This document shows positions 1 through 64,000 of a DNA stretch of 64,000 nucleotides, in pieces. Under the pieces are notes generated by a model. That model ran no database searches. It worked only from the letters and a program-made list of their open reading frames with translations, and had not been told where the DNA came from. The translations under genes and the position numbers were made by a program. The stretch comes from Euzebyella marina (GTDB taxonomy: Bacteria > Bacteroidota > Bacteroidia > Flavobacteriales > Flavobacteriaceae), in assembly GCF_014855515.1 (NCBI RefSeq), contig NZ_JACYFK010000001.1, positions 620,001 through 684,000 on the forward strand, read 5' to 3'. The first letter of the stretch is position 1; every line of letters begins with the position of its first letter.

Positions 1-533
1 AAGACGGATTCGCGAAGTGTTCCGTCTTCATTTAGTGCTTCATTAACAACATCCCAAGATTGTATTTTCCCTTTATATCTTCCCATGATGGCATTGATAT
101 GGTGTCTTAAAACCTCGACCATTTCTGTACTGTCGCTTACCTCTTCCACCCAATCGGCCAATTGACTATGCCAAACCAACGTGTGCCCCACAATAAACGA
201 GCTGTCTCTCTGGCCCATAGCAACATACTTGTCGCTCATTTGAAAGTCAAAACCATCTTCTTCCGGATGAATGTACATCCACTTCATTATGTTTTCAGGA
301 GTTATGCTATTAAATTCACGTTTGAGCAGGCTCGTGCCTAGCGAATCAACTCCATCAATCAGTCGACCGTTGACAGCAACACCCATGTAAAAATCATCGA
401 CGAACGCATCTGAAAGACCCATTGCTTTACTCTCGTCAACCTCAGCATTTACTTTTTCTGAATTTTTACAACCAAGCAGTAACCAAAAAACTATGATAAA
501 AAAGAATATAAGAAACCTTGACAGTTGTATCAT
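1..533 (-). CDS. GH10 endo-1,4-beta-xylanase, lipoprotein (3' end outside window)
   Basis: Reading from the ATG at 533 gives 177 codons with no stop before the window edge. The N-terminus is a lipoprotein signal with a lipobox ending at Cys22. The motifs GHTLVWHSQLADW (about 116-128) and WDVVNEAL (160-167) are hallmarks of GH10; Glu165 in WDVVNEAL is the expected acid/base. The nucleophile half of the barrel lies beyond the window. By family it cleaves internal beta-1,4-xylan bonds, probably at the cell surface or in the periplasm. It lies upstream of the HTCS on the same strand and near GH67 and GH51 genes, which fits a glucurono(arabino)xylan island. Confidence 0.9.
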   Translation of the reverse strand, partial: MIQLSRFLIFFFIIVFWLLLGCKNSEKVNAEVDESKAMGLSDAFVDDFYMGVAVNGRLIDGVDSLGTSLLKREFNSITPENIMKWMYIHPEEDGFDFQMSDKYVAMGQRDSSFIVGHTLVWHSQLADWVEEVSDSTEMVEVLRHHINAIMGRYKGKIQSWDVVNEALNEDGTLRESV

Positions 534-741
534 AATGCCGCTTTTGTGATAATTAATTCTTGATTAGAAAGTAGGCACCCTGTTTGCTCAATTTCGAAAT
601 CGACAAACAACAGACCTGTATTTTAGCAACTATGTAAAAATCGCTCTTATGAAGTGGATTGCCTATTAGTTTTGAAGCAACAAATAGTACAGATGTGGCA
701 TGCGCCCACAATGTTTAAGAATAGGAACATTATGGCTTTAA

Positions 742-3700
742 TTAGCCTTGTTTGAGCTCGGTAGGAAGCATACCGAAGTGAGTTTTAAAGCATTTAGTAA
801 AATACGATGGGGATGAAAAGCCTACTTTAAAACACACTTCACTTATAGATGCATCCCCATTTTCAATCATTTCCTTCGCTTTTTCCAATCGAATTTTTCT
901 TAAAAATTCATTCGCAGTAAATCCGGTCAAAGCCTTGATTTTTCTGTATAGTTGACTACGGCTCAAATTTAATTCCTCAGCCAATAGCTCTACATTGAGG
1001 TTTTCATCCGCCACATTCTCAACTATATAATCAATGACCCTTGCGATGAAGTTTTTGTCCAGTGTAGTCGTGTTTTCAGGTATCTTCACGTTATTGGTGT
1101 CATTACCCAACTTATCCAGAAGTATTTGTCTACTTTTCAATAACCTCTTGAGCTGCGAGCGCAGCACGGTCATATCAAAAGGCTTGCTTAAATAGACATC
1201 CGCACCTGAGTCGATACCCATAACCCAATCTTCGTTCATGGTTTTGGCAGTTAACATTAATAGGGGAATGTGACTCGTTTTCAAATCGGACTTTAATGCT
1301 TCAGAAAACTCGAAACCATTCATTTCCGGCATTACGACATCGGTTATTATTAAGTCGGGTAGGCGCTTGTTTGCCGCATCTAGACCCATTTGCCCGTTTG
1401 CGGCCTCTATTATATGATAGTCAGACTTTAGTTCTTGTTTAAGATAAGCCCTAAGTTCGGTATTGTCTTCAACTACCAAAACTGTCTTTTTACTACCTAC
1501 ATCTTTAAACGTACCTAATAATTCTGTAGCAGCCTCTGGTACTGAAAATTCTCCATTAGTTGCTACACTTTCTCTGCGCATAAACTCATCATCATTGAAA
1601 TGATCTTTACCCAAAGGCAAAAACACCCTGAATTTGGTGCCAACGGTTTCTTCACTTTCAACAACAACAATACCTTTTAGCAGGTCAACAAAACTTTTTA
1701 CCACCTCTAAGCCAATTCCTGTTCCGCCATAATATTGACTATTCATATTCTTAACCTGATAAAAGCGCTCAAAAACACTTTTTACCTCTTCTTGACTTAT
1801 GCCACTACCCGTATCTTCAATACTGATTTCGATTGCCTTGATTACCTGGTTTTCATCAATTAAGGGAAACTTTTTTCCATCTTTACAAATGGTTACACCC
1901 ACGGTGATAGTACCATTATCAGGAGTTATTTTAAAAGCGTTGGATAGAATGTTGAACAATACTTTTTCGAGCATACCTTGATCGCTCCATAGTTCTATAT
2001 CCGTTTCCTCGGTATCAAAGAGCAAGGCAATATTTTTTAAGGCCGCCTCTTCATTAAAATGGTCGGTAATCTCTTTAGTAAAAGCCACACCGTCGAACTT
2101 AGAAACTTTCAAAGAAAATTTATTTAGTTGCAGCTTCCTGAAATCCATTAATTCATCAATTAATCGCTTAAGCCTACCAGTATTCTTTCGTACCGTATGC
2201 AACTTCTCTTTAATATTCTTCGGAAGTTTAATCTCATTACTCGTCATAATCGACTCCAATGGATTCAAAATCAAGGTCAGTGGTGTTCTAAACTCATGCG
2301 AGATATTGGTGAAAAATTGAATCTTTCTATTATTCAATTCCTCTTCTTGAAGTCTTTTTGCCCTTTCGAACTGAATCATTCTTTTTTCTCGAACTCTTTC
2401 TCGAATCAAACGATAACCAAGAAATGAGAACAACCCAAGTAATAAGATATAAGTGCATATAGCCCAGTTGGTTTTCCACCAAGGGGGCAGTACGGTTATT
2501 TTTAAGGCCTTCACATCTTCGTTCCACACCCCGTCATTATTCGAAGCCTTGACCATAAAGGTATAATCACCCGGTGAAAGATTGGTATAATGGGCACTGG
2601 TAGTATTTCCGACAAAATTCCAGGTTTCTTCAAGCCCCTCTAAGTAATAAGCGTATTGATTTTTTTCGGGCCTTGTATAATTAACCCCCGCATATTCAAC
2701 TGTAAAAACCGACTGTTTGTGGTTCAAGGTTACATGTTGCGACTTACCAATGGCTTCTTTGAACGGAGACGTCTCGTTGATATCGTTTGAAGCCTTATTA
2801 TAAACTTTAAAGTTTGTAAAATATATGGGCGGACGACTCTCATTGATTGCTATTTGGTCAGGTTCAACAATGTTGATACCCTTATAGTTTCCAAAATACA
2901 AAGTGCCACCTTCATCTTTAAAGGCGGCATTAAAATTGAAATCATCTGAAAGCAACCCATCATTGGTGTCAAAATTCACAAATCGCCCACTGTCTTTATC
3001 CAAATAAGACAAGCCATTATTACCGCCGACCCATAAGGTGCCATCGTCACTTTCGATAATGTTAGAAATCGTTTCTTGCTTCAGGTTGGCCGAAGAACTG
3101 TTATACCAATCTATTTTATGGCTTCTGGTATCATATTTCCACAATCCGGCCCCATCGGTACCAATCCACAAATTGCCGTACCGATCTTCAAATAAAGAAA
3201 CAATCATATCGATCATGGCCTTCTCCGCAGGAATACCTTTCTCTTCGGCTACCAAATCAAGCTTTGAGAACGGCTTATTGGAGTTATGCTCTCTTTTTAG
3301 AAGCCCCCTATTGGTTGCTACCCAAACAGTATTCTCTCTATCAACCAGTACTTTTCTAATTTCAGCCTCACATTTGAACAAATTATCCGGAACATACCCG
3401 AATTCATCTGTTTTTGTGTCAAAATAATGCAAACCACTTGAGCTTGTACCTATCCAGACTACCCCGTCAATGTCTTCGGCAAAAGACATAACCCGATACG
3501 ACCGTAACCTTCCTTCGACATTCGTTATTTCAAAATGCTTAAAGGTCTTGCTTCCTTGGGGCAAGTAGTACATTCCTGAATTCCAAGTGGCCACCCATAA
3601 GTTACCCCCGCTATCAAGAAATAAGTTCTGTACATCAAGCCCGGTCAACCCTTGGGCAATTTGGTTGTTCGGGTCAATCAGATGATGAAATTTTTTTCTT

Positions 3701-4872
3701 TCAAGATCATATACATCGATACCACCACCATCCATACCGATCCACAATCTATTTTTCTTGTCTTTGATTATACTCGTAACAGAAGAAGATTGCAACGAAT
3801 TATGAACGTTCTGTATGCTCTCTAAATCTTTGAACTTATCGTACTGCTTATCATAGACACTTACACCAGCATTATACGAGCCCATCCATATTCTATCTTG
3901 ATCATCTACAAACAAAGACCAAATCGAATTCGACTGTATACCGTTTACCTCAAACTTATCATAACGGTAATTTTTTACGACTGAGCCGTCTTTAGCAAGA
4001 ACGAATAGCCCATCGTTCTCGGTACCACACAAAATTTTTCCATCGGGAGCCTGCACCATAGTGAAGATTCGAACATCGGTAATTCGAAACCTAGTAGCAG
4101 AATAGGTATTCATCGCCCCCGACTCTACTTTTAGTAAGCCATCGGAGAAAGTCCCCATCCATAATGATCCTGAGTCATCGATTAATATAGTCTCAATACC
4201 AAAGGGTGCACCATTGTCCGTGACTGCGCCTTTTAAAACCACTGATTTAGCCTGATTACCGTCGTATTCATACAAACCATTACTGGTGCCCATAAGTATT
4301 TTACCATCGGGTCTTTTTGTTAGGCATCGAATTCGAATGGGATCAGATGGTCGGGGATCAATGGCAACCGATTTTCCGGTCAGATTTTTGGGATCGACTT
4401 CATATAGCCCATGAGAACTGGTTCCGACCAAAATTTTACCGCCATCTGTCTCCGCAATAGCCCGTACAACCACTTTTTCAAGTGCCTTTTCCCCTTCATA
4501 AAAAATGACCCTATTAAAATGATCATGGTTTTCATCATAAACATTGAGTCCCACTTCGGTTCCTACCCAAACCCTGTTATTACTATCAACGAACGCCTTT
4601 TGAACCAAAGAACTGTTCAGCGAATTCGGGTTTTGAAATTCTTGACGATACGAAATTAGGTCAGCGCTATAATTCTTATATATACCCGCCCCGTAGGCTC
4701 CTATCCATATTATACCATTCTGATCTTGAACAATGGTAGATATTGCCTTTTGAGTAATGTTTTTATCAATATCAACAAATGAATATTCAACTTCGTTATT
4801 TTGGGAATAACCAACTTGAACAAGGCCCAAAAATAGAGCTGTTAATTTGAAAAGCCACTTTAACGATTTCAT
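742..4872 (-). CDS. Hybrid two-component system (HTCS) sensor/regulator
   Basis: A 1376-residue single-chain sensor and transcription factor. In order: signal peptide (1-23); a long periplasmic sensor of Reg_prop beta-propeller repeats (about 30-690, recurring DxxGxxWxGT-type motifs); a Y_Y_Y domain (about 730-795); a membrane helix (about 803-825); a HisKA domain with phospho-acceptor His in ISHEFRTPL; a HATPase_c domain; a receiver with Asp in LIITDVVMPEMNG; and a C-terminal AraC-type HTH. Known HTCS proteins bind oligosaccharides in the periplasm and activate nearby polysaccharide-utilisation genes. It sits between GH10 and the divergent GH67-GH51-esterase genes, so xylo-oligosaccharide sensing is the natural inference; the ligand cannot be read from sequence. 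Confidence 0.95.
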   Translation of the reverse strand: MKSLKWLFKLTALFLGLVQVGYSQNNEVEYSFVDIDKNITQKAISTIVQDQNGIIWIGAYGAGIYKNYSADLISYRQEFQNPNSLNSSLVQKAFVDSNNRVWVGTEVGLNVYDENHDHFNRVIFYEGEKALEKVVVRAIAETDGGKILVGTSSHGLYEVDPKNLTGKSVAIDPRPSDPIRIRCLTKRPDGKILMGTSNGLYEYDGNQAKSVVLKGAVTDNGAPFGIETILIDDSGSLWMGTFSDGLLKVESGAMNTYSATRFRITDVRIFTMVQAPDGKILCGTENDGLFVLAKDGSVVKNYRYDKFEVNGIQSNSIWSLFVDDQDRIWMGSYNAGVSVYDKQYDKFKDLESIQNVHNSLQSSSVTSIIKDKKNRLWIGMDGGGIDVYDLERKKFHHLIDPNNQIAQGLTGLDVQNLFLDSGGNLWVATWNSGMYYLPQGSKTFKHFEITNVEGRLRSYRVMSFAEDIDGVVWIGTSSSGLHYFDTKTDEFGYVPDNLFKCEAEIRKVLVDRENTVWVATNRGLLKREHNSNKPFSKLDLVAEEKGIPAEKAMIDMIVSLFEDRYGNLWIGTDGAGLWKYDTRSHKIDWYNSSSANLKQETISNIIESDDGTLWVGGNNGLSYLDKDSGRFVNFDTNDGLLSDDFNFNAAFKDEGGTLYFGNYKGINIVEPDQIAINESRPPIYFTNFKVYNKASNDINETSPFKEAIGKSQHVTLNHKQSVFTVEYAGVNYTRPEKNQYAYYLEGLEETWNFVGNTTSAHYTNLSPGDYTFMVKASNNDGVWNEDVKALKITVLPPWWKTNWAICTYILLLGLFSFLGYRLIRERVREKRMIQFERAKRLQEEELNNRKIQFFTNISHEFRTPLTLILNPLESIMTSNEIKLPKNIKEKLHTVRKNTGRLKRLIDELMDFRKLQLNKFSLKVSKFDGVAFTKEITDHFNEEAALKNIALLFDTEETDIELWSDQGMLEKVLFNILSNAFKITPDNGTITVGVTICKDGKKFPLIDENQVIKAIEISIEDTGSGISQEEVKSVFERFYQVKNMNSQYYGGTGIGLEVVKSFVDLLKGIVVVESEETVGTKFRVFLPLGKDHFNDDEFMRRESVATNGEFSVPEAATELLGTFKDVGSKKTVLVVEDNTELRAYLKQELKSDYHIIEAANGQMGLDAANKRLPDLIITDVVMPEMNGFEFSEALKSDLKTSHIPLLMLTAKTMNEDWVMGIDSGADVYLSKPFDMTVLRSQLKRLLKSRQILLDKLGNDTNNVKIPENTTTLDKNFIARVIDYIVENVADENLNVELLAEELNLSRSQLYRKIKALTGFTANEFLRKIRLEKAKEMIENGDASISEVCFKVGFSSPSYFTKCFKTHFGMLPTELKQG

Positions 4873-5221
4873 TATAATCCCGCTTTGAACCTAAGGTTCT
4901 TTTAATTCGATTGCGTAAATTTTGCTGAGCCTTAAAAATAGTTATTTAGAGTTAACAATCTCGCATTAGAGCCTTCATTAACAGTTTTCTTGGTTGAAAC
5001 ACGAAGAACTTATTTGCCTCAATATAAATCACTTGTAACAATCATTAAAAGTAGGCATGCTTCAAATGTTGTATAAATGGACACATAGTTTTTAGTAAAG
5101 AGGTGACCCTTTTTTAAAATTTGCATACGTTAATTCATGTACATTGAACACTTAATGTATTGGTGAATTCGTATTTTTAGAGGTAAAGTTCATGGCTTAT
5201 CTCAACTAACTCCAACTCAAA
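4873..5221. promoter_or_regulatory. Divergent intergenic region between HTCS and GH67
   Basis: This 349-bp region separates two divergent genes and must hold both promoters. It is AT-rich. A TATTTTTA sequence at 5172-5179 resembles the Bacteroidota -7 element, but no TTG is at the right distance upstream (nearest at 5144-5146, 25 nt away). No copy of the GTAATCGATTAC operator or of the ACAGGAT motif found elsewhere in the window is present, which fits separate control by the HTCS. No small gene was seen. Confidence 0.4.
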
Positions 5222-7393
5222 ATGCTTCTAAACAGATTCTTTCTTGTTCTAGTCTTTTTCGCCTATAATCTTCTGCTTTCACAAACCCCAGCCGGTTATG
5301 AACTATGGATGGATTATAAAAAAGTCGAAATGCCTAGTTTGTCTTCGCAATATTCAAACATCGCCAACGAAGTAACTGTTTTAGGTGAAGGGGAAACCAT
5401 TCAAGTGATTAAGAATGAATTACTATTGGCCCTGCCGCAAATGTTGGGAAGCCAATTTGAAATCAAAAAAGAGGTCGGTGAAAAATCAAGTATGATAATT
5501 GCCACTTGGGCCCAGCTGCCTCAAAACATTAAAAAACAAATTGAGCTTGATGATGAAAGTTTTGGCAATGAAGGTTTTACCCTTAAGTCTTTAAACACAA
5601 AAAAAGCACAAAAAGTAATAGTGACTGCCAATTCCGAAATCGGCCTGCTTTACGGCACTTTTAGGTTGTTGGCACTGATGCAACAGCACAGCGACCTTAC
5701 TAATATAAATCTAGTGGACACCCCTAAAATAGATATTCGTATGCTTAATCATTGGGATAATCTAGACCGTACCGTTGAGAGGGGCTACGCCGGATTTTCG
5801 CTTTGGAATTGGCAAAAACTACCTGAATTTATAGACCAGCGCTATGTCGATTATGCACGTGCCAATGCATCGGTAGGCATCAATGCCGTTTCACTCACCA
5901 ATGTGAACGCAAATGCCCTTATTTTAACTCCCATGTATTTAGAAAAGGTAAAGGCCTTGGCCGAAACCTTTCGCCCTTACGGCATAAAAGTTTATTTAAC
6001 AGCACGGTTTTCCGCTCCCATTGAAATTGGCGGATTGGAATCGGCGGATCCACTTAATCAAAAGGTGATTGAATGGTGGCAGGCCAAAGCGGATGAAATT
6101 TATGATTTGATACCTGATTTTGGCGGATTTCTAGTGAAGGCTAATTCCGAGGGACAACCAGGACCGCAAAATTATGACCGTAACCATGTAGACGGCGCCA
6201 ATATGATGGCGAAAGCGCTCGCCCCCCACAAAGGGAATGTTATCTGGAGGGCTTTTGTGTATTCCGAACACGATGCCGATGACCGAGCTAAACAAGCTTA
6301 TTCAGAGTTCGTACCCTACGACGGTCAATTTCTTCCCAATGTTTTGGTTCAGGTTAAAAATGGAGCCATCGACTTTCAGCCTCGGGAGCCTTTTCACCCC
6401 ATGTTCGGCGCCATGTCCAAAACGCCCATTATGATGGAGTTTCAGATTACCAAAGAGTATCTGGGGTTTAGCACACATTTGGTATACCTACCCAAATTGT
6501 ACGAAGAAGTATTGGAAGCCGACACCTATCAAGAAGGGAAAGGGTCTACAGTAGCCAAGGTCTTGGACGGTTCGTTGCAAGGTCAACAAATTACGGGAAT
6601 GGCAGGGGTGGCCAATATAGGAAATGACCTTAACTGGACGGGGCATCCTTTTGGGCAAGCAGATTGGTATGGCTTTGGTAGGCAGGCATGGAATCCTTAT
6701 CTAGACTCCGAAAAGATTGCCGACGAATGGCTGCGAATGACCTTTAGCAACGATGAAAAGTTTGTAGAACCTATCAAAGAGATGATGGTTACTTCCCGAG
6801 AAGCGGTAGTCAATTACATGAATCCTCTGGGTCTCCATCACATTTTTGATACGGGCCACCACTATGGCCCCGGGCCTTGGGTAAGTGAACTCAGCAGACC
6901 GGAATGGAATCCTGTTTATTACCATCAAGCAGATGAAAACGGAATTGGTTTTGACCGTACTCCTTCAGGGAGTAATGCAACCGCTCAATATGCCCAGCCT
7001 GTGGCAGAAATGTTCAACGACCCCAAGACCTGCCCCGAGGAGTATTTACTTTGGTTCCATCACCTGCCTTGGGATTATCAACTAAAGAACGGGGAGACAC
7101 TCTGGAACGGATTGGCAAGGAAGTATCAAGAAGGCGTGAACCAAGTGGCTAAAATGCAAAAAACTTGGAACCAAATCAAACCTTATGTGAGTGCAGAGCA
7201 ACACAAAGAAGTTAACATGCTGCTCACTATTCAGCATAAAGAAGCTAAATGGTGGCGCGATGCCTGTTTGCTCTATTTCCAGACCTTTTCCAAACAAGAA
7301 TTGCCCGTAGGTGTAGAAAAACCGGAGCACGACTTAGAATACTACAAATCTTTAAAATTTCCTTTTGCACCTGGTATTAGGCCGCGCTGGTAA
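5222..7393 (+). CDS. GH67 alpha-glucuronidase (xylan)
   Basis: A 723-residue protein, close to the usual GH67 length, with an N-terminal signal peptide (about 1-21). An N-terminal alpha/beta domain precedes a TIM barrel that starts near the conserved stretch RMLNHWDNLDRTVERGYAG (173-191). The segment VKANSEGQPGP carries the likely acid Glu310; Asp384 and Glu412 have the spacing of the paired catalytic bases of characterised GH67 enzymes (residue assignment inferred). GFDRT in the C-terminal part is another family signature. GH67 removes 4-O-methyl-glucuronate from the non-reducing end of aldouronic acids made by xylanases such as GH10. It is first in a plus-strand run with GH51 (27 bp gap) and a SASA esterase. 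Confidence 0.95.
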   Translation: MLLNRFFLVLVFFAYNLLLSQTPAGYELWMDYKKVEMPSLSSQYSNIANEVTVLGEGETIQVIKNELLLALPQMLGSQFEIKKEVGEKSSMIIATWAQLPQNIKKQIELDDESFGNEGFTLKSLNTKKAQKVIVTANSEIGLLYGTFRLLALMQQHSDLTNINLVDTPKIDIRMLNHWDNLDRTVERGYAGFSLWNWQKLPEFIDQRYVDYARANASVGINAVSLTNVNANALILTPMYLEKVKALAETFRPYGIKVYLTARFSAPIEIGGLESADPLNQKVIEWWQAKADEIYDLIPDFGGFLVKANSEGQPGPQNYDRNHVDGANMMAKALAPHKGNVIWRAFVYSEHDADDRAKQAYSEFVPYDGQFLPNVLVQVKNGAIDFQPREPFHPMFGAMSKTPIMMEFQITKEYLGFSTHLVYLPKLYEEVLEADTYQEGKGSTVAKVLDGSLQGQQITGMAGVANIGNDLNWTGHPFGQADWYGFGRQAWNPYLDSEKIADEWLRMTFSNDEKFVEPIKEMMVTSREAVVNYMNPLGLHHIFDTGHHYGPGPWVSELSRPEWNPVYYHQADENGIGFDRTPSGSNATAQYAQPVAEMFNDPKTCPEEYLLWFHHLPWDYQLKNGETLWNGLARKYQEGVNQVAKMQKTWNQIKPYVSAEQHKEVNMLLTIQHKEAKWWRDACLLYFQTFSKQELPVGVEKPEHDLEYYKSLKFPFAPGIRPRW

Positions 7394-7420
7394 AGACAAC
7401 TTATAATCATCCTATTATAC

Positions 7421-8962
7421 ATGAAATATCTATACACCTCCTTAACTTTTCTTTTCTTCTGCGTTAACATACAAGCCCAGGAAAATATTATAACCGTTAA
7501 GGTAAACGAACCCCAAGACACCATAAGCAAACATATTTATGGCCATTTTGCAGAGCACTTGGGCCGAGGAATCTATGATGGTTTTTATGTGGGAAAGGAT
7601 TCGAAAATTCCCAATACCAATGGAATTAGAACCGATGTGGTAGAAGCGCTTAGAGAGCTACAAATTCCGGTTTTGCGTTGGCCCGGTGGATGTTTTGCCG
7701 AGCAGTACCAATGGCGAGACGGAATTGGCCCTGTAGATGAACGCCCCTTGGTGGTCAATACTTTTTGGGGAGGCGTTACCGAGGATAATTCCTTTGGCAC
7801 ACATGAGTTTTTGGAACTCTGTGAAATGCTCGATACCGAACCTTACATTGCTGTAAATATTGCTAGTGGAACCGTAAAAGATGCCAGCCAGTGGATTGAA
7901 TATGTAACCTCTGATAAGGATAGTGAAGTAACCAGATTGCGGAAGCAAAACGGTCGAGAAGAACCTTGGGATGTAAAGTTTTGGGGAATAGGGAATGAAA
8001 ATTGGGGCTGTGGCGGCAGTATGGATGCCAATTATTACACCAACGTTTTTAAACGGTACAGTACCTATTGCAATGCCGAATATAAAATTGCAAGCGGAGG
8101 TGAGTGGGACGACCTTGACTGGACCCGAACCTTCATGACCAAAATAAAAGAAGTACCCAATTTTATTGATATTGCCCATGGAATGTCGTACCACTACTAT
8201 ACCATCGCTAATGATTGGGCGGTGAAAGGATCTGCTACAAATTTTGTTGAAGAGGAATGGTTTAGAAGTATGGACCAGACCATGAAAATGGAAGACAACC
8301 TCAAAGACCATATCGCCATTATGGACGAGCATGACCCTGACAACAAAATTGCACTTATTGCGGATGAGTGGGGAACTTGGTATGATGTGGAAGAAGGTAC
8401 CAATCCTGGTTTTCTATACCAACAAAACACGCTGAGGGATGCCTTGGTGGCAGCCTTGGGCCTCAACATTTTTAATAATAATGCCCGGCGAATAAAAATG
8501 GCCAATATAGCACAGACTGTAAATGTACTTCAGGCCATGATTCTTACCAAAAAAGAGCAAATGGTAAAAACACCTACATTTTATCTGTTCAAAATGTATA
8601 AAGAGCACCAAGATGCGGTGCAACTACCAAGTGATTTTCAAGGAAAAACGTATAAAACAGAGCAAGGGGAAATTCCTTCGGTATCGGTTTCGGCATCCAA
8701 GAACGGCAAAGGTGAAATTCACATTTCCATTGCAAATGTACATCCTCGTGCCGATTTAAAAACCACCTTGGACCTACAGGGGTTGGATAAACTGAACAAC
8801 GTTTCGGCCTCCATTATTTCAGCGGACAAAATGAACTCCTTTAATGATTTTGGCAAAGAAGAGCAGGTGAAGATTGCTTCCTTCGATGCATTCAAAAAGA
8901 AAAAAGCTAAGTTAGAGATAGAAATACCAGCGAAGTCGGTCATCCAATTTAAAGTTCAATAA
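7421..8962 (+). CDS. GH51 alpha-L-arabinofuranosidase
   Basis: A 513-residue secreted enzyme (signal peptide 1-20 ending in QAQ). RWPGGCFAEQYQWRDGIGP (86-104) is a GH51 signature. WGIGNENWGCGG places the acid/base at Glu193, and ALIADEWGTWYD places the nucleophile at Glu316. The C-terminal beta-domain follows. The family releases arabinofuranosyl side chains from arabinoxylan, arabinan or their oligosaccharides. The position between GH67 and a SASA esterase, with short gaps of 27 and 11 bp, suggests co-transcription and a role in arabinoxylan, although pectic arabinan cannot be excluded. Confidence 0.95.
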   Translation: MKYLYTSLTFLFFCVNIQAQENIITVKVNEPQDTISKHIYGHFAEHLGRGIYDGFYVGKDSKIPNTNGIRTDVVEALRELQIPVLRWPGGCFAEQYQWRDGIGPVDERPLVVNTFWGGVTEDNSFGTHEFLELCEMLDTEPYIAVNIASGTVKDASQWIEYVTSDKDSEVTRLRKQNGREEPWDVKFWGIGNENWGCGGSMDANYYTNVFKRYSTYCNAEYKIASGGEWDDLDWTRTFMTKIKEVPNFIDIAHGMSYHYYTIANDWAVKGSATNFVEEEWFRSMDQTMKMEDNLKDHIAIMDEHDPDNKIALIADEWGTWYDVEEGTNPGFLYQQNTLRDALVAALGLNIFNNNARRIKMANIAQTVNVLQAMILTKKEQMVKTPTFYLFKMYKEHQDAVQLPSDFQGKTYKTEQGEIPSVSVSASKNGKGEIHISIANVHPRADLKTTLDLQGLDKLNNVSASIISADKMNSFNDFGKEEQVKIASFDAFKKKKAKLEIEIPAKSVIQFKVQ

Positions 8963-8973
8963 ACCACCTTGTA

Positions 8974-10917
8974 ATGAAGTATTTCACCTGGCGCTCATTT
9001 TATTTAAGTACCCTCTTTCTCTTTGTTGGTAGCAGCAGTCTTTTTGCTCAGATTAAGCTACCCAAGTTAATAAGTAATGGTGCCATCTTTCAGCGGGATA
9101 CTGAACTTAAAATTTGGGGATGGGCCTCTCCGCAAGAAAAAATAGAATTAACATTTAAAGGCGATATTTTTACCGCCACCACTAACAGTCAAGGGGAATG
9201 GGAGCTTATACTACCCCCTCAAAAAGCAGGTGGGCCTCATCAATTTATATTTAAGGGAAGCAATGAAATTACCCTAAGCAACATCCTGTTCGGGGAGGTT
9301 TGGGTATGTTCAGGACAATCGAACATGGAACTGACCATGAACCGGTTACGTGACACTTATCCGGAAGTTATAGCCAACTCTAAAAATTCACAGATCAGGC
9401 AGTTTTTGGTGGCCGATAAATACGATTTTAAAGAGGCGCATTCCGATTTTGATTCAGGCGAATGGAAGGAAGCCAACCCTGAAAGTCTTATGAATTTTTC
9501 CGGAGTTGCCTACTTCTTTGCCAAAGATATTTACGAAAAATACGATGTTCCGGTAGGCTTGATTAATTCCGCTTTGGGCGGCTCACCCGTAGAAGCATGG
9601 ATGAGCGAAGATGCCCTAAGAGAATTCCCTAAAGCCTATGAAGAAATGCAAAGGTATAAAAATGATGACCTTATTGCCTCTACTGAAGAAAAAGACCAAT
9701 CCCGTCAAAAGGCATGGTATCAGAAATTAAACACGGAGGACCAAGGCTTTCAAACCGGAAAAGAATGGTTTCAAAAAAATCTAGATGACTCCCCATGGAA
9801 AACCATGAAATTGCCCAATTTCTGGGATGAGCTAGGATTAAAAAATACCAACGGCGTAGTTTGGTTTAGGAAGCACATCAATCTACCAAAAAAATGGTCT
9901 GCCGAAAATAATAAACTGTGGCTGGGCAGAATGGTGGATCAAGACCATGTCTATGTTAATGGACATTTTGTTGGTACTACAGGTTACCAATATCCGCCCA
10001 GAAAATATAAGGTCCCTGACTCCCTATTAAACGAAGGTGACAATGTAATTACCGTTAGACTCATCAGCGAAAGCGGAAAAGGAGGTTTTATCAAAGACAA
10101 GCCTTATTTTCTAACTAACGGGAAGGACACCCTCGATTTGAAAGGAGATTGGAAGTATAGATTGGGCACTAAAATGGAACCTTTACAAGGGCCTACTTTT
10201 ATACGTTGGAAACCTGGCGGACTCTACAACAAGATGATTGCGCCTTTGTTAAACTATAAAATCAAGGGTGCCATCTGGTATCAAGGGGAGTCTAACACCA
10301 ATGACCCCAATAGTTATTTTAAAACCTTTCCGGCACTTATTAAAAACTGGAGGGCTAAATGGGATATGGGCGATTTCCCTTTTCTATTTGTTCAATTGGC
10401 CAATTTTATGGAGGAAACCCACGAACCGGTAGAAAGTGATTGGGCACAATTAAGGCAGGCCCAGTTACAAACTTTAGACCTTCCGAATACCGGAATGGCA
10501 GTCATTACAGATATTGGTGAGTGGAATGACATCCACCCTTTGAATAAAAGAGATGTAGGTAAACGTTTGGCCCAACTTTCTTTTGGATTAGCGTACAAAG
10601 ATGAAAATGCATTGACCAGCCCGGTACCCAAGAACGCTGATTTTCTAACCAATCGTGTTGAAATAGAATTCAATTATTTGAAAGAAGGATTAATGTCGAA
10701 GAATGAAAAGCCCTTGCAAACTTTTGAGGTTTCCGGCGATGGCAAAACATTTCAAATGGCACAAGCAAGGCTTGAAGGTGACAAGGTAATTGTACACCAA
10801 AAAGGAATCAAAAACCCGGTTGCAGTACGCTATGCATGGTCTAACAACCCCGCAAAAGCCAATCTGTTTTCAAAAGAAGGTTTGCCCGTTTCTCCATTCG
10901 AGTTAAAAAAAGATTAG
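8974..10917 (+). CDS. SASA-type acetylesterase with inserted jelly-roll domain
   Basis: A 647-residue secreted protein (signal peptide about 1-26). An Ig-like domain (about 28-105) precedes an SGNH/SASA esterase core that starts at VCSGQSNMEL, with Ser116 the probable nucleophile. The core is interrupted by a sugar-binding jelly-roll segment (about 265-385, with LWLGRMVDQDHVYVNG) like those in beta-galactosidases. It resumes with GAIWYQGESN and WNDIHPLNKRD, the latter holding the likely catalytic Asp/His. Annotated relatives are called sialate O-acetylesterases, but in a xylan island removal of acetyl groups from xylan oligosaccharides is more likely (a CE20-like arrangement is possible). Its stop overlaps the 3' end of the convergent cupin gene by 4 bp. 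Confidence 0.85.
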   Translation: MKYFTWRSFYLSTLFLFVGSSSLFAQIKLPKLISNGAIFQRDTELKIWGWASPQEKIELTFKGDIFTATTNSQGEWELILPPQKAGGPHQFIFKGSNEITLSNILFGEVWVCSGQSNMELTMNRLRDTYPEVIANSKNSQIRQFLVADKYDFKEAHSDFDSGEWKEANPESLMNFSGVAYFFAKDIYEKYDVPVGLINSALGGSPVEAWMSEDALREFPKAYEEMQRYKNDDLIASTEEKDQSRQKAWYQKLNTEDQGFQTGKEWFQKNLDDSPWKTMKLPNFWDELGLKNTNGVVWFRKHINLPKKWSAENNKLWLGRMVDQDHVYVNGHFVGTTGYQYPPRKYKVPDSLLNEGDNVITVRLISESGKGGFIKDKPYFLTNGKDTLDLKGDWKYRLGTKMEPLQGPTFIRWKPGGLYNKMIAPLLNYKIKGAIWYQGESNTNDPNSYFKTFPALIKNWRAKWDMGDFPFLFVQLANFMEETHEPVESDWAQLRQAQLQTLDLPNTGMAVITDIGEWNDIHPLNKRDVGKRLAQLSFGLAYKDENALTSPVPKNADFLTNRVEIEFNYLKEGLMSKNEKPLQTFEVSGDGKTFQMAQARLEGDKVIVHQKGIKNPVAVRYAWSNNPAKANLFSKEGLPVSPFELKKD

Positions 10918-11684
10918 TTCCATTTAAAGGCGAAGTAACGACAAGAACCTTCCCCAAGATTTTTGATGCCGTGTAAAGAGCCTGATTTCGCCAAGTAAAA
11001 ATCACCGGGGCCTGCCTGATACGTTTTACCTGCAATGGTCATCTCGGTATTACCGGCCATCATTAAAATAATTTCCGTTTCATTGTGGGTATGCGGCTCG
11101 TGACTGGGGCCTAATTTATCCAGTTGGGTTACATGCATTTCGTAACGCTCGCACATGGCCGTTTCCCTATCGAAATAGGGTACACCTCCCCCTCTCGAAC
11201 TTGGCTTATAGGTGAGCGAATCGGCATTGATCATTAAAGAGCCTCCCGCTTTTGTACCCCGCTCAATATTCATCGGCTTTTTAGATCGGTACCGAATCAC
11301 ATAATAGGTCAAATCGGTATCGCCCACGTTTTCCATTTGGTGCATCTGTTGGGGCATCAGTAAAATAACACCCTCAGGACCTAAAATTTTACTTTCGCCC
11401 TCAATGGTAATTTTCATGGTGCCTTCTCGAACGATAATACATTCCTCAATATCTTCATTTGCATGTGCAGGGCCAGGAGTTGCGCCCGGTTTCTGGGTGG
11501 TTGCATGCATTTCAATGTATTCTAAATGTGGTGAAGTGCCCTCAAGAATGGCGCGACCTTCCTTTAAATCAGATTTTTTTACCGGAAATTCGTCCCACGC
11601 GTAAAGTCCTTCTTTTATAGGTTCCATTTGAGCATTTGATATTAAAGAGAATAGTATGAGCATGCCAGTTACCAATGTTTTCAT
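10914..11684 (-). CDS. Secreted two-domain cupin protein
   Basis: A 256-residue protein with a signal peptide (about 1-18) and two cupin barrels. The first has His and Glu residues in PGPAHANEDIEECIIVREG and a later His in PQQMHQMEN. The second has HEPHTHNETEIILMMAG and SGSLHGIKN. Both sets look able to bind a metal. The family is functionally broad. Its place beside polygalacturonase and xylan genes suggests a periplasmic role on a uronate or sugar, for example an isomerase or a KdgF-like step, but this is only inference; KdgF itself is a single small cupin. It is convergent with the SASA esterase, and its 5' end faces the GH28 promoter region. Confidence 0.8.
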   Translation of the reverse strand: MKTLVTGMLILFSLISNAQMEPIKEGLYAWDEFPVKKSDLKEGRAILEGTSPHLEYIEMHATTQKPGATPGPAHANEDIEECIIVREGTMKITIEGESKILGPEGVILLMPQQMHQMENVGDTDLTYYVIRYRSKKPMNIERGTKAGGSLMINADSLTYKPSSRGGGVPYFDRETAMCERYEMHVTQLDKLGPSHEPHTHNETEIILMMAGNTEMTIAGKTYQAGPGDFYLAKSGSLHGIKNLGEGSCRYFAFKWN

Positions 11685-11793
11685 GATTGTATAGTTAAGT
11701 TGATTTGAGGCCCTATCTCTAGCACCCTTACTAATATAATGAAAAAGAAGGTTTTAACGATGGATGAAATGGCACTTATAAAATAGCCTTTCC

Positions 11794-11829
11794 TGAGGAT
11801 AAGAAGATAAATGTCTATCTTTATCCTCA
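11794..11829. repeat. Imperfect hairpin next to the GH28 operator
   Basis: TGAGGATAA (11794-11802) and TTATCCTCA (11821-11829) are exact inverted arms. The stem continues inward as AGATA (11805-11809) and TATCT (11816-11820) after a 2-nt bulge, with a 6-nt loop. The right arm contains a -7-like TATCTTTA (11816-11823), and the LacI-type operator begins 4 bp further on. The structure could be an operator for another regulator or an mRNA hairpin. It has no adjacent T-tract of terminator type. Confidence 0.6.
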
Positions 11830-11833
11830 AAAT

Positions 11834-11845
11834 GTAATCGATTAC
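11834..11845. promoter_or_regulatory. LacI-type operator GTAATCGATTAC upstream of GH28
   Basis: A perfect 12-bp palindrome ending 13 bp before the GH28 start codon and about 10 bp after a -7-like TATCTTTA. It is identical to sites at 26909, 33728 and 46080. A CG-centred palindrome is typical of LacI/GalR repressors, and the only LacI gene in the window is at 27543. Position just downstream of a predicted promoter fits repression. Confidence 0.75.
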
Positions 11846-11858
11846 TTTATTAGCTGTT

Positions 11859-13292
11859 ATGAAACTCAACCCAACCCTATACAGTAATTTATTTTTAGTT
11901 TTTCTCCTACTTATTACTTCATGTAAAGACGAGACAAAACAAACGAAGAAAGATATAGCTACTGCTGATCCATTTGCCCAAGCCGATTCTATCATCAGGT
12001 CTATCAAGGTACCCACATTTCCCGACAAAACATTTGATATTACCGATTTCGGTGCCATTAATGACGGAGAAACCAATAGCACAGAGGCTTTTAAAAAAGC
12101 GATTGAAGCCTGCAACCAAGCTGGTGGCGGTAAGGTGTTGGTGCCCTCAGGCACATTTCTAACAGGCCCAATTCACCTGTTAGATAATGTAAACCTGCAT
12201 CTTTCAGAAGGTTCTGAAATTCTATTTTCCACCAACAAGTCTGAGTATTTACCAGTAGTTCACACTTCTTATGAAGGTGTAGAACTTATGAATTATTCTC
12301 CCTTGGTATATGCCTACCAGAAAAAGAACATTGCGCTTACCGGCAGGGGTACCTTGAACGGTCAAGCAAACGAGACCAATTGGTGGCCATGGTGTGGAGC
12401 TGAACGTTATGGTCACAAAAAAGGAGAGGCTCAACAAAGAGACGACCACAACTTGCCCCGATTGCGAAAAATGAACGAAGAAGCTGTACCCTATCAAGAT
12501 CGTGTTTTTGGGGAAGGACATCAATTACGACCTGCTTTCTTTCAACCTTTCGGATGTGAAAATGTGCTCGTACAAGGGGTTACTTTCACGAATGCCCCGT
12601 TTTGGGTAATGCATCCGATTAAATCAACGAATGTAACCGTTGATGGTGTTATCGTTAGTAGCCACGGGCCAAATAATGACGGTTGCGACCCCGAATATTC
12701 GAAAAATGTACACATTAAAAACTGTGTTTTTGATACTGGTGACGACTGTATTGCCATCAAATCAGGTAGAAACGATGAGGGGCGGCGGGTCAACATTCCC
12801 AGTGAAAATATCGTGGTAGAAGATTGCCGAATGAAAGACGGGCATGGCGGGGTGGTCATGGGAAGTGAAATATCGGCCGGAGTTCGTAACGTATTCGTTA
12901 GAAACTGTCGTATGGATAGCCCTGAACTCGATAGGGCTATTCGCATAAAGACAAATACACTTCGAGGTGGTTTTGTTGAGAATGTGTTTGTAAAGAACAT
13001 TCAAGTAGGCCAAGTGAAGGAGGCCGTATTGAAAATCAACACTTACTATGGTATTTATGATAACCAAGAAGGCGAACATATACCGACCATACAGAACATT
13101 CACCTAGAAAACGTAACGGTTGCCAAAGGTGGAAAATACGGCATTCTAGTTCAAGGACGAGAAGAACGGCCCGTCAAGAACATCACTTTGAAAAATGTAG
13201 AAATCAAAGGTGCGGAAACGCCTATATTAGTGGAAAACTCAGAGCCTATTCAATTCGAAAATGTAACAATCAACGGCCAGTCGATGAAGTAA
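11859..13292 (+). CDS. GH28 polygalacturonase, lipoprotein
   Basis: A 477-residue lipoprotein (lipobox ending at Cys22) with a right-handed beta-helix. All GH28 catalytic motifs are present: NND (272-274), GDD (294-296, in DTGDDCIAIKSG), GHG (His329) and RIK (362-364). The enzyme should hydrolyse alpha-1,4-galacturonan, probably as an exo-acting or oligogalacturonide-acting periplasmic enzyme, as is common for bacterial GH28 of this size; mode of action is inferred. It stands alone on the plus strand between two cupin genes and has its own operator at 11834-11845. Confidence 0.93.
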   Translation: MKLNPTLYSNLFLVFLLLITSCKDETKQTKKDIATADPFAQADSIIRSIKVPTFPDKTFDITDFGAINDGETNSTEAFKKAIEACNQAGGGKVLVPSGTFLTGPIHLLDNVNLHLSEGSEILFSTNKSEYLPVVHTSYEGVELMNYSPLVYAYQKKNIALTGRGTLNGQANETNWWPWCGAERYGHKKGEAQQRDDHNLPRLRKMNEEAVPYQDRVFGEGHQLRPAFFQPFGCENVLVQGVTFTNAPFWVMHPIKSTNVTVDGVIVSSHGPNNDGCDPEYSKNVHIKNCVFDTGDDCIAIKSGRNDEGRRVNIPSENIVVEDCRMKDGHGGVVMGSEISAGVRNVFVRNCRMDSPELDRAIRIKTNTLRGGFVENVFVKNIQVGQVKEAVLKINTYYGIYDNQEGEHIPTIQNIHLENVTVAKGGKYGILVQGREERPVKNITLKNVEIKGAETPILVENSEPIQFENVTINGQSMK

Positions 13293-13316
13293 GGCGAAGA
13301 GCAAGAAATTACATTC

Positions 13317-13895
13317 TTAGACCCATAGTTGAATCAGGCCCTCTGTTTCTCCAAGAAGTGGATCTGCTTTTGGTATGGGAAGGGCAGCAATGTTTTTGTC
13401 CGCTTCAGGCCTTTCGCCCGGTTCTCCTTTCAATAAATCCCAAGAGCGACCTTCAGGATATGCGCCTACAATACCTAAATTTTCACTTTTCAAATTTTTA
13501 TGACCTACCCCCGCGGGAATGATAATCACATCACCAGCATCTATTTGAACTTTTTCGCCGTCCTCACCGCCTAGATGGACCAATGCCTTACCGGAATAAA
13601 CGCCGAGTACTTCATGTGATGTACTGTGGTAATGGTGGAAGGAATAAATACCATTACGCCACGAATTGCTCCATCCGTTCTTTAAAAATCTTGATTCGAT
13701 CCATTCTGCTCCCGCACTGTTGCGTTCTTCAAAAGCATTTTTGTAAATCAATAGCGGAAATTTACTGTTCGGTATTTGACCATCATCTTTAAAAAGTAAC
13801 TTTTTTGGTGTCTTTTGCATAGCTCTTATTTGAGAAGGAAAAAAGAAAGCCATAGCTACTAAGCCAGATGCGGTTATAAATTTTTTCCTGTTCAT
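13317..13895 (-). CDS. Secreted single-domain cupin
   Basis: A 192-residue protein. The N-terminus MNRKKFITASGLVAMAFFF looks like a signal or membrane anchor. The cupin core has HHYHSTSHEVLGVYSG and, later, IIIPAGVGHKN, giving the usual metal-ligand set of His/His/Glu/His. It resembles YjlB-type cupins. Substrate is unknown. It is convergent with GH28 (24 bp gap) and lies 20 bp downstream of the Gfo/Idh/MocA gene on the same strand, so the two may be co-transcribed. Confidence 0.75.
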   Translation of the reverse strand: MNRKKFITASGLVAMAFFFPSQIRAMQKTPKKLLFKDDGQIPNSKFPLLIYKNAFEERNSAGAEWIESRFLKNGWSNSWRNGIYSFHHYHSTSHEVLGVYSGKALVHLGGEDGEKVQIDAGDVIIIPAGVGHKNLKSENLGIVGAYPEGRSWDLLKGEPGERPEADKNIAALPIPKADPLLGETEGLIQLWV

Positions 13896-13915
13896 ATTCT
13901 TTAGACCCTGTGATT

Positions 13916-15109
13916 TTACAAATCAATTCTTCGCCCTTCTTCTGCAGATTGGTAAGCGGCATAAATCACGTGTACACAATCTACCGCCAAATCGATACCC
14001 GAGAGAGGCTGTCTATCTTCTTTTATTGCATAAATGAAATCTGAAATTTCTTGAGAAAAACCCCTGAACCAATCTTCATCGCAGCTAGGGCGGTTCCAAC
14101 CCGCTTTGGTCTCCAGTTTTTCGGTATAATATTCATTTGCAAAAGTGTTGGGGTCTACCGAATAGGTCTCAACAGCATCGTTCAGCGTCATATTGGCCTT
14201 GATAACGCCATCGGTCATGTATGCGGTCACCCTGGTGTTCAGCCCCCCAAGACCCACATCGCTGACCATTACCGTGGCCCTGGACCCATCTTCAAAACGG
14301 ATTACCACATTTGCCCAATTTTCTACATCAACTGGATTTGAACTTATCCATTCGTGTGCATTGACCACCTTGGCACGGTTAGATGCATCGGAATGCATTA
14401 AATCGGCAGTATCGGCAATGACCGAGATGGGCCTTATGGGCCGACCTAACCGCTCATAGCCTTCAAATTGTTTTAAATAGATACAGGCACCTACCGAATG
14501 GGCGCCCATACGCAATAAAGACCCTCCGCCCATAAACCTCCATTCCTTTGAGAAAAAAGAATTTGAACCTGAATGGTTTTCCTCAGCCCTCAACTCCAAT
14601 ATAGAACCTTTTGAAGCTCTGATTAATTTCTGCATTTTAAGAATAGGCGGGGAGTATACCCAGTTCTCGGCATAACAAAACTTCACCCTGTTAGACGTAA
14701 CGGCTTCACGAACAGCTTCGGCATTTTTTGAAGCGCCCCTTCTCATTTTATCACGAGAAACATGCTTACCGATAGGTTGCTCATCATCGGGCTCGCCAAA
14801 ATAACCCGTTAATGGTTTTTCCATGATAATATGCTTACCCGCATTCGCTGCCTTAATCGCTATTTCATGGTGAGAAGCCGGAGGGGTACATATATCGATA
14901 ATGTCAATGGCGGGATTGGCCAGAAGTTCTTCCAAACTATCGGTCGCCATAGGAACTTGATAAGCGGCTGCATAGTTTTGGGCACTCTCTTTGGTCAATG
15001 CACAAACCCCTCTAATTTCAACTAGCCCATGGGCTAGCTTACTATAATTTTCATAATGCATGCGCGCACCGTATCGCGCACCTACCATTCCAATGCCTAA
15101 TGTTGCCAT
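13916..15109 (-). CDS. Gfo/Idh/MocA family oxidoreductase
   Basis: A 397-residue protein without a signal peptide. The Rossmann fingerprint GIGMVGARYG is at the N-terminus, and EKPLTGYFG carries the family's conserved Glu-Lys-Pro. The C-terminal alpha/beta substrate domain follows. Family members are NAD(P)-dependent sugar or polyol dehydrogenases. Substrate cannot be predicted; in this setting a uronate or deoxy-sugar intermediate is possible. It is divergent from the DUF1593 gene and just upstream of a cupin gene. Confidence 0.85.
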   Translation of the reverse strand: MATLGIGMVGARYGARMHYENYSKLAHGLVEIRGVCALTKESAQNYAAAYQVPMATDSLEELLANPAIDIIDICTPPASHHEIAIKAANAGKHIIMEKPLTGYFGEPDDEQPIGKHVSRDKMRRGASKNAEAVREAVTSNRVKFCYAENWVYSPPILKMQKLIRASKGSILELRAEENHSGSNSFFSKEWRFMGGGSLLRMGAHSVGACIYLKQFEGYERLGRPIRPISVIADTADLMHSDASNRAKVVNAHEWISSNPVDVENWANVVIRFEDGSRATVMVSDVGLGGLNTRVTAYMTDGVIKANMTLNDAVETYSVDPNTFANEYYTEKLETKAGWNRPSCDEDWFRGFSQEISDFIYAIKEDRQPLSGIDLAVDCVHVIYAAYQSAEEGRRIDL

Positions 15110-15220
15110 AAAGGTGTATTCTGGTGAGTTATTCTTATCTTTTATTCGCTTTTAAAAATTACTAAAAATTGTTTGCCCAAAGAATTAAACTTTTGGGTAA
15201 TCTGCCTTACCATTAACCCA

Positions 15221-16549
15221 ATGAGCCTACCCTTGCTTTTACGAACTGTACAGACCTTTATCAAATCACCCCTTTTCATTTTTTATGTGGCCATTTGTTT
15301 CCCAATAATTTCATTTCAAGGTTGCACCGAACCACCAACAAAAAAGGAGTTGCCTAGAATTTTAATCAGCAGCGATATTGGCGGTACCGACCCGGACGAT
15401 TTTCAATCGATGATTCACTTGTTGATGTATGCCAATGAGGTTTCCATAGAAGGGCTGGTTTCTTCCCCTTATGGACCGGGGAGAAAAAAGGATTTTTTGG
15501 ATATCATCGACCTATATGAAAAAGACCTGCCCAAACTCAAGAAACACTCCGAAAGCTTTCCTCACCCGGATTCGCTGCGTAATATCACCAAACAAGGGGA
15601 AACAGAACTTGCTCCTTTTAAAGGATTCCGTGAGGCTACCGAAGGCTCGGATTGGATTATTAAATGTGCAAAAAAGGATGATGACCAACCCTTATGGGTA
15701 TTGGTATGGGGCGGCTTGGAAGATGTGGCGCAAGCCTTACATGACGCCCCGGAAATAAAGGAAAGAATAAAAGTATATTGGATTGGTGGGCCCAACAAAA
15801 AATGGGGTGCCTATGCCTATTCCTACATTGCTGAAAACCATCCGGATCTCTGGATGATAGAAGCCAATGCTACCTATCGCGGTTGGTTTATGGACGAGGA
15901 CTCTCCTGAAGACATTAGTTCTAAAAATTTCTATAAAAACTATATCAAGGGCAAAGGCCACATGGGCAAAGACTTTGTGAATTACTACAACGGAGAAATA
16001 AAGATGGGAGACACACCTTCTTTGGCCTATATTCTGAACGGGGATCCCAATGACCCAACAGGTGAGAGCTGGGGCGGAAGTTTTGAGCCCATTAATCGCA
16101 GTTCAAGAGCTGTTTTTAACGAAATAAGTGCGAAAACCGATACGATAGCTGCCTACGATATTATTGAATGGCACTTTAAAGGCCCTGAGAAGGAAGTTCC
16201 TCAAGATTCCGTTTGTTTTCAATTTGAAATTTGGGAACAAGTTTGGAATGGATACTATTTGGGCAATGGTACTTACGGAGCCCGATATTCACCAAAAAAG
16301 CCAGAAACAGGCACTTTTAGAACCACAAGTAACATTTCTGAACTGGATGGTCTCACAGGTTCGTACACCAGTATAACGCCTTGGCCGCACAGACCTTCTA
16401 AAACCGATTTTCAACTGGGGCCCAACTGGTACGGTGATAAAAAGGACCCCGAGCAGTTTATCGATGTGCAACAGGGAGCCAAAACGGTGGCCAAACATCG
16501 GAAAGCTTTTTTAATGGACTGGGCCGAAAGGTGGAAGTGGTTTGAATAA
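15221..16549 (+). CDS. DUF1593 nucleoside-hydrolase-like lipoprotein
   Basis: The frame is open from an ATG at 15173, but the second ATG at 15221 starts directly before a signal sequence with a lipobox (SFQGC), so it is preferred (442 residues). LISSDIGGTDPDDFQSM matches the Asp-rich metal-binding motif of the inosine/uridine nucleoside hydrolase fold. The C-terminal part (about 330-442) fits the second domain of DUF1593 proteins. These are found in carbohydrate loci and are often labelled cellulose-binding, but their activity is not established. An N- or O-ribosyl-like hydrolase on a sugar substrate is possible. It converges on the alpha/beta hydrolase gene with 8 bp between. Confidence 0.8.
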   Translation: MSLPLLLRTVQTFIKSPLFIFYVAICFPIISFQGCTEPPTKKELPRILISSDIGGTDPDDFQSMIHLLMYANEVSIEGLVSSPYGPGRKKDFLDIIDLYEKDLPKLKKHSESFPHPDSLRNITKQGETELAPFKGFREATEGSDWIIKCAKKDDDQPLWVLVWGGLEDVAQALHDAPEIKERIKVYWIGGPNKKWGAYAYSYIAENHPDLWMIEANATYRGWFMDEDSPEDISSKNFYKNYIKGKGHMGKDFVNYYNGEIKMGDTPSLAYILNGDPNDPTGESWGGSFEPINRSSRAVFNEISAKTDTIAAYDIIEWHFKGPEKEVPQDSVCFQFEIWEQVWNGYYLGNGTYGARYSPKKPETGTFRTTSNISELDGLTGSYTSITPWPHRPSKTDFQLGPNWYGDKKDPEQFIDVQQGAKTVAKHRKAFLMDWAERWKWFE

Positions 16550-16557
16550 TGGCCTTC

Positions 16558-17541
16558 CTATTTCAAAACCTTTTTTAGAAAACTATCCATAGCCTTAACG
16601 GTAGGCTCAAACCATGGGTGGTACAACACAAAGGAGTGTGGGGCATCATCAAATGCCACTACTTCGCTATAAATATCATTTAAGAACAGCGCCTTTCGAA
16701 AATCATCTCTCCCGGCATGCATTCGCTCTACTGAACTATTTATAAATAACGTTGGCGGTGTATCTGAACTGGCATAACCTAGTGGGGATGCAGCCTCCCA
16801 AAGCATCGGATTCTCTTTCTTGGCATAACCAAACCAATAGGTCGCTGCTGAAGTACCATTGCTATCATCTCCTTCTCCACTTTCCGGATGCACGAAAGAC
16901 AAAGTTCCATCCATATCAATGATGGCATTGACCGATGTATTCACCTTTGTTGAATTTGCACGACCTTCAAACAAAGGCATATTTTGGGTAACTCCTAAAA
17001 ATGCAGCCAGTTCTCCTCCGGCAGAAAAACCTGCCACCGCAATTTTATCGGAATCAAAACCGAATTCTCGTGCTCTGGAGCGAACCCACCTTATAGTTTC
17101 CTTTAAATCATATACGGCTGCGGGAAATAAGGCTTCCGTAGATAATCGATACTCAGGGGTAAAACAAACATAGCCCAACCCGGCCAGCTTTTGGGCCATA
17201 GGATAATGTTGCGAACGGTCACCAGACCTCCATCCGCCCCCGTGGATAACAATGACGGCCATTCCGTTTTTACTCTTCGAGTCGGCGGGTTGAAAAACAT
17301 CTAACAAAAGCTTTCTATCGCCCATTTCCCGGTAGACAACATCTCTTTTTTCTTTAATACCTACATTCTTAATCTCTATAACGACCTCAATCTGCGGATA
17401 GTTCTTTACATCGTTTTGATAAGCAAAAGAAGTAGTATACGAAGTGTCTTTAAAACCCGTAACGCCCTTCATCGATTGGCACCATCCGTTACAGGCAACA
17501 AGCAAAAAAAGAACAACCGGAACTAGTTTTTTTAGAATCAT
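16558..17541 (-). CDS. Secreted alpha/beta-hydrolase esterase
   Basis: A 327-residue protein with a signal peptide (about 1-21). The oxyanion motif HGGGW is at 100-104, the nucleophile Ser173 is in GFSAGG, and a likely catalytic His is in DDAPHSF near 304. It belongs to the Abhydrolase_3/BD-FAE type group, which includes acetyl and feruloyl esterases. It is the last gene of the minus-strand pectin operon, 7 bp after the divergent GH28, so deacetylation of pectin fragments is a reasonable inference; feruloyl ester cleavage is the alternative. Confidence 0.85.
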   Translation of the reverse strand: MILKKLVPVVLFLLVACNGWCQSMKGVTGFKDTSYTTSFAYQNDVKNYPQIEVVIEIKNVGIKEKRDVVYREMGDRKLLLDVFQPADSKSKNGMAVIVIHGGGWRSGDRSQHYPMAQKLAGLGYVCFTPEYRLSTEALFPAAVYDLKETIRWVRSRAREFGFDSDKIAVAGFSAGGELAAFLGVTQNMPLFEGRANSTKVNTSVNAIIDMDGTLSFVHPESGEGDDSNGTSAATYWFGYAKKENPMLWEAASPLGYASSDTPPTLFINSSVERMHAGRDDFRKALFLNDIYSEVVAFDDAPHSFVLYHPWFEPTVKAMDSFLKKVLK

Positions 17542-17548
17542 TTTTCAG

Positions 17549-18910
17549 CTATTTGACCGAACTAGGGGTTCCCGCCTTTTCACCGATAACCACTTCGTTC
17601 ATACTCACATTTTTTGTATTGGTAAGGGTCAGTCCGTTGGTCGCCTTTTCAATCGTTATCTGGTCAAGAACCACATTTTCTACTTTCTTGGTCGGAAAGC
17701 CCTCGATTACAATGCCCGTATTACTAGCGCTCTTGCAGTAGACATTTTTGATGGTCACATCAGATATTTTAGAGGGATGTTCACCACTTCCCTCCCCATG
17801 ATAATTGGCCGTCATAAAAATAGTGTCCTCCGTTTCACCCAAAGTAAGGTTAGAGATATAAATATTCTTGATATACCCTCCCCTGTCGGAATTCGTCTTA
17901 AAATAAATTCCACGTTTTAAATAGCCACTGGCCTTATTGTTTTCTATAAAAACGTTTTTTACGCCAGCAGACATTTCACTTCCGATTACCACCGCATGCA
18001 AACCTTTAAAAAAGTTGTTTCGGGCGATAATATTTTCTGAAGGTATATGGCTGTTAGATCTTCCTTCTACGTCTCTACCCGCCTTGATGACGATATTATC
18101 ATCGGCATTATTGAACTGTACATTTTCAATTAGAACATCACTGGCATATTCCAAATCTATACCATCATTGTTCTTATTGTGCGCGTCATAGGAAATGCCC
18201 CTCACCGTAATATTTTTAGATTTGAGAAAGTGAACACACCAGAAGGGGGCGTCTTCAAACTTGACGCCTTCTACCAATATATTTTCGCAATCAAGAAATT
18301 GAACCAACTGAGGCCTTAAGAAATGCCCACTACCGAACGTTCGCTCTTTAACAGGAATTTGTTCATGGTTCATCTTCCTGCTAAGCTGTTTGTCTTCATT
18401 TTCTTTGGCTTTCCATGTTGCCCACTCGCCATGACCTTCGCCATCGATAACGCCTTCGCCAGTTATAGAAATATTGGTCTTACCGTTGGCATATACAAGC
18501 GGACTGTAATTATAAAGCATAGTACCTTCCCAGCTGGTCTCTACCACTGGCAAATAACTTTCGGGCCGGTCATTGAACCTGAGTACCGCTCCTTTTTCTA
18601 GATGTAAATTGATGTTGCTTTCTAAATGTATGGGACCGTTTAAAAGGTAAATACCCGATGGAACAACCAACTGTCCACCTTTTTTTCGGCTTAAATGCCT
18701 GATAGCTTTCTCAAACGCCCTTCTGCAATCAAAAACGCCATCACCTTTCGCCCCGAATTTGACCACTGAAACCGAATAATCAGGAATTTTAGGTAATCGA
18801 ATTCTGTTCTCAATGGCCGCAATGGCCGAATCTTGATCAATTTTAATTTGTGCCAACCCTATATTGGTGGCCAAAAAGAGAAAAAAGAATATCAATGGAC
18901 CGTTTCTCAT
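17549..18910 (-). CDS. Divergent GH28 (rhamnogalacturonase-like?)
   Basis: A 453-residue secreted beta-helix protein (signal peptide about 1-20). It aligns with the GH28 at 11859 over its length. NND (247-249) and ADD (269-271, replacing GDD) keep the acidic residues, and His305 is kept in LHA in place of GHG. However the RIK triad is Tyr336-Phe337-Lys338. Loss of the Arg that binds the galacturonate carboxylate argues against a plain polygalacturonase and for another pectic substrate such as rhamnogalacturonan. It overlaps the CE12 gene by 4 bp, and that neighbour acts on rhamnogalacturonan. Confidence 0.85.
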   Translation of the reverse strand: MRNGPLIFFFLFLATNIGLAQIKIDQDSAIAAIENRIRLPKIPDYSVSVVKFGAKGDGVFDCRRAFEKAIRHLSRKKGGQLVVPSGIYLLNGPIHLESNINLHLEKGAVLRFNDRPESYLPVVETSWEGTMLYNYSPLVYANGKTNISITGEGVIDGEGHGEWATWKAKENEDKQLSRKMNHEQIPVKERTFGSGHFLRPQLVQFLDCENILVEGVKFEDAPFWCVHFLKSKNITVRGISYDAHNKNNDGIDLEYASDVLIENVQFNNADDNIVIKAGRDVEGRSNSHIPSENIIARNNFFKGLHAVVIGSEMSAGVKNVFIENNKASGYLKRGIYFKTNSDRGGYIKNIYISNLTLGETEDTIFMTANYHGEGSGEHPSKISDVTIKNVYCKSASNTGIVIEGFPTKKVENVVLDQITIEKATNGLTLTNTKNVSMNEVVIGEKAGTPSSVK

Positions 18911-19662
18911 TTTTGTAAAAAATTGGTAAGCGGAAGTTGTAACGATTGCATTTCTTCAACTGCCAAGCCGGCCACCAATAATGCCCCTTTTTCAGAGAGA
19001 TGGGTATTATCTGCAATACCTTCGGGATAATAAGGCTCTTCACCAGGTTTGAAATGTAAGTGTAATTTTTTTGAGTTCTCTGGGCCGTAAGTCGTTTCGA
19101 GAACTTCCGTCAGATATTGCAAATCGATAAGCGGAACGCTCATTTCATTAGAAACCATTCTAGTTACAACCGGGTATTCGCCGTGGGTATCAATCAGAGA
19201 ACCGAACTCATTAAAATTCCTTCTCACGATACTGGTAAAAAGTATGGGAGTAGCTCCTTTTGCCCTGGTTTCCTTTACAAAGCGCATTAAATTATGCCTA
19301 TACGTAGTATGCGGATTGGTAAACCTGCTGGAGTCTTTAAATTTTTGGTCGTTGTGCCCAAATTGGATAAACACATAATCACCACTTTTTAAGGTGGTCA
19401 AAACAGAGTCCCACCTATTCTCGGAAATAAAACTTTTTGAACTTCTGCCGTTAACAGCTCTATTATCGACCTTAACCTCATCTGTAAAAAAAGTTTGCAG
19501 CACCTGCGCCCAACCATGTTCAGGATTTTTTTCCGGTTCTTTCTTATCGGCCATCGTCGAGTCGCCAATACAATACACAGTAACCTCTTGCGCATTGACC
19601 ATTAGGCCCACCATAAACATTATACCGGCCAAAACCGATTTTGACATTTTAAAATTTTTCAT
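18907..19662 (-). CDS. CE12 rhamnogalacturonan acetylesterase
   Basis: A 251-residue secreted SGNH hydrolase. Block I is IGDSTMAD with nucleophile Ser35, block III is FGHNDQ (Asn104), and block V is DNTHLSEKG with the catalytic Asp and His. This set is typical of CE12 (RhgT/YesT type). It removes acetyl groups from galacturonate in rhamnogalacturonan I. The stop overlaps GH28 by 4 bp, and the start lies inside the last codons of the pectin methylesterase gene (14 bp overlap), which indicates translational coupling. Confidence 0.93.
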   Translation of the reverse strand: MKNFKMSKSVLAGIMFMVGLMVNAQEVTVYCIGDSTMADKKEPEKNPEHGWAQVLQTFFTDEVKVDNRAVNGRSSKSFISENRWDSVLTTLKSGDYVFIQFGHNDQKFKDSSRFTNPHTTYRHNLMRFVKETRAKGATPILFTSIVRRNFNEFGSLIDTHGEYPVVTRMVSNEMSVPLIDLQYLTEVLETTYGPENSKKLHLHFKPGEEPYYPEGIADNTHLSEKGALLVAGLAVEEMQSLQLPLTNFLQK

Positions 19663-20653
19663 ACCACGAAGGATGTTTCTCGTTTCCTAAAATATTTTCG
19701 ATTGTATATTCAGACGCCTCGGCAGCGGTTAATTGCTTGGCCCAAGCCACTCGTTCCTTTGGATTAAAACCTGGGCCGTTACACTCGTATTCGGCATAAA
19801 GAGCTTCCTTTTCAGCTTCTTTATTAGACCAATTATCCCATCCTTTTGGCAATATATGGTCACCCATCGAACATTGTATAAAAACGGTCTTGGCGTAGGT
19901 ACGCCAAGGTCGACCAAGATATACTTCATTCGCTTCTTCAGCGGCGGTCAAATTACAGTTCTTAAATACATAACCGAAAGGTTCTCCTTTTGGGGTAGAA
20001 GCCGCAGTGATAAAAGAATTTGATTTACTGTGGATGGTACAATCTTGAAACAACACCGTTGCCTGACCGAAAATAAAATCCGTAGTACCTTCTATGTAGC
20101 AATTTTTGAAGTACTGCTGAAAACCTTCACCTGTAACATACAGCGTATCCTGATTTCCAGTAATGGTACAGTTTTCAACCAACACTCGATCAGCATTCAC
20201 TGCCAGCGCCACCGCTTGGCCCACTTCACCTGCCGTATTTTCTATGGTAAGGTTCGCCGCATAGAAATCATTGCCCTGAACCAAAACTGTTGGGGTATGA
20301 AAGGTGCTATTTCTACCCAAATTCAGTTTATTGAAATAATCGTCATAAGTAATTATGGTCTTTTCGCGGTCTTCACCAATAAGGCTCATGCGATTGTTCC
20401 ATTCATAAACTTCAATCTTCTCTCGATAAATCCCGTTTTTTATTTTGATGATCACCCTTTTATCAGGGAAGCCTTTGGCACTATTGATTGCTTCTTGAAT
20501 CGATGTAAAATCTCCCGACCCGTCTTGGGCCACGGTCATATTATAGATGTCAACTTTTTTCTCGGGATTATTCTGGGCGGTGACCTCCGAGCCGAGAATA
20601 AGAAACAGAAAGCAAAATAGGCTACATACAATAGACTTCACGAAACTGTTCAT
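19649..20653 (-). CDS. CE8 pectin methylesterase
   Basis: A 334-residue secreted beta-helix protein (signal peptide about 1-27). Motifs DGSGDFTSIQEAI, GNQDTLYVTG (acid Asp), GTTDFIFGQA (nucleophile Asp) and YLGRPWR (conserved Arg) are all present. It removes methyl esters from homogalacturonan, exposing it to GH28 and lyases. It overlaps kdgD at its start by 4 bp and CE12 at its end by 14 bp. An extracytoplasmic enzyme thus sits directly between metabolic and hydrolase genes in one operon. Confidence 0.95.
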   Translation of the reverse strand: MNSFVKSIVCSLFCFLFLILGSEVTAQNNPEKKVDIYNMTVAQDGSGDFTSIQEAINSAKGFPDKRVIIKIKNGIYREKIEVYEWNNRMSLIGEDREKTIITYDDYFNKLNLGRNSTFHTPTVLVQGNDFYAANLTIENTAGEVGQAVALAVNADRVLVENCTITGNQDTLYVTGEGFQQYFKNCYIEGTTDFIFGQATVLFQDCTIHSKSNSFITAASTPKGEPFGYVFKNCNLTAAEEANEVYLGRPWRTYAKTVFIQCSMGDHILPKGWDNWSNKEAEKEALYAEYECNGPGFNPKERVAWAKQLTAAEASEYTIENILGNEKHPSWYEKF

Positions 20654-21567
20654 ACCATCAAAGTTTTCGCCTTATCAATTAAAAATTGAAGCTCATTCTT
20701 TTCTTCTTCCGAAGGCATTACCAACGGCGCCCTAACCGACCCGGCCGGTTTTCCAATGATATCGGCACCTGACTTAATGAGACTTACGGCATAACCCGCC
20801 TTTTTACTCCTGAGGCGCACAAAAGGGATAAAGAACTCCTTTAAAATAGACTTTACTTTATCTGAATCGCCTTTTCTTAAAGCTTTGTAGTAGGCTAGTG
20901 CCAACTCGGGTACAAAATTGAAAACCGCCGAAGAGTAGGTATTTACCCCTATGGAAAGGTAAGCTTCTGAAATAATTTCTGCCGTGGGCACACCTCCAAT
21001 ATAGGTCAATCTATCCCCTACCGTTTTAATAGTGTCGTTCAAATCTTGCATATTTCCCGTTCCATCTTTTAAACCTACTAGATTAGGGCACTCATTTGCC
21101 AATTGAAGTATGGCATTGGCAGATAAAATTCCGTTGGAACGATTGTAATACACTACCGGAAGCTTGGTGCCATTGATAATGGTCTTTGCGTATTCAATGA
21201 GTCCATCTTGCGGACAACCTGTTAGATAGGGCGGCATTAAAAGCAACCCATCTACACCTGCCTCCTCAGCCATTTTCGCAAATTCCAAGGCTTCGGGAAT
21301 ACTCCGCCCCACACTGGAAATAACAGGTACCCTTCCCTTATTTTCCTTTACTGCAATTTGTATAATCTGTTGATATTCTTCCTTTGAAAGGGAAAAGAAT
21401 TCTCCCGTACCACCCGCTACAAAAATGGAGGAAATATCATGCTCTAAAAACCAATCGATTCGTTGGGCATAGCTATCGGCATTAAAACGCCCATCAGCAT
21501 CCATATCGGTAATGGGAAATGATAAGAGGCCGTCTCCCAAGGCTTTTTTTACTCTTTCAAATTGCAT
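20650..21567 (-). CDS. kdgD: 5-dehydro-4-deoxyglucarate dehydratase (DapA family)
   Basis: A 305-residue cytoplasmic protein of the DHDPS/NAL superfamily. GLLSFPITDMDADGRFN and GGTGEFFSLSKEEY near the N-terminus, and the C-terminal KPAGSVRAPLVMPS, are typical of KdgD. VVYYNRSNG carries the active-site Tyr, and VGLKDGTGN carries the Schiff-base Lys. The reaction is 5-dehydro-4-deoxy-D-glucarate to 2,5-dioxopentanoate plus water and CO2. The gene follows garD, whose product is its substrate. The next enzyme, 2,5-dioxovalerate dehydrogenase, was not found in the window. Less likely is an aldolase of the same superfamily. Confidence 0.88.
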   Translation of the reverse strand: MQFERVKKALGDGLLSFPITDMDADGRFNADSYAQRIDWFLEHDISSIFVAGGTGEFFSLSKEEYQQIIQIAVKENKGRVPVISSVGRSIPEALEFAKMAEEAGVDGLLLMPPYLTGCPQDGLIEYAKTIINGTKLPVVYYNRSNGILSANAILQLANECPNLVGLKDGTGNMQDLNDTIKTVGDRLTYIGGVPTAEIISEAYLSIGVNTYSSAVFNFVPELALAYYKALRKGDSDKVKSILKEFFIPFVRLRSKKAGYAVSLIKSGADIIGKPAGSVRAPLVMPSEEEKNELQFLIDKAKTLMV

Positions 21568-21584
21568 AGTGTCGTGTTTTAAAA

Positions 21585-23114
21585 TTATGTCAATGGCCCT
21601 GGATTAAATAGTACCAGGTCATTATGAATACCTAATTGGTCACAGGCCACTTTGGTTTTACCACTGGCCACTTCTAAAATAAGATGAAACAGTTCCCAAC
21701 CCAATTCTTCCACCGTTGCATTTCCCGTCGCCACCCTACCGGCGTCAAAATCTATTAAATCATGCCAGCGGTTGCTTAACTCAGTATTGCTGGACACCTT
21801 TATAACCGGCACCATCGACAAGCCGTAGGGCGTACCCCTACCCGTCATAAAAATATGCACGTTCATTCCAGCTGCCAATTGCAATGTTCCGCATACGAAA
21901 TCGCCCGCAGGAGTGGCGGCAAAATGGAGTCCCTTTTTCTTGATCCGTTCTCCCGGGGGAATAACGCCTACAATAGGGCTTGTGCCCGATTTGGCAATGG
22001 AACCCAACGATTTCTCCACAATAGTACTCAATCCGCCCTTTTTGTTTCCTGGTGACGTATTTTCACTACGGTCTACTTTTCCGGTCTCCAAATAAGCATC
22101 ATACCATTCCATCTCGTTCAGCAAATCTTTACCCACCTGTTCAGAGGCCGTACGGGGCATTAGCAAATGAACGGCATCACGCACTTCGGTTACTTCCGAA
22201 AAAAACACACTGCCACCTGCCCTTACAATTAAGTCGGAGGCATAACCTGCCACAGGGTTCGCCGTAATACCCGAAAAAGCGTCGCTGCCGCCGCACTGCA
22301 TCCCCACCACCAATTCCGAAGCCGGGCAAACGCTTCGTTTTCTCGCATTTAATTTTCTTAGGTGCTTTTCGGCCAAATTCAAAGCCCCTTCTACCATTTC
22401 AGAAAAGCCCTTGAACTTTGGGTCTTGCAAGTAGAGTATATCGCTCTCTTCCCCGTTTTCGGGAACAAGTACTTCTGGGCGTAATTTTTCGCATCCAAGA
22501 CCAATTACCATCACTTCTCCCCCAAAATTGGGGTTTTTGGTAATGTTCTGAATGGTTCTGATAGGAACAATAGCAGTTGGTGCATTAATGGCCACGCCAC
22601 ACCCATAGGTATGGTTAAGCCCTACCACATCATCTACATTGGGAAAATTAGGTAGAAGCTCTGACTTTATTCGCTTTACTACAAAATCTACCATTCCGGA
22701 CACACATTGTACGCTGGTGGTGATGGCCAAAACGTTTTTGGTACCCACAGTGCCATCAGCGTTTACATAACCCTCAAAAGTGTAGCCCTCCAGTTTTTCT
22801 GGTTCAGGAAGATGATTCTCCTTTATAGTTATCAAATCCAGTTTGGGTGGTTCCGGCAGCGTAATATTGGTCTCGTTTACCCAAGAACCTAGGGATATTG
22901 TCTTAGAAGCATAGCCGATGGTTTGTCCGTACCTGATAACCGCATCTCCTTCTTTTAAATCGGTCAACGCCACCTTATGGCCCATAGGTACAAACTCATT
23001 TAATTCAATGCCATTTTGGGTTACGCTTCCCGTTTTTATTCCAGCGGGATTGATAACAATACCTACATTGTCATTCTCTGAAGTCTTTATGAGGATTTCA
23101 TATTCCGTTTTCAT
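21585..23114 (-). CDS. garD: Galactarate dehydratase (UxaA/GarD family)
   Basis: A 509-residue protein with an N-terminal SAF domain and the large UxaA/GarD catalytic region. Stretches such as [43 protein letters not shown] and [20 protein letters not shown] resemble E. coli GarD much more than UxaA (recalled similarity, not an alignment). It should convert D-galactarate to 5-dehydro-4-deoxy-D-glucarate using iron. It is 17 bp upstream of kdgD and overlaps gntP by 1 bp, giving a transport-dehydration-decarboxylation series. A second member of the family at 28572 is the altronate enzyme. Confidence 0.9.
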
Positions 23115-24550
23115 CAGACAAAGGGTGCCAATTTAGATAAAACCATCACTGCCAAAAGCCCCGAAAAGCCCATAACCAATAATAAGAGACTAAAATGCCT
23201 TATGGTCTCTTTTTCTTCCATCCCGCTCATTTTAGTAATGATCCAAAAGGCACTATCGTTCATCCATGCAAAAACTTTGGAGCCGCAACCGATGGCCAAA
23301 GCAATATAAACGGGATGAAATGCCAAATCTGCCTGTGCCATACCACCTATTACCCCAATAGCGGTGACCATCGCTACCGTAGCAGAGCCTTGGGCCGTTC
23401 GCACCCCGGCTGAAATAAAAAACGCCAAAGGAAGAATGGCCATTTGGTAGTTGGCGGCCATTTCACCAACCCGAATACCAATGCCCGTTTGTTGCAACAT
23501 CTGACCGAATGCCCCTCCACAAGAAGTAATAAGAATAATCATTCCCGCACTGCTCAATGCTTCAAAAATGAACTTTTTAAAGGTTTCCACATTTTTAAGA
23601 CGTACCCACAAAAGATACATGACAATGAGGGTCGATATCATTAATGCAATGTTCGCATCGCCTACCGCAGCAAAAAACTGTGCCAACTTTACCTGAAAAA
23701 CCGAAGCGTTTTCACCTGTGGACTCTAGTGCCATTTGTGAAAAGGTATTCCCGGTTATTAAAATAATGGGCAGTACAACTGGCAGAAGCGATAGCCAAAG
23801 TGAAGGTAATTCTGCTACCTCCTTTTCAGAAAATTGCTTTAAATCGTTAATGGAAATATCAGGCGTATCGCGCATGGGCAAATCCCATTTTTTATTCGCC
23901 CACAGGGCATAAAAATAACCGCAAATAATGGTTACCAACCCTACCACCAATCCGCCAATAATCATGGCTCCTAAATCTATTCCCATTTCCTCAGCTACAA
24001 AAAGAGGACCGGGTGTGGGCGGAATTAAAGAATGCGCCATAACACCCCCGGCAATAATGGTCATTAGATAAAGTGAAAATTGCTTGGGATTACGCACACC
24101 AATGGATTTGACCAAAGGAATCATCAGATAGAAAACGGTATCAAAAAAAACAGGAATGGCCAATGTGAAACTACCCGATAATAAAGCAATGGATGTTCTT
24201 TTTTTTCCAAAAAGCGACAACAGCGCCCTAATAATTCTTTCTGCGCCACCACTTCTCATTAAGGCCGTACCTATAATGGAAGCTAAAGCTATAAGAATAC
24301 CAATTTTACCACTCGTGTTACCAAAAGCGGTCGCCAAACGTTTTCCCAAGCTCATATTTACCAAGGAATTTACTTGGCTTTCTGCCATACCTTGACTTGC
24401 GGCAAATTGTGCAATCTGTTCGGGCGATGTTAAAAGTGCGGTAACCAGCGCCGCAAGAAGCAATGAAACCGCCGCATGCAATTTTAATCTAACGATACAG
24501 AACAGAACTGTTGCGGTACCTATTAAAATAATGAGCAGCGAATCCATCAA
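23114..24550 (-). CDS. GntP family sugar-acid permease
   Basis: A 478-residue inner-membrane protein with about 12 hydrophobic segments. Motifs such as [15 protein letters not shown] and the [14 protein letters not shown] region match the gluconate permease family. GntP proteins are proton symporters for gluconate and related sugar acids. Directly upstream of garD and kdgD, its likely substrate here is galactarate, galacturonate or a related acid rather than gluconate (inference from context). It is 6 bp downstream of the GH105 gene. Confidence 0.9.
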
Positions 24551-24556
24551 GAATTT

Positions 24557-25795
24557 TTATTTTCCCATTTCTAAAGAAGCCATCATAAAAGGTCCGGTTC
24601 CCTTGGGATCATTAGATCGAATAATTTCGTTTACATAGTAGTCAAAAGAGCCGTCTCGGTATGGATCACCGCCTAAACCTGCCACACCACAGCATCTGTT
24701 AAGGTTGACCACGCCATTATCTTCTACAGTGATAAATTCGGTCAATATACCTTCGTAACCTTTTTTTGCGTTCTCCATGAATTTTTCGGGAAGATAACCT
24801 TTGTTCACTCCTTTGGCCAAAGTATAGGTGAACATGCAAGTGCCCGTGGCTTCTAGATAATTACCCTCTCTTTCCGGCAAATCCAATACTTGGTACCAGG
24901 CACCGGTAGCGTCTTGATATTTCACAATGGCTTCCGCATATCGATTTAGATAGCCCTTTATTTTTTGCCTACCGGAATGGCCTTCCGGTAAAAGCTCGAT
25001 GATATCAACCAAGGCCATACCGTACCAACCCATACCTCGCGACCAAAAATGTTGTGACAGTCCGGTATCTTTATTTGCCCAACGTTGCTCTTTACTTTCA
25101 TCCCAACCATGAAAATACAATCCCGTTTTTGGGTCACGGCTGTGCTTTTCAATCAGGTCGAACTGCAATACGATTTTATCGAAAGTTTTCTTGGCCGCTT
25201 CTCCTTCCATAAAAGTGCTGGCGTACTTGGCATGAAAAGGCTCTGCCATATACACCCCATCCAACCACATTTGATAGGGATACCGTTGTTTGTGCCAGTA
25301 GCCCCCTTCTGAAACAGTAGGCTGGTCTACCAATTGCTGGTGCAGGGTATCCATAGCCATTTTAAATCTTGGTTCTTTTTCTTGTTGATAGAGATAGAAA
25401 AGCACATCACCTGACTTGATCATGTCAAGGTTGTAATTGCTTATGTCATATGTTTCGATACTGCCATCTTTGTTGACCATTCTATCTGCATACTCATAGA
25501 TATAATCGGCAAGCTCATCATGTGGAGTGCTACCTTGAATACGACTCATGCCTTGAAGCACCAATCCGTTCGTATAGCTCCATCTTGATTTATCTTGAAA
25601 ATCGAGAAGCGTCGGGTCAGGAAAACGATGAACCTCGGAAAGGGCCATACGTTCCGACCATTTAAGATTCTCCGGAACTACCTTTTGTTCTGTTTTTGTT
25701 GTAGGAACTTCTTCCTTCTTTTTTTCAGACTTGCAGTTCACAAGAGTCAATGTTAGCATTGCAATACCAACTATTGATGTTATAACGGTCTTCAT
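24557..25795 (-). CDS. GH105 unsaturated galacturonyl hydrolase, lipoprotein
   Basis: A 412-residue lipoprotein (lipobox LVNC, Cys21) with an (alpha/alpha)6 barrel. YPYQMWLDGVYMAEPF, with the likely catalytic Asp, and SRGMGWYGMALVD are GH105 signatures. The family removes 4,5-unsaturated galacturonate from the non-reducing end of lyase products, which then goes to KduI. It is in the pectin operon between DUF4861 (28 bp upstream) and gntP. This is the first of three GH105 proteins in the window, each with a different length and N-terminus, suggesting different oligosaccharide substrates. Confidence 0.93.
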   Translation of the reverse strand: MKTVITSIVGIAMLTLTLVNCKSEKKKEEVPTTKTEQKVVPENLKWSERMALSEVHRFPDPTLLDFQDKSRWSYTNGLVLQGMSRIQGSTPHDELADYIYEYADRMVNKDGSIETYDISNYNLDMIKSGDVLFYLYQQEKEPRFKMAMDTLHQQLVDQPTVSEGGYWHKQRYPYQMWLDGVYMAEPFHAKYASTFMEGEAAKKTFDKIVLQFDLIEKHSRDPKTGLYFHGWDESKEQRWANKDTGLSQHFWSRGMGWYGMALVDIIELLPEGHSGRQKIKGYLNRYAEAIVKYQDATGAWYQVLDLPEREGNYLEATGTCMFTYTLAKGVNKGYLPEKFMENAKKGYEGILTEFITVEDNGVVNLNRCCGVAGLGGDPYRDGSFDYYVNEIIRSNDPKGTGPFMMASLEMGK

Positions 25796-25823
25796 TTGTA
25801 GTAGTTGAGTTTATCGAGGCAAT

Positions 25824-26813
25824 TTAAAGTTGATTCAGCACCTCATCAATATATGTTACAAAACCTTCTTTCGTTTTGATACCGTCTTTTTCTTTTTCCC
25901 AAGCGGCGGCAAAATGATAGGTAATCGGTGTTTCGGTCGGTTTGAAAACAACCAAATGATCATCGGTTGCTTCGGTGACCATTGCAACGTCGTCTTTTTT
26001 ATAAAAAAGGACCATTCCCAACTGATCGGGAACCAATGTTTGCTCACCATAGGTAGCTATATAAGCCCATTCACCATCCTCACTGACCTTTTCCATTAGT
26101 TCAATACCCTCAAACTTTACGATACCGGTACATAGGCCATCAATGGCCTTCGAAGGGGTTAAAGTCGCTTTGGTAATGCGCGAATCTGGTTCGATAAAAA
26201 GTTCGGTCTTTAAATCTACCTTTTCGTCAAAGGCTGTCCAGCCTTTATAGTTCAGGGTCACTCCAGAACCTGCCTCAGAATTGCTGACAGCTACATCGCG
26301 TGCCTCAACATTTTTAAAATGTTCTACGGTCGATTCGCCATCAAACCTGCCATAAGAACCGATCCCAAGAGAGCTACCGGCTTTAAGCACATCCATACCC
26401 CAAGAACTATCTTCGTGGTAAGAGTCATAATTATTTACACCGACTTTTGACAGCACCATGGTATCTACCTTTTTACCAAAAATATCGATGGCATTTCTCC
26501 AGTCGAAATACAAACGGTACCCCACCTTATTACTCTCCCAACCTGGCCCTTCATAACGGATGTAATATGAATGATCCGTTAAACTATCGGGGGCCTGCAA
26601 AAATTCAACATTCTTGAATGTGAGATTATCTCCTACATATTTGGTTCCCTGCCACTCGCCTCCTTCCTTGACAGAGATTTCGGCATATGTCTTTGAAGCG
26701 TTTTCTGAAACTTCGGCAGACGCTTCAATAGAATCAGATTGCTTCTTAGGGCTTTCTTTGCATGAACTGACGGCAACCAACAATAGGGCTGCTAAGGGCA
26801 CAAATAACTTCAT
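25824..26813 (-). CDS. DUF4861 lipoprotein
   Basis: A 329-residue lipoprotein (lipobox ending at Cys18, followed by a Ser/Glu-rich linker). The body is beta-rich, with DHSYYIRYEGPGWESNKVGYR and YRLYFDWRNAIDIFGKK typical of DUF4861. Such proteins recur in polyuronate-degradation loci, but no activity is firmly known to me. As first gene of the minus-strand pectin operon, beside a GH105, it may act on or bind an unsaturated or acidic oligosaccharide. A LacI-type operator lies 95 bp upstream. Confidence 0.8.
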   Translation of the reverse strand: MKLFVPLAALLLVAVSSCKESPKKQSDSIEASAEVSENASKTYAEISVKEGGEWQGTKYVGDNLTFKNVEFLQAPDSLTDHSYYIRYEGPGWESNKVGYRLYFDWRNAIDIFGKKVDTMVLSKVGVNNYDSYHEDSSWGMDVLKAGSSLGIGSYGRFDGESTVEHFKNVEARDVAVSNSEAGSGVTLNYKGWTAFDEKVDLKTELFIEPDSRITKATLTPSKAIDGLCTGIVKFEGIELMEKVSEDGEWAYIATYGEQTLVPDQLGMVLFYKKDDVAMVTEATDDHLVVFKPTETPITYHFAAAWEKEKDGIKTKEGFVTYIDEVLNQL

Positions 26814-26908
26814 ATTTTAAAAATATCAATAATGTTTACTAGATAGGAAATTTTCAAGGACTTTAACTTCAATTAATTAGGCGCATCAAATCACCTTTTA
26901 TCTTAAAT

Positions 26909-26920
26909 GTAATCGATTAC
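26909..26920. promoter_or_regulatory. LacI-type operator GTAATCGATTAC upstream of pectin operon
   Basis: A perfect palindrome centred about 100 bp upstream of the DUF4861 start codon. With the second site at 27085 it forms a pair separated by 176 bp, a distance at which a tetrameric LacI protein could form a loop. The looping is inference. Confidence 0.75.
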
Positions 26921-27084
26921 GAAAATAAAAATATAATAACAACTTCCTAAATATTGATTATACTTTTTGTGAGTGAGAGAAGTTTTTACGACCTAAATTC
27001 ACAATTCGATTCCATCATCAATTATAAGTTTGTCAGATTTTTCTATGAAAGTCTTGATATTATTAAATTTTATTCTAAATTTAT

Positions 27085-27096
27085 GCAATCGATTAC
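27085..27096. promoter_or_regulatory. LacI-type operator GCAATCGATTAC between pectin operon and lacI
   Basis: One mismatch from the perfect palindrome. The flanks extend the symmetry: TATG on the left and CATA on the right. It is 446 bp upstream of lacI and 271 bp upstream of DUF4861, so it may serve as an auxiliary operator or for autoregulation. Confidence 0.7.
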
Positions 27097-27189
27097 ATAT
27101 TGAATTTGATTTCTTTTCTTTTTTAGAGTTGGAATCTAAGATTTGATAGGGATTGATTCTTTAGGATTAGTTTTAAGTTAGTTTGGATT

Positions 27190-27273
27190 CGAAGGGCAAC
27201 CAGCATAATCTCAAAAAATAAATTAGATGTTCCCGTATTTAGTTTAGTCGAGCAGAGATTGGGTTGCCCTTCG
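27190..27273. repeat. Long inverted repeat upstream of lacI
   Basis: CGAAGGGCAACC (27190-27201) and GGTTGCCCTTCG (27262-27273) are perfect 12-bp inverted arms around 60 bp. Inner arms AATCTC (27207-27212) and GAGATT (27255-27260) extend the stem after a bulge of 5 nt on one side and 1 nt on the other. GC content is higher than in the flanks. No transposase gene or target duplication is seen. It could be a degenerate mobile-element end pair, a structured RNA or a protein site. Confidence 0.6.
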
Positions 27274-27542
27274 TAATTTTCTAGACTAAGACCAATTTAC
27301 CGTACAGTTTTTGACCAAATAATTTGAGTAAAGGCGATTGACCTTGAGGGTTTCGCCAATTAAATTCTTTTTACTTAAATTGAACGGATTTTCACAAATA
27401 CACCCTAAAATTGTTTTAGTTGTTGCATTTTTGCCTTTAGTGAAGCTTAAAATGGCGTAATAATCAGTTTTAATGGCCAAACCAACAATACAGAATTTGT
27501 GAATTTTCAGCCAAACCGCTTTCTACCCATAAACCAGTGTAG

Positions 27543-28562
27543 ATGAAAAAAACTACAATCTATGACATTGCCAAAGAACTAAACATAACTGCGGCAACAG
27601 TTTCTCGGGCCCTAAATAACAACCCAAGAATAAGTGAAGATACCAAGAAATTAGTGCAAGAAACGGCCCAACGGCTGAACTATAAACAAAACCGTGTCGC
27701 TCAAGCCTTAAAGAGCGGCAAGAGCAACAATGTGGGGGTGGTTGTACCTTACATCAATAGAAACTTTTTTTCGAATATCATTCGTGGAATCGAAGAAGAG
27801 CTCAATCCGAAGGGGTATCATGTAATCATTTCACAAACGCATGAGAAAGCCAATAAAGAAATTGATATTGTCCAGAATCTACTAAATGCCCAAGTAGATG
27901 GTATTCTCATATCTATATCAAGGCAGACCAGTAGCGATGAACATTTTGTTCAGGTTCTGGAAAAGAATGTTCCCTTAATATTTTTTGATAGAAAAAAGGA
28001 AATCAAAGGTGGTAGCTCGGTGACTTTAGACGACTTTGATGGTGCCTATCAAGCGACCAAGCATTTAATAGAGCAAGGTTGCCAGAAGATAGCCCACATG
28101 ACCATTGACCTTTCACTATTAATTTACCAAAACCGTTTGGCGGGTTATAAAAAGGCCCTTACCGACCATGGCATGACATTCAAGCCGGAATATGTAATAG
28201 GCTTGCAGAGCGAGATAGTGGCCGGTAAAGATGCCGCGCAAAAACTGATGGAATTGCCAGAACCGCCAGATGCAATTTTTTCTTCAACCGATCTTGGGGC
28301 TTTAGGTGCCATTCAATATCTGAAGGAAATAGGATTAAAAATTCCCGATGATTTCTGTGTAGTCGGCTTCAGTAACGAACCCTTTACCCAATTTATGGAA
28401 CTACCCATTACCTCAGTTGATCAAGCCCCTTTGACCATGGGCAAAACTGCCGCAAAGGTGTTCTTGGAGCAAATGGATTCAGAAGGAGTGAAGATTGAAA
28501 AGAACGTGGTTCTCAATCCTACTTTAGAGATAAGAAAATCATCACTGAAAAAAGGCAAATAG
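27543..28562 (+). CDS. LacI family transcriptional regulator of pectin/uronate genes
   Basis: A 339-residue regulator. The N-terminal HTH contains DIAKELNITAATVSRALN and the hinge region QNRVAQALKSGKSNNVGV. The C-terminal domain is a periplasmic-binding-protein-like sugar sensor. It lies between the pectin operon and the hexuronate operon and is convergent with uxaA (9 bp gap). The effector is likely a uronate intermediate such as KDG or galacturonate. Six copies of a LacI-type palindrome at pectin and uronate genes in the window are its probable targets (inference). Confidence 0.92.
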   Translation: MKKTTIYDIAKELNITAATVSRALNNNPRISEDTKKLVQETAQRLNYKQNRVAQALKSGKSNNVGVVVPYINRNFFSNIIRGIEEELNPKGYHVIISQTHEKANKEIDIVQNLLNAQVDGILISISRQTSSDEHFVQVLEKNVPLIFFDRKKEIKGGSSVTLDDFDGAYQATKHLIEQGCQKIAHMTIDLSLLIYQNRLAGYKKALTDHGMTFKPEYVIGLQSEIVAGKDAAQKLMELPEPPDAIFSSTDLGALGAIQYLKEIGLKIPDDFCVVGFSNEPFTQFMELPITSVDQAPLTMGKTAAKVFLEQMDSEGVKIEKNVVLNPTLEIRKSSLKKGK

Positions 28563-28571
28563 TTGCTTTTG

Positions 28572-30188
28572 CTAAAGCGACACCCCTCTTTTCCAAGGAA
28601 TAAAATCATTCTGATTAAGGGCGTCAGCTTTAGCGGTAATTTCACCACTGGCGACTTTGATTACATAGTCCAATATTTCTTCGCCCATCTCAGGTATTGA
28701 CTTTTCTCCCCTTATCACTGCACCTGTATCGATATCGATGATGTCTGACATTCTTTGGGCCAATGCAGTATTAGACGAAACTTTTAGAACTGGTGCTATC
28801 GGGTTTCCCGTGGGTGTACCCAATCCTGTAGTAAATACAACTATGTTAGCGCCAGAGCCTACCATACCCGTTGTACTTTCGACATCGTTCCCCGGGGTAC
28901 AAAGAAGATTGAGACCAGGTTTTACTACATACTCGCCATAATCTAAAATGGCCTCGATTGGCGAGGTGCCTCCCTTCTTGGCCGCACCTGCAGACTTCAT
29001 AGCATCGGTTATCAGTCCGTCTTTGATATTACCCGGTGAAGGATTCATATCAAATCCTGATCCAGCAGCTTCTGCCGCCAGCTCGTAGGCTTTCATCAAT
29101 TGCATGAAACGTTCGGCATCTTCGTCATTCACGCAACGATTGACCAACTCTTGTTCCACACCGCAAAGCTCAGGAAATTCTGATAAAATTGGTGAACCCC
29201 CTACCGCTGCCAATAGGTCGGAGGCATACCCCAAAGAAGGGTTGGCCGAAATACCCGAAAATCCGTCAGACCCCCCACATTCCAATCCGAGTTTCAATTT
29301 AGAAATCGGGGCCGGTTGACGTTGAATTTGGTTCGCTTTTTTAATACCATCAAAAGATTCTTTGATAATAGTATTGAGCATGTCATCAACTGTACCCATT
29401 TGCTGCTGCTCATAAATAAGAACCGGCTTCTCTAAATTGGGGTCTATAGTATTGATGGCATTCTTTAATATCTCTATCTGTAAATTTTGACAACCTAAAC
29501 TGAGTACGGTAGCACCGGCAACATTGGGATTTTTTATATAACCCGCCAGCAGTCGTGCCAAGGTCTCGGAATCTTGCCTTATGCCCCCGCAACCGCCTTG
29601 GTGTGTTATGAACCTGACCTCAACGTTATCGAATGTCTGTTGGCCCTCTTCTTCCTCGCCATCCGCTACGGAAGAAGGGTTACCGCTGATTAGATTTCGA
29701 AGTAGTCGCCTTTGTCTGCTTACTTTGCCAATGGAGAGTTCTTTCTCGAAAACATCCTTTAGAATTTCGATATTTCTGTTTTCACAAAAAACCAAGGGAA
29801 AAAATAACCATACGTTCGTCGTGCCTACCTGGCCATCAGGTCTATGATAGCCCATAAACGTGCGGTCTTTCCATTTAGAAATATCCGGTGGCGACCAGGT
29901 GAACCTTGCTGTTCTTTTTTCTACGGGACTACTTTCGTGTCTTACATTATCAACTGTTAAGGCATCGCCCTTTTTGATTTCGGTAACAGCTTTTCCTACT
30001 AGAACGCCGTACATGATAATTTCATCATCAACATTCAAGTCTGTCAAAGTAATTTTATGCTTTGCCTTTACGTCAGATAATATAATAAGCTCTTCATTAT
30101 CTAAAGAAGTCCTATCACCCTGCACCAAATCTACTAGCGCAATGGCCACATTATCGTCTGGCTGTACTTTGATCAGTTTAGTTTGCAT
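28572..30188 (-). CDS. uxaA: Altronate dehydratase
   Basis: A 538-residue UxaA/GarD-family protein. It has an N-terminal SAF domain (about 1-90) and a catalytic part with FITHQGGCGGIRQDS, LSLGCQNLQIE and LKLGLECGGSDGFSGISANP. It should dehydrate D-altronate to 2-dehydro-3-deoxy-D-gluconate (KDG). The partner uxaB overlaps its start by 11 bp, which supports altronate rather than galactarate as substrate, in contrast to garD at 21585. Cytoplasmic. It is the last gene of the kduI-kdgK-uxaB-uxaA series. Confidence 0.92.
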   Translation of the reverse strand: MQTKLIKVQPDDNVAIALVDLVQGDRTSLDNEELIILSDVKAKHKITLTDLNVDDEIIMYGVLVGKAVTEIKKGDALTVDNVRHESSPVEKRTARFTWSPPDISKWKDRTFMGYHRPDGQVGTTNVWLFFPLVFCENRNIEILKDVFEKELSIGKVSRQRRLLRNLISGNPSSVADGEEEEGQQTFDNVEVRFITHQGGCGGIRQDSETLARLLAGYIKNPNVAGATVLSLGCQNLQIEILKNAINTIDPNLEKPVLIYEQQQMGTVDDMLNTIIKESFDGIKKANQIQRQPAPISKLKLGLECGGSDGFSGISANPSLGYASDLLAAVGGSPILSEFPELCGVEQELVNRCVNDEDAERFMQLMKAYELAAEAAGSGFDMNPSPGNIKDGLITDAMKSAGAAKKGGTSPIEAILDYGEYVVKPGLNLLCTPGNDVESTTGMVGSGANIVVFTTGLGTPTGNPIAPVLKVSSNTALAQRMSDIIDIDTGAVIRGEKSIPEMGEEILDYVIKVASGEITAKADALNQNDFIPWKRGVSL

Positions 30189-31644
30189 AACTTTTAGCCT
30201 TTAGTTCACTTTCAAATTTAGCAAAACCTTCTTTGATGCCCTTTTCTTCAATAGATTTTAAAGCAACCGTGATAGCTGAAGTCAAATTAGGAATTTCGTT
30301 TAAATCGCTACCCCAATAATTCGATTTTGCAAGTACCTGCTTACTGACTTCTTCAACCGGTGAAGATTGCCAAATACGAGCAAAGTCAGAAACTATGGCC
30401 TCATCATCATTTACAGGCATATCCCTACCCTCAAAAGTTCCTTTATAGAATCGGATGAGGCAGGCAAAGGAGAACACCATATGAATCGGCAAGCTCTCTT
30501 TTCTAGAGACATACTCCAGCAAACTCGGCAATACCCGCACTTTAAACTTAGAGACAGTATTTAAGGCGATACTGGCCAATTTGTGCTTAATAAACGGGTT
30601 TCTAAACCGGTCGAATACAGCCTCGGCAAAGGCTTCGAGTTCATTAAGTTCCATATCCAACGTAGGAATGATTTCCTCAAAAACAACCGAACGAATAAAG
30701 GGGCCCGTGAAACTTTCATCAACGCTCTCTTTCACCGTTTCATTGCCATAAAGAAGAGAAAAGGGAACCATTGCGGTATGTGCCCCGTTCAATATGCGCA
30801 CTTTTCGGGTTCTAAAAGGTTGCATATCGGCAACTATCTTCACATCAAGGTCTGTTTTTTGAAAAGGCAGCTTTTGCTTAAGCTCTTCATCGCCCTCGAT
30901 TACCCATAAAAAGAAGGTTTCTGCACTTACAATGAGATTATCGGCATAATCAAGCTGCTTGTTGTACGCCTCTATTTCGTCTTTAGGATACCCTGGCACA
31001 ATACGGTCGACCAAGGTGTTGTGCCATGAACAAGATTCGGTAAGCCAAGTTTCAAATCCTTCAGGAAGGTTCCATATGTCCACATAGCTCAATACAACTT
31101 TCTTTAATGTATCGGCATTGTAATTAATTAGCTCGCATGGTATTATGGTCAGACCTTTCTTCTTATCGCCCTCAAAATGGGAATATCTATGATACAACAA
31201 AGCTGTCAGCTTAGCCGGAAAAGAGGATGGAGGCGTCATATCGAGCGTATCACTCTCTTCGTATGCTATACCCGCTTCAGTAGTGTTTGAAATAATAAAC
31301 TGTAGTTCTTCTTCTTCAGCAAGCCTTAAAAAATCTTCAAAGTGCTCATAAGGGTTGATTCCGCGAACAATGTTGCTAATCAATTCGTTTTCCTCTACCT
31401 CTTTACCTTCTTTAATCCCTTTGGTGAACAATGTATACAGCCCCTCTTGCTCATTAAGCATAGAAACCATTCCCCTCGAAATCGGTTGAACCACGGCAAT
31501 ACCACCGTTGAAATTGGCTTCTTGATTCAGTCTTTGAAACGCCAAGGCCACAAAGGCTCTTAAAAAATTACCCTCACCGAATTGCACTACTTTGATGGGT
31601 AATGTCTCGGTCAGTGATAGATTGGTTCTATTTAACTTTCTCAT
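30178..31644 (-). CDS. uxaB: Tagaturonate reductase
   Basis: A 488-residue member of the polyol-specific long-chain mannitol dehydrogenase family. KVVQFGEGNFLRAFV is the N-terminal NAD-binding region, and VRILNGAHTAMVPFSLLYG carries the conserved active-site Lys/Asn/His area. It reduces D-tagaturonate to D-altronate with NADH. Fructuronate reductase (UxuB) is the alternative, but overlap with uxaA favours the galacturonate route. The isomerase UxaC that makes tagaturonate is not in the window. Confidence 0.92.
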   Translation of the reverse strand: MRKLNRTNLSLTETLPIKVVQFGEGNFLRAFVALAFQRLNQEANFNGGIAVVQPISRGMVSMLNEQEGLYTLFTKGIKEGKEVEENELISNIVRGINPYEHFEDFLRLAEEEELQFIISNTTEAGIAYEESDTLDMTPPSSFPAKLTALLYHRYSHFEGDKKKGLTIIPCELINYNADTLKKVVLSYVDIWNLPEGFETWLTESCSWHNTLVDRIVPGYPKDEIEAYNKQLDYADNLIVSAETFFLWVIEGDEELKQKLPFQKTDLDVKIVADMQPFRTRKVRILNGAHTAMVPFSLLYGNETVKESVDESFTGPFIRSVVFEEIIPTLDMELNELEAFAEAVFDRFRNPFIKHKLASIALNTVSKFKVRVLPSLLEYVSRKESLPIHMVFSFACLIRFYKGTFEGRDMPVNDDEAIVSDFARIWQSSPVEEVSKQVLAKSNYWGSDLNEIPNLTSAITVALKSIEEKGIKEGFAKFESELKAKSYAN

Positions 31645-31755
31645 TTGTTCGTATTTAATAAGGCCTACTTTTCAGGCGAAAAAGGCAAGTTGATTCTTTT
31701 TATAGGTATCTACTACGGGTTTGTTTTAAGCAAGCGATAGCAGCTAGCCACTTGA

Positions 31756-32796
31756 TTACCTGGCAACCCTACCTGAGGCATCGCCACCCATCAACTTTTC
31801 AACCTCATCTACGGAAACAAGGTTGGCATCACCCATAATCGTATGTTTCAAACAAGAGGCGGCCACTGCGAAATTCAAGGCATTTTGATCATCTTCCGGA
31901 TACTTAAGCAACCCATATATCAACCCACCCATAAAAGAATCGCCACCGCCTACGCGATCAACAATGTCGGTAATTTGATACTGTGGAGATTCGTACATAT
32001 CAGACCCATCGTATAAAACTCCTGCCCACGTATTGTGCGAGGCACTGATAGACCCTCTCAAAGTGGTAATGACTTTTTTCGCTTTTGGAAATTTCTTCAT
32101 CATTTGCTTACATACCGACAAGAAGGCCTCGGCCTTTACGTCGTGACCATGTTTATGCACGTCAAGACCTTCAGGATGAATACCGAAGTGTTTTTCTGCA
32201 TCTTCCTCATTACCCAAAATAATATCGCAATACGAGGTCAGTTCAGTCATAATAGCATCTCTATTGCCACCATATTGCCATAACTTAGCTCGGTAATTTA
32301 AATCGGTCGATATGGTGATTCCCTTCTCACTGGCAGCTTTCACCGCTTCCAAACAGGCATCGGCTGCACCTTGTGAGATTGCAGGAGTTATGCCCGTCCA
32401 GTGAAACCATTGACAATCTTTAAAAACATCGTTCCAATCAATCATACCTGGCTTGATTTCAGCAATAGCCGAATGTGAACGGTCATAGACCACTTTACTA
32501 CCTCGGCTAACGGCACCCGTTTCTAAAAAGTAAATACCTAAACGATCACCACCGTAGATTATCTTGTCTACCCCTACCCCTCTTTTTCGCATCTCCATCA
32601 TGGCGCAATCACCAATATCATTTTTGGGCAATCGGGTTACAAAATCTACCGGCACGCCGTAATTGGCCAATGACACGGCTACATTCGATTCGCCACCACC
32701 ATAAACCACATCAAAGCTATTCGCTTGAGAAAATCTTAAAAATCCGGGAGGTGCCAAACGCAACATTATCTCACCGAAGGTTACTACTTTTTTCAT
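31756..32796 (-). CDS. kdgK: 2-dehydro-3-deoxygluconokinase
   Basis: A 346-residue PfkB/ribokinase-family kinase. GGGESNVAVSLANYG near the N-terminus is the sugar-binding signature, and DRVGGGDSFMGGLIYG holds the catalytic Asp and anion hole. It phosphorylates KDG to KDPG. Upstream is kduI (85 bp gap); uxaB follows after 111 bp. The KDPG aldolase that would split the product to pyruvate and glyceraldehyde-3-phosphate is not in the window. Confidence 0.92.
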   Translation of the reverse strand: MKKVVTFGEIMLRLAPPGFLRFSQANSFDVVYGGGESNVAVSLANYGVPVDFVTRLPKNDIGDCAMMEMRKRGVGVDKIIYGGDRLGIYFLETGAVSRGSKVVYDRSHSAIAEIKPGMIDWNDVFKDCQWFHWTGITPAISQGAADACLEAVKAASEKGITISTDLNYRAKLWQYGGNRDAIMTELTSYCDIILGNEEDAEKHFGIHPEGLDVHKHGHDVKAEAFLSVCKQMMKKFPKAKKVITTLRGSISASHNTWAGVLYDGSDMYESPQYQITDIVDRVGGGDSFMGGLIYGLLKYPEDDQNALNFAVAASCLKHTIMGDANLVSVDEVEKLMGGDASGRVAR

Positions 32797-32881
32797 TGAT
32801 TAATTGAGTTGATATTTTTGTGCACTGTTAAAATAAGTTTCAAATGCCTGGGAAAGAGCATGCTAATCGAAATCGCTAGGC

Positions 32882-33712
32882 TTACTTGAGTTCGTCCGGC
32901 GGACAAACGTCCATATCGCCGTAGTCTAAATTCTCACCTGCCATACCCCATATAAAAGAGTAGTTACTTGTGCCTGATCCAGAGTGAATCGACCATTCAG
33001 GCGATAGTACAGCTTGGTTACCTTTCATGAAGATATGTCTCGTATGCTGGGGTTGGCCCATAAAATGGCATACGGTTTGGCCTTCTTCCAAATCAAAATA
33101 AAAATAAGCCTCCATACGTCGCTCATGGGTGTGGGCCGGCATGGTATTCCAAACATTACCCTCTACCAATTCGGTAATTCCCATTTGTAATTGGCAAGTT
33201 TCAACAATACTATTTACTATCAATTTATTGAGAACCCGCTTATTTGCATATTTGCTATCTCCCAATTGTATCACCTCTGCATTCTCCTTACCCACTTTCT
33301 TCGTTGGAAAACTTTGATGGGCAGGAGCTGAATTGATATAGAAAAGAGGAGAACCGCCAGATTTAAAAACAACCTCTTTAGCACCTTTACCTACATATAG
33401 GGCTTCCTTTTTATCTAAATCATAAAGGGTACCGTCAACCGATACCTGACCTTTGTCGCCTACATTTACGATACCTAGCTCCCGACGGTCTAAAAAATTC
33501 TCCGACTTCAAATAGGGTATGGTCTCTAGTACCAAATCTTTACCAACTGGCTTTGCGCCACCTACTATATACCGATCGTACATAGAATAAGTCAAGTTGA
33601 TGGTATCATCTTGAAATAAGGTGTCTATCAGAAAATGGTCTCTTAATTCATCGGTCCCGTATTTTTTGGCATCCTCGGGGTGAGAGGCATATCTAAACTC
33701 GTAGTTTGTCAT
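32882..33712 (-). CDS. kduI: 5-dehydro-4-deoxy-D-glucuronate isomerase
   Basis: A 276-residue cupin-type isomerase of normal KduI length. PAHTHERRMEAYFYFDLEEG carries zinc-binding His and Glu residues, and PEWSIHSGSGTSNYSFIWGM is typical. It converts 5-dehydro-4-deoxyglucuronate, from the unsaturated uronate released by GH105, to 3-deoxy-D-glycero-2,5-hexodiulosonate. The following reductase KduD is not present in the window. A perfect LacI-type operator is 15 bp upstream of the start. Confidence 0.95.
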   Translation of the reverse strand: MTNYEFRYASHPEDAKKYGTDELRDHFLIDTLFQDDTINLTYSMYDRYIVGGAKPVGKDLVLETIPYLKSENFLDRRELGIVNVGDKGQVSVDGTLYDLDKKEALYVGKGAKEVVFKSGGSPLFYINSAPAHQSFPTKKVGKENAEVIQLGDSKYANKRVLNKLIVNSIVETCQLQMGITELVEGNVWNTMPAHTHERRMEAYFYFDLEEGQTVCHFMGQPQHTRHIFMKGNQAVLSPEWSIHSGSGTSNYSFIWGMAGENLDYGDMDVCPPDELK

Positions 33713-33727
33713 TATTTAAAATATTAT

Positions 33728-33739
33728 GTAATCGATTAC
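33728..33739. promoter_or_regulatory. LacI-type operator GTAATCGATTAC upstream of kduI
   Basis: A perfect palindrome lying between the kduI start (33712) and a weak -7-like sequence (TATCCTTG on the minus strand, 33767-33774). Position close to the start codon fits repression of the kduI-kdgK-uxaB-uxaA genes. Confidence 0.78.
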
Positions 33740-33912
33740 GCGAAATTAAGGATTTTTATGAATCCGCAAGGATAATCTTTTGATTTTAAACATTTATTAA
33801 TAATCCATTTGCATATTACAGGTTTTTACCTAAGAATGCAAAATTTAAAGCTATTAGATCATTGATACCTTAGAAAAGGTAGTCATCGACCAATAATCTA
33901 CTTAATCTGCAG

Positions 33913-35331
33913 TTAGGCCAAAGCCTTTTTTTGAATGGATTTACTAATTACCAAAAATAGAACACCGCATAAAAGCCATGCAGGAAGTGTTACGAATGAT
34001 AGAAAGACATCAAACTGCAAAGAGATAAAGTAAAACAGGCCAAAGCTGATGGCCCAGGCAAACAATACGGCCCGATTAAAGCTGATATTACTCTTCTCGG
34101 CATAGTTCGTAATCACACCCATTTTCTCCGCAAAAAAGTGCTCAAAAACAATTACTGCGCCCACAGGTGCCAGAATGAACCCGTAAAGGGCCACAAAATC
34201 AAGTAATTTCATGGCAAAAGCAGGAAATAGACCCGCTATCGTCGCAACGGCCCCTGCAATTATGGTCACCCAAAAGGTAGAGGTCTTGGGCAATACCGCC
34301 TGAAAGGCCAAGCCTGCCCGATAGATGGTCGGGTTAGCGGTCGTCCACCCGGCCAATACCACCGCAAGAATACCGAAAAAGCCCAACGCCCTGTAGGCCA
34401 ATGGACCGGGAGCAACAGGTGGTGCTTCCCCATTACCTAATAAAACTTGCGCCTCCGGAGTCTGAAGATAGACCGCATACAAAAGTGCGGCCGCGATCCA
34501 AGCCATATAGTGACCTACATACATGCCTGCAGCAGTCGTCCACCCAGAGCTGGCTTTTTTGGCAAACCTAAAAACCGAAAGATCGGACATACCCACGTGC
34601 ATAGCCGCATTGGCAAACCATGACCACAATACTATGTGCCAGAAAGTATATTTAATTTGCCCAGGAAAAGGTTCGGAACCATTGCCCCATATATTCCAAA
34701 AATCTGAAAAACTAGATACGTTCAATTCTTGTAAAGAAACCACGGCACAGGCCAAAAATGCCAATACAATTACGGGAGACATCCAATTGGCAGCCTTGGA
34801 TACAGTGTTGAAACCCCTTGCGGCAATCACGGAGATAACTGCACCGATGGCAATAACTATAACTACCCAAGTAATTCCATTGGGCATGGTATCGGTCAGC
34901 TTAGGCATTTCCATATCGAAAGGTATACCCACAGCCGTAGCCGAAATAGTAATCATTGATCCTGCCAGAAAACAAAAAAGTATTCCGTTGGCGAGGTTAT
35001 AGGCAATTACCAGCTTTTTACCACAGATTTTCTCCAATTGATAATACAGCGTCAATCTATACTTAACAGCTATCTCAGCGGTTAAAAACCGCCAGCTTAA
35101 AACCGCCAACAAGTTGCCTATCAAAAGCCCGATAATCAAATCAAAAGCACTTACACCAGTCGTTAAAAAAAGAGGTCCGATAACGAATTCGGTACCCGCA
35201 GCATGCTCGCCGGCATACATACCTAAAAAGCTTTTCCAGCTTTTAAGTCTTGATTGAGGTACCGGTTGTCTCTCGAATTCTTCCCCGACAATCTCCTCTA
35301 TCGCTTCCTCTTCTTGACTGTAAAGTGTCAT
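33913..35331 (-). CDS. NCS1-family permease in the rhamnose operon
   Basis: The frame is open to 35391, but the ATG at 35331 is chosen because it starts 5 bp after the stop-codon region of the upstream gene and precedes MTLYSQEEEA; this gives 472 residues. About 12 membrane segments follow. YAGEHAAGTEFVIGPLFLTTG and GWTTANPTIYRAGL place it in the nucleobase-cation symporter (CodB-like) superfamily. Members move cytosine, purines, hydantoins or thiamine. No purine or pyrimidine gene is nearby; it is the last gene of the rhaD-rhaI-rhaB-lldD-like operon, so L-rhamnose or L-lactate transport is the contextual guess. Confidence 0.85.
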   Translation of the reverse strand: MTLYSQEEEAIEEIVGEEFERQPVPQSRLKSWKSFLGMYAGEHAAGTEFVIGPLFLTTGVSAFDLIIGLLIGNLLAVLSWRFLTAEIAVKYRLTLYYQLEKICGKKLVIAYNLANGILFCFLAGSMITISATAVGIPFDMEMPKLTDTMPNGITWVVIVIAIGAVISVIAARGFNTVSKAANWMSPVIVLAFLACAVVSLQELNVSSFSDFWNIWGNGSEPFPGQIKYTFWHIVLWSWFANAAMHVGMSDLSVFRFAKKASSGWTTAAGMYVGHYMAWIAAALLYAVYLQTPEAQVLLGNGEAPPVAPGPLAYRALGFFGILAVVLAGWTTANPTIYRAGLAFQAVLPKTSTFWVTIIAGAVATIAGLFPAFAMKLLDFVALYGFILAPVGAVIVFEHFFAEKMGVITNYAEKSNISFNRAVLFAWAISFGLFYFISLQFDVFLSFVTLPAWLLCGVLFLVISKSIQKKALA

Positions 35332-35336
35332 AAAAA

Positions 35337-36494
35337 CTAGGTTTGGTTGGTTATCAAATGCTGGGGAAGGTCTTCTACTTTTTCGCAACAAAGCTGATCC
35401 ATCACCTGTTGAAACTGGCGCTTCAACATAGCGATTGTATGATTGCCACCATTATTACCCAAAGCAGCAGCACCGTACATAAAAGATCGCCCCATAAATG
35501 TAAATTTTGCACCACTGGCCATCGCACGCGCAATATCTGGCCCTGATCGTAATCCGCTATCGATCATAACCTCAATTTTGTCACCATAATCAGGAACGAT
35601 ATCTTGCAGAGATGCAATCGTTGATTGACCGGCGTCTAATTGCCGCCCACCGTGGTTAGAAACGATAATTCCGTCAAATCCCATTTTAATGGCATCTTCG
35701 GTATCTTGTTGACTGGCAACACCTTTTAAGACCAATTTACCTTTCCACCTGTCTCGAATGGGCTTTATCTTTTCAGCATTCAATTTTCCTGAGAAGGTCT
35801 TATCCATGAACTGGCCCAATTGCTTTAGATTAAGCCCCTCGGGAGTATAAGGTTTTAATGTCTCGAAGGTTGGTTGACCATGTTTCAAGGTATTAAAGGC
35901 CCAAGACGGCTTACCCAAAATCTGCATAATATTTCTAGCCGACATTTTCGGTGGTAAGGCAAGTCCGTTACGAATGTCCCTAGGCCGATACCCAAATGTG
36001 GGCACATCGCAAAGCAAGACCAAAACAGGACACCCGGCCGCATGTGCGCGATCGATAATATCGTTTCTCACATGATCTTCAACCGGATTATAGAGCTGAA
36101 ACCAAGCCTTACCTTCGGTAAGCTCACTTGCCCGCTCAATATTCATGGTGGTAACCGTGCTTAATATAAAAGGAACGTTATGTTTGTGAGCGGCCCTGGC
36201 CAAAATTTCAGGGGAATTGGGCCACATGAGTCCTTGAAGACCAACTGGGGAAATACCAAAAGGAGCGTCGAACTCCATACCTAAAACCTTGGTCTTGGTC
36301 GAGCTCACACCATAGTTCTGAAGGTATCGTGGCTGTAATTGAACATCACGAATCTCCGCGGTATTTCTTACGATATTTACATCTTCATTGCAACCTCCAT
36401 CCAAATATTCAAAGGCAAAATTCGGAACCCTTTCCTTGGCTTTTTCACGCAAAGCCTCTACTGATGGGTACTCAGAATTGATTTCACTTTTCAT
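35337..36494 (-). CDS. FMN-dependent alpha-hydroxy-acid (L-lactate) dehydrogenase
   Basis: A 385-residue TIM-barrel protein of the LldD/glycolate oxidase family. IIVSNHGGRQLD has the catalytic His and the following Arg, and MIDSGLRSGPDIARAMASGA plus FMGRSFMYGAAALG form the FMN phosphate site. It should oxidise L-lactate, or a similar 2-hydroxy acid, to the keto acid. In this operon it would turn L-lactate made by the rhaD fusion into pyruvate. Its start overlaps rhaB by 11 bp. Confidence 0.88.
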   Translation of the reverse strand: MKSEINSEYPSVEALREKAKERVPNFAFEYLDGGCNEDVNIVRNTAEIRDVQLQPRYLQNYGVSSTKTKVLGMEFDAPFGISPVGLQGLMWPNSPEILARAAHKHNVPFILSTVTTMNIERASELTEGKAWFQLYNPVEDHVRNDIIDRAHAAGCPVLVLLCDVPTFGYRPRDIRNGLALPPKMSARNIMQILGKPSWAFNTLKHGQPTFETLKPYTPEGLNLKQLGQFMDKTFSGKLNAEKIKPIRDRWKGKLVLKGVASQQDTEDAIKMGFDGIIVSNHGGRQLDAGQSTIASLQDIVPDYGDKIEVMIDSGLRSGPDIARAMASGAKFTFMGRSFMYGAAALGNNGGNHTIAMLKRQFQQVMDQLCCEKVEDLPQHLITNQT

Positions 36495-37869
36495 AAGATT
36501 CGGATTTAACGGGACTAAAATCTTTCAACCCATAATTATGGGCCAAAAATGCAGGGTCTAATTCAGTTTGTGAGATAACGATGGCCGCTCCTAGAGCGGA
36601 ACCCAACGAGGCATCGGTAGTTCGTAATTTCATGCTTCGAAGGTAATAAGATAATAGTTTTATGTACACATCATTATCGCTAAACCCGCCGTCTATATAA
36701 AGGTCTTCGATATTTTGTTCACCAATTGCAGAGGCAATGCTATCGACTTGTAGCAAGACCAATTCCAGCATCAATTGATGATAGGCATGTTCAAATTGAT
36801 CGTATGGTATTGAGGTAGTATTGGGTTCATTCTTGCCCACGATGCTCTTCCATTTGAACATAGGCTCGAAATCTTTGTTGATTTCAAAAAAGGTCTCTTC
36901 ATCAAACTTGACAGTTCTGTGAAAATCGGCAGCTACCCCAAAATATTCTGTAAGCTCTTTTACCTGAAGTTTGTATTCATTGCCCAAGAACAGGCGTGCC
37001 ACTTTAACCGGGCTACCGTCTATTCTCATATTGTACAAACTTTCTCGTTCGATATCCGCCATAGTTAGCGCCCCTTCTACAAACGGATTGATAGATATGC
37101 TCCAAGTACCGGTTGAGACCAACAAAAAAGGATTGGTCAAGCTTCTTACATAGGGCAAAAGGGCCGAAGAGCTATCGTGAATACCAGGACCTACCAAAAT
37201 TTTCTGCCCATCAAAATCGACCGAAACTGTCTTGTTACTTGCCACTAATGGAGGTAAAAGTTTGTCTACCTTCTCTTTGAGTACCCAATGGTGGTATTCG
37301 TTACGTTCAAAATCCCATAAATTGGTATGGCATCCTATGCTGGTGTATTCACTAACAGGTATACCCGTAAACAGATAACTTAAATATTGCGGTAAATGAA
37401 GGGAATACTTGATTTCTTTAAAAACCTCCGGCCGTTCTTTTTTTAACCAATAAAGGTGCATTCCGGTATTGAGCATTCCCATACTCAAAGAGCCCGATAC
37501 CCTCGAGAATTCATCTATAGGCCCATACTTACCATAGAACTCCTCGATAATCTGCTCTTTGATGGGTTTCATGTAGTTATAAAGGGGAGCAATTACCCTT
37601 CCCTCACTATTCATATGCACCAAACTGGCCCCATAACACGAGAAGTTCAATGAACGAATGTCGTACTCAGGGTTGGCAAGCATTTTGTCAAAGGTTTCCT
37701 TTGCCCAATTTTCCAAAGCTTTTAAGTCTTCGGTAGGATATCCATCCTCATCTTCTATCTCATCAAATCGGGCATATTCCCTATAGATCTCTTTAAAGTC
37801 TTCGTTGAAGAGAAAAAACTTCTTATTGGTTCTACCAATATCAAATATTGCGGTTACCTTAATACTCAT
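36484..37869 (-). CDS. rhaB: L-rhamnulokinase (FGGY family)
   Basis: A 461-residue kinase. IFDIGRTNKKFFLF is the N-terminal ATP/phosphate motif of the FGGY fold, GPGIHDSSSALLPY is a central motif, and DLYIDGGFSDNDVYIKLL is the C-terminal nucleotide site. Placement 17 bp after rhaI and upstream of the lactate dehydrogenase-like gene identifies L-rhamnulose as the probable substrate, giving L-rhamnulose-1-phosphate for the aldolase. It is divergent from classic enterobacterial RhaB. Confidence 0.88.
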   Translation of the reverse strand: MSIKVTAIFDIGRTNKKFFLFNEDFKEIYREYARFDEIEDEDGYPTEDLKALENWAKETFDKMLANPEYDIRSLNFSCYGASLVHMNSEGRVIAPLYNYMKPIKEQIIEEFYGKYGPIDEFSRVSGSLSMGMLNTGMHLYWLKKERPEVFKEIKYSLHLPQYLSYLFTGIPVSEYTSIGCHTNLWDFERNEYHHWVLKEKVDKLLPPLVASNKTVSVDFDGQKILVGPGIHDSSSALLPYVRSLTNPFLLVSTGTWSISINPFVEGALTMADIERESLYNMRIDGSPVKVARLFLGNEYKLQVKELTEYFGVAADFHRTVKFDEETFFEINKDFEPMFKWKSIVGKNEPNTTSIPYDQFEHAYHQLMLELVLLQVDSIASAIGEQNIEDLYIDGGFSDNDVYIKLLSYYLRSMKLRTTDASLGSALGAAIVISQTELDPAFLAHNYGLKDFSPVKSESYEK

Positions 37870-37886
37870 CTACTTACTTGAATTTA

Positions 37887-39167
37887 CTACAAACCAGAAG
37901 CTACGGTATGCCTGCCTCTTTCTTCTATCAAACTTCTTCTAACATCTAATGACCTATATGCCTGAATAGGGTTCAAGGCCCCACCTCTAGCTAGCCGAGC
38001 TTGCGCCAATAGAGGCCTCACATCGGTACGGTAGGCATCTTGCAATAGTTCTTGAGCCAACACCACATCGTTGTTCAGCTGTGCTTGTTTCAATTCGTCT
38101 TGGTTCACCAATAGTGCTTTGGCATAGGCTTCTTGAATAGCCTCTAGTGATTGAACCAAATCTTCAAGTGGATCTTTCACATTGTGGCTCGCATCGATCA
38201 TCCAAGCTGGATATGGGTTCTGAGGATTATTTCTCATGCCATAGACCAATTCATTGAAAATCAAGAAAAGTGAGTAAGGTTTCACGCTACCTACGGTACT
38301 ATCGTCATCGCCGTACTTACTATCGTTAAAATGGAAACCTCCTAACTTACCCTTTAACATCAAGGTCGAAACTATCTGCTCAATATTAGTGTTGGGCAAA
38401 TGATGGCCCAAGTCGACCAAGGTGTATGCTTTTTCACCACAAGCATTGGCAAGCATAAAAGAAGTGCCCCAATCTTGTATGACCGTACTGTAAAAATTAG
38501 GTTCATAGGGTTTGTATTCTATGAACATCTTCCAGTCTTCGGGCAGATTTTTATAAATCTCCTTGAGACTATCTTCTGTATGCTTAAGCGCTGTCTGAAA
38601 ATTATTTTGGCCCGGAAAGTTCGACCCATCGGCCAACCAAACGGTCAAACTTTTAGAACCGAGTTTCTTTCCAATTTCGACAACCTCTATGTTATGGGCA
38701 ATTGCTTGCTCTCGAGGAGGTTTATTTACATTGCTTAAAGAACCGAACTTATAGCTCTCTTTCGCATTCTTCTGGTCTTGAAAAGTATTTGAATTTACCG
38801 CGTCGAATATAAGGTCGTTTTCTGCAGCCAGCTCTTTAATAGCATTATAGTCCTCAGGAACATCCCACGGAATATGAAGCGAAATTGCACCGGCCGTTTG
38901 GGTCAAACTATGAATGACCCCAACATCTTCGATTTTCTGCTCCAATGAAGAAGGTTCACCATAAAACGAAAACCTGCCAAAACGCGTTCCGCCCGCACCA
39001 AGTGCCCAACTGGGTATCGCTACCTGAAAGTCGGACAGTTCACTGACCAATTTGTCAACATCAATATTCTTTTGATCAAGACTATTGGCGAGAAAATCAA
39101 ACTGGTTCAGGTGATTTTCGGCAACCTTCTTATTGACCGATTCTATGTTTTCTTTATTGATCTTCAT
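37887..39167 (-). CDS. rhaI: L-rhamnose isomerase (RhaI type)
   Basis: A 426-residue TIM-barrel isomerase of the Pseudomonas-type RhaI group. ALGAGGTRFGRFSFYGEP, WLADGSNFPGQ, MFIEYKPYEPNFYSTV (metal-ligand Glu), LVDLGHHLPNTN and GFHFNDSKYGDDD (metal ligands) are all in expected order. It converts L-rhamnose to L-rhamnulose. The gene is 15 bp after rhaD and 17 bp before rhaB. Confidence 0.93.
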   Translation of the reverse strand: MKINKENIESVNKKVAENHLNQFDFLANSLDQKNIDVDKLVSELSDFQVAIPSWALGAGGTRFGRFSFYGEPSSLEQKIEDVGVIHSLTQTAGAISLHIPWDVPEDYNAIKELAAENDLIFDAVNSNTFQDQKNAKESYKFGSLSNVNKPPREQAIAHNIEVVEIGKKLGSKSLTVWLADGSNFPGQNNFQTALKHTEDSLKEIYKNLPEDWKMFIEYKPYEPNFYSTVIQDWGTSFMLANACGEKAYTLVDLGHHLPNTNIEQIVSTLMLKGKLGGFHFNDSKYGDDDSTVGSVKPYSLFLIFNELVYGMRNNPQNPYPAWMIDASHNVKDPLEDLVQSLEAIQEAYAKALLVNQDELKQAQLNNDVVLAQELLQDAYRTDVRPLLAQARLARGGALNPIQAYRSLDVRRSLIEERGRHTVASGL

Positions 39168-39182
39168 TTTCGCACTTCTATT

Positions 39183-41279
39183 TTATCTAACAAAGGCATT
39201 GGCCATTCCGCCATCTACATTGATAATGTTCCCTGTACTCTTGTTCAACAAACCAACGAAAGCAAAAACACCATCTGCGATGTCGGAAGGATAGATAATT
39301 TCGTTCATCAGGTTTCTTTTGGCATAATGGGCCGGTAGTTCTTCTACAGAAATACCATAGGCTTTGGCACGACCTTCGGCCCAATCACCTTCCCAAATCT
39401 TACTACCAACGATTACCCCGTCAGGGTTTACGGTATTCACCCTAATTTTTTCACCACCGAGTTCAGCGGCCAATAATCGAGACATGTGTTGCTGTGCCGC
39501 CTTAGCGGTACCATAACCTACGTTGTTCGGACCGGATACCAAACCATTTTTACTGGCGATACTAATGAAATCACCGCCCAAACCTTGAGTACGCATAATT
39601 TTCACGGCTTGTTTGGCCAGTTCGAATTGCCCTTTGACCAATACGTCTTGAAGAATGTCCCAATCTTTTTCCGTGGTTTCGGTCAATGGTTTTGAAATAG
39701 CCAATCCGGCACTATGAACCACGATATCAACACCTCCGAATTCTAAACAAGCCTTTTTATACGCTTCTTCAATCGACTCTGATTTGGTAACATCGCAAAC
39801 AGCATAGGCGGCCGTATCGGATTTATAAGTTGCTACCCCTTCTTTCAAGCGTTCTTCGGCAATGTCTGTCAAAACAACATTGGCACCTTCCGCAGCCAAC
39901 TTGTCGGCAATCGCTTTTCCGATACCTCCGCCGCCTCCGGTAACCAAGGCTACTTTTCTTGAAAGGGGCTGCTCTTTCGGCATACGTTGCAATTTTGCTT
40001 CCTCCAGTAACCAGTATTCAATATCGAAAGCCTCTTGTCTTGGCAGCGAGGTATATTCCGTAATTGCTTCGGCACCTCTCATTACATTGATGGCGTTGAT
40101 ATAAAATTCGCTGGCCACCCTAGTGGTCTGCTTGTTTTTGGCAAAGCTGAACATACCGACACCTGGGTAGATTATAATTACAGGGTTGGGGTCTCTCATA
40201 GCCGGACTATTGTCCCTTTTACAAGACTCATAATAGTCGGCATATTCTTTTCTATATTGTTCAAAGGCAGGTTCTAACTTTTTAAGAACCGCTTCCGAAT
40301 CGGAAAGGTCTTCAGAGGTATCAAGCGTAAGTACCAATGGCTGAATTTTTGTACGCAAGAAATGGTCAGGGCAAGATGTGCCCATAGGTGCCAACCTTTC
40401 CAAATCATTACTATTAATATATTCCATTACCACATCGGTATCACTAAAGTGACCTATCATTCTATTTTCAGAAGAACACAAGCCCCTCAATAAAGGCATT
40501 AACCGTGCAGCCTTTTCTTTACGTTCATCGGCAGGAAGACTTTCTACCTTCTGCCCACCAAAAACCTGACCTTGTTCCTTAATTTTTTTGGCAATGTAAT
40601 CCGATGCCTTCTCAATTACTTCCAAGCTATTGATGTAGCACTCATACGAGGTATCGCCCCAAGTAAAAAGACCGTGGCTTCCTAAGACAATACCGCGAAT
40701 ACCTGGATTATCGTTCAAACATTTCTCCAACTGAAGACCTAAATCAAACCCAGGTCTTTGCCATGGCACCCAGCCCATGGTATCTCCCCAAATTTCTTTG
40801 GTCACCTTTTCACTATCCTTCGCAGCTGCTACTGCAATAAGTGCATCAGGATGCAAGTGGTCGATATGCTTGAATGGCAATAAACCGTGCAAAGGAGTGT
40901 CGATGGAGGGAGCCCTACTATCAAGGTCGTAGATACAATGGTTAAAAAGACCGACCATACGATCTTCATCGTGCAAACCTTCATAGACATTTTTAAGGTT
41001 ACGCAGCCTCTCTGTATAAAGGCCTGCGATACCGGCTCTTGTTAAGGTACCGATGTCGCCACCAGATCCTTTGATCCACATAACCTCGACCTCTTCGTTG
41101 GTCAACGGGTCTTTCTCTATGGTCTTACAACTGGTGTTACCGCCCCCATAATTCGTAATGCGCAAATCGGCACCAAGAATGTTGGATCTGTAAAGAAAAA
41201 GGGCCACTTGATCATCGCCCAGCTCTATAGCCTTTTTTTCGTCCCATAGATAGTTTACGTGTTGAAATGTCTTTTGCAT
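39183..41279 (-). CDS. rhaD: Bifunctional rhamnulose-1-phosphate aldolase / lactaldehyde dehydrogenase
   Basis: The frame is open to an ATG at 41375, but the ATG at 41279 (MQKTFQHVNYLW) is preferred: it gives the usual length of about 698 residues and leaves the predicted -7 element (41321-41328) upstream. The N-terminal half (about 1-430) is a class II aldolase with NYGGGNTSCKT and metal-binding His in VLGSHGLFTWG. The C-terminal half (about 445-698) is an SDR with TGGGGGIG and a YGTAK active site. By family it splits rhamnulose-1-phosphate to DHAP and L-lactaldehyde and oxidises the latter to L-lactate. It is the first gene of the rhamnose operon. Confidence 0.92.
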   Translation of the reverse strand: MQKTFQHVNYLWDEKKAIELGDDQVALFLYRSNILGADLRITNYGGGNTSCKTIEKDPLTNEEVEVMWIKGSGGDIGTLTRAGIAGLYTERLRNLKNVYEGLHDEDRMVGLFNHCIYDLDSRAPSIDTPLHGLLPFKHIDHLHPDALIAVAAAKDSEKVTKEIWGDTMGWVPWQRPGFDLGLQLEKCLNDNPGIRGIVLGSHGLFTWGDTSYECYINSLEVIEKASDYIAKKIKEQGQVFGGQKVESLPADERKEKAARLMPLLRGLCSSENRMIGHFSDTDVVMEYINSNDLERLAPMGTSCPDHFLRTKIQPLVLTLDTSEDLSDSEAVLKKLEPAFEQYRKEYADYYESCKRDNSPAMRDPNPVIIIYPGVGMFSFAKNKQTTRVASEFYINAINVMRGAEAITEYTSLPRQEAFDIEYWLLEEAKLQRMPKEQPLSRKVALVTGGGGGIGKAIADKLAAEGANVVLTDIAEERLKEGVATYKSDTAAYAVCDVTKSESIEEAYKKACLEFGGVDIVVHSAGLAISKPLTETTEKDWDILQDVLVKGQFELAKQAVKIMRTQGLGGDFISIASKNGLVSGPNNVGYGTAKAAQQHMSRLLAAELGGEKIRVNTVNPDGVIVGSKIWEGDWAEGRAKAYGISVEELPAHYAKRNLMNEIIYPSDIADGVFAFVGLLNKSTGNIINVDGGMANAFVR

Positions 41280-41320
41280 ATCGTGTGTCTTGTAGTTACT
41301 TATTGTTTTAACACTTTGAC

Positions 41321-41328
41321 CAAAAATA
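41321..41328 (-). promoter_or_regulatory. -7 element (TATTTTTG) of the rhaD operon
   Basis: TATTTTTG on the minus strand matches TAnnTTTG exactly and lies 41 bp upstream of the rhaD start. No TTG is present at the -33 distance; instead a GntR-type candidate site ends 21 nt upstream. Confidence 0.65.
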
Positions 41329-41339
41329 CATATTACATT

Positions 41340-41365
41340 TCCTGTGAGTATCCTGTGCTGCCCTG
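41340..41365 (-). promoter_or_regulatory. Candidate GntR operator upstream of rhaD
   Basis: On the minus strand CAGGGCAGCACAGGAT (41365-41350) matches sites at the GH106 and GH31 promoters, and a second partial copy (CACAGGA) follows at 41346-41340. The distance from the main copy to the -7 element is 21 nt, the same as at the two other promoters. The gntR gene is adjacent and divergent. Taking the place of the -33 box suggests activation. Confidence 0.7.
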
Positions 41366-41387
41366 TTAGCTTCAAAAAAATTAAAAG

Positions 41388-41407
41388 AGGCCATAAACTT
41401 ATGGCCT
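41388..41407. repeat. Perfect hairpin AGGCCATAA-AC-TTATGGCCT in the rhaD-gntR gap
   Basis: Nine-bp exact inverted arms with a 2-nt centre. On the minus strand it is followed by a T-rich stretch (CTTTTAATTTTTTT), so it has terminator-like form, but no gene ends there on that strand. It could be a second protein-binding palindrome for the divergent promoters or, if transcription starts upstream, an attenuator. Confidence 0.5.
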
Positions 41408-41519
41408 TGCCTCAAATTTTGATTACTTTTAGAACCTACAAAAATGAAAGCCGTTTATAAACATTCAGGGGGTTTAAAACGTTGAACCCTCGCCTATAAA
41501 CTTAGTTTTTGAAGACCCG

Positions 41520-42566
41520 ATGTCAAAAACCCTGAACATAAAAATAAACGAAGCCTCACGTATACCGAAATACATGCAGGTAGTCGATTCGATAATGGAT
41601 AATATTGCTATGGGCGATCTTCCCATTGGCAGTAAAATACCATCTATCAACGAACTTAGTGAAGACCTTCTTTTATCGAGGGACACCATTGAAAAGGCCT
41701 ACCGCCAACTCAAGGTTCAAAAGACCATTACCGCCGTTAAGGGCAAGGGCTATTACATTGCAAAGACCGATTTAATCTCGAAGATCAATGTCTTCTTTCT
41801 GGTGAATAAGCCCAGTTCTTATAAAATGCGTATCTACAATTCTTTTGTAAACGGCCTCGGGGTGAATGGCCATGTGAATCTGTTCATTTACCATTGCGAA
41901 GAATCACTTTTCACCCATTACATAGAGCGTAACCTAGGGGCTTATGATTATTATGTAATAATGCCCCATTTTAAAGATGAAAATCTGAACCACGCCTCGG
42001 CCACCGATAAAGTCAAGGATGTTTTAAATAAAATTCCTAAGAACAAACTGATTGTTTTAGACAATTCACAGATTGAAATCAAGGGTGAATACGCTGCTCT
42101 TTATCAAGACTTTGAAAATGACATTTATGAAGCCTTGTTGGAAGGGAGAGAGCGTCTAAAGAAATATGATAAACTGATATTGGTGTACCCTGAAAAAAAG
42201 GTATACCCGTATCCGCGTAGAATTCTAAGGGGCTTTCAAAAGTTCTGTGGCGAACAAGGTTTCGAATTTGAAATCTTAGGAGAAATCTATGAAGACATGG
42301 AGCTTCAAAGTCGAGATGCCTACGTGATCATCGAAGAGTCTGACTTAGTAAATTTGGTTCGGCAGGTGCGAAAGAAAAACCTAACCCTAGGTGAAGATAT
42401 TGGCATCATATCCTACAATGAAACCCCTTTAAAAGAACTTCTTGGTATAACGGTCATTAGTACCGATTTTAATGCAATGGGAGAAACTGCCGCATATATG
42501 GTGCTAAAAAATAAGAAAGAGCGGGTTAAAAATGTGTTTCGTTACATAGAACGAAATTCGGTGTAA
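41520..42566 (+). CDS. GntR family regulator with LacI-like sensor domain (rhamnose)
   Basis: A 348-residue regulator. The N-terminal winged helix (about 1-80) has IPKYMQVVDSIMDNIAMGDL and SINELSEDLLLSRDTIEKAY. The C-terminal part (about 95-340) is a periplasmic-binding-protein-like effector domain (VIMPHFKDEN, IGIISYNETPLKELLG) as in sugar-responsive GntR proteins of Bacteroidota. It is divergent from rhaD with a 240-bp gap holding a candidate binding site, so control by L-rhamnose or a catabolite is likely. It ends 66 bp before the tandem CE12 gene. Confidence 0.9.
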   Translation: MSKTLNIKINEASRIPKYMQVVDSIMDNIAMGDLPIGSKIPSINELSEDLLLSRDTIEKAYRQLKVQKTITAVKGKGYYIAKTDLISKINVFFLVNKPSSYKMRIYNSFVNGLGVNGHVNLFIYHCEESLFTHYIERNLGAYDYYVIMPHFKDENLNHASATDKVKDVLNKIPKNKLIVLDNSQIEIKGEYAALYQDFENDIYEALLEGRERLKKYDKLILVYPEKKVYPYPRRILRGFQKFCGEQGFEFEILGEIYEDMELQSRDAYVIIEESDLVNLVRQVRKKNLTLGEDIGIISYNETPLKELLGITVISTDFNAMGETAAYMVLKNKKERVKNVFRYIERNSV

Positions 42567-42583
42567 AAAATTGATTGTCACGC

Positions 42584-42613
42584 TTGTCCGTTAAGGAGAA
42601 CATTGTATTTTTA
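42584..42613 (+). promoter_or_regulatory. Bacteroidota-type promoter upstream of tandem CE12
   Basis: TTG (42584-42586), 19 nt, then TATTTTTA (42606-42613). The -7 element differs from TAnnTTTG only in its last base. It ends 19 bp before the CE12 start codon, allowing transcription apart from gntR. Confidence 0.5.
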
Positions 42614-42632
42614 GCACTCCTAACCCCACACA

Positions 42633-44132
42633 ATGAGATTACGCATACTTCCGGTAATTCTGCTTGCCGGACTATTTACCTTTTCCTGTTCTACCAATTC
42701 GAATAAAAAACCTGTTCTATATGCCGTGGGAGATTCTACGGTAAAAAATGGCCAAGGCGATGGAGCCGGAGGGCTTTGGGGATGGGGAGAATTTATTAAT
42801 CAATTTTTGGACAGTACCAAAATAAAGGTTGAAAATCACGCCTTGGGTGGCACAAGTAGCAGAACATATCAAGACAAAGGCCTTTGGGATTCGGTTTACA
42901 ACAAATTGAACAAAGGTGACTTTGTTCTTATACAATTTGGCCACAACGATAATGGCCCTATCAATGACGACTTTAGGGCACGGGGCACCATCAAAGGTAT
43001 TGGTGAAGAATCTGAGGAAATCGATAATATTCTCACAGGAAAGCATGAAACCGTTCGCAGCTATGGATGGTACATTCGTCGATTGATCAAAGATGCCAAA
43101 AGCAAAGGGGCCGTGCCGATTGTGCTTTCTCCTATTCCCAGAAATAAGTGGGAAAACCAAAAAGTACTTAGAAACGACCAATCGTATGGCCTTTGGGCCA
43201 AGCAGGTGGCCGAACAGGAAGGCGCTACATTTATCGACTTGAACGACCAAATGGCCCTAAAAATGGAAGAAATTGGGGAGCAAGGCACCACTGGCAACCA
43301 TTTTTTCGAAAGGGACCATACCCATACCTCGGCCAGAGGTGCAGTTCTGGCTGCTTCGATTATAGTCAATGAAATAAGAAATGAAGATTCAGGTCTTGAA
43401 GATTATCTAATCGACTACCCCCAAATAACACTTCCCAAAAAGAAAAACCTTTTTCTTATCGGTGATTCGACCATGGCCGATAATGGCAATGAAAATGCCG
43501 TAGGTTGGGGCATACCTTTTACTAGGTTTATCGACACTACAAGATTGAACTATTTTAATAGTGCCCTTGGCGGAAGAAGCAGCCGAACTTTTATTACCGA
43601 AGGACACTGGAACGAGATACTTCAAAAACTTCAGCCTGAAGATTACGTACTCATTCAGTTCGGGCACAATGATGCCGGAAATATCGATAAAGAAAAATAC
43701 CGTGGCTCACTTAGCGGAACAGGGTTTGAAACCCAAGACGTCGTTCGTAACGATACCCTAACCGAAACGGTGCATACATTCGGCCAATATCTGAGAAAAA
43801 TGGTTATTGAAACAAAAGAAAAAGGTGCATTACCAATTATTCTAAGCCTGACCCCTAGAAATGAATGGCCCGATGGGCAAGTAGAACAAAGACAAGAAAC
43901 CTACATTAAATGGTCTGAAGAAATAGCTACTGAAGAAGAAGTACCCTTTATAGACCTTAGTAATCAGATTGCGAAGAAATATGAAGAACTCGGTGAGGAA
44001 AATGTTCAGAAGTTCTTTCCTAAAGACCACACCCATACGAATTTAGATGGCGCCCTTTTCAATGCCCAGGTCGCGGCAGAGGCCTTAAAGAATTATAAGG
44101 GTTCAGGTCTCAGAGATTATATTTTTTATTAG
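42633..44132 (+). CDS. Tandem CE12 rhamnogalacturonan acetylesterase
   Basis: A 499-residue lipoprotein (lipobox TFSC, Cys19) with two complete SGNH domains. Domain 1: GDST with Ser35, FGHND (Asn105) and DHTH (Asp228, His231). Domain 2 (from about 270): GDST with Ser279, a second FGHND, and KDHTHTNLDG. Both catalytic sets look intact, which is about twice the usual CE12 length. The protein should deacetylate rhamnogalacturonan I. The domains have clearly diverged, so they may attack different acetyl positions (inference). It is downstream of gntR and convergent with rhaM. Confidence 0.92.
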   Translation: MRLRILPVILLAGLFTFSCSTNSNKKPVLYAVGDSTVKNGQGDGAGGLWGWGEFINQFLDSTKIKVENHALGGTSSRTYQDKGLWDSVYNKLNKGDFVLIQFGHNDNGPINDDFRARGTIKGIGEESEEIDNILTGKHETVRSYGWYIRRLIKDAKSKGAVPIVLSPIPRNKWENQKVLRNDQSYGLWAKQVAEQEGATFIDLNDQMALKMEEIGEQGTTGNHFFERDHTHTSARGAVLAASIIVNEIRNEDSGLEDYLIDYPQITLPKKKNLFLIGDSTMADNGNENAVGWGIPFTRFIDTTRLNYFNSALGGRSSRTFITEGHWNEILQKLQPEDYVLIQFGHNDAGNIDKEKYRGSLSGTGFETQDVVRNDTLTETVHTFGQYLRKMVIETKEKGALPIILSLTPRNEWPDGQVEQRQETYIKWSEEIATEEEVPFIDLSNQIAKKYEELGEENVQKFFPKDHTHTNLDGALFNAQVAAEALKNYKGSGLRDYIFY

Positions 44133-44147
44133 GATAAAGACTCAGGA

Positions 44148-44462
44148 TTACTCCATAAAAAAGACTTCCCTTAACGAGGTTTCCACAGGAGAATTGTCAT
44201 CATTGGTCTCCATAATATCTGCCATATAAGCCCACCATTTTTTAACAATGGGGTCGTTAGGAATTTTCGACGGCTCGAAACCATCTTCCAATTTTTGAAA
44301 GGCGAACAAAGTCAAGGTCTGTTCATCAAGAAATATCGAGTATTCATGAATACCCGAATCTGACAATAACTTTGATAACTCAGGCCAAATCTCGTCATGT
44401 CTTTTTTTGTATTCGGCCTCGAACCCTGGCTTCAATTTCATGGTAAAAGCGTTTCTAATCAT
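44148..44462 (-). CDS. rhaM: L-rhamnose mutarotase
   Basis: A 104-residue protein of exactly the expected size. FTMKLKPGFEAEYKKRHDEIWPEL holds the conserved His; the C-terminal KKWWAYMADIMETN pattern is also typical (quoted in parts). It interconverts the anomers of L-rhamnose ahead of the isomerase. It is convergent with the tandem CE12 gene (15 bp) and 97 bp downstream of a GH105 gene, separated from the main rha operon. Confidence 0.93.
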   Translation of the reverse strand: MIRNAFTMKLKPGFEAEYKKRHDEIWPELSKLLSDSGIHEYSIFLDEQTLTLFAFQKLEDGFEPSKIPNDPIVKKWWAYMADIMETNDDNSPVETSLREVFFME

Positions 44463-44559
44463 TTGACACCTTTTTTATATTAAAAAATGAAGGCAAAAGC
44501 ACCCAACAGCTATGATCAAGTACTCTTGCCTTGATGTTTTAAAAAACTAAAATCGACTC

Positions 44560-45990
44560 TTACTTCTCCCCGAATATGGGTCCATCAGTTTTGATTTCGC
44601 TGTCATAAAATTGAATGGCACTATCATTCAATTTAGGATAACTGTTTTGAAGAAGCGCAATCATTTCGGCTCCTGCTAACAGAACCGGCCCGTAGCCATG
44701 GGCCGCATAAACGTTTACCGGCCTATAATAATAAAAAGCGGGATCAAAGCCCATACCGGTACCAACACAAGTACCTTCAACCTGCCCCTTACCGTTCACT
44801 TTTTCAGTAATTGCATTCCAGGCCAACGTTACCGAAGGCCCATAAGCTTTACCATCAACATAACCTCTATTGATAGATCTGGCAATGGCATAGGTATAAA
44901 TAGCGCTTGCCGAAGTTTCAAGATATGAATCATTGCGGTCGAGCAACTGATGCCACAACCCTTTACCTGATTGTAATCGGGTCAACCCTTCGATATGTTT
45001 TTTCAGCAAATCGAGAACCTCAGACCTACCCTTATGGTTTTCTGGCAGAACCTCTAAAAGTTCGACCATGGTCATAATGGCCCACCCATTGGCGCGGCCC
45101 CAATAAAACTCTGGGTGCTGCTCAGAGTCTACGATATAGGCATGCATAAACAACCCTTTTTCTTCATTGAACATGCGTTGAGCGAATTGTAGCACTTGTT
45201 TAACGGCATCATCAAAGTATTTTGGGTCTTTCGAATAACTGCCCATTTGCGCCAAGGCCGGCACGCTCATAAAAAGATCATCGAGCCAAAGGGAGTTTTT
45301 CATAGGTCTATTTCGTGCCAATGTACCGTCTGACAATCTATATTGACCATTAGAAATGTAATCCATAAAATTTCGGATCAAAGGGTCTAAATTCGCCTCC
45401 GAGCCATTGGTTTTGGCTTTGATCATGGCCGCGCATACGGCACCAGAATCATCTAACGCGTGCGGGTGTAAAACTCGCTTCATGGGATGTTTTAACTCGG
45501 CGTTCTTAGTTTCTAAATCTTCAAAAAAGGGCCGTATGTCAGCCAAAAACTTAAGACGTTCATTGGTATAATCGGCATATTTAGATTCTTCGGTAACCTC
45601 ACTTGCCAATAACATACCCGCATAGGTAACCCCCCACTCATAACTCGTTAAGCGAAAATCACCTGTTTGAAAAGCGGTTTCTTGATCCTTCTTTATTTTT
45701 TTATAGTTGGTTATTACCTCTCCGCTATTCTTATCGATCAGGGCCGGCGGGGTAACCGAATTCAGATAATCATAAATTCGGTCGATGACTTCAACTATCC
45801 CTTCTTTGGACGGCACATCGTACGGGGTTTCATAGTCTGGTTGCATTAAATGTAAAGGAGCCGTCATATCATTGGCGGGCTGCTGTGCGCTTACCTCTTG
45901 AGATATTAATAAAATGGTGCCCATTGCTAATATTGATAAGCACGTTCTAATCTTTGGGCCCTTAAAGCAGGATTCAATGTAATTTTTCAT
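44560..45990 (-). CDS. GH105 family hydrolase (long form)
   Basis: A 476-residue secreted protein with a long N-terminus (signal peptide about 1-35, cleavage near VSAQ). The (alpha/alpha)6 barrel has NSLWLDDLFMSVPALAQMG, with the likely catalytic Asp, and FYWGRANGWAIMTMVELLE. It should remove unsaturated uronate from rhamnogalacturonan or related oligosaccharides. It is 33 bp downstream of GH31 on the same strand, with a LacI-type operator 89 bp upstream that lies inside the GH31 coding end, so it may answer to both regulators. Confidence 0.88.
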   Translation of the reverse strand: MKNYIESCFKGPKIRTCLSILAMGTILLISQEVSAQQPANDMTAPLHLMQPDYETPYDVPSKEGIVEVIDRIYDYLNSVTPPALIDKNSGEVITNYKKIKKDQETAFQTGDFRLTSYEWGVTYAGMLLASEVTEESKYADYTNERLKFLADIRPFFEDLETKNAELKHPMKRVLHPHALDDSGAVCAAMIKAKTNGSEANLDPLIRNFMDYISNGQYRLSDGTLARNRPMKNSLWLDDLFMSVPALAQMGSYSKDPKYFDDAVKQVLQFAQRMFNEEKGLFMHAYIVDSEQHPEFYWGRANGWAIMTMVELLEVLPENHKGRSEVLDLLKKHIEGLTRLQSGKGLWHQLLDRNDSYLETSASAIYTYAIARSINRGYVDGKAYGPSVTLAWNAITEKVNGKGQVEGTCVGTGMGFDPAFYYYRPVNVYAAHGYGPVLLAGAEMIALLQNSYPKLNDSAIQFYDSEIKTDGPIFGEK

Positions 45991-46023
45991 GAATTGCAGT
46001 AGTGAGTTTTGTTGAGAAAATTT

Positions 46024-48468
46024 TTATTGGATAACCTCTACATTCAAAGTATGTGAATTGTCCAAATTAGGAATGTAGAGTAATCGATTACAATAATATG
46101 GGTTATTTTCATTTTCTGTATCGGAAACCACTAATTTTTCATTATTCACCATCACCGTTTTTGGCTTTTCATTCAAATGTACCTTTACATTATAGGTGAT
46201 GTCACTTGTATCAAACTTACCTTCGGAAGGGTCAATTTGAATAACTGTACGGTCTTGCTTACTTTCTGCTTTAATTAAAGTAGTGGCAAAATCACCTTCG
46301 GTATATTTCATGCTTTTTCCATCGTCATGATAAAGCTCGAAAGCACTATCACCTCCGATAAAAACTTCCAAATCATAAGAGTTGATTTCTTTTTCCCCTA
46401 CATAATTTATCAGTTCTTGTTTTGGCAATATTCCACCAGCTTTAACAAAGAGAGGCATTTTATCCAAAGGGCAGAGAACGCTTATAAACTTTTTGCCCGA
46501 AAAGGTGTTCCCTGTCCAATAATCGACCCAATTGCCTTCGGGCAAATAGACCGTTCTAGTTTGCGCTCCCTTAGTAGTTACAGGGCAGACCATAAGATTG
46601 TCACCAAGCATATACTGGTCGGTAATTTCGTAGACATTGGGGTCCTTTTGGTAATCTAGAACCAAGGCCCTCATGAGGGGTTGGCCTGTTGAATGATTTT
46701 GATACAAAGTACTATATAAATAAGGCATCAACTCATACCTGAGTTCATCGTATTTCTTAAATATGCTTTGCGCTTCTTCCCCGTAGTTCCATGGTTCTTT
46801 ATAGTTGGGGTGCTCCATACCGAACAAATGCGCGATGGGGCTCATTAAACCGAATTGGCACCAACGAATATAAAGTTCAGGGTCGGCGACATGTTCAAAA
46901 CCTCCCATACAATGGGCCCAATTACCCACTCCTGAAAGACCAATATTCAAGCCAGCCTTAATTACGGGTTCAAAATATTGCCATTCACTAGGCCAATCAC
47001 CAGCGAAAATGTAGGGGTAACGCTGAATACCGGCATAACCTTCGCGTGTTTGGTTCATGCCCCTCATCTTGTTATGTTCGGCAAATTTTTCATAGGGTGC
47101 CTTTGCATAAGCAATAGGAAAAAGATTATGCAGCGCATTTATCTCCTTCCCTTGCGGACCAGTTTTTTCGCTTTCATTTGCCTTATGCCCAAAAGCACTG
47201 CCTTCATCGGTCTTCAAGAACATCGCACCTTGATCGGCCACTCTTTTCACGCCGTTCTTCCACCACCAATCAACTGATTTCTCATCAAAGAAATTAACGA
47301 ACTCGCCTAGGTTGTTCGGCTCAGGATAAACGTACCCTTTACGCCGGGCCTCATCGAGCAACCTTAATTCCTTACCATTGTCAAATCTCGGTCGTAAATG
47401 AAGACCTACCATATTAAGATTTAGCGCATAGAGGTCATTGAACATTTCCTCCGGATTTTTAAACGTTTCCCTCCATTCGAATGATGTAGCGCCCGTACCT
47501 CCATTTTCTCCGAAAATTCGCCAAGTTGAATCTAGATGTAATACGTCTAGCGGTATGTTCAAATCCCTAAATTTTTGAGCCAAAGCAACCACATAATCGG
47601 TAGAGGTTTCTTCTTCATGACCCCATGTGCCCCCACTATAAGTACCCACATGCAGCCCCATCGCAAACTTGGGTAACATTGGGGCTTTACCAGTGATGTC
47701 TGTATACGCATCTAAAATAGAACTGAAGTCTGGCCCGTACATAAAATAGTAGTCTAGCTCGCCCCCTTCAGCTGAAAAGGAGTAGGTTTCTGGGTTACTA
47801 TGGCCCATATTCCAATTTGTAGGGTTGGCATTATGAAGAAAAATGCCGTAACCACGGGTACTCATAAAAAAGGGTACGGGTGAATAATTGGCCTGTAACA
47901 CATCATAGGCGCCCACAATATGAGGCCTACCTTGACCGCGGCCAACATTCAGTCGCAGCGCTTTACCCCGTCTATCCAAAAAATCCATCCGTTCTCCAAA
48001 ACCGAAGAAGTGCTCATCAGGAAAAAGCTTTTTTGTGACGTTCACCGTGTCTTTATTCTTAGAGGAACCGAAGATTTTGTCTTGTTCCGCTTCGCTGGTC
48101 AAAACCTTGCCTTCTTTGTCACTAATAGTTACGAAAAAGGGGGTTTTATGTACTAAAATGTTTAAACTATCAGTGCTATAACTGATAGTCGCTTCTGATT
48201 CTTTGGCAGTATATATGACTTCGGGCCAGTCGTACTTCACCACCATCCATGGTTCATTCTCGGAGAAATCACCATCCCAACTTGACCTTATTCTGACCAA
48301 ACTTGGGGTACAAAATTCTAACTGTACTTTAGCTTCATCCGTGGCGAAGACTATCTTATTCCCATTTTCGGAATCAACCTTCTGAAAATTCCCCAAGCCC
48401 GTTTGGGCGTGGGCTTGAACGATGTTCATTAAAAGGGCCATAAAAAGACCCAATCGTAACATTCTCAT
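46024..48468 (-). CDS. GH31 alpha-glycosidase
   Basis: An 814-residue secreted protein (signal peptide about 1-21). An N-terminal beta-sandwich precedes the barrel; FLKTDEG carries the likely nucleophile Asp, and YIFAGDWPSEW the likely acid/base Asp. NWAHCMGGFE replaces the usual WxHDIGGF, so a conserved Asp is Cys. The family includes alpha-glucosidases, alpha-xylosidases and alpha-galactosidases; the substrate here is unclear, perhaps an alpha-linked side chain of pectin or hemicellulose. It is divergent from GH106, and its promoter carries the candidate GntR site. Confidence 0.88.
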   Translation of the reverse strand: MRMLRLGLFMALLMNIVQAHAQTGLGNFQKVDSENGNKIVFATDEAKVQLEFCTPSLVRIRSSWDGDFSENEPWMVVKYDWPEVIYTAKESEATISYSTDSLNILVHKTPFFVTISDKEGKVLTSEAEQDKIFGSSKNKDTVNVTKKLFPDEHFFGFGERMDFLDRRGKALRLNVGRGQGRPHIVGAYDVLQANYSPVPFFMSTRGYGIFLHNANPTNWNMGHSNPETYSFSAEGGELDYYFMYGPDFSSILDAYTDITGKAPMLPKFAMGLHVGTYSGGTWGHEEETSTDYVVALAQKFRDLNIPLDVLHLDSTWRIFGENGGTGATSFEWRETFKNPEEMFNDLYALNLNMVGLHLRPRFDNGKELRLLDEARRKGYVYPEPNNLGEFVNFFDEKSVDWWWKNGVKRVADQGAMFLKTDEGSAFGHKANESEKTGPQGKEINALHNLFPIAYAKAPYEKFAEHNKMRGMNQTREGYAGIQRYPYIFAGDWPSEWQYFEPVIKAGLNIGLSGVGNWAHCMGGFEHVADPELYIRWCQFGLMSPIAHLFGMEHPNYKEPWNYGEEAQSIFKKYDELRYELMPYLYSTLYQNHSTGQPLMRALVLDYQKDPNVYEITDQYMLGDNLMVCPVTTKGAQTRTVYLPEGNWVDYWTGNTFSGKKFISVLCPLDKMPLFVKAGGILPKQELINYVGEKEINSYDLEVFIGGDSAFELYHDDGKSMKYTEGDFATTLIKAESKQDRTVIQIDPSEGKFDTSDITYNVKVHLNEKPKTVMVNNEKLVVSDTENENNPYYCNRLLYIPNLDNSHTLNVEVIQ
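46080..46091. promoter_or_regulatory. Intragenic LacI-type operator upstream of GH105
   Basis: A perfect GTAATCGATTAC inside the 3' end of GH31, encoding part of NNPYYCNRLLYIP, and 89 bp upstream of the GH105 start. The other sites at GH28 and kduI are also just upstream of start codons, which supports function despite the coding location. Confidence 0.55.
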
Positions 48469-48590
48469 ATAACTGTTTTACTACATTACCGATGTTCCCG
48501 CATCTTCATTGAAATCTAAAAAGCTCAAAAACCGAGCTCATCAAATTTGTAGTCTTGTAGAAATCCTTTGTATATTTTCAAATCGAAATT

Positions 48591-48598
48591 CAAAAATA
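48591..48598 (-). promoter_or_regulatory. -7 element (TATTTTTG) of GH31-GH105
   Basis: Exact match to TAnnTTTG on the minus strand, 122 bp upstream of the GH31 start. It has no TTG at the -33 position, and the candidate GntR site ends 21 nt upstream, as at rhaD. Confidence 0.6.
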
Positions 48599-48619
48599 GC
48601 AATAGAACAAGGGTGCGGC

Positions 48620-48669
48620 ATCCTGTAGTATACTGCCCTATTTTAGGGGCTTGCAGTACAGCACAGGAT
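48620..48669. promoter_or_regulatory. Paired candidate GntR operators between GH31 and GH106
   Basis: GCAGTATACTACAGGAT (minus strand, 48636-48620) and GCAGTACAGCACAGGAT (plus strand, 48653-48669) form an inverted pair, 14 of 17 positions identical. Each arm points to its own gene and ends 21 nt before a -7 element (48591-48598 for GH31, 48691-48698 for GH106). The 16 nt between them also contain CCCTA/TAGGG symmetry. Confidence 0.72.
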
Positions 48670-48690
48670 GGTGGTGAAAAATACCGGTCT

Positions 48691-48698
48691 TATTTTAG
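48691..48698 (+). promoter_or_regulatory. -7-like element (TATTTTAG) of GH106-GH105
   Basis: One mismatch from TAnnTTTG, 34 bp upstream of the GH106 start and 21 nt downstream of the candidate GntR site. No TTG is found at -33. Confidence 0.55.
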
Positions 48699-48732
48699 GG
48701 CACTCTCATTTATCAAATAGCGGGAAAACACC

Positions 48733-51480
48733 ATGCAAGAACATAAATTGAACAGATTATTTGCGCAATCGATTACTTTATTTGGATGTATACTATTCAT
48801 GTCTTCCTCCGCCATTGCCCAAAATCAATCTACAGAACCGTGGCCCGAGCTTACCCGAACACACAAACCTTGGACTCGCTGGTGGTGGATGGGCAATGCA
48901 GTTGATGAACCCAATATTAAAGCCCAACTCGAAGAAATGTCAAAGGCCGGGCTAGGCGGGGTGGAAATTCAGCCTATTTACGGAGTCAAAGGGGAAGAAA
49001 AAAACTATTTGAAGTATCTGTCTTCCGAATGGTTAAACGCCCTGGATTACACCATCAAAACTGCAGGAGAGAACAACATGGGAGTGGATATGACGCTTGG
49101 TACTGGATGGCCCTATGGCGGCCCTCAAGTAACGCAAGAAGACGCAGCGACCAAATTAATTATCGACACCTTGCATCTTTCTAAAGGTGAAAAAATCGAT
49201 ATGGAACTTCTTCCCAAAAATGAAAAAGATAGAGGTGCCTCTCGTCCCATTGAAATCTTAGCTTTTGATAATTCGGGCCATTATGAAAATCTGACATCCT
49301 TGGCTAAAGACGGCCATTTGAAATGGAAAACCAAACGCAAGGATTACAAGCTTTACCTGTTCTACGAAGCAAAAACGGGGCAACAAGTAAAGCGTGCCGC
49401 CCCTGGTGGAGCTGGCTTGACCGTAGACCACTACTCAAAATTGGCCTTTCAAAATTATGTGAAACCTTTTAATGAAGCTTTCTCAACGCATGGCAAAAAC
49501 CTTCGCACCATTTTCAATGATAGTTATGAGGTGTATGGTACCGATTTTACTCCTAGATTTTTTAAGGAGTTTCAAGAACGTAGAGGCTACGATTTAAGAC
49601 CTTATATTCAGCAACTTTTGAGTGGTAATAACGAAACCGCGAATAGACTGCGTAGCGATTACCGAGAGACATTATCAGACTTACTATTGACGCAATTTGA
49701 CCGGCCATGGACCGAATGGGCCAATGAAAAAGGTTTTCTTACGCGTTTACAGGCTCATGGCTCTCCGGGCAATCTCATCGACATGTACGCGTCGGCCGAT
49801 ATACCCGAATGTGAAACTTTTGGTTCAATGCCCTATGAAATTGAGGGTTTACGAAGGGAGGAAGAAGATATAAGGCAGGGCGATGCTGATGCGGTCATGC
49901 TCAAATTTTCTTCTTCAGCCGCCCACATTTCAGGTAAACAGCTAACCTCGTCAGAAACATTTACCTGGTTACGAGACCATTTTAAAACTGCTTTATCACA
50001 AACTAAACCAGAAGCCGAAGATTTACTTTTAAATGGTATCAACCATATCTTTCTTCACGGTGCTACTTATTCACCAGATCGAGCCGAATGGCCCGGTTGG
50101 AAATTCTATGCCTCGGTCAACTTTAACCCGAATAATACTATTTGGCAAGACGCTTCTGAATTATTCTCTTATATCGCGAACTGCCAAAGTCTTTTACAAT
50201 CGGGGCAACCTGATAATGATGTTTTGCTTTATTGGCCGATACATGATGTTTGGCATGAGTTCCACAACGGGTCCCTCTTTTTTCAATTCAAAATACACTC
50301 GTTAGATGAATGGTTATTGAAAACCCCATTTTACCAAACCAATCAAGAGTTTATAAAAAAAGGGATTTCAACCGATTTTATCAGCGATCGATTTATAGAA
50401 GAAGCTAAAGTCATAAATGGAGAAATCGTGCTTCCAGGAGGAACCTATAAGAGCCTTGTGGTACCTCCTATTGAACATATGCCTTTTGCTACACTCGAAA
50501 AGTTGATTTCGCTAAAAGAAGAAGGGGCCTCGATTATTTTTCAAGATTTGCCGTCGACCGTTCCGGGTTTTTTCGAGTTTGAAAAAAGATGTGAAATGCT
50601 AAAAGCCTTGATGTCCGAAAATAAACTGAAACCAACCACCGATCTTTGGGAAGATTTAAAAATGGCAGGGGTCAAACACGAAAACTTGGTAAAATCAGGA
50701 CTCAAATTTATCAAACGAAAAGTTGAGGGTGAGCAACTGTACTTTTTGGTGAACCATACTGCCCAAAATATTGATGACTACATTCCCATTACAGCGGAGG
50801 CAAAAGAAGTCATTATTCTAGACCCACTTACAAAGACTTTTGGAAAAGCAGCCACTCAAAAGCAAGGTGAACAGACCTTGGTAAAAGTTCAGATACCGTC
50901 AGGGGGGTCGCTATTTTTAAAATCGGGGAAGGAAAGTAATATGCCCACGTGGAATTATTCGAAACCCATCGAAACTGAATATCCGTTAGAAGGCGAATGG
51001 ACTTTGTCATTTATTAGCGGAGGACCGCAGCTGCCCAAGACAACGAAAATTAATCAATTGAAATCATGGACAGTACTCTCAAAGGAAGCCGAGTACTTTT
51101 CTGGTACCGCGAAATATGAGATAGATTTTGAAAACCCCGACGAACAGATAAATCATTGGAGACTTCATCTCGGCGATGTTCGGGAAAGTGCCAAAGTTTG
51201 GCTCAATGAAGAATATTTGGGCGCGCTTTGGTCTAACCCCTTTCAAATAGATATTGACACTCTTAAAAAAGGGAGAAATTCCATTAAGATAGAAGTGACC
51301 AATCTTCCGGCAAATAGAATTCGTGCAAAGGAACTTCGAGGAGAAGAATGGAAAATTTTTCACGAAATCAACATGGTCAACAAAGATTATAAAGAGTTCG
51401 ATGCCACAAAGTGGCAACCAATGCCGTCGGGCCTTTTGAACACACCAACCTTACAACCCTTACAACTCGATAACAACTAA
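48733..51480 (+). CDS. GH106 alpha-L-rhamnosidase
   Basis: A 915-residue secreted protein (signal peptide about 1-30, cleavage after SAIAQ). WTRWWWMGNAVDEPNIKAQ and GLGGVEIQPIYGVKGEE near the N-terminus and VDMTLGTGWPYGGPQV are GH106 signatures. A C-terminal beta-sandwich (about 765-900, WRLHLGDVRESAKVWLNEE) follows. It releases L-rhamnose from rhamnogalacturonan oligosaccharides, which feeds the rha operon. It is 10 bp upstream of a GH105 gene, forming a two-gene unit. Confidence 0.93.
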   Translation: MQEHKLNRLFAQSITLFGCILFMSSSAIAQNQSTEPWPELTRTHKPWTRWWWMGNAVDEPNIKAQLEEMSKAGLGGVEIQPIYGVKGEEKNYLKYLSSEWLNALDYTIKTAGENNMGVDMTLGTGWPYGGPQVTQEDAATKLIIDTLHLSKGEKIDMELLPKNEKDRGASRPIEILAFDNSGHYENLTSLAKDGHLKWKTKRKDYKLYLFYEAKTGQQVKRAAPGGAGLTVDHYSKLAFQNYVKPFNEAFSTHGKNLRTIFNDSYEVYGTDFTPRFFKEFQERRGYDLRPYIQQLLSGNNETANRLRSDYRETLSDLLLTQFDRPWTEWANEKGFLTRLQAHGSPGNLIDMYASADIPECETFGSMPYEIEGLRREEEDIRQGDADAVMLKFSSSAAHISGKQLTSSETFTWLRDHFKTALSQTKPEAEDLLLNGINHIFLHGATYSPDRAEWPGWKFYASVNFNPNNTIWQDASELFSYIANCQSLLQSGQPDNDVLLYWPIHDVWHEFHNGSLFFQFKIHSLDEWLLKTPFYQTNQEFIKKGISTDFISDRFIEEAKVINGEIVLPGGTYKSLVVPPIEHMPFATLEKLISLKEEGASIIFQDLPSTVPGFFEFEKRCEMLKALMSENKLKPTTDLWEDLKMAGVKHENLVKSGLKFIKRKVEGEQLYFLVNHTAQNIDDYIPITAEAKEVIILDPLTKTFGKAATQKQGEQTLVKVQIPSGGSLFLKSGKESNMPTWNYSKPIETEYPLEGEWTLSFISGGPQLPKTTKINQLKSWTVLSKEAEYFSGTAKYEIDFENPDEQINHWRLHLGDVRESAKVWLNEEYLGALWSNPFQIDIDTLKKGRNSIKIEVTNLPANRIRAKELRGEEWKIFHEINMVNKDYKEFDATKWQPMPSGLLNTPTLQPLQLDNN
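48775..48786. promoter_or_regulatory. LacI-type operator inside the 5' end of GH106
   Basis: GCAATCGATTAC, identical to the site at 27085 and one mismatch from the palindrome, begins 42 bp after the GH106 ATG within the signal-peptide codons. If bound, it would act as a transcription roadblock. Chance occurrence cannot be excluded. Confidence 0.45.
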
Positions 51481-51490
51481 CTATAGCATA

Positions 51491-52609
51491 ATGAAAAGAG
51501 TATTATCATCACTACTGGCCTTATTTGCATTAGCAATGGTTCAAGCACAAACTTTTGACCGTGAACAAGTTCTTAAAAACATGGAATTGGCCAATGCCTA
51601 TTTCATGCAAAAATGGCCAGATGTGGGCAAGACCATTGTTACGAACAAAGAACGTCCGAGTAATATATGGACGCGCGCCGTTTACTACGAAGGGCTAATG
51701 GCACTTTACGGAATCTGGCCAAAGGAAGAGTATTACCAATACGCATACGACTGGGCCGAATTTCATAACTGGAGCTTTCGCTATGGCACGGCCAACCGAA
51801 ATGCCGATGATTACTGCGCCGCCCAAACCTACATAGACCTCTATAACCTAGAGCCCGATTCGAAAAAATTAAAGGCCACCAGATCCACGCTAAATATGCT
51901 TTTAAACACCCCGCAAGTTGATGATTGGTGGTGGATAGATGCCATACAAATGGGTATGCCCGTATTTGCCAAAATGGGTGTTCTTGAGAACGACGAGCGG
52001 TACTATGAAAAAATGTATGAAATGTATATGTTCACGAGAAACGAGCATGGCGAGAAAGGGCTTTTTAATGCTGAGGACGGTCTATGGTGGCGTGATGCAG
52101 ATTTTGACCCACCTTATACCGAACCTAACGGTGAAGATTCGTATTGGAGCCGCGGTAACGGATGGGTAATTGGCGCTTTAGCAAAGGTATTGAGCATTAT
52201 ACCGGAAAGCGCTCCTCATAGAGACCAGTACATCGATGACTTTAAAACTATGGCCAAGGCACTGATTCCCATTCAAAGAAAAGACGGTTTTTGGAACGTA
52301 AGCTTGCATGACCCTAAAAACTTTGGTGGCAAAGAACTGTCGGGCACGGCACTTTTCACCTTTGCCATGGCCTACGGCGTAAATAATGAAATTCTGGATA
52401 GGGACACCTACCTGCCGGTCATTAAAAAAGCATGGGAGGCCATGATAAAAGACGGGCTTCACAACAACGGCTTTCTGGGTTATTTACAGTCCACCGGAAA
52501 AGAGCCCAAAGATGGTCAGCCACTATCTTATGACAAGGTACCCGATTTTGAAGATTACGGTCTCGGGTGTTTTCTTTTGGCCGGTAGTGAAATCTATAAA
52601 ATGAAGTAG
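51491..52609 (+). CDS. GH105 unsaturated rhamnogalacturonyl hydrolase (short form)
   Basis: A 372-residue secreted protein (signal peptide about 1-19, VQAQ). RAVYYEGLMALYG, VDDWWWIDAIQMGMPVFAKMG with the likely catalytic Asp, and SYWSRGNGWVIGALAKVL are typical of GH105 rhamnogalacturonyl hydrolases. It would remove unsaturated galacturonate and expose rhamnose for GH106 immediately upstream. It is the second gene of the GH106-GH105 unit. Confidence 0.94.
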   Translation: MKRVLSSLLALFALAMVQAQTFDREQVLKNMELANAYFMQKWPDVGKTIVTNKERPSNIWTRAVYYEGLMALYGIWPKEEYYQYAYDWAEFHNWSFRYGTANRNADDYCAAQTYIDLYNLEPDSKKLKATRSTLNMLLNTPQVDDWWWIDAIQMGMPVFAKMGVLENDERYYEKMYEMYMFTRNEHGEKGLFNAEDGLWWRDADFDPPYTEPNGEDSYWSRGNGWVIGALAKVLSIIPESAPHRDQYIDDFKTMAKALIPIQRKDGFWNVSLHDPKNFGGKELSGTALFTFAMAYGVNNEILDRDTYLPVIKKAWEAMIKDGLHNNGFLGYLQSTGKEPKDGQPLSYDKVPDFEDYGLGCFLLAGSEIYKMK

Positions 52610-52663
52610 AATCTTTGTCCGATTCGAATATTTAAATTTTTGTTATACCCGCCCTTAAAAAAC

Positions 52664-52691
52664 TTGCATTGCTTTTCTAGATGTATTTTTG
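52664..52691 (+). promoter_or_regulatory. Promoter of the MscS gene
   Basis: TTG (52664-52666), 17 nt, then TATTTTTG (52684-52691), an exact TAnnTTTG. It overlaps an in-frame ATG at 52681, so that ATG cannot be the start on this transcript, and the one at 52717 is used. Confidence 0.6.
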
Positions 52692-52716
52692 TTCCCTCAA
52701 GATTAAAATTTTCCTG

Positions 52717-53970
52717 ATGGATAACGGATTACCGCGTTTGCTTTATAAGTATTTTTTGGAAATGGGTATGAACGAAAGTTCTGCCGCCTACCTGAACATG
52801 TTCGTGTTATTATTGGCGGCCCTGATTCTTGCATGGTTTTTAGACATGGTTATCTGGAAGCTTCTGCGTTCCGTTTCTTTAAGGTTGGCCCGAAAATCAA
52901 AGACCAATTTCGATAACTTTTTAGTCGCCAATAAAGTACCCAGATATGTAGCACATATTTTACCCTTGGCCATACTATTTGAAATCGTGCCTTTTGCTAT
53001 GGTCGATTTTGAATATGCAGGCACTATCGTCTTCAAATTGTTGCGCATACTCTTTGTATTTCTAACACTCTTTACCGTCAAAAGCATATTTAGAAGTATC
53101 AACGACTACTTGAAAACAAAGCCTAGGTTTCGTGATAAACCGATGGATAGCTACATACAGGTTTTTATGATTTTCGCCTGGTTTGTAGGTGTGCTCACCA
53201 TTATAGCCATTATAACAGAAGTAGAGTTTATCAAATTCTTCACCGCATTGGGTGCGGGTTCTGCTGTTATACTTTTAATTTTTAAAGATTCCATTCTTGG
53301 TTTGGTGGCGAGTATACAAGTTAGTATCAATGATATGGTTCGAATCGGCGACTGGATTACTTTTGAAAAATATGGGGCCGACGGAGATGTAATTGAAATA
53401 ACCCTTGCTACGGTAAAGGTTCAAAATTTCGACAAGACTATAACCACCATTCCTACCTATTCATTGATATCGGATTCGTTCAAAAATTGGCGCGGCATGC
53501 AAGAATCGGGAGGCAGGCGAATTAAGAGGGCCCTGATCATCAGCCAGAAAAGCATTCGCTTCTTAACTAGTGAAGACATAGAAGCCTTGAAGAAGATTCA
53601 ACTTATAGAACCCTACCTCAACACCCGAAGTGAACAGATAAACGCGCACAACGATTCGAACAACATCGACAAAAGCTTGGCAATCAACGGAAGAACTCTT
53701 ACCAACATTGGTGTTTTTAGAAAGTATGTAAATGACTATCTTCAAAACCACCCGGCGGTCAACAAAGGCATGACCCTTATGGTGCGCCAATTGGCACCTA
53801 CGACACAGGGTATTCCTTTAGAAATATATGTCTTTAGCAGCGACAAACGCTGGGAGAATTATGAATACATTATGGCCGATATTTTTGATCATTTGATGTC
53901 TGCACTGCCATTTTTCGATTTAGAACTGTATGAGTTTCCGCTCTCATTTCCACCTATACCACAAACTTGA
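52717..53970 (+). CDS. MscS-family mechanosensitive channel
   Basis: A 417-residue inner-membrane protein. The start at 52717 is preferred since the promoter covers the earlier ATG at 52681. Several membrane helices occupy residues about 15-185. The pore helix and MscS beta domain are seen in ALGAGSAVILLIFKDSILGL and VRIGDWITFEKYGADGDV (VEI-type motif follows). It releases solutes in hypo-osmotic stress; the length and form resemble YbdG-type members. It is not a carbohydrate gene but lies between GH105 and the esterase-GH43 gene. Confidence 0.92.
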   Translation: MDNGLPRLLYKYFLEMGMNESSAAYLNMFVLLLAALILAWFLDMVIWKLLRSVSLRLARKSKTNFDNFLVANKVPRYVAHILPLAILFEIVPFAMVDFEYAGTIVFKLLRILFVFLTLFTVKSIFRSINDYLKTKPRFRDKPMDSYIQVFMIFAWFVGVLTIIAIITEVEFIKFFTALGAGSAVILLIFKDSILGLVASIQVSINDMVRIGDWITFEKYGADGDVIEITLATVKVQNFDKTITTIPTYSLISDSFKNWRGMQESGGRRIKRALIISQKSIRFLTSEDIEALKKIQLIEPYLNTRSEQINAHNDSNNIDKSLAINGRTLTNIGVFRKYVNDYLQNHPAVNKGMTLMVRQLAPTTQGIPLEIYVFSSDKRWENYEYIMADIFDHLMSALPFFDLELYEFPLSFPPIPQT

Positions 53971-53980
53971 ACCGAGAACT

Positions 53981-55774
53981 ATGAAAAAGCTCCGTCACAC
54001 ATTACCCTTCTTAGCGATACTCCTTTTGTTAAACGTCAAAGCCCAAGAGACTATTAATCTTTGGCCTAAAGGAGCACCTGACGCTATTGAAGACACTTCC
54101 TTTAAAGAAGAAGTGCAGTACGATAGTCAAGGTAAGATTCGGGGTTACAGCAAAATTTCTAAACCCGAGTTAAGTATCTATCTGGCAGATGAGCAAAATA
54201 ATTCTGGTACAGCTGTCATTATCTGCCCCGGTGGTGGCTATTCACATTTGGCCATCGAAAAAGAAGGTCATAAAGTAGCACGTTGGTTCAATACCTTAGG
54301 TATTTCGGCATTTGTTCTTAAATACCGCATGCCTAACGATCGAACGATGAAAAATAAATCGGTCGGTCCGCTGCAAGATGCACAAGAAGCTATGAGAATG
54401 GTACGTTCGAAAGAAAAAGAATGGAAAATCAAGCCAGATAGAATAGGCATTATGGGCTTTTCTGCAGGAGGTCATTTGGCTTCCACTCTATCCACCCACT
54501 ACAACGACCAGGTATATACTTCAAACTATACGGCAAGTGCCCGACCTGACTTCTCTATCTTGGTTTACCCTGTCATTTCCATGGATGAGAACATCACCCA
54601 CATGGGTTCTCGTACCAATCTATTGGGAGAAAATGCCAATGCAGAAGACCTTCAGAAGTATTCGAACGAGAAACAGGTAAATAAACAAACACCACCCACA
54701 TTTCTAATTCATACCACGGTCGATAAAGCGGTGCCGGTAGAGAACAGTATTAACTACTATTTGGCTCTTAAAAACAATGAAGTGGATGCCGAAATGCACC
54801 TATATGAAAAAGGAAGGCACGGTATGGGTCTTGGCGTTGTGGGTACCAACCAGTATTGGCCTGACGATTTGGAGCATTGGCTTCGGGCCCATGAATATAT
54901 TGTCAAAAAGGAAATCTACCTATTCTCTTATTTTAAGGGAAATGGAGAAGACGGTCTCCATTTTGCGCAAAGTGACGACGGCCTTAAGTGGAAAACGCTA
55001 AAGAACGACCAATCGTTCTTAACACCTTTAGTAGGTAAAGATTCCCTAATGCGAGATCCTTGTATAATTAAAGGAGGGGACAATAAGTACCACATGGTCT
55101 GGACAGTTAGTTGGACGGACCGTGGAATTGGCTATGCTCATTCAGATGATTTGATCAATTGGTCTGAGCAGCAGTTCATTCCCGTGATGGCCCATGAACC
55201 TAAAGCCAGAAATACATGGGCTCCGGAAATTACTTATGATTCCGACACCAAAACATATATGATTTATTGGGCCAGTACCATTGAAGGGAAATTTCCGGAA
55301 ACCCAATCAAAAGAAGAAAGCGGCTATAACCATCGCATGTACTATGTAACCACAAAAGATTTTAAAAATTTTAGCGATACCCAACTCCTGTATGAACCCG
55401 GTTTTAATGTCATTGATTCCAGCATTAAAAAGCATGGGGACCAATTCGTGATGTTTTTAAAGGATGAAACCCGAGAGCCTGCGGAAAAGAACATAAAAAT
55501 TGCCTATGCCAATAAGCTTACAGGCCCTTATAGTGCTGCTAGCAAACCCATAACTGGAAATTATTGGGCAGAAGGCCCCACCGCTGCCATGGTAGACGGG
55601 CATTGGGTAGTGTATTTTGACAAATACATAGACCACCAATACGGTGCGGTACGCTCTAAAGATTTAAAAGAATGGGAAGATATCAGCGACCAAATCAGCT
55701 TTCCGGAAGGTACCCGCCACGGCACCGTTTTAAAAGTACCTCAAAGTGTTGTGGAAAAGTTGGGGAGGGAGTGA
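53981..55774 (+). CDS. Fusion of alpha/beta-hydrolase esterase and GH43-like domain
   Basis: The ATG at 53981 is chosen: it precedes a signal peptide (MKKLRHTLPFLAILLLL) and begins 10 bp after the MscS stop, whereas the frame's earlier ATG (53930) lies inside that gene; length 597. The esterase part (about 25-308) has CPGGGYS (oxyanion), Ser161 in GFSAGG and His280. The C-terminal part (about 312-597) is a five-bladed propeller with RDP (Asp359), FNVIDSS (Asp479) and WAEGP (Glu531), the three acidic positions of GH43. It may deacetylate and then cleave an arabinosyl or xylosyl substrate. Confidence 0.87.
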   Translation: MKKLRHTLPFLAILLLLNVKAQETINLWPKGAPDAIEDTSFKEEVQYDSQGKIRGYSKISKPELSIYLADEQNNSGTAVIICPGGGYSHLAIEKEGHKVARWFNTLGISAFVLKYRMPNDRTMKNKSVGPLQDAQEAMRMVRSKEKEWKIKPDRIGIMGFSAGGHLASTLSTHYNDQVYTSNYTASARPDFSILVYPVISMDENITHMGSRTNLLGENANAEDLQKYSNEKQVNKQTPPTFLIHTTVDKAVPVENSINYYLALKNNEVDAEMHLYEKGRHGMGLGVVGTNQYWPDDLEHWLRAHEYIVKKEIYLFSYFKGNGEDGLHFAQSDDGLKWKTLKNDQSFLTPLVGKDSLMRDPCIIKGGDNKYHMVWTVSWTDRGIGYAHSDDLINWSEQQFIPVMAHEPKARNTWAPEITYDSDTKTYMIYWASTIEGKFPETQSKEESGYNHRMYYVTTKDFKNFSDTQLLYEPGFNVIDSSIKKHGDQFVMFLKDETREPAEKNIKIAYANKLTGPYSAASKPITGNYWAEGPTAAMVDGHWVVYFDKYIDHQYGAVRSKDLKEWEDISDQISFPEGTRHGTVLKVPQSVVEKLGRE

Positions 55775-55829
55775 TACTCATTGGCAAGAAAATCTTCTCT
55801 AAATATTCATAGGATAAAGAAAGAAATTA

Positions 55830-57302
55830 CTAAGGATTTAAATAACCCGTTTGCGAAAACTGATACACTGAAGATGGGGTTCTGGCTGAGTCTAAAATCA
55901 TTTGCATCTCTTTTATAATTTCCGGATGATCAGCAGCCACATTATTCTCTTCTTGTAAATCGTTTTCCAGATCGTAAAGTTCAATTTTAGATTCCTTTCC
56001 CTTGAAAACATCGTATTTAACGGCTTTCCAAGTTCCCATACGAACGGCCTGTCTACCTCCTTTTTCATGAAACTCCCAATACAGGTATTCATGTTCTTTC
56101 TGGCTTTCACTATCCCCATTTAGGGTAGACAAAAAGGAAATTCCGTCGATATTATTAGGGGAGTCAATTTTCAAGATCTCGGTCAAGGTTGGAAAAACAT
56201 CCCAAAAAGCTGAAATGTGATCGGTTTTGCTTCCTTCATCAATCACGCCCGGCCAACTGACAATCATAGGCACCCGAATACCACCTTCGTATAAATCTCT
56301 CTTATACCCTTTTAGAGGCCCGTTACTGTCAAAATAATCAGGGTCAGCACCACCTTCTTGATGCGGCCCGTTATCGGATGTAAAGACAATGATGGTATTA
56401 TCTGTCAAACCAAGTTCTTCTACCTTATCCATAATTTCCCCTACTTGCAAATCTAACAACGAAACCATAGCGGCAAAGGCGGCATGGCTTTCCTTTTGAC
56501 TTCCGTACGGCCCATTTCTATAATCCGGTCCTTCATCAACTCCCTGAAATTGATGTTCAGGGTCGTATTTACCCCGAAAAGCGTTCATAATACTATCAGG
56601 GGCCACTAACTCTGCATGTGGAATTATAGACGGAACATATAGAAAAAATGGATTCTCTTTATTCTCATCTATAAAAGCAAGGGTCTTTTCATGAATCAAA
56701 TTAGGGGCGTAGACCTCCTTTTTGGTACCGTGGTTGCCCTCCAGAATTAAGGAATCATTATTAGACCATAAATGTCTCGGATAATAATTATGGCCTAAAC
56801 GTTGACAATTGTATCCGAAAAAAGTATCAAAACCTTGTTTTGTCGGGTCACCTTCCGATCCGGGATACCCCAAACCCCACTTACCAAAGGCTCCCGTTTG
56901 ATACCCCGCGCTTTTAAATGCTTCAGCCAAGGTGTAGGTGCTATCAGGAATCGGATGTTGCCCCTCGGGCCTTACCTCTTTATTGCCCCTAACAACGGTA
57001 TGGCCTGTGTGCATACCGGTCATCAAAGCCGATCTAGAAGGGGCGCAAACGGTACTACCCGAATAGTGTTGGGTAAATAGCATTCCTTTCTGGGCCAATT
57101 TATCAATATTCGGAGTAGCGAACTTTGTTTGGCCGTAGCAACCCAAATCTCCGTAACCCAAATCATCGGCTAGAATGTAAATAACGTTTGGCTTTTCAAC
57201 TCGTTCCACTTTTTCTTGGTTTTGAGCGTCGCGATTTTTTTTACCGGAATTGCATGAAAGAAAGATAAACCCTGATAGCACTATTAATAGAAGTATACGC
57301 AT
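55830..57302 (-). CDS. S1-family sulfatase, lipoprotein
   Basis: A 490-residue lipoprotein (lipobox ending at Cys17). ILADDLGYGDLGCYGQ holds metal-binding Asp pairs. CAPSR (86-90) followed by SALMTG is the formylglycine motif, with Cys86 the modified residue. DNGPHQEGGADP is the C-terminal metal/active-site region. It hydrolyses sulfate esters; substrate subfamily cannot be set by eye. It is convergent with the esterase-GH43 gene. A sulfatase beside pectin-type enzymes suggests a marine polysaccharide, but linkage to the pectin genes is not proven. Confidence 0.92.
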   Translation of the reverse strand: MRILLLIVLSGFIFLSCNSGKKNRDAQNQEKVERVEKPNVIYILADDLGYGDLGCYGQTKFATPNIDKLAQKGMLFTQHYSGSTVCAPSRSALMTGMHTGHTVVRGNKEVRPEGQHPIPDSTYTLAEAFKSAGYQTGAFGKWGLGYPGSEGDPTKQGFDTFFGYNCQRLGHNYYPRHLWSNNDSLILEGNHGTKKEVYAPNLIHEKTLAFIDENKENPFFLYVPSIIPHAELVAPDSIMNAFRGKYDPEHQFQGVDEGPDYRNGPYGSQKESHAAFAAMVSLLDLQVGEIMDKVEELGLTDNTIIVFTSDNGPHQEGGADPDYFDSNGPLKGYKRDLYEGGIRVPMIVSWPGVIDEGSKTDHISAFWDVFPTLTEILKIDSPNNIDGISFLSTLNGDSESQKEHEYLYWEFHEKGGRQAVRMGTWKAVKYDVFKGKESKIELYDLENDLQEENNVAADHPEIIKEMQMILDSARTPSSVYQFSQTGYLNP

Positions 57303-57399
57303 GGAAAAAATTGTGAAGGATTATAACCTTGGTTTTATTGCGTATGGAAGATATGAAATATAATAGTTTCAGTTCATGGGCTTTATAGACTTAGTTAGT

Positions 57400-57432
57400 A
57401 AAAAAAAGCCTCTCGATTTCTCGAAAGGCTTT
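57400..57432 (-). terminator. Rho-independent terminator after tRNA-Asn
   Basis: On the minus strand AAAGCCTTTCGA, loop GAAA, TCGAGAGGCTTT form a 12-bp stem (one G-T pair) followed by a T-tract. It lies 11 bp downstream of the tRNA 3' end. Confidence 0.85.
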
Positions 57433-57443
57433 CTATAATTAAG

Positions 57444-57517
57444 CTCCCCCTCTTGGGCTCGAACCAAGGACCCTCTGATTAACAGTCAGATGCTCTAACC
57501 AACTGAGCTAAGGAGGA
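57444..57517 (-). tRNA. tRNA-Asn (anticodon GTT)
   Basis: A 74-nt cloverleaf on the minus strand. Acceptor stem TCCTCCT pairs with AGGGGGA (one G-T). The D-arm is GCTC/GAGC, the anticodon stem TCTGA/TCAGA with loop CTGTTAA gives anticodon GTT, and the T-arm is CTTGG-TTCGAGC-CCAAG. The discriminator base is G, as expected for Asn. CCA is not encoded. Confidence 0.96.
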
Positions 57518-57593
57518 AAATATGATGCTTTAATCTCTTAAAGCGGGTGCAAATATAAATGTTTTTTTATTTGTGCCCAACAAATTTTTTAAT

Positions 57594-58949
57594 CTATTTA
57601 TCGGTCAACCAACGATACAAATCATTACCATTGGCGAAGAGAATAAGCGCTAACAATAAAAAGAACCCGATCATTTGCGCGTACTCTAAAAATTTATCGC
57701 TCGGTTTACGGCCTGTAACTATTTCATAAAGAAGGAACATGACATGTCCACCATCCAAAGCTGGTATCGGCAAAAGGTTTAAAACGGCCAACATAATTGA
57801 TAAGAAGGCTGTGGTACTCCAAAAAATCTCCCAATCCCAAGAATCAGGAAAAAGTCCGCCAATAGCCGCAAAACCACCTACTCCCTTATAAGCACCGGTA
57901 TCTGGGTTGAAAATTTTCTTTAATTGCTTCAGATACCCCGTTACGGTACCTACACCACGATCGATACCAGCAGGAATAGCCTGCATAAAAGAATACTTAC
58001 GGGTCTCGATTCTGAAATAACCCATACGCTCATACTCTTTCATGGTCGTAGCAATAGCTACGCCTATTTTGGCATCGTCGCTAACTTGGGCATCGACCTT
58101 TTTGGTCGCACCATTCTCTCTTTTAATGGTAAGGGTAACTTTTTTTCCTTTATTGGCCTCCAAAATAGGAACGACCTCATCCATATAAGTGGCTGGTTGC
58201 GAATTTATGGCCACCAGCACATCATTCTTTTGAAGGTCAGCACCTTTATTGGGCGAATCAGGAGCTATTTCCTGAACGATAAAGGGCTGACGAAAGCTAA
58301 GAAACCTGGCCTTATCCTTATCATCTATCAATGTAGAAATAAAATCTACGGGTATCTCTTTTTCCATCACTTGACCGTCACGCTCAATAGTAATGGAGTT
58401 ACCGTTGATGATTTCCATGAAAACAGTATTGAAATCCTCAATCTTGTTACCATCGACCGCTAAAATCTTATCGCCTGTCTTTATACCCAATTGGTCGCCA
58501 ATCTCTTGCTCAACGACCCTTACCCCATCTTTAAGGCTATCGGCCGGTATGATTTGCTCACCATACGTATAGGCCAATCCTATATAAATAATAAAGGCCA
58601 GTATAAAATTAACGGTAACCCCGCCAATCATAATAATTAGGCGCTGCCAAGCCGGTTTACTCCTGAACTCCCATTCTTTCGGTTCTTCTTTAAGAGCTTC
58701 GGTATCCATGCTCTCATCGATCATACCCGCGATTTTCACATAACCACCTAAAGGTAGCCACCCAATACCGTAAACGGTCTCTCCTATTTTCTTTTTAAAA
58801 AGGGAAAACTTGATATCGAAAAACAAGTAGAATTTCTCTACTCTGGTCTTGAAAAGCTTAGCTGGAATAAAATGACCCAATTCATGAAGTACGATTAAAA
58901 GCGAAAGACTTAAAAAGAATTGAATGGTCTTGATCAATATGGGATCCAT
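57594..58949 (-). CDS. rseP: RIP metalloprotease RseP (site-2 protease)
   Basis: A 451-residue membrane protease. HELGH (22-26) lies in the first membrane helix and is the zinc motif; two PDZ-like regions (about 110-290) are followed by NLLPIPALDGGHV, which carries the third zinc ligand Asp, and C-terminal helices. It cleaves membrane proteins such as anti-sigma factors. A chromosomal housekeeping gene, marking the right flank of the carbohydrate region. Confidence 0.95.
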   Translation of the reverse strand: MDPILIKTIQFFLSLSLLIVLHELGHFIPAKLFKTRVEKFYLFFDIKFSLFKKKIGETVYGIGWLPLGGYVKIAGMIDESMDTEALKEEPKEWEFRSKPAWQRLIIMIGGVTVNFILAFIIYIGLAYTYGEQIIPADSLKDGVRVVEQEIGDQLGIKTGDKILAVDGNKIEDFNTVFMEIINGNSITIERDGQVMEKEIPVDFISTLIDDKDKARFLSFRQPFIVQEIAPDSPNKGADLQKNDVLVAINSQPATYMDEVVPILEANKGKKVTLTIKRENGATKKVDAQVSDDAKIGVAIATTMKEYERMGYFRIETRKYSFMQAIPAGIDRGVGTVTGYLKQLKKIFNPDTGAYKGVGGFAAIGGLFPDSWDWEIFWSTTAFLSIMLAVLNLLPIPALDGGHVMFLLYEIVTGRKPSDKFLEYAQMIGFFLLLALILFANGNDLYRWLTDK

Positions 58950-59066
58950 CTATATTTTCTAAAATTAAACGCACAAAAGTAAGGTTTTACCACCTCTAAA
59001 AAAAAAGGAAAGTTGATGTGCAAATAGTTTTTAAGAAACATTTAGTACGCCTATAGTGTTCATACC

Positions 59067-59097
59067 TTGAATGCTTCACTGTACTAACGTATCTTTG
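59067..59097 (+). promoter_or_regulatory. Promoter of the SCO1 gene
   Basis: TTG (59067-59069), 20 nt, then TATCTTTG (59090-59097), an exact TAnnTTTG. The start codon follows 11 bp later, giving a very short leader. Confidence 0.65.
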
Positions 59098-59108
59098 TCA
59101 AAAAGATT

Positions 59109-59783
59109 ATGCGTTCGTTTTTGGCACAGTTTAAACTGTTCGGTATCGTTCTAGTGATACTATCTGCCGTTATTATTTATCTTTTTTATGACGCATTACA
59201 GCCTAAAAAAATGTTGACCATCTATCAACCATCAATGGTCAACTCAGAATTGGTCGACAGTACCGTTCAATTCAGAAAAAAGTACCATACCATCTCCGAT
59301 TTTGAACTCATCAACCAAAATGGTGATACCATTACGCAAAGAGACTACGACCAGAAAATCTACATTGCCGATTTTTTCTTTACCACATGCCCTACCATAT
59401 GCCCCATTATGACCAAAAATATGGCCGATATACAAAGGCGGATCAAAGACCAAGGTGATGTAATGCTCTTATCTCATTCGGTAACCCCCCAAATAGATTC
59501 GGTGGCACAACTGAAGAAATATGCTTTGGAAAAAGGGGTCGATGATTCGAAGTGGAACTTGGTTACAGGAGATAAAAAACAAATCTATGAGCTTGCCAGA
59601 AAATCGTACCTCGCAGTAAAGACCGATGGTGATGGCGGACCCTACGACATGATACATACTGAGAATTTTATTCTGGTAGATAAGGAAAAACGCATCAGGG
59701 GCTTCTACGATGGCACTAAGAGTGAGGATGTTGACGAGCTAATGAATGACCTAAGGATACTAAAGAATTCATATAATAACTAA
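59109..59783 (+). CDS. SCO1/SenC family copper-binding thioredoxin-like protein
   Basis: A 224-residue protein with an N-terminal membrane anchor (about 11-29). FFFTTCPTICPIM carries the CxxxC copper ligands Cys94 and Cys98, and MIHTENFILVD carries His183. Family members deliver copper to the CuA site of cytochrome c oxidase or control its redox state, facing the periplasm. It has its own promoter and is followed by feoA after 65 bp. Confidence 0.93.
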   Translation: MRSFLAQFKLFGIVLVILSAVIIYLFYDALQPKKMLTIYQPSMVNSELVDSTVQFRKKYHTISDFELINQNGDTITQRDYDQKIYIADFFFTTCPTICPIMTKNMADIQRRIKDQGDVMLLSHSVTPQIDSVAQLKKYALEKGVDDSKWNLVTGDKKQIYELARKSYLAVKTDGDGGPYDMIHTENFILVDKEKRIRGFYDGTKSEDVDELMNDLRILKNSYNN

Positions 59784-59811
59784 TTCGCACGTGCAGATAG
59801 ATAAATTACCT

Positions 59812-59819
59812 TATTTTTG
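59812..59819 (+). promoter_or_regulatory. -7-like element (TATTTTTG) upstream of feoA
   Basis: An exact TAnnTTTG 29 bp before the feoA start, but with no TTG at the -33 distance. It may drive feoAB with help from a regulator. Confidence 0.35.
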
Positions 59820-59848
59820 CTCTTACTTTTAATAAATCTAAATAAGGT

Positions 59849-60094
59849 TTGTCAATTACTGTAGCCACATTAAAGAAAGGACAAAAAGGAGTCATCAAAG
59901 ATTTTACCGATAACGACCTGCCCATTAAACTTCTCGAGCTTGGCTGTTTGCCGGGCAATACGGTAGAACTGGTGCAGCGAGCACCCTTGAACGACCCCAT
60001 CTATATTAATGTTAACGGTTCGCACATTGCCATTAGAACAGATTTGGCCCAAAAGATTGAGCTAGACCTTATTGAAGCGGACCACCAACAATGA
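59849..60094 (+). CDS. feoA: FeoA iron-transport accessory protein (TTG start)
   Basis: An 81-residue SH3-like protein. LKKGQKGVIKDF, LELGCLPGNTVELVQRAPLNDP and LAQKIEL follow the FeoA pattern. The start is TTG: an in-frame TAA lies two codons upstream, so no other start is available. It supports ferrous-iron uptake through FeoB, whose gene overlaps its stop by 4 bp (ATGA). Confidence 0.9.
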   Translation: MSITVATLKKGQKGVIKDFTDNDLPIKLLELGCLPGNTVELVQRAPLNDPIYINVNGSHIAIRTDLAQKIELDLIEADHQQ

Positions 60095-62316
60095 GTAAAA
60101 ACATTAACGTTGCCCTCATCGGCAATCCTAATACCGGAAAAACTTCCGTTTTCAATCAATTAACCGGCCTTAATCAGAAAGTTGGTAATTACCCTGGCAT
60201 CACTGTCGAGAAAAAAGAAGGTATTTGCAAATTGCCTCGCGGCACGAAAGCTCATATTTTAGATTTACCGGGCACCTATAGTCTCAATACTACTTCCGCC
60301 GACGAAAGTGTTGTTGCTGAAATTTTGATGGATAATACCAATAAAGATTATCCTGATGTGGCCGTAGTGGTGTGCGATGTAGAAAATCTTAAAAGAAACC
60401 TGCTCCTCTTCACCCAAATCAAAGATTTACAAATACCCACCATATTGGTAATCAATATGTCGGATCGAATGTCTCGAAAGGGCATTACATTGGACATTCC
60501 CCTTATGGAGGAAAAATTGAATACCAAAGTAGCTTTGGTAAGCACAAGAAAAAAAGAGGGTATTGAGAGGTTAAAAGAACTCATTCACAATTACAAAGAG
60601 CTCTCAGATGAGCCGAGTATAGATTGCAGGATTATTGAACCGACCTATTTTTCGCATTTAGAGAAGTTGTTTCCCGACTATGAGGCCTACAAACTATGGC
60701 TGCTGGTGACTCAAGATGTGAATTTCTCGCCTTTAACCAAGAAAGATCCAAGCGAGTTTGATAACCTAAAGTCAAAATCAAAGGCAGACCTGAAGCGCCT
60801 TCAGCACAAAGAAACGGTTCTTAGATATCAATTTATCAATGGTACGCTTAAAGAGAGCTATAAGATAGATTTTAGAAACGCCAAAGGGCCTCGGGCCGAC
60901 CTCGACAAAATCCTTACCCATAAGATATGGGGCTATGTTATTTTCATAGCGATACTCATGCTTATTTTTCAAGCTATTTATGAGTGGAGCGGTTACCCTA
61001 TGGATCTGATTGACGAAAGTTTTGCCGCTATGGCGGAATGGACATCCAACAACCTTCCCCCCGGCATATTGACCGATTTGCTTGCAGAGGGAATTATCGC
61101 GGGCATAGGGGGTGTCGTTATTTTCATTCCTCAAATTGCCTTTCTCTTCCTTTTTATGGCTCTTTTGGAAGAGTCCGGGTATATGAGCCGTGTTGTATTC
61201 TTGATGGATAGGGTTATGCGACCTTTCGGTCTTACCGGTAAGAGTGTAGTGCCGCTTATGTCGGGTACGGCCTGTGCCATTCCTGCTGTAATGGCAGCCA
61301 GAACCATTGATAGCTGGAAAGAAAGGTTGATTACCATTCTGGTGGTGCCCTTTACCACCTGCTCCGCTAGGTTACCGGTGTATCTGATCTTGATTGCGCT
61401 GGTCATTCCAGAAGGGGCTGTTTTGGGTTTTAGCTATCAGGCCCTGACCCTTATGTCGCTTTACTTGATTGGCTTCGCAGCTTCCGTGCTTTCGGCCATG
61501 GTTCTGAACAAGTTTTTAAAGATCAAAGGTAAATCGATTTTTATGGTAGAAATGCCTGTTTATCGTTGGCCTCTCTTTAAAAACGTTCTTTATACCGTTG
61601 TTGAGAAAACCAAAAGTTTCGTTTTAGGTGCAGGTAAAATCATACTGGCAATTTCAATTGTGTTATGGTTTTTGGGTTCCTACGGTTTTACCAAAGAGTT
61701 TTATAATGCGGAAGAAATTGTAACCAACAGAATCGAAGAAGAAGGGTTCACTCCGTTTACCAAAACGTTTATCGCCAAGAACCTAAATAGTGAAGAAAGT
61801 GGGGAGGGAGAGGCTATTGATTTGAATTTTGATTTAAAGTCGACCCGACAACTTATCAAAGACGAAAACGAAGATTTATACAATACTGCCGTTGAGCAGG
61901 AAATAGCCAGTTTTCAACTTGAAAATTCATTTATTGGTTATGCCGGAAAAGCCATTGAACCCATTGTGGCCCCTCTGGGCTATGATTGGAAAATAGGTAT
62001 AGGCGTTATCACTTCTTTCGCAGCCAGAGAAGTATTTGTTGGTACTTTGGCCACCATTTATAGTGTAGGAAGCGATGAAGAAGAAACAATCAAGAATAGA
62101 ATGGCCGCTGAAGTAAGACCTAGTGGAAAACCGGTCTTTAATCTAGCAACGGGAATATCGCTTATGTTGTTCTATGCCTTTGCAATGCAATGTATGAGCA
62201 CTTTGGCAATTGTTAAAAGGGAGACAAATTCTTGGAAATGGCCTGCATATCAGTTAATTTCTATGAGTATCATCGCCTACCTCATGGCTTTGGTAGCCTA
62301 TCAAACATTGAAATAA
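60091..62316 (+). CDS. feoB: Ferrous iron transporter FeoB
   Basis: A 741-residue protein. The N-terminal G domain has GNPNTGKT (G1), DLPGTYSL (G3) and VINMSDR (G4, with S replacing the usual K). The membrane part has the two Gate motifs, with PLMSGTACAIPAVMA and TCSARLPVYL, and the C-terminal helices. It moves Fe2+ across the inner membrane. Start overlaps feoA by 4 bp, and the next ORF begins 1 bp after its stop. Confidence 0.95.
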   Translation: MSKNINVALIGNPNTGKTSVFNQLTGLNQKVGNYPGITVEKKEGICKLPRGTKAHILDLPGTYSLNTTSADESVVAEILMDNTNKDYPDVAVVVCDVENLKRNLLLFTQIKDLQIPTILVINMSDRMSRKGITLDIPLMEEKLNTKVALVSTRKKEGIERLKELIHNYKELSDEPSIDCRIIEPTYFSHLEKLFPDYEAYKLWLLVTQDVNFSPLTKKDPSEFDNLKSKSKADLKRLQHKETVLRYQFINGTLKESYKIDFRNAKGPRADLDKILTHKIWGYVIFIAILMLIFQAIYEWSGYPMDLIDESFAAMAEWTSNNLPPGILTDLLAEGIIAGIGGVVIFIPQIAFLFLFMALLEESGYMSRVVFLMDRVMRPFGLTGKSVVPLMSGTACAIPAVMAARTIDSWKERLITILVVPFTTCSARLPVYLILIALVIPEGAVLGFSYQALTLMSLYLIGFAASVLSAMVLNKFLKIKGKSIFMVEMPVYRWPLFKNVLYTVVEKTKSFVLGAGKIILAISIVLWFLGSYGFTKEFYNAEEIVTNRIEEEGFTPFTKTFIAKNLNSEESGEGEAIDLNFDLKSTRQLIKDENEDLYNTAVEQEIASFQLENSFIGYAGKAIEPIVAPLGYDWKIGIGVITSFAAREVFVGTLATIYSVGSDEEETIKNRMAAEVRPSGKPVFNLATGISLMLFYAFAMQCMSTLAIVKRETNSWKWPAYQLISMSIIAYLMALVAYQTLK

Positions 62317-62317
62317 T

Positions 62318-62458
62318 ATGATACAAGAGATAATCGCCTTTATTATTCTAGGCTTCGCCGTACTTTACTTGGTTCATAAATTCATCTATCCCATTTCTTT
62401 TTTAAGCGGTAAAAAGAAGAAAAAAGCTTGTGGCTCTACAGATTGTGGTTGTGATTGA
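62318..62458 (+). CDS. FeoB-associated Cys-rich membrane microprotein
   Basis: A 46-residue protein not usually caught by size cut-offs. A hydrophobic helix (about 4-20) is followed by a Lys run (KKKKK) and a Cys-rich tail (ACGSTDCGCD) with three Cys. This matches the FeoB_associated family. It begins 1 bp after feoB, so it is in the same operon. It may act with FeoB at the membrane, like FeoC in other bacteria; the exact role is unknown. Confidence 0.88.
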   Translation: MIQEIIAFIILGFAVLYLVHKFIYPISFLSGKKKKKACGSTDCGCD

Positions 62459-62579
62459 CAGACGTCTATACTGCCAATGAACACCACAGCGTTAGTAGTT
62501 TATGAGTTAAAAAAAGAATAAATCGCTATTAACGAAATCAAAAAAAGGCGGTAGGTTCGTGGTCAATTATTTCTTTTGA

Positions 62580-64000
62580 ATGACCAAAACCGCAAAGCGA
62601 ACTGTGAAGCAACTATTTACGCTTTTTATTTTACTGGCGATTGCCTGTTCAAATGCGCAATCACTTTCTTCTGTAGTCGTCGATTCTTCTACCCTTAAAC
62701 CCATCCCCTACGTAACGGTACAATTGAACAACCGGGGCATGATAACCAACGAAGAAGGTCGTTTCAAATTTTCTTTGGATGAGAGCATAAAACCTACCGA
62801 TTCTCTGTTTATTTCCTGTATCGGGTATGAAAGCATTGGCAAACCACTTGAACAGTTTACCGACAGTCTTATCTTCATAAAACCTAAGGCTATTGAATTA
62901 AAAGAGGTTATCGTATCGAACAAAAACTATACGCCAAAAGAAATAATTGAACTGGTCGAAGATAACTTGAAAAAAAACTACTATACCCAGCTCACCAAGA
63001 AACGCGTATTTCTTCGCGAGACCTATCAAAATAGGGTTCTAAAGACCAACTATGAGATAAAGAAATCATCTATAGATGCCTTTAACCGTAATTTTCTGGA
63101 TAGCGTTGTAAGCACCGTGCCCAAAGAGAATACGTACTACACCGAAATGTTGGGCGATTTATACGGAGGTGATGATGCCGATGAGCAAAAACTAGACCTG
63201 ATCAAAGCTTCAGAGCTTTATGACAAAAACAAGGATATTGATTTAGAAAAACTGGAGGAAAAATTCAATCAGATTGTCAAAAAGAATATAAAGACTGATT
63301 CTTATTTCAAAGTGAAATCCGGTCTCTTTGGCACGAAAATAGACCCGGAAGATATGGGCGACCTTTTTGAGGAAGAAATCGATTCGTCAGATGCTGCGGC
63401 ACTTAACGAAAAGCTCGAGCAAGAAAGAAAACAGAAAGAAGACCGCCGAAAATTTTTCTTGAAATACAAACGGGAAACTCTAGGAAACCTATTCGCCAAT
63501 CTCCCTATTTTCGATGATACCGATTACAATGTCTTATTCAAGCCTCGAAGGTATAACTTGTCGCTTGAGAACTTCACCTATATCGGAGACCAATCGGTAT
63601 ATGTTATCAACTTTGAACCCGATGGTTCACCTGAATTTCAAGGAACGTTATATATCAATTCAGACGATTTTGCTCTTATTCGTATGGATTTTGAAAACAC
63701 AGAACCACTTAGAGACTTTAGTTTACTAGGGGTGTCTTTCAAAGAATACTTGGCAAAAGGAAGCATTATTTTCGCTAAGGGAATCGACCAAAAATACCAT
63801 TTGAGATATTATAATATAATCAAAGGGGTGCAAGCCGGGTTCAATAGACCTTTAGCCATCATTGAAAAAAACAAAAATGTAAAGGGCAGAAGAAAACAAA
63901 ATGAATTAAAGCTGAAGATAGATGCTTCTTTTGGCAACATCAATAGTTATGAGCTAGTTGTTTTTGACGAGAATCCGATCAATTCTGAACAATTTGATTA
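62580..64000 (+). CDS. CarboxypepD_reg-like domain protein (3' end outside window)
   Basis: Open from the ATG at 62580 to the window end without a stop (473 codons). A signal peptide or lipoprotein-like leader (LLAIACSNAQS) is followed by a carboxypeptidase regulatory-like domain (about 24-110: SSTLKPIPYVTVQLNNRG, TNEEGRFKF, SCIGYES, LKEVIVS). The rest has an acidic, charged region (about 200-300) and a beta-rich part. Such proteins are common cell-envelope proteins in Bacteroidota; function is unknown. The C-terminus lies past the window. Confidence 0.75.
   Translation, partial: MTKTAKRTVKQLFTLFILLAIACSNAQSLSSVVVDSSTLKPIPYVTVQLNNRGMITNEEGRFKFSLDESIKPTDSLFISCIGYESIGKPLEQFTDSLIFIKPKAIELKEVIVSNKNYTPKEIIELVEDNLKKNYYTQLTKKRVFLRETYQNRVLKTNYEIKKSSIDAFNRNFLDSVVSTVPKENTYYTEMLGDLYGGDDADEQKLDLIKASELYDKNKDIDLEKLEEKFNQIVKKNIKTDSYFKVKSGLFGTKIDPEDMGDLFEEEIDSSDAAALNEKLEQERKQKEDRRKFFLKYKRETLGNLFANLPIFDDTDYNVLFKPRRYNLSLENFTYIGDQSVYVINFEPDGSPEFQGTLYINSDDFALIRMDFENTEPLRDFSLLGVSFKEYLAKGSIIFAKGIDQKYHLRYYNIIKGVQAGFNRPLAIIEKNKNVKGRRKQNELKLKIDASFGNINSYELVVFDENPINSEQFD

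Follow-up and report, generated by a model that had tools for sequence, protein, structure and literature searches.

The window, by which we mean the entire 64,000-nucleotide stretch of Euzebyella marina DNA analysed here, holds a set of rhamnose catabolic genes, a gntR gene and two pairs of genes for glycoside hydrolases (Table 1). Downstream of the rhamnose operon and on the same strand lie uronate-type genes (28572-33712) of the altronate/galactarate dehydratase, mannitol dehydrogenase, PfkB kinase and KduI families, which may be read through.

Table 1. Coordinates of the genes and promoter features discussed, within the window
Feature	Position	Strand	Remark
FMN-dependent dehydrogenase	35337..36494	-	PF01070
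FGGY kinase, probable rhamnulokinase	36484..37869	-	NCBIfam score under cut-off
L-rhamnose isomerase-like	37887..39167	-	best NCBIfam scores under those models' cut-offs
rhaEW (RhaD_aldol-ADH), bifunctional rhamnulose-1-phosphate aldolase / short-chain dehydrogenase	39183..41279	-	
-7 element TATTTTTG, rhaEW promoter	41321..41328	-	N19 from 18-bp repeat, N21 from 16-mer
Direct-repeat site CAGGGCAG-CA-CAGGATAC, rhaEW promoter	41348..41365	-	same kind of site in L035-L037
gntR, GntR winged HTH + LacI-type sensor (Peripla_BP_3), 348 aa	41520..42566	+	proposed activator
GH88 Pfam family (GH88/GH105 unsaturated uronyl hydrolase)	44560..45990	-	
GH31	46024..48468	-	
-7 element TATTTTTG, GH31-GH105 promoter	48591..48598	-	
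Direct-repeat site CAGTATAC-TA-CAGGATGC, GH31-GH105 promoter	48618..48635	-	
Direct-repeat site CAGTACAG-CA-CAGGATGG, GH106-GH105 promoter	48654..48671	+	
-7 element TATTTTAG, GH106-GH105 promoter	48691..48698	+	
GH106 alpha-L-rhamnosidase	48733..51480	+	
GH88 Pfam family (GH88/GH105 unsaturated uronyl hydrolase)	51491..52609	+	

A preliminary description of this DNA had claimed three sites that each end exactly 21 nt before a -7 element, and a pattern search of the window confirms them. The 16-mers CAGGGCAGCACAGGAT (41350-41365, -, rhaEW promoter), CAGTATACTACAGGAT (48620-48635, -, GH31-GH105 promoter) and CAGTACAGCACAGGAT (48654-48669, +, GH106-GH105 promoter) are the only window matches to CAGNNNANYACAGGAT with at most one mismatch, where 0.44 are expected and three were reached in 0 of 100 shuffles. 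Exactly 21 nt lead from each to its -7 element, which is TATTTTTG for rhaEW and GH31 and TATTTTAG for GH106. As had also been stated, TTG is absent at -33 from all three window promoters, and in the GH31 promoter it occurs solely 12 and 4 nt ahead of the -7 TA. The description of the three promoters as independent holds in so far as they have their own -7 boxes; the GH31 and GH106 sites, however, are neighbours, lying back to back and 18 bp apart in one common intergenic region.

The motif had been put forward for searches of the genome and of relatives, and both extended the set. In the genome that contains the window (G000, 4.67 Mb), the full pattern with TATTTT matches only the three window promoters at up to one mismatch, the other promoters having different letters in the -7 box. 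Without a -7 element, CAGNNNANNACAGGAT has nine exact matches in this genome, one of them (L012) within a coding gene. All other eight, together with one site with a single mismatch (L016), have TA exactly 21 nt downstream, and L012 as well as most one-mismatch matches were set aside. At least six further promoters of this kind are found in the genome. For the relatives, we searched 149 genomes of the family, each from a different genus, with the pattern CRGNRYASYACAGGAT, which contains no -7 element; the sites are conserved, with 86 matches in 32 of the 149 genomes, compared with 3 for the reversed pattern.

These 86 sites and two from the genus form a set of 88 distinct sites in which the spacing can be read. 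The -7 TA stands at N21 in 79 of them, at N20 in none and at N22 in one, while other distances average 9.07 of 88. Similarly, at least five of the six letters of TAnnTTTG are matched at N21 by 71 of the 88 sites, and by at most four sites at any other distance from 8 to 44. Because these sites were sought without the -7 element, the result substantiates the view that the spacing is hard to explain by chance; in fact, shuffles, reversed-pattern counts and the N21 peak together rule out a chance origin of sites and spacing. A relaxed full pattern gives 270 matches in 31 GntR-carrying genomes and 6 when reversed. The proximal half of the site followed by N19 and TA occurs at 122 distinct places, with N17, N18, N20 and N21 giving 9, 2, 9 and 3, in a set of loci most of which had been fetched with the strict pattern. 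Beyond the order, a genome of another family ("same class"; G348) has five exact full sites and a GntR of 52% identity. Imperfect matches in G028, G552, G566, G588, G610, G668, G673, G677 and G686 are accompanied by a GntR of 39-61%, and we set aside single imperfect matches in G539, G332, G529 and G632, where a search at E <= 1e-10 gave no GntR.

Analysis of the aligned sites reveals an architecture other than the classical palindrome expected of a GntR-type site: the 16-mer is part of an 18-bp head-to-tail direct repeat. The two letters past the 16-mer, which lie outside the search pattern, are conserved as R in 78 and S in 75 of 79 sites, and the site can be read as CAGnAYRS-N2-CAGGATRS, an 8-bp unit repeated with a 10-bp period, followed by N19 and TAnnTTTG. 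Column similarity, many columns being fixed by the search pattern, is 0.85 at a direct offset of 10 and 0.89 at an offset of 5, and reaches at most 0.73 at any inverted centre; the 5-bp period suggests an inner structure within the 8-bp unit. In the genome from the other family, four 10-bp units stand in tandem before one gene (L326, L339), and one more complete site lies about 60 bp farther up. Neither the column similarity nor this four-unit array points to an inverted-repeat operator of the AraR-like type. We also considered a 13-bp dyad, CnGTAC-A-GTACnG, centred at position 7, but rejected it: its score is 0.73, below the 0.85 of the 10-bp direct offset, and it leaves both the conserved R and S after GGAT and the four-unit array unexplained.

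The main-sigma promoter of Bacteroidota has a TTTG/TTG element at -33. At the sites described here, the -7 box has the main-sigma form TAnnTTTG, and the TTTG/TTG element is missing, its place being occupied by the site. Across the 79 sites, TTG is found in at most one at each of the free offsets 17-22 nt before TA, while the offsets 23-25 are barred by the site's own fixed letters, so that the missing TTG is weak evidence for activation. If the -7 box spans -12 to -5, as the extract of PMC9723704 gives it for F. psychrophilum, the two units lie at about -49 to -42 and -39 to -32, with their centre at about -40.5, and the proximal unit fills the -33 place. Judged from the distance to the -7 box, with the start taken from the F. 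psychrophilum box, the site covers the upstream promoter element and lies at a constant distance from the start, as in class II activation.

The gntR gene encodes a protein of the GntR family with an N-terminal winged HTH (PF00392, E 2e-11, residues 18-80), for which the structure model has helices 17-30, 43-50 and 54-66 and two strands after them, and with a LacI-type sensor domain (PF13377, E 9e-9). Its best PDB fold matches are LacI, SghR, CcpA and PurR, and among the chains matched by the HTH region are AraR and YvoA, two proteins designated as repressors. MocR models match solely its HTH part and Pfam detects no aminotransferase-like domain, which places the protein outside the MocR/GabR group. 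Its DNA-binding domain, being of the GntR type, also differs from the AraC, DeoR and LacI types that define the known RhaR classes.

Orthologues with at least 52% identity to this GntR occur in 28 of the 149 genomes. The site is present in 27 of these 28 and in 5 of the 121 others (Fisher p 1.5e-23; like every statistic given here, this value ignores shared ancestry), and the sole GntR genome with no strict site (G117) has five relaxed sites, one of them before rhaEW. The spacing follows the protein in the same manner: of 83 sites whose genome has a GntR of at least 52% identity, 79 show TA at N21, against none of the five whose genome lacks one. The nine sites that deviate are those in G007, G049, G053, G091 and G143, which have no such GntR, and in G061, G132, G142 and G144, which have it. 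Within GntR genomes, 16 of 81 sites, in 14 genomes, lie no more than 400 bp from a gntR gene and 42 lie within 40 kb, the remaining 39 being farther than that from every gntR gene or on a different contig.

We note that rhaEW is found in 33 genomes, including all 28 GntR genomes, and presence and absence consequently cannot distinguish GntR from some other protein associated with rhamnose use. The other five rhaEW genomes have a GntR of 40-45%. In a lenient scan that required the -7 element beforehand, three of these (G022, G081, G125) have a diverged repeat N19 before the rhaEW -7 element; in the same scan a fourth (G054) has a diverged repeat near gntR and none found before rhaEW, and none was found in the fifth (G041). 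With diverged repeats counted, such a promoter precedes 29 of the 33 rhaEW genes (25 of 27 loci examined, plus those of G078, G111, G022 and G081). It was not found at rhaEW of G041, G054 and G144, and in G004 rhaEW lies at a contig end.

Further GntR paralogues have repeats of their own. Those of the galK-linked set (L200-L229) are 37-41% identical to the window GntR, and 27 of the 30 loci contain CTAGTAGG-KW-CTAGTAGG with period 10, while periods of 8, 9, 11, 12 and 13 give 0, 0, 1, 1 and 4. A good -7 element in these 27 loci stands at N16 (2), N17 (2), N18 (4), N19 (7), N20 (5) or N21 (1), with others scattered; 16 of 27 have it at N18-N20, and the fixed geometry of the rha type was looked for and not found. 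In the FGGY-kinase-linked set (L230-L247), where the adjoining kinase is probably xylB, a 10-bp repeat of the CRGAACRG, CAGAACAG type lies at or just before the gntR start, and with at most one mismatch a CAG-type repeat of this period is present there in 17 of 18 loci. No -7 element with five of six letters stands at N19 in 17 of these 18 loci, two of which have TA there; in the remaining locus, L247, three units followed by N19-TATATTTG occur at another place, and upstream of gntR there is a copy with one mismatch. Labels of the two sets rest on the Pfam assignment of five galactokinase and three FGGY-kinase neighbours. In the recognition helix, residues 58-59 are EK in all 34 rha-type or near rows, FK in both FGGY-linked rows and LM, LM, LT and LL in four galK-linked rows, a suggestive fit to the CAG words of the rha and FGGY types as opposed to the CTAG words of the galK type. 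Base-exact spacing is a feature of the rha type alone among the three GntR sets.

The preliminary description had named the divergent GntR as the candidate for the protein bound at the sites. Its co-occurrence with the sites, the nearness of 16 of 81 sites to gntR (400 bp or less) and the repeats of the paralogues all support this assignment, so that GntR is the probable binder.

In the genome containing the window, the putative regulon comprises at least nine promoters, operon membership being taken from gene order alone. Besides rhaEW, rhaI, the kinase and the FMN dehydrogenase, the targets include GH31-GH105, GH106-GH105, a second GH106, two SusC/SusD loci, an ECF sigma-FecR-SusC-SusD locus, a sulfatase-GH78 fusion followed by GH105, and one promoter with no ORF. 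The sharing of one regulon by rhamnose catabolism and the two hydrolase pairs, as suggested earlier, thus appears well founded and can be enlarged. The 79 sites give 77 first downstream ORFs, two sites having none. Among the 25 of 35 families shown for these 77 ORFs are 22 aldolase (rhaEW), 14 TonB Plug, 6 sulfatase, 5 Sigma-70 region 4, 4 GH106, 3 GH88 and 3 GH31, and one each of PL28 ulvan lyase, RhaT, rhaM and FGGY kinase. This content fits the use of ulvan or other rhamnose-rich polymers.

Two loci deserve separate mention. At L164:11051-18001, a regulon-type site precedes genes for an ECF sigma factor, a FecR-type anti-sigma protein, SusC and SusD, and a cytoplasmic sugar sensor may here control a trans-envelope sigma system. 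The gene at L168:9860-13384, downstream of a regulon-type site, encodes a 1174-aa protein in which a sulfatase is fused to a GH78-type rhamnosidase domain.

The site at C3:534594 (-) of the same genome drives no ORF. A candidate small RNA of about 75 nt beyond the -7 element ends in an intrinsic terminator, a stem with a T run (L167:4469-4600; C3 about 534469-534600, -), and 42 nt of it are identical in G000, G001, G002 and G013 (41 nt with G243), while the flanks diverge. Matches occur in 10 of 299 genomes, of which G000, G001, G013 and G243 have the full candidate together with the site, and the other six have short or weaker pieces with no good site. Three relatives' copies gave no Rfam match up to E 1. 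Complements of the 5' end are found at three places in the window with 3 mismatches, where 0.38 are expected. We also observed a piece around TTTGAGTTAGTTT directly before apparent terminators in other places (L315, L317, L321); it is perhaps a recurrent 3'-end element.

We consider it likely, at a probability of roughly 0.7, that the GntR/LacI-domain protein is a rhamnose sensor and class II activator that uses the 18-bp block as its operator. The protein encoded at 41520-42566 would then be a GntR-type "RhaR", of which two winged-HTH copies bind head to tail on 8-bp units one helical turn apart. The proximal unit (about -39 to -32) would stand in for the -33 element, with the distal unit at about -49 to -42, and GntR would adjoin RNA polymerase with the main sigma factor and activate from a normal TAnnTTTG -7 box. 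The trigger would be the binding of a sugar of the rhamnose pathway, rhamnose or a phosphorylated product, by the LacI-type sensor domain. One cytoplasmic sensor would in this way switch on rhamnose catabolism, rhamnosidases, unsaturated uronyl hydrolases and the sulfatase-GH78 fusion, along with SusC/D loci, the ECF-sigma/FecR/SusCD locus and probably a small RNA.

The sign of this control is where the most serious alternative lies. Proteins that pair a GntR HTH with a LacI-type sensor are mostly repressors, and GntR could likewise bind the direct repeat so as to cover -33 and block RNA polymerase until released by rhamnose or rhamnose phosphate. The sensor fold resembles that of LacI-type repressors, the HTH region matches the named repressors AraR and YvoA, the site overlaps the core promoter, and the sites of the galK-linked paralogues are likewise near -33. 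Since these last repeats lie at variable distances, neither a 10-bp repeat nor a place near -33 means activation by itself. For repression, however, the spacing would not have to be base-exact, yet one distance is kept by 79 of 83 sites in GntR genomes whereas the paralogous sites near galK spread over N16-N21; moreover, with the -33 place filled by the site, the promoters would have little strength unless assisted. We therefore prefer activation, as the preliminary description had proposed for the bound protein and as the rigid spacing and the site's replacement of the -33 element suggest, and regard repression as unlikely.

Activation by a different protein is less probable still. An AraC-type regulator, or a hybrid two-component system with an AraC-type domain, might bind the repeat while GntR merely travels with the rhamnose genes, all GntR genomes having rhaEW; AraC-type and hybrid two-component regulators typically bind direct repeats, and B. 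thetaiotaomicron uses an AraC-type RhaR, as far as the source passages go. Such a binder would leave aside that sites adjoin gntR in 14 genomes and that GntR paralogues have their own 10-bp repeats nearby, and no AraC-type domain was detected in the 20 window ORFs scanned (28572-59783). Very improbable, finally, is a reading of the block as a -33-type element, recognised by a specialised sigma factor such as one of the regulon's ECF factors, rather than as an operator. Rigid spacing and position at -33 would suit such an element, as would the ECF sigma gene downstream of one site in the window's genome and the Sigma-70 region 4 in 5 of 77 downstream ORFs. But the -7 box is the main-sigma TAnnTTTG, whereas the promoters attributed to ECF factors in one flavobacterium carry a CGT box in the portions of the literature at hand, and the site follows GntR, its two 10-bp units resembling the sites of GntR paralogues.

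The SusR regulator, the hybrid two-component systems and the pairs of ECF sigma and anti-sigma factors are believed to detect glycans at the envelope. If the activator reading is true, a cytoplasmic monosaccharide sensor would connect scattered loci that serve rhamnose-rich polymers, ulvan for example. We hold it somewhat more probable than its opposite that this extends to a hitherto undescribed rhamnose master regulator of seaweed-degrading Bacteroidota, that is, a GntR/LacI-domain, polymerase-contacting activator on 10-bp head-to-tail repeats that replace -33, through which one cytoplasmic sugar signal reaches the catabolic genes, the secreted rhamnosidases and sulfatases, the SusC/D importers, an ECF sigma system and a small RNA. 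Because the architecture is strict, the regulon can be read from the sequence of dozens of genomes, and activation by a GntR protein becomes directly testable. It would also be a case in Bacteroidota of a -33 element exchanged for an activator site, and bears on how the unusual main sigma factor is helped.

SusR, the hybrid two-component systems and the ECF pairs are the best known for polysaccharide loci in Bacteroidota, according to the parts of PMC3878776 consulted. Among the nearest known systems are the RhaR regulons, for which the comparative study of Rodionova 2013 (PMC3870299) describes, in its excerpted text, regulators of AraC, DeoR and LacI types; the word GntR is absent from its main text as excerpted. 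As in those regulons, a presumably sugar-responsive regulator here lies beside rhamnose genes, and some of them also include genes for rhamnose-containing polymers (excerpts of PMC3870299 and of Ravcheev 2013, PMC3878776). The sites of DeoR-type RhaR are likewise direct repeats, with a period of 10-11 bp (PMC3870299, same excerpts). The present system differs by its GntR type with a LacI-type sensor and by the base-exact place in the promoter. With the MocR/GabR activators it shares the GntR HTH, direct-repeat sites and, presumably, activation; in the passages of PMC5320631 consulted, however, these have an aminotransferase-domain sensor and repeats two or three helical turns apart, compared with a LacI-type domain and one turn here. 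GntR activators on direct repeats are therefore already known from the MocR group, whereas a rhamnose regulon of a GntR/LacI-domain protein with fixed spacing is apparently new, no description of it having been found in the open-licence PMC literature, supplements excluded.

AraR of Bacillus subtilis is a repressor on inverted repeats. It has the same pair of GntR HTH and LacI-type domains, and an arabinose repressor (4egy_A) is among the PDB chains matching the HTH region here; a sugar effector would be a further likeness, and the difference lies in the direct repeats and in their constant distance from -7. A GntR repressor of alginate genes in Zobellia galactanivorans was reportedly described by Dudek in 2020. 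It, too, would be a GntR protein that controls the use of algal polysaccharides by a marine flavobacterium, and is set apart, going by its title, as a repressor and by its sugar. In PhoB-type activation, tandem head-to-tail repeats about one turn apart replace the upstream promoter element in the -35 region. The proposed operator resembles this arrangement in its head-to-tail repeats about one turn apart as a stand-in for the upstream element, but belongs with an unrelated protein family, another sigma factor and another promoter box.
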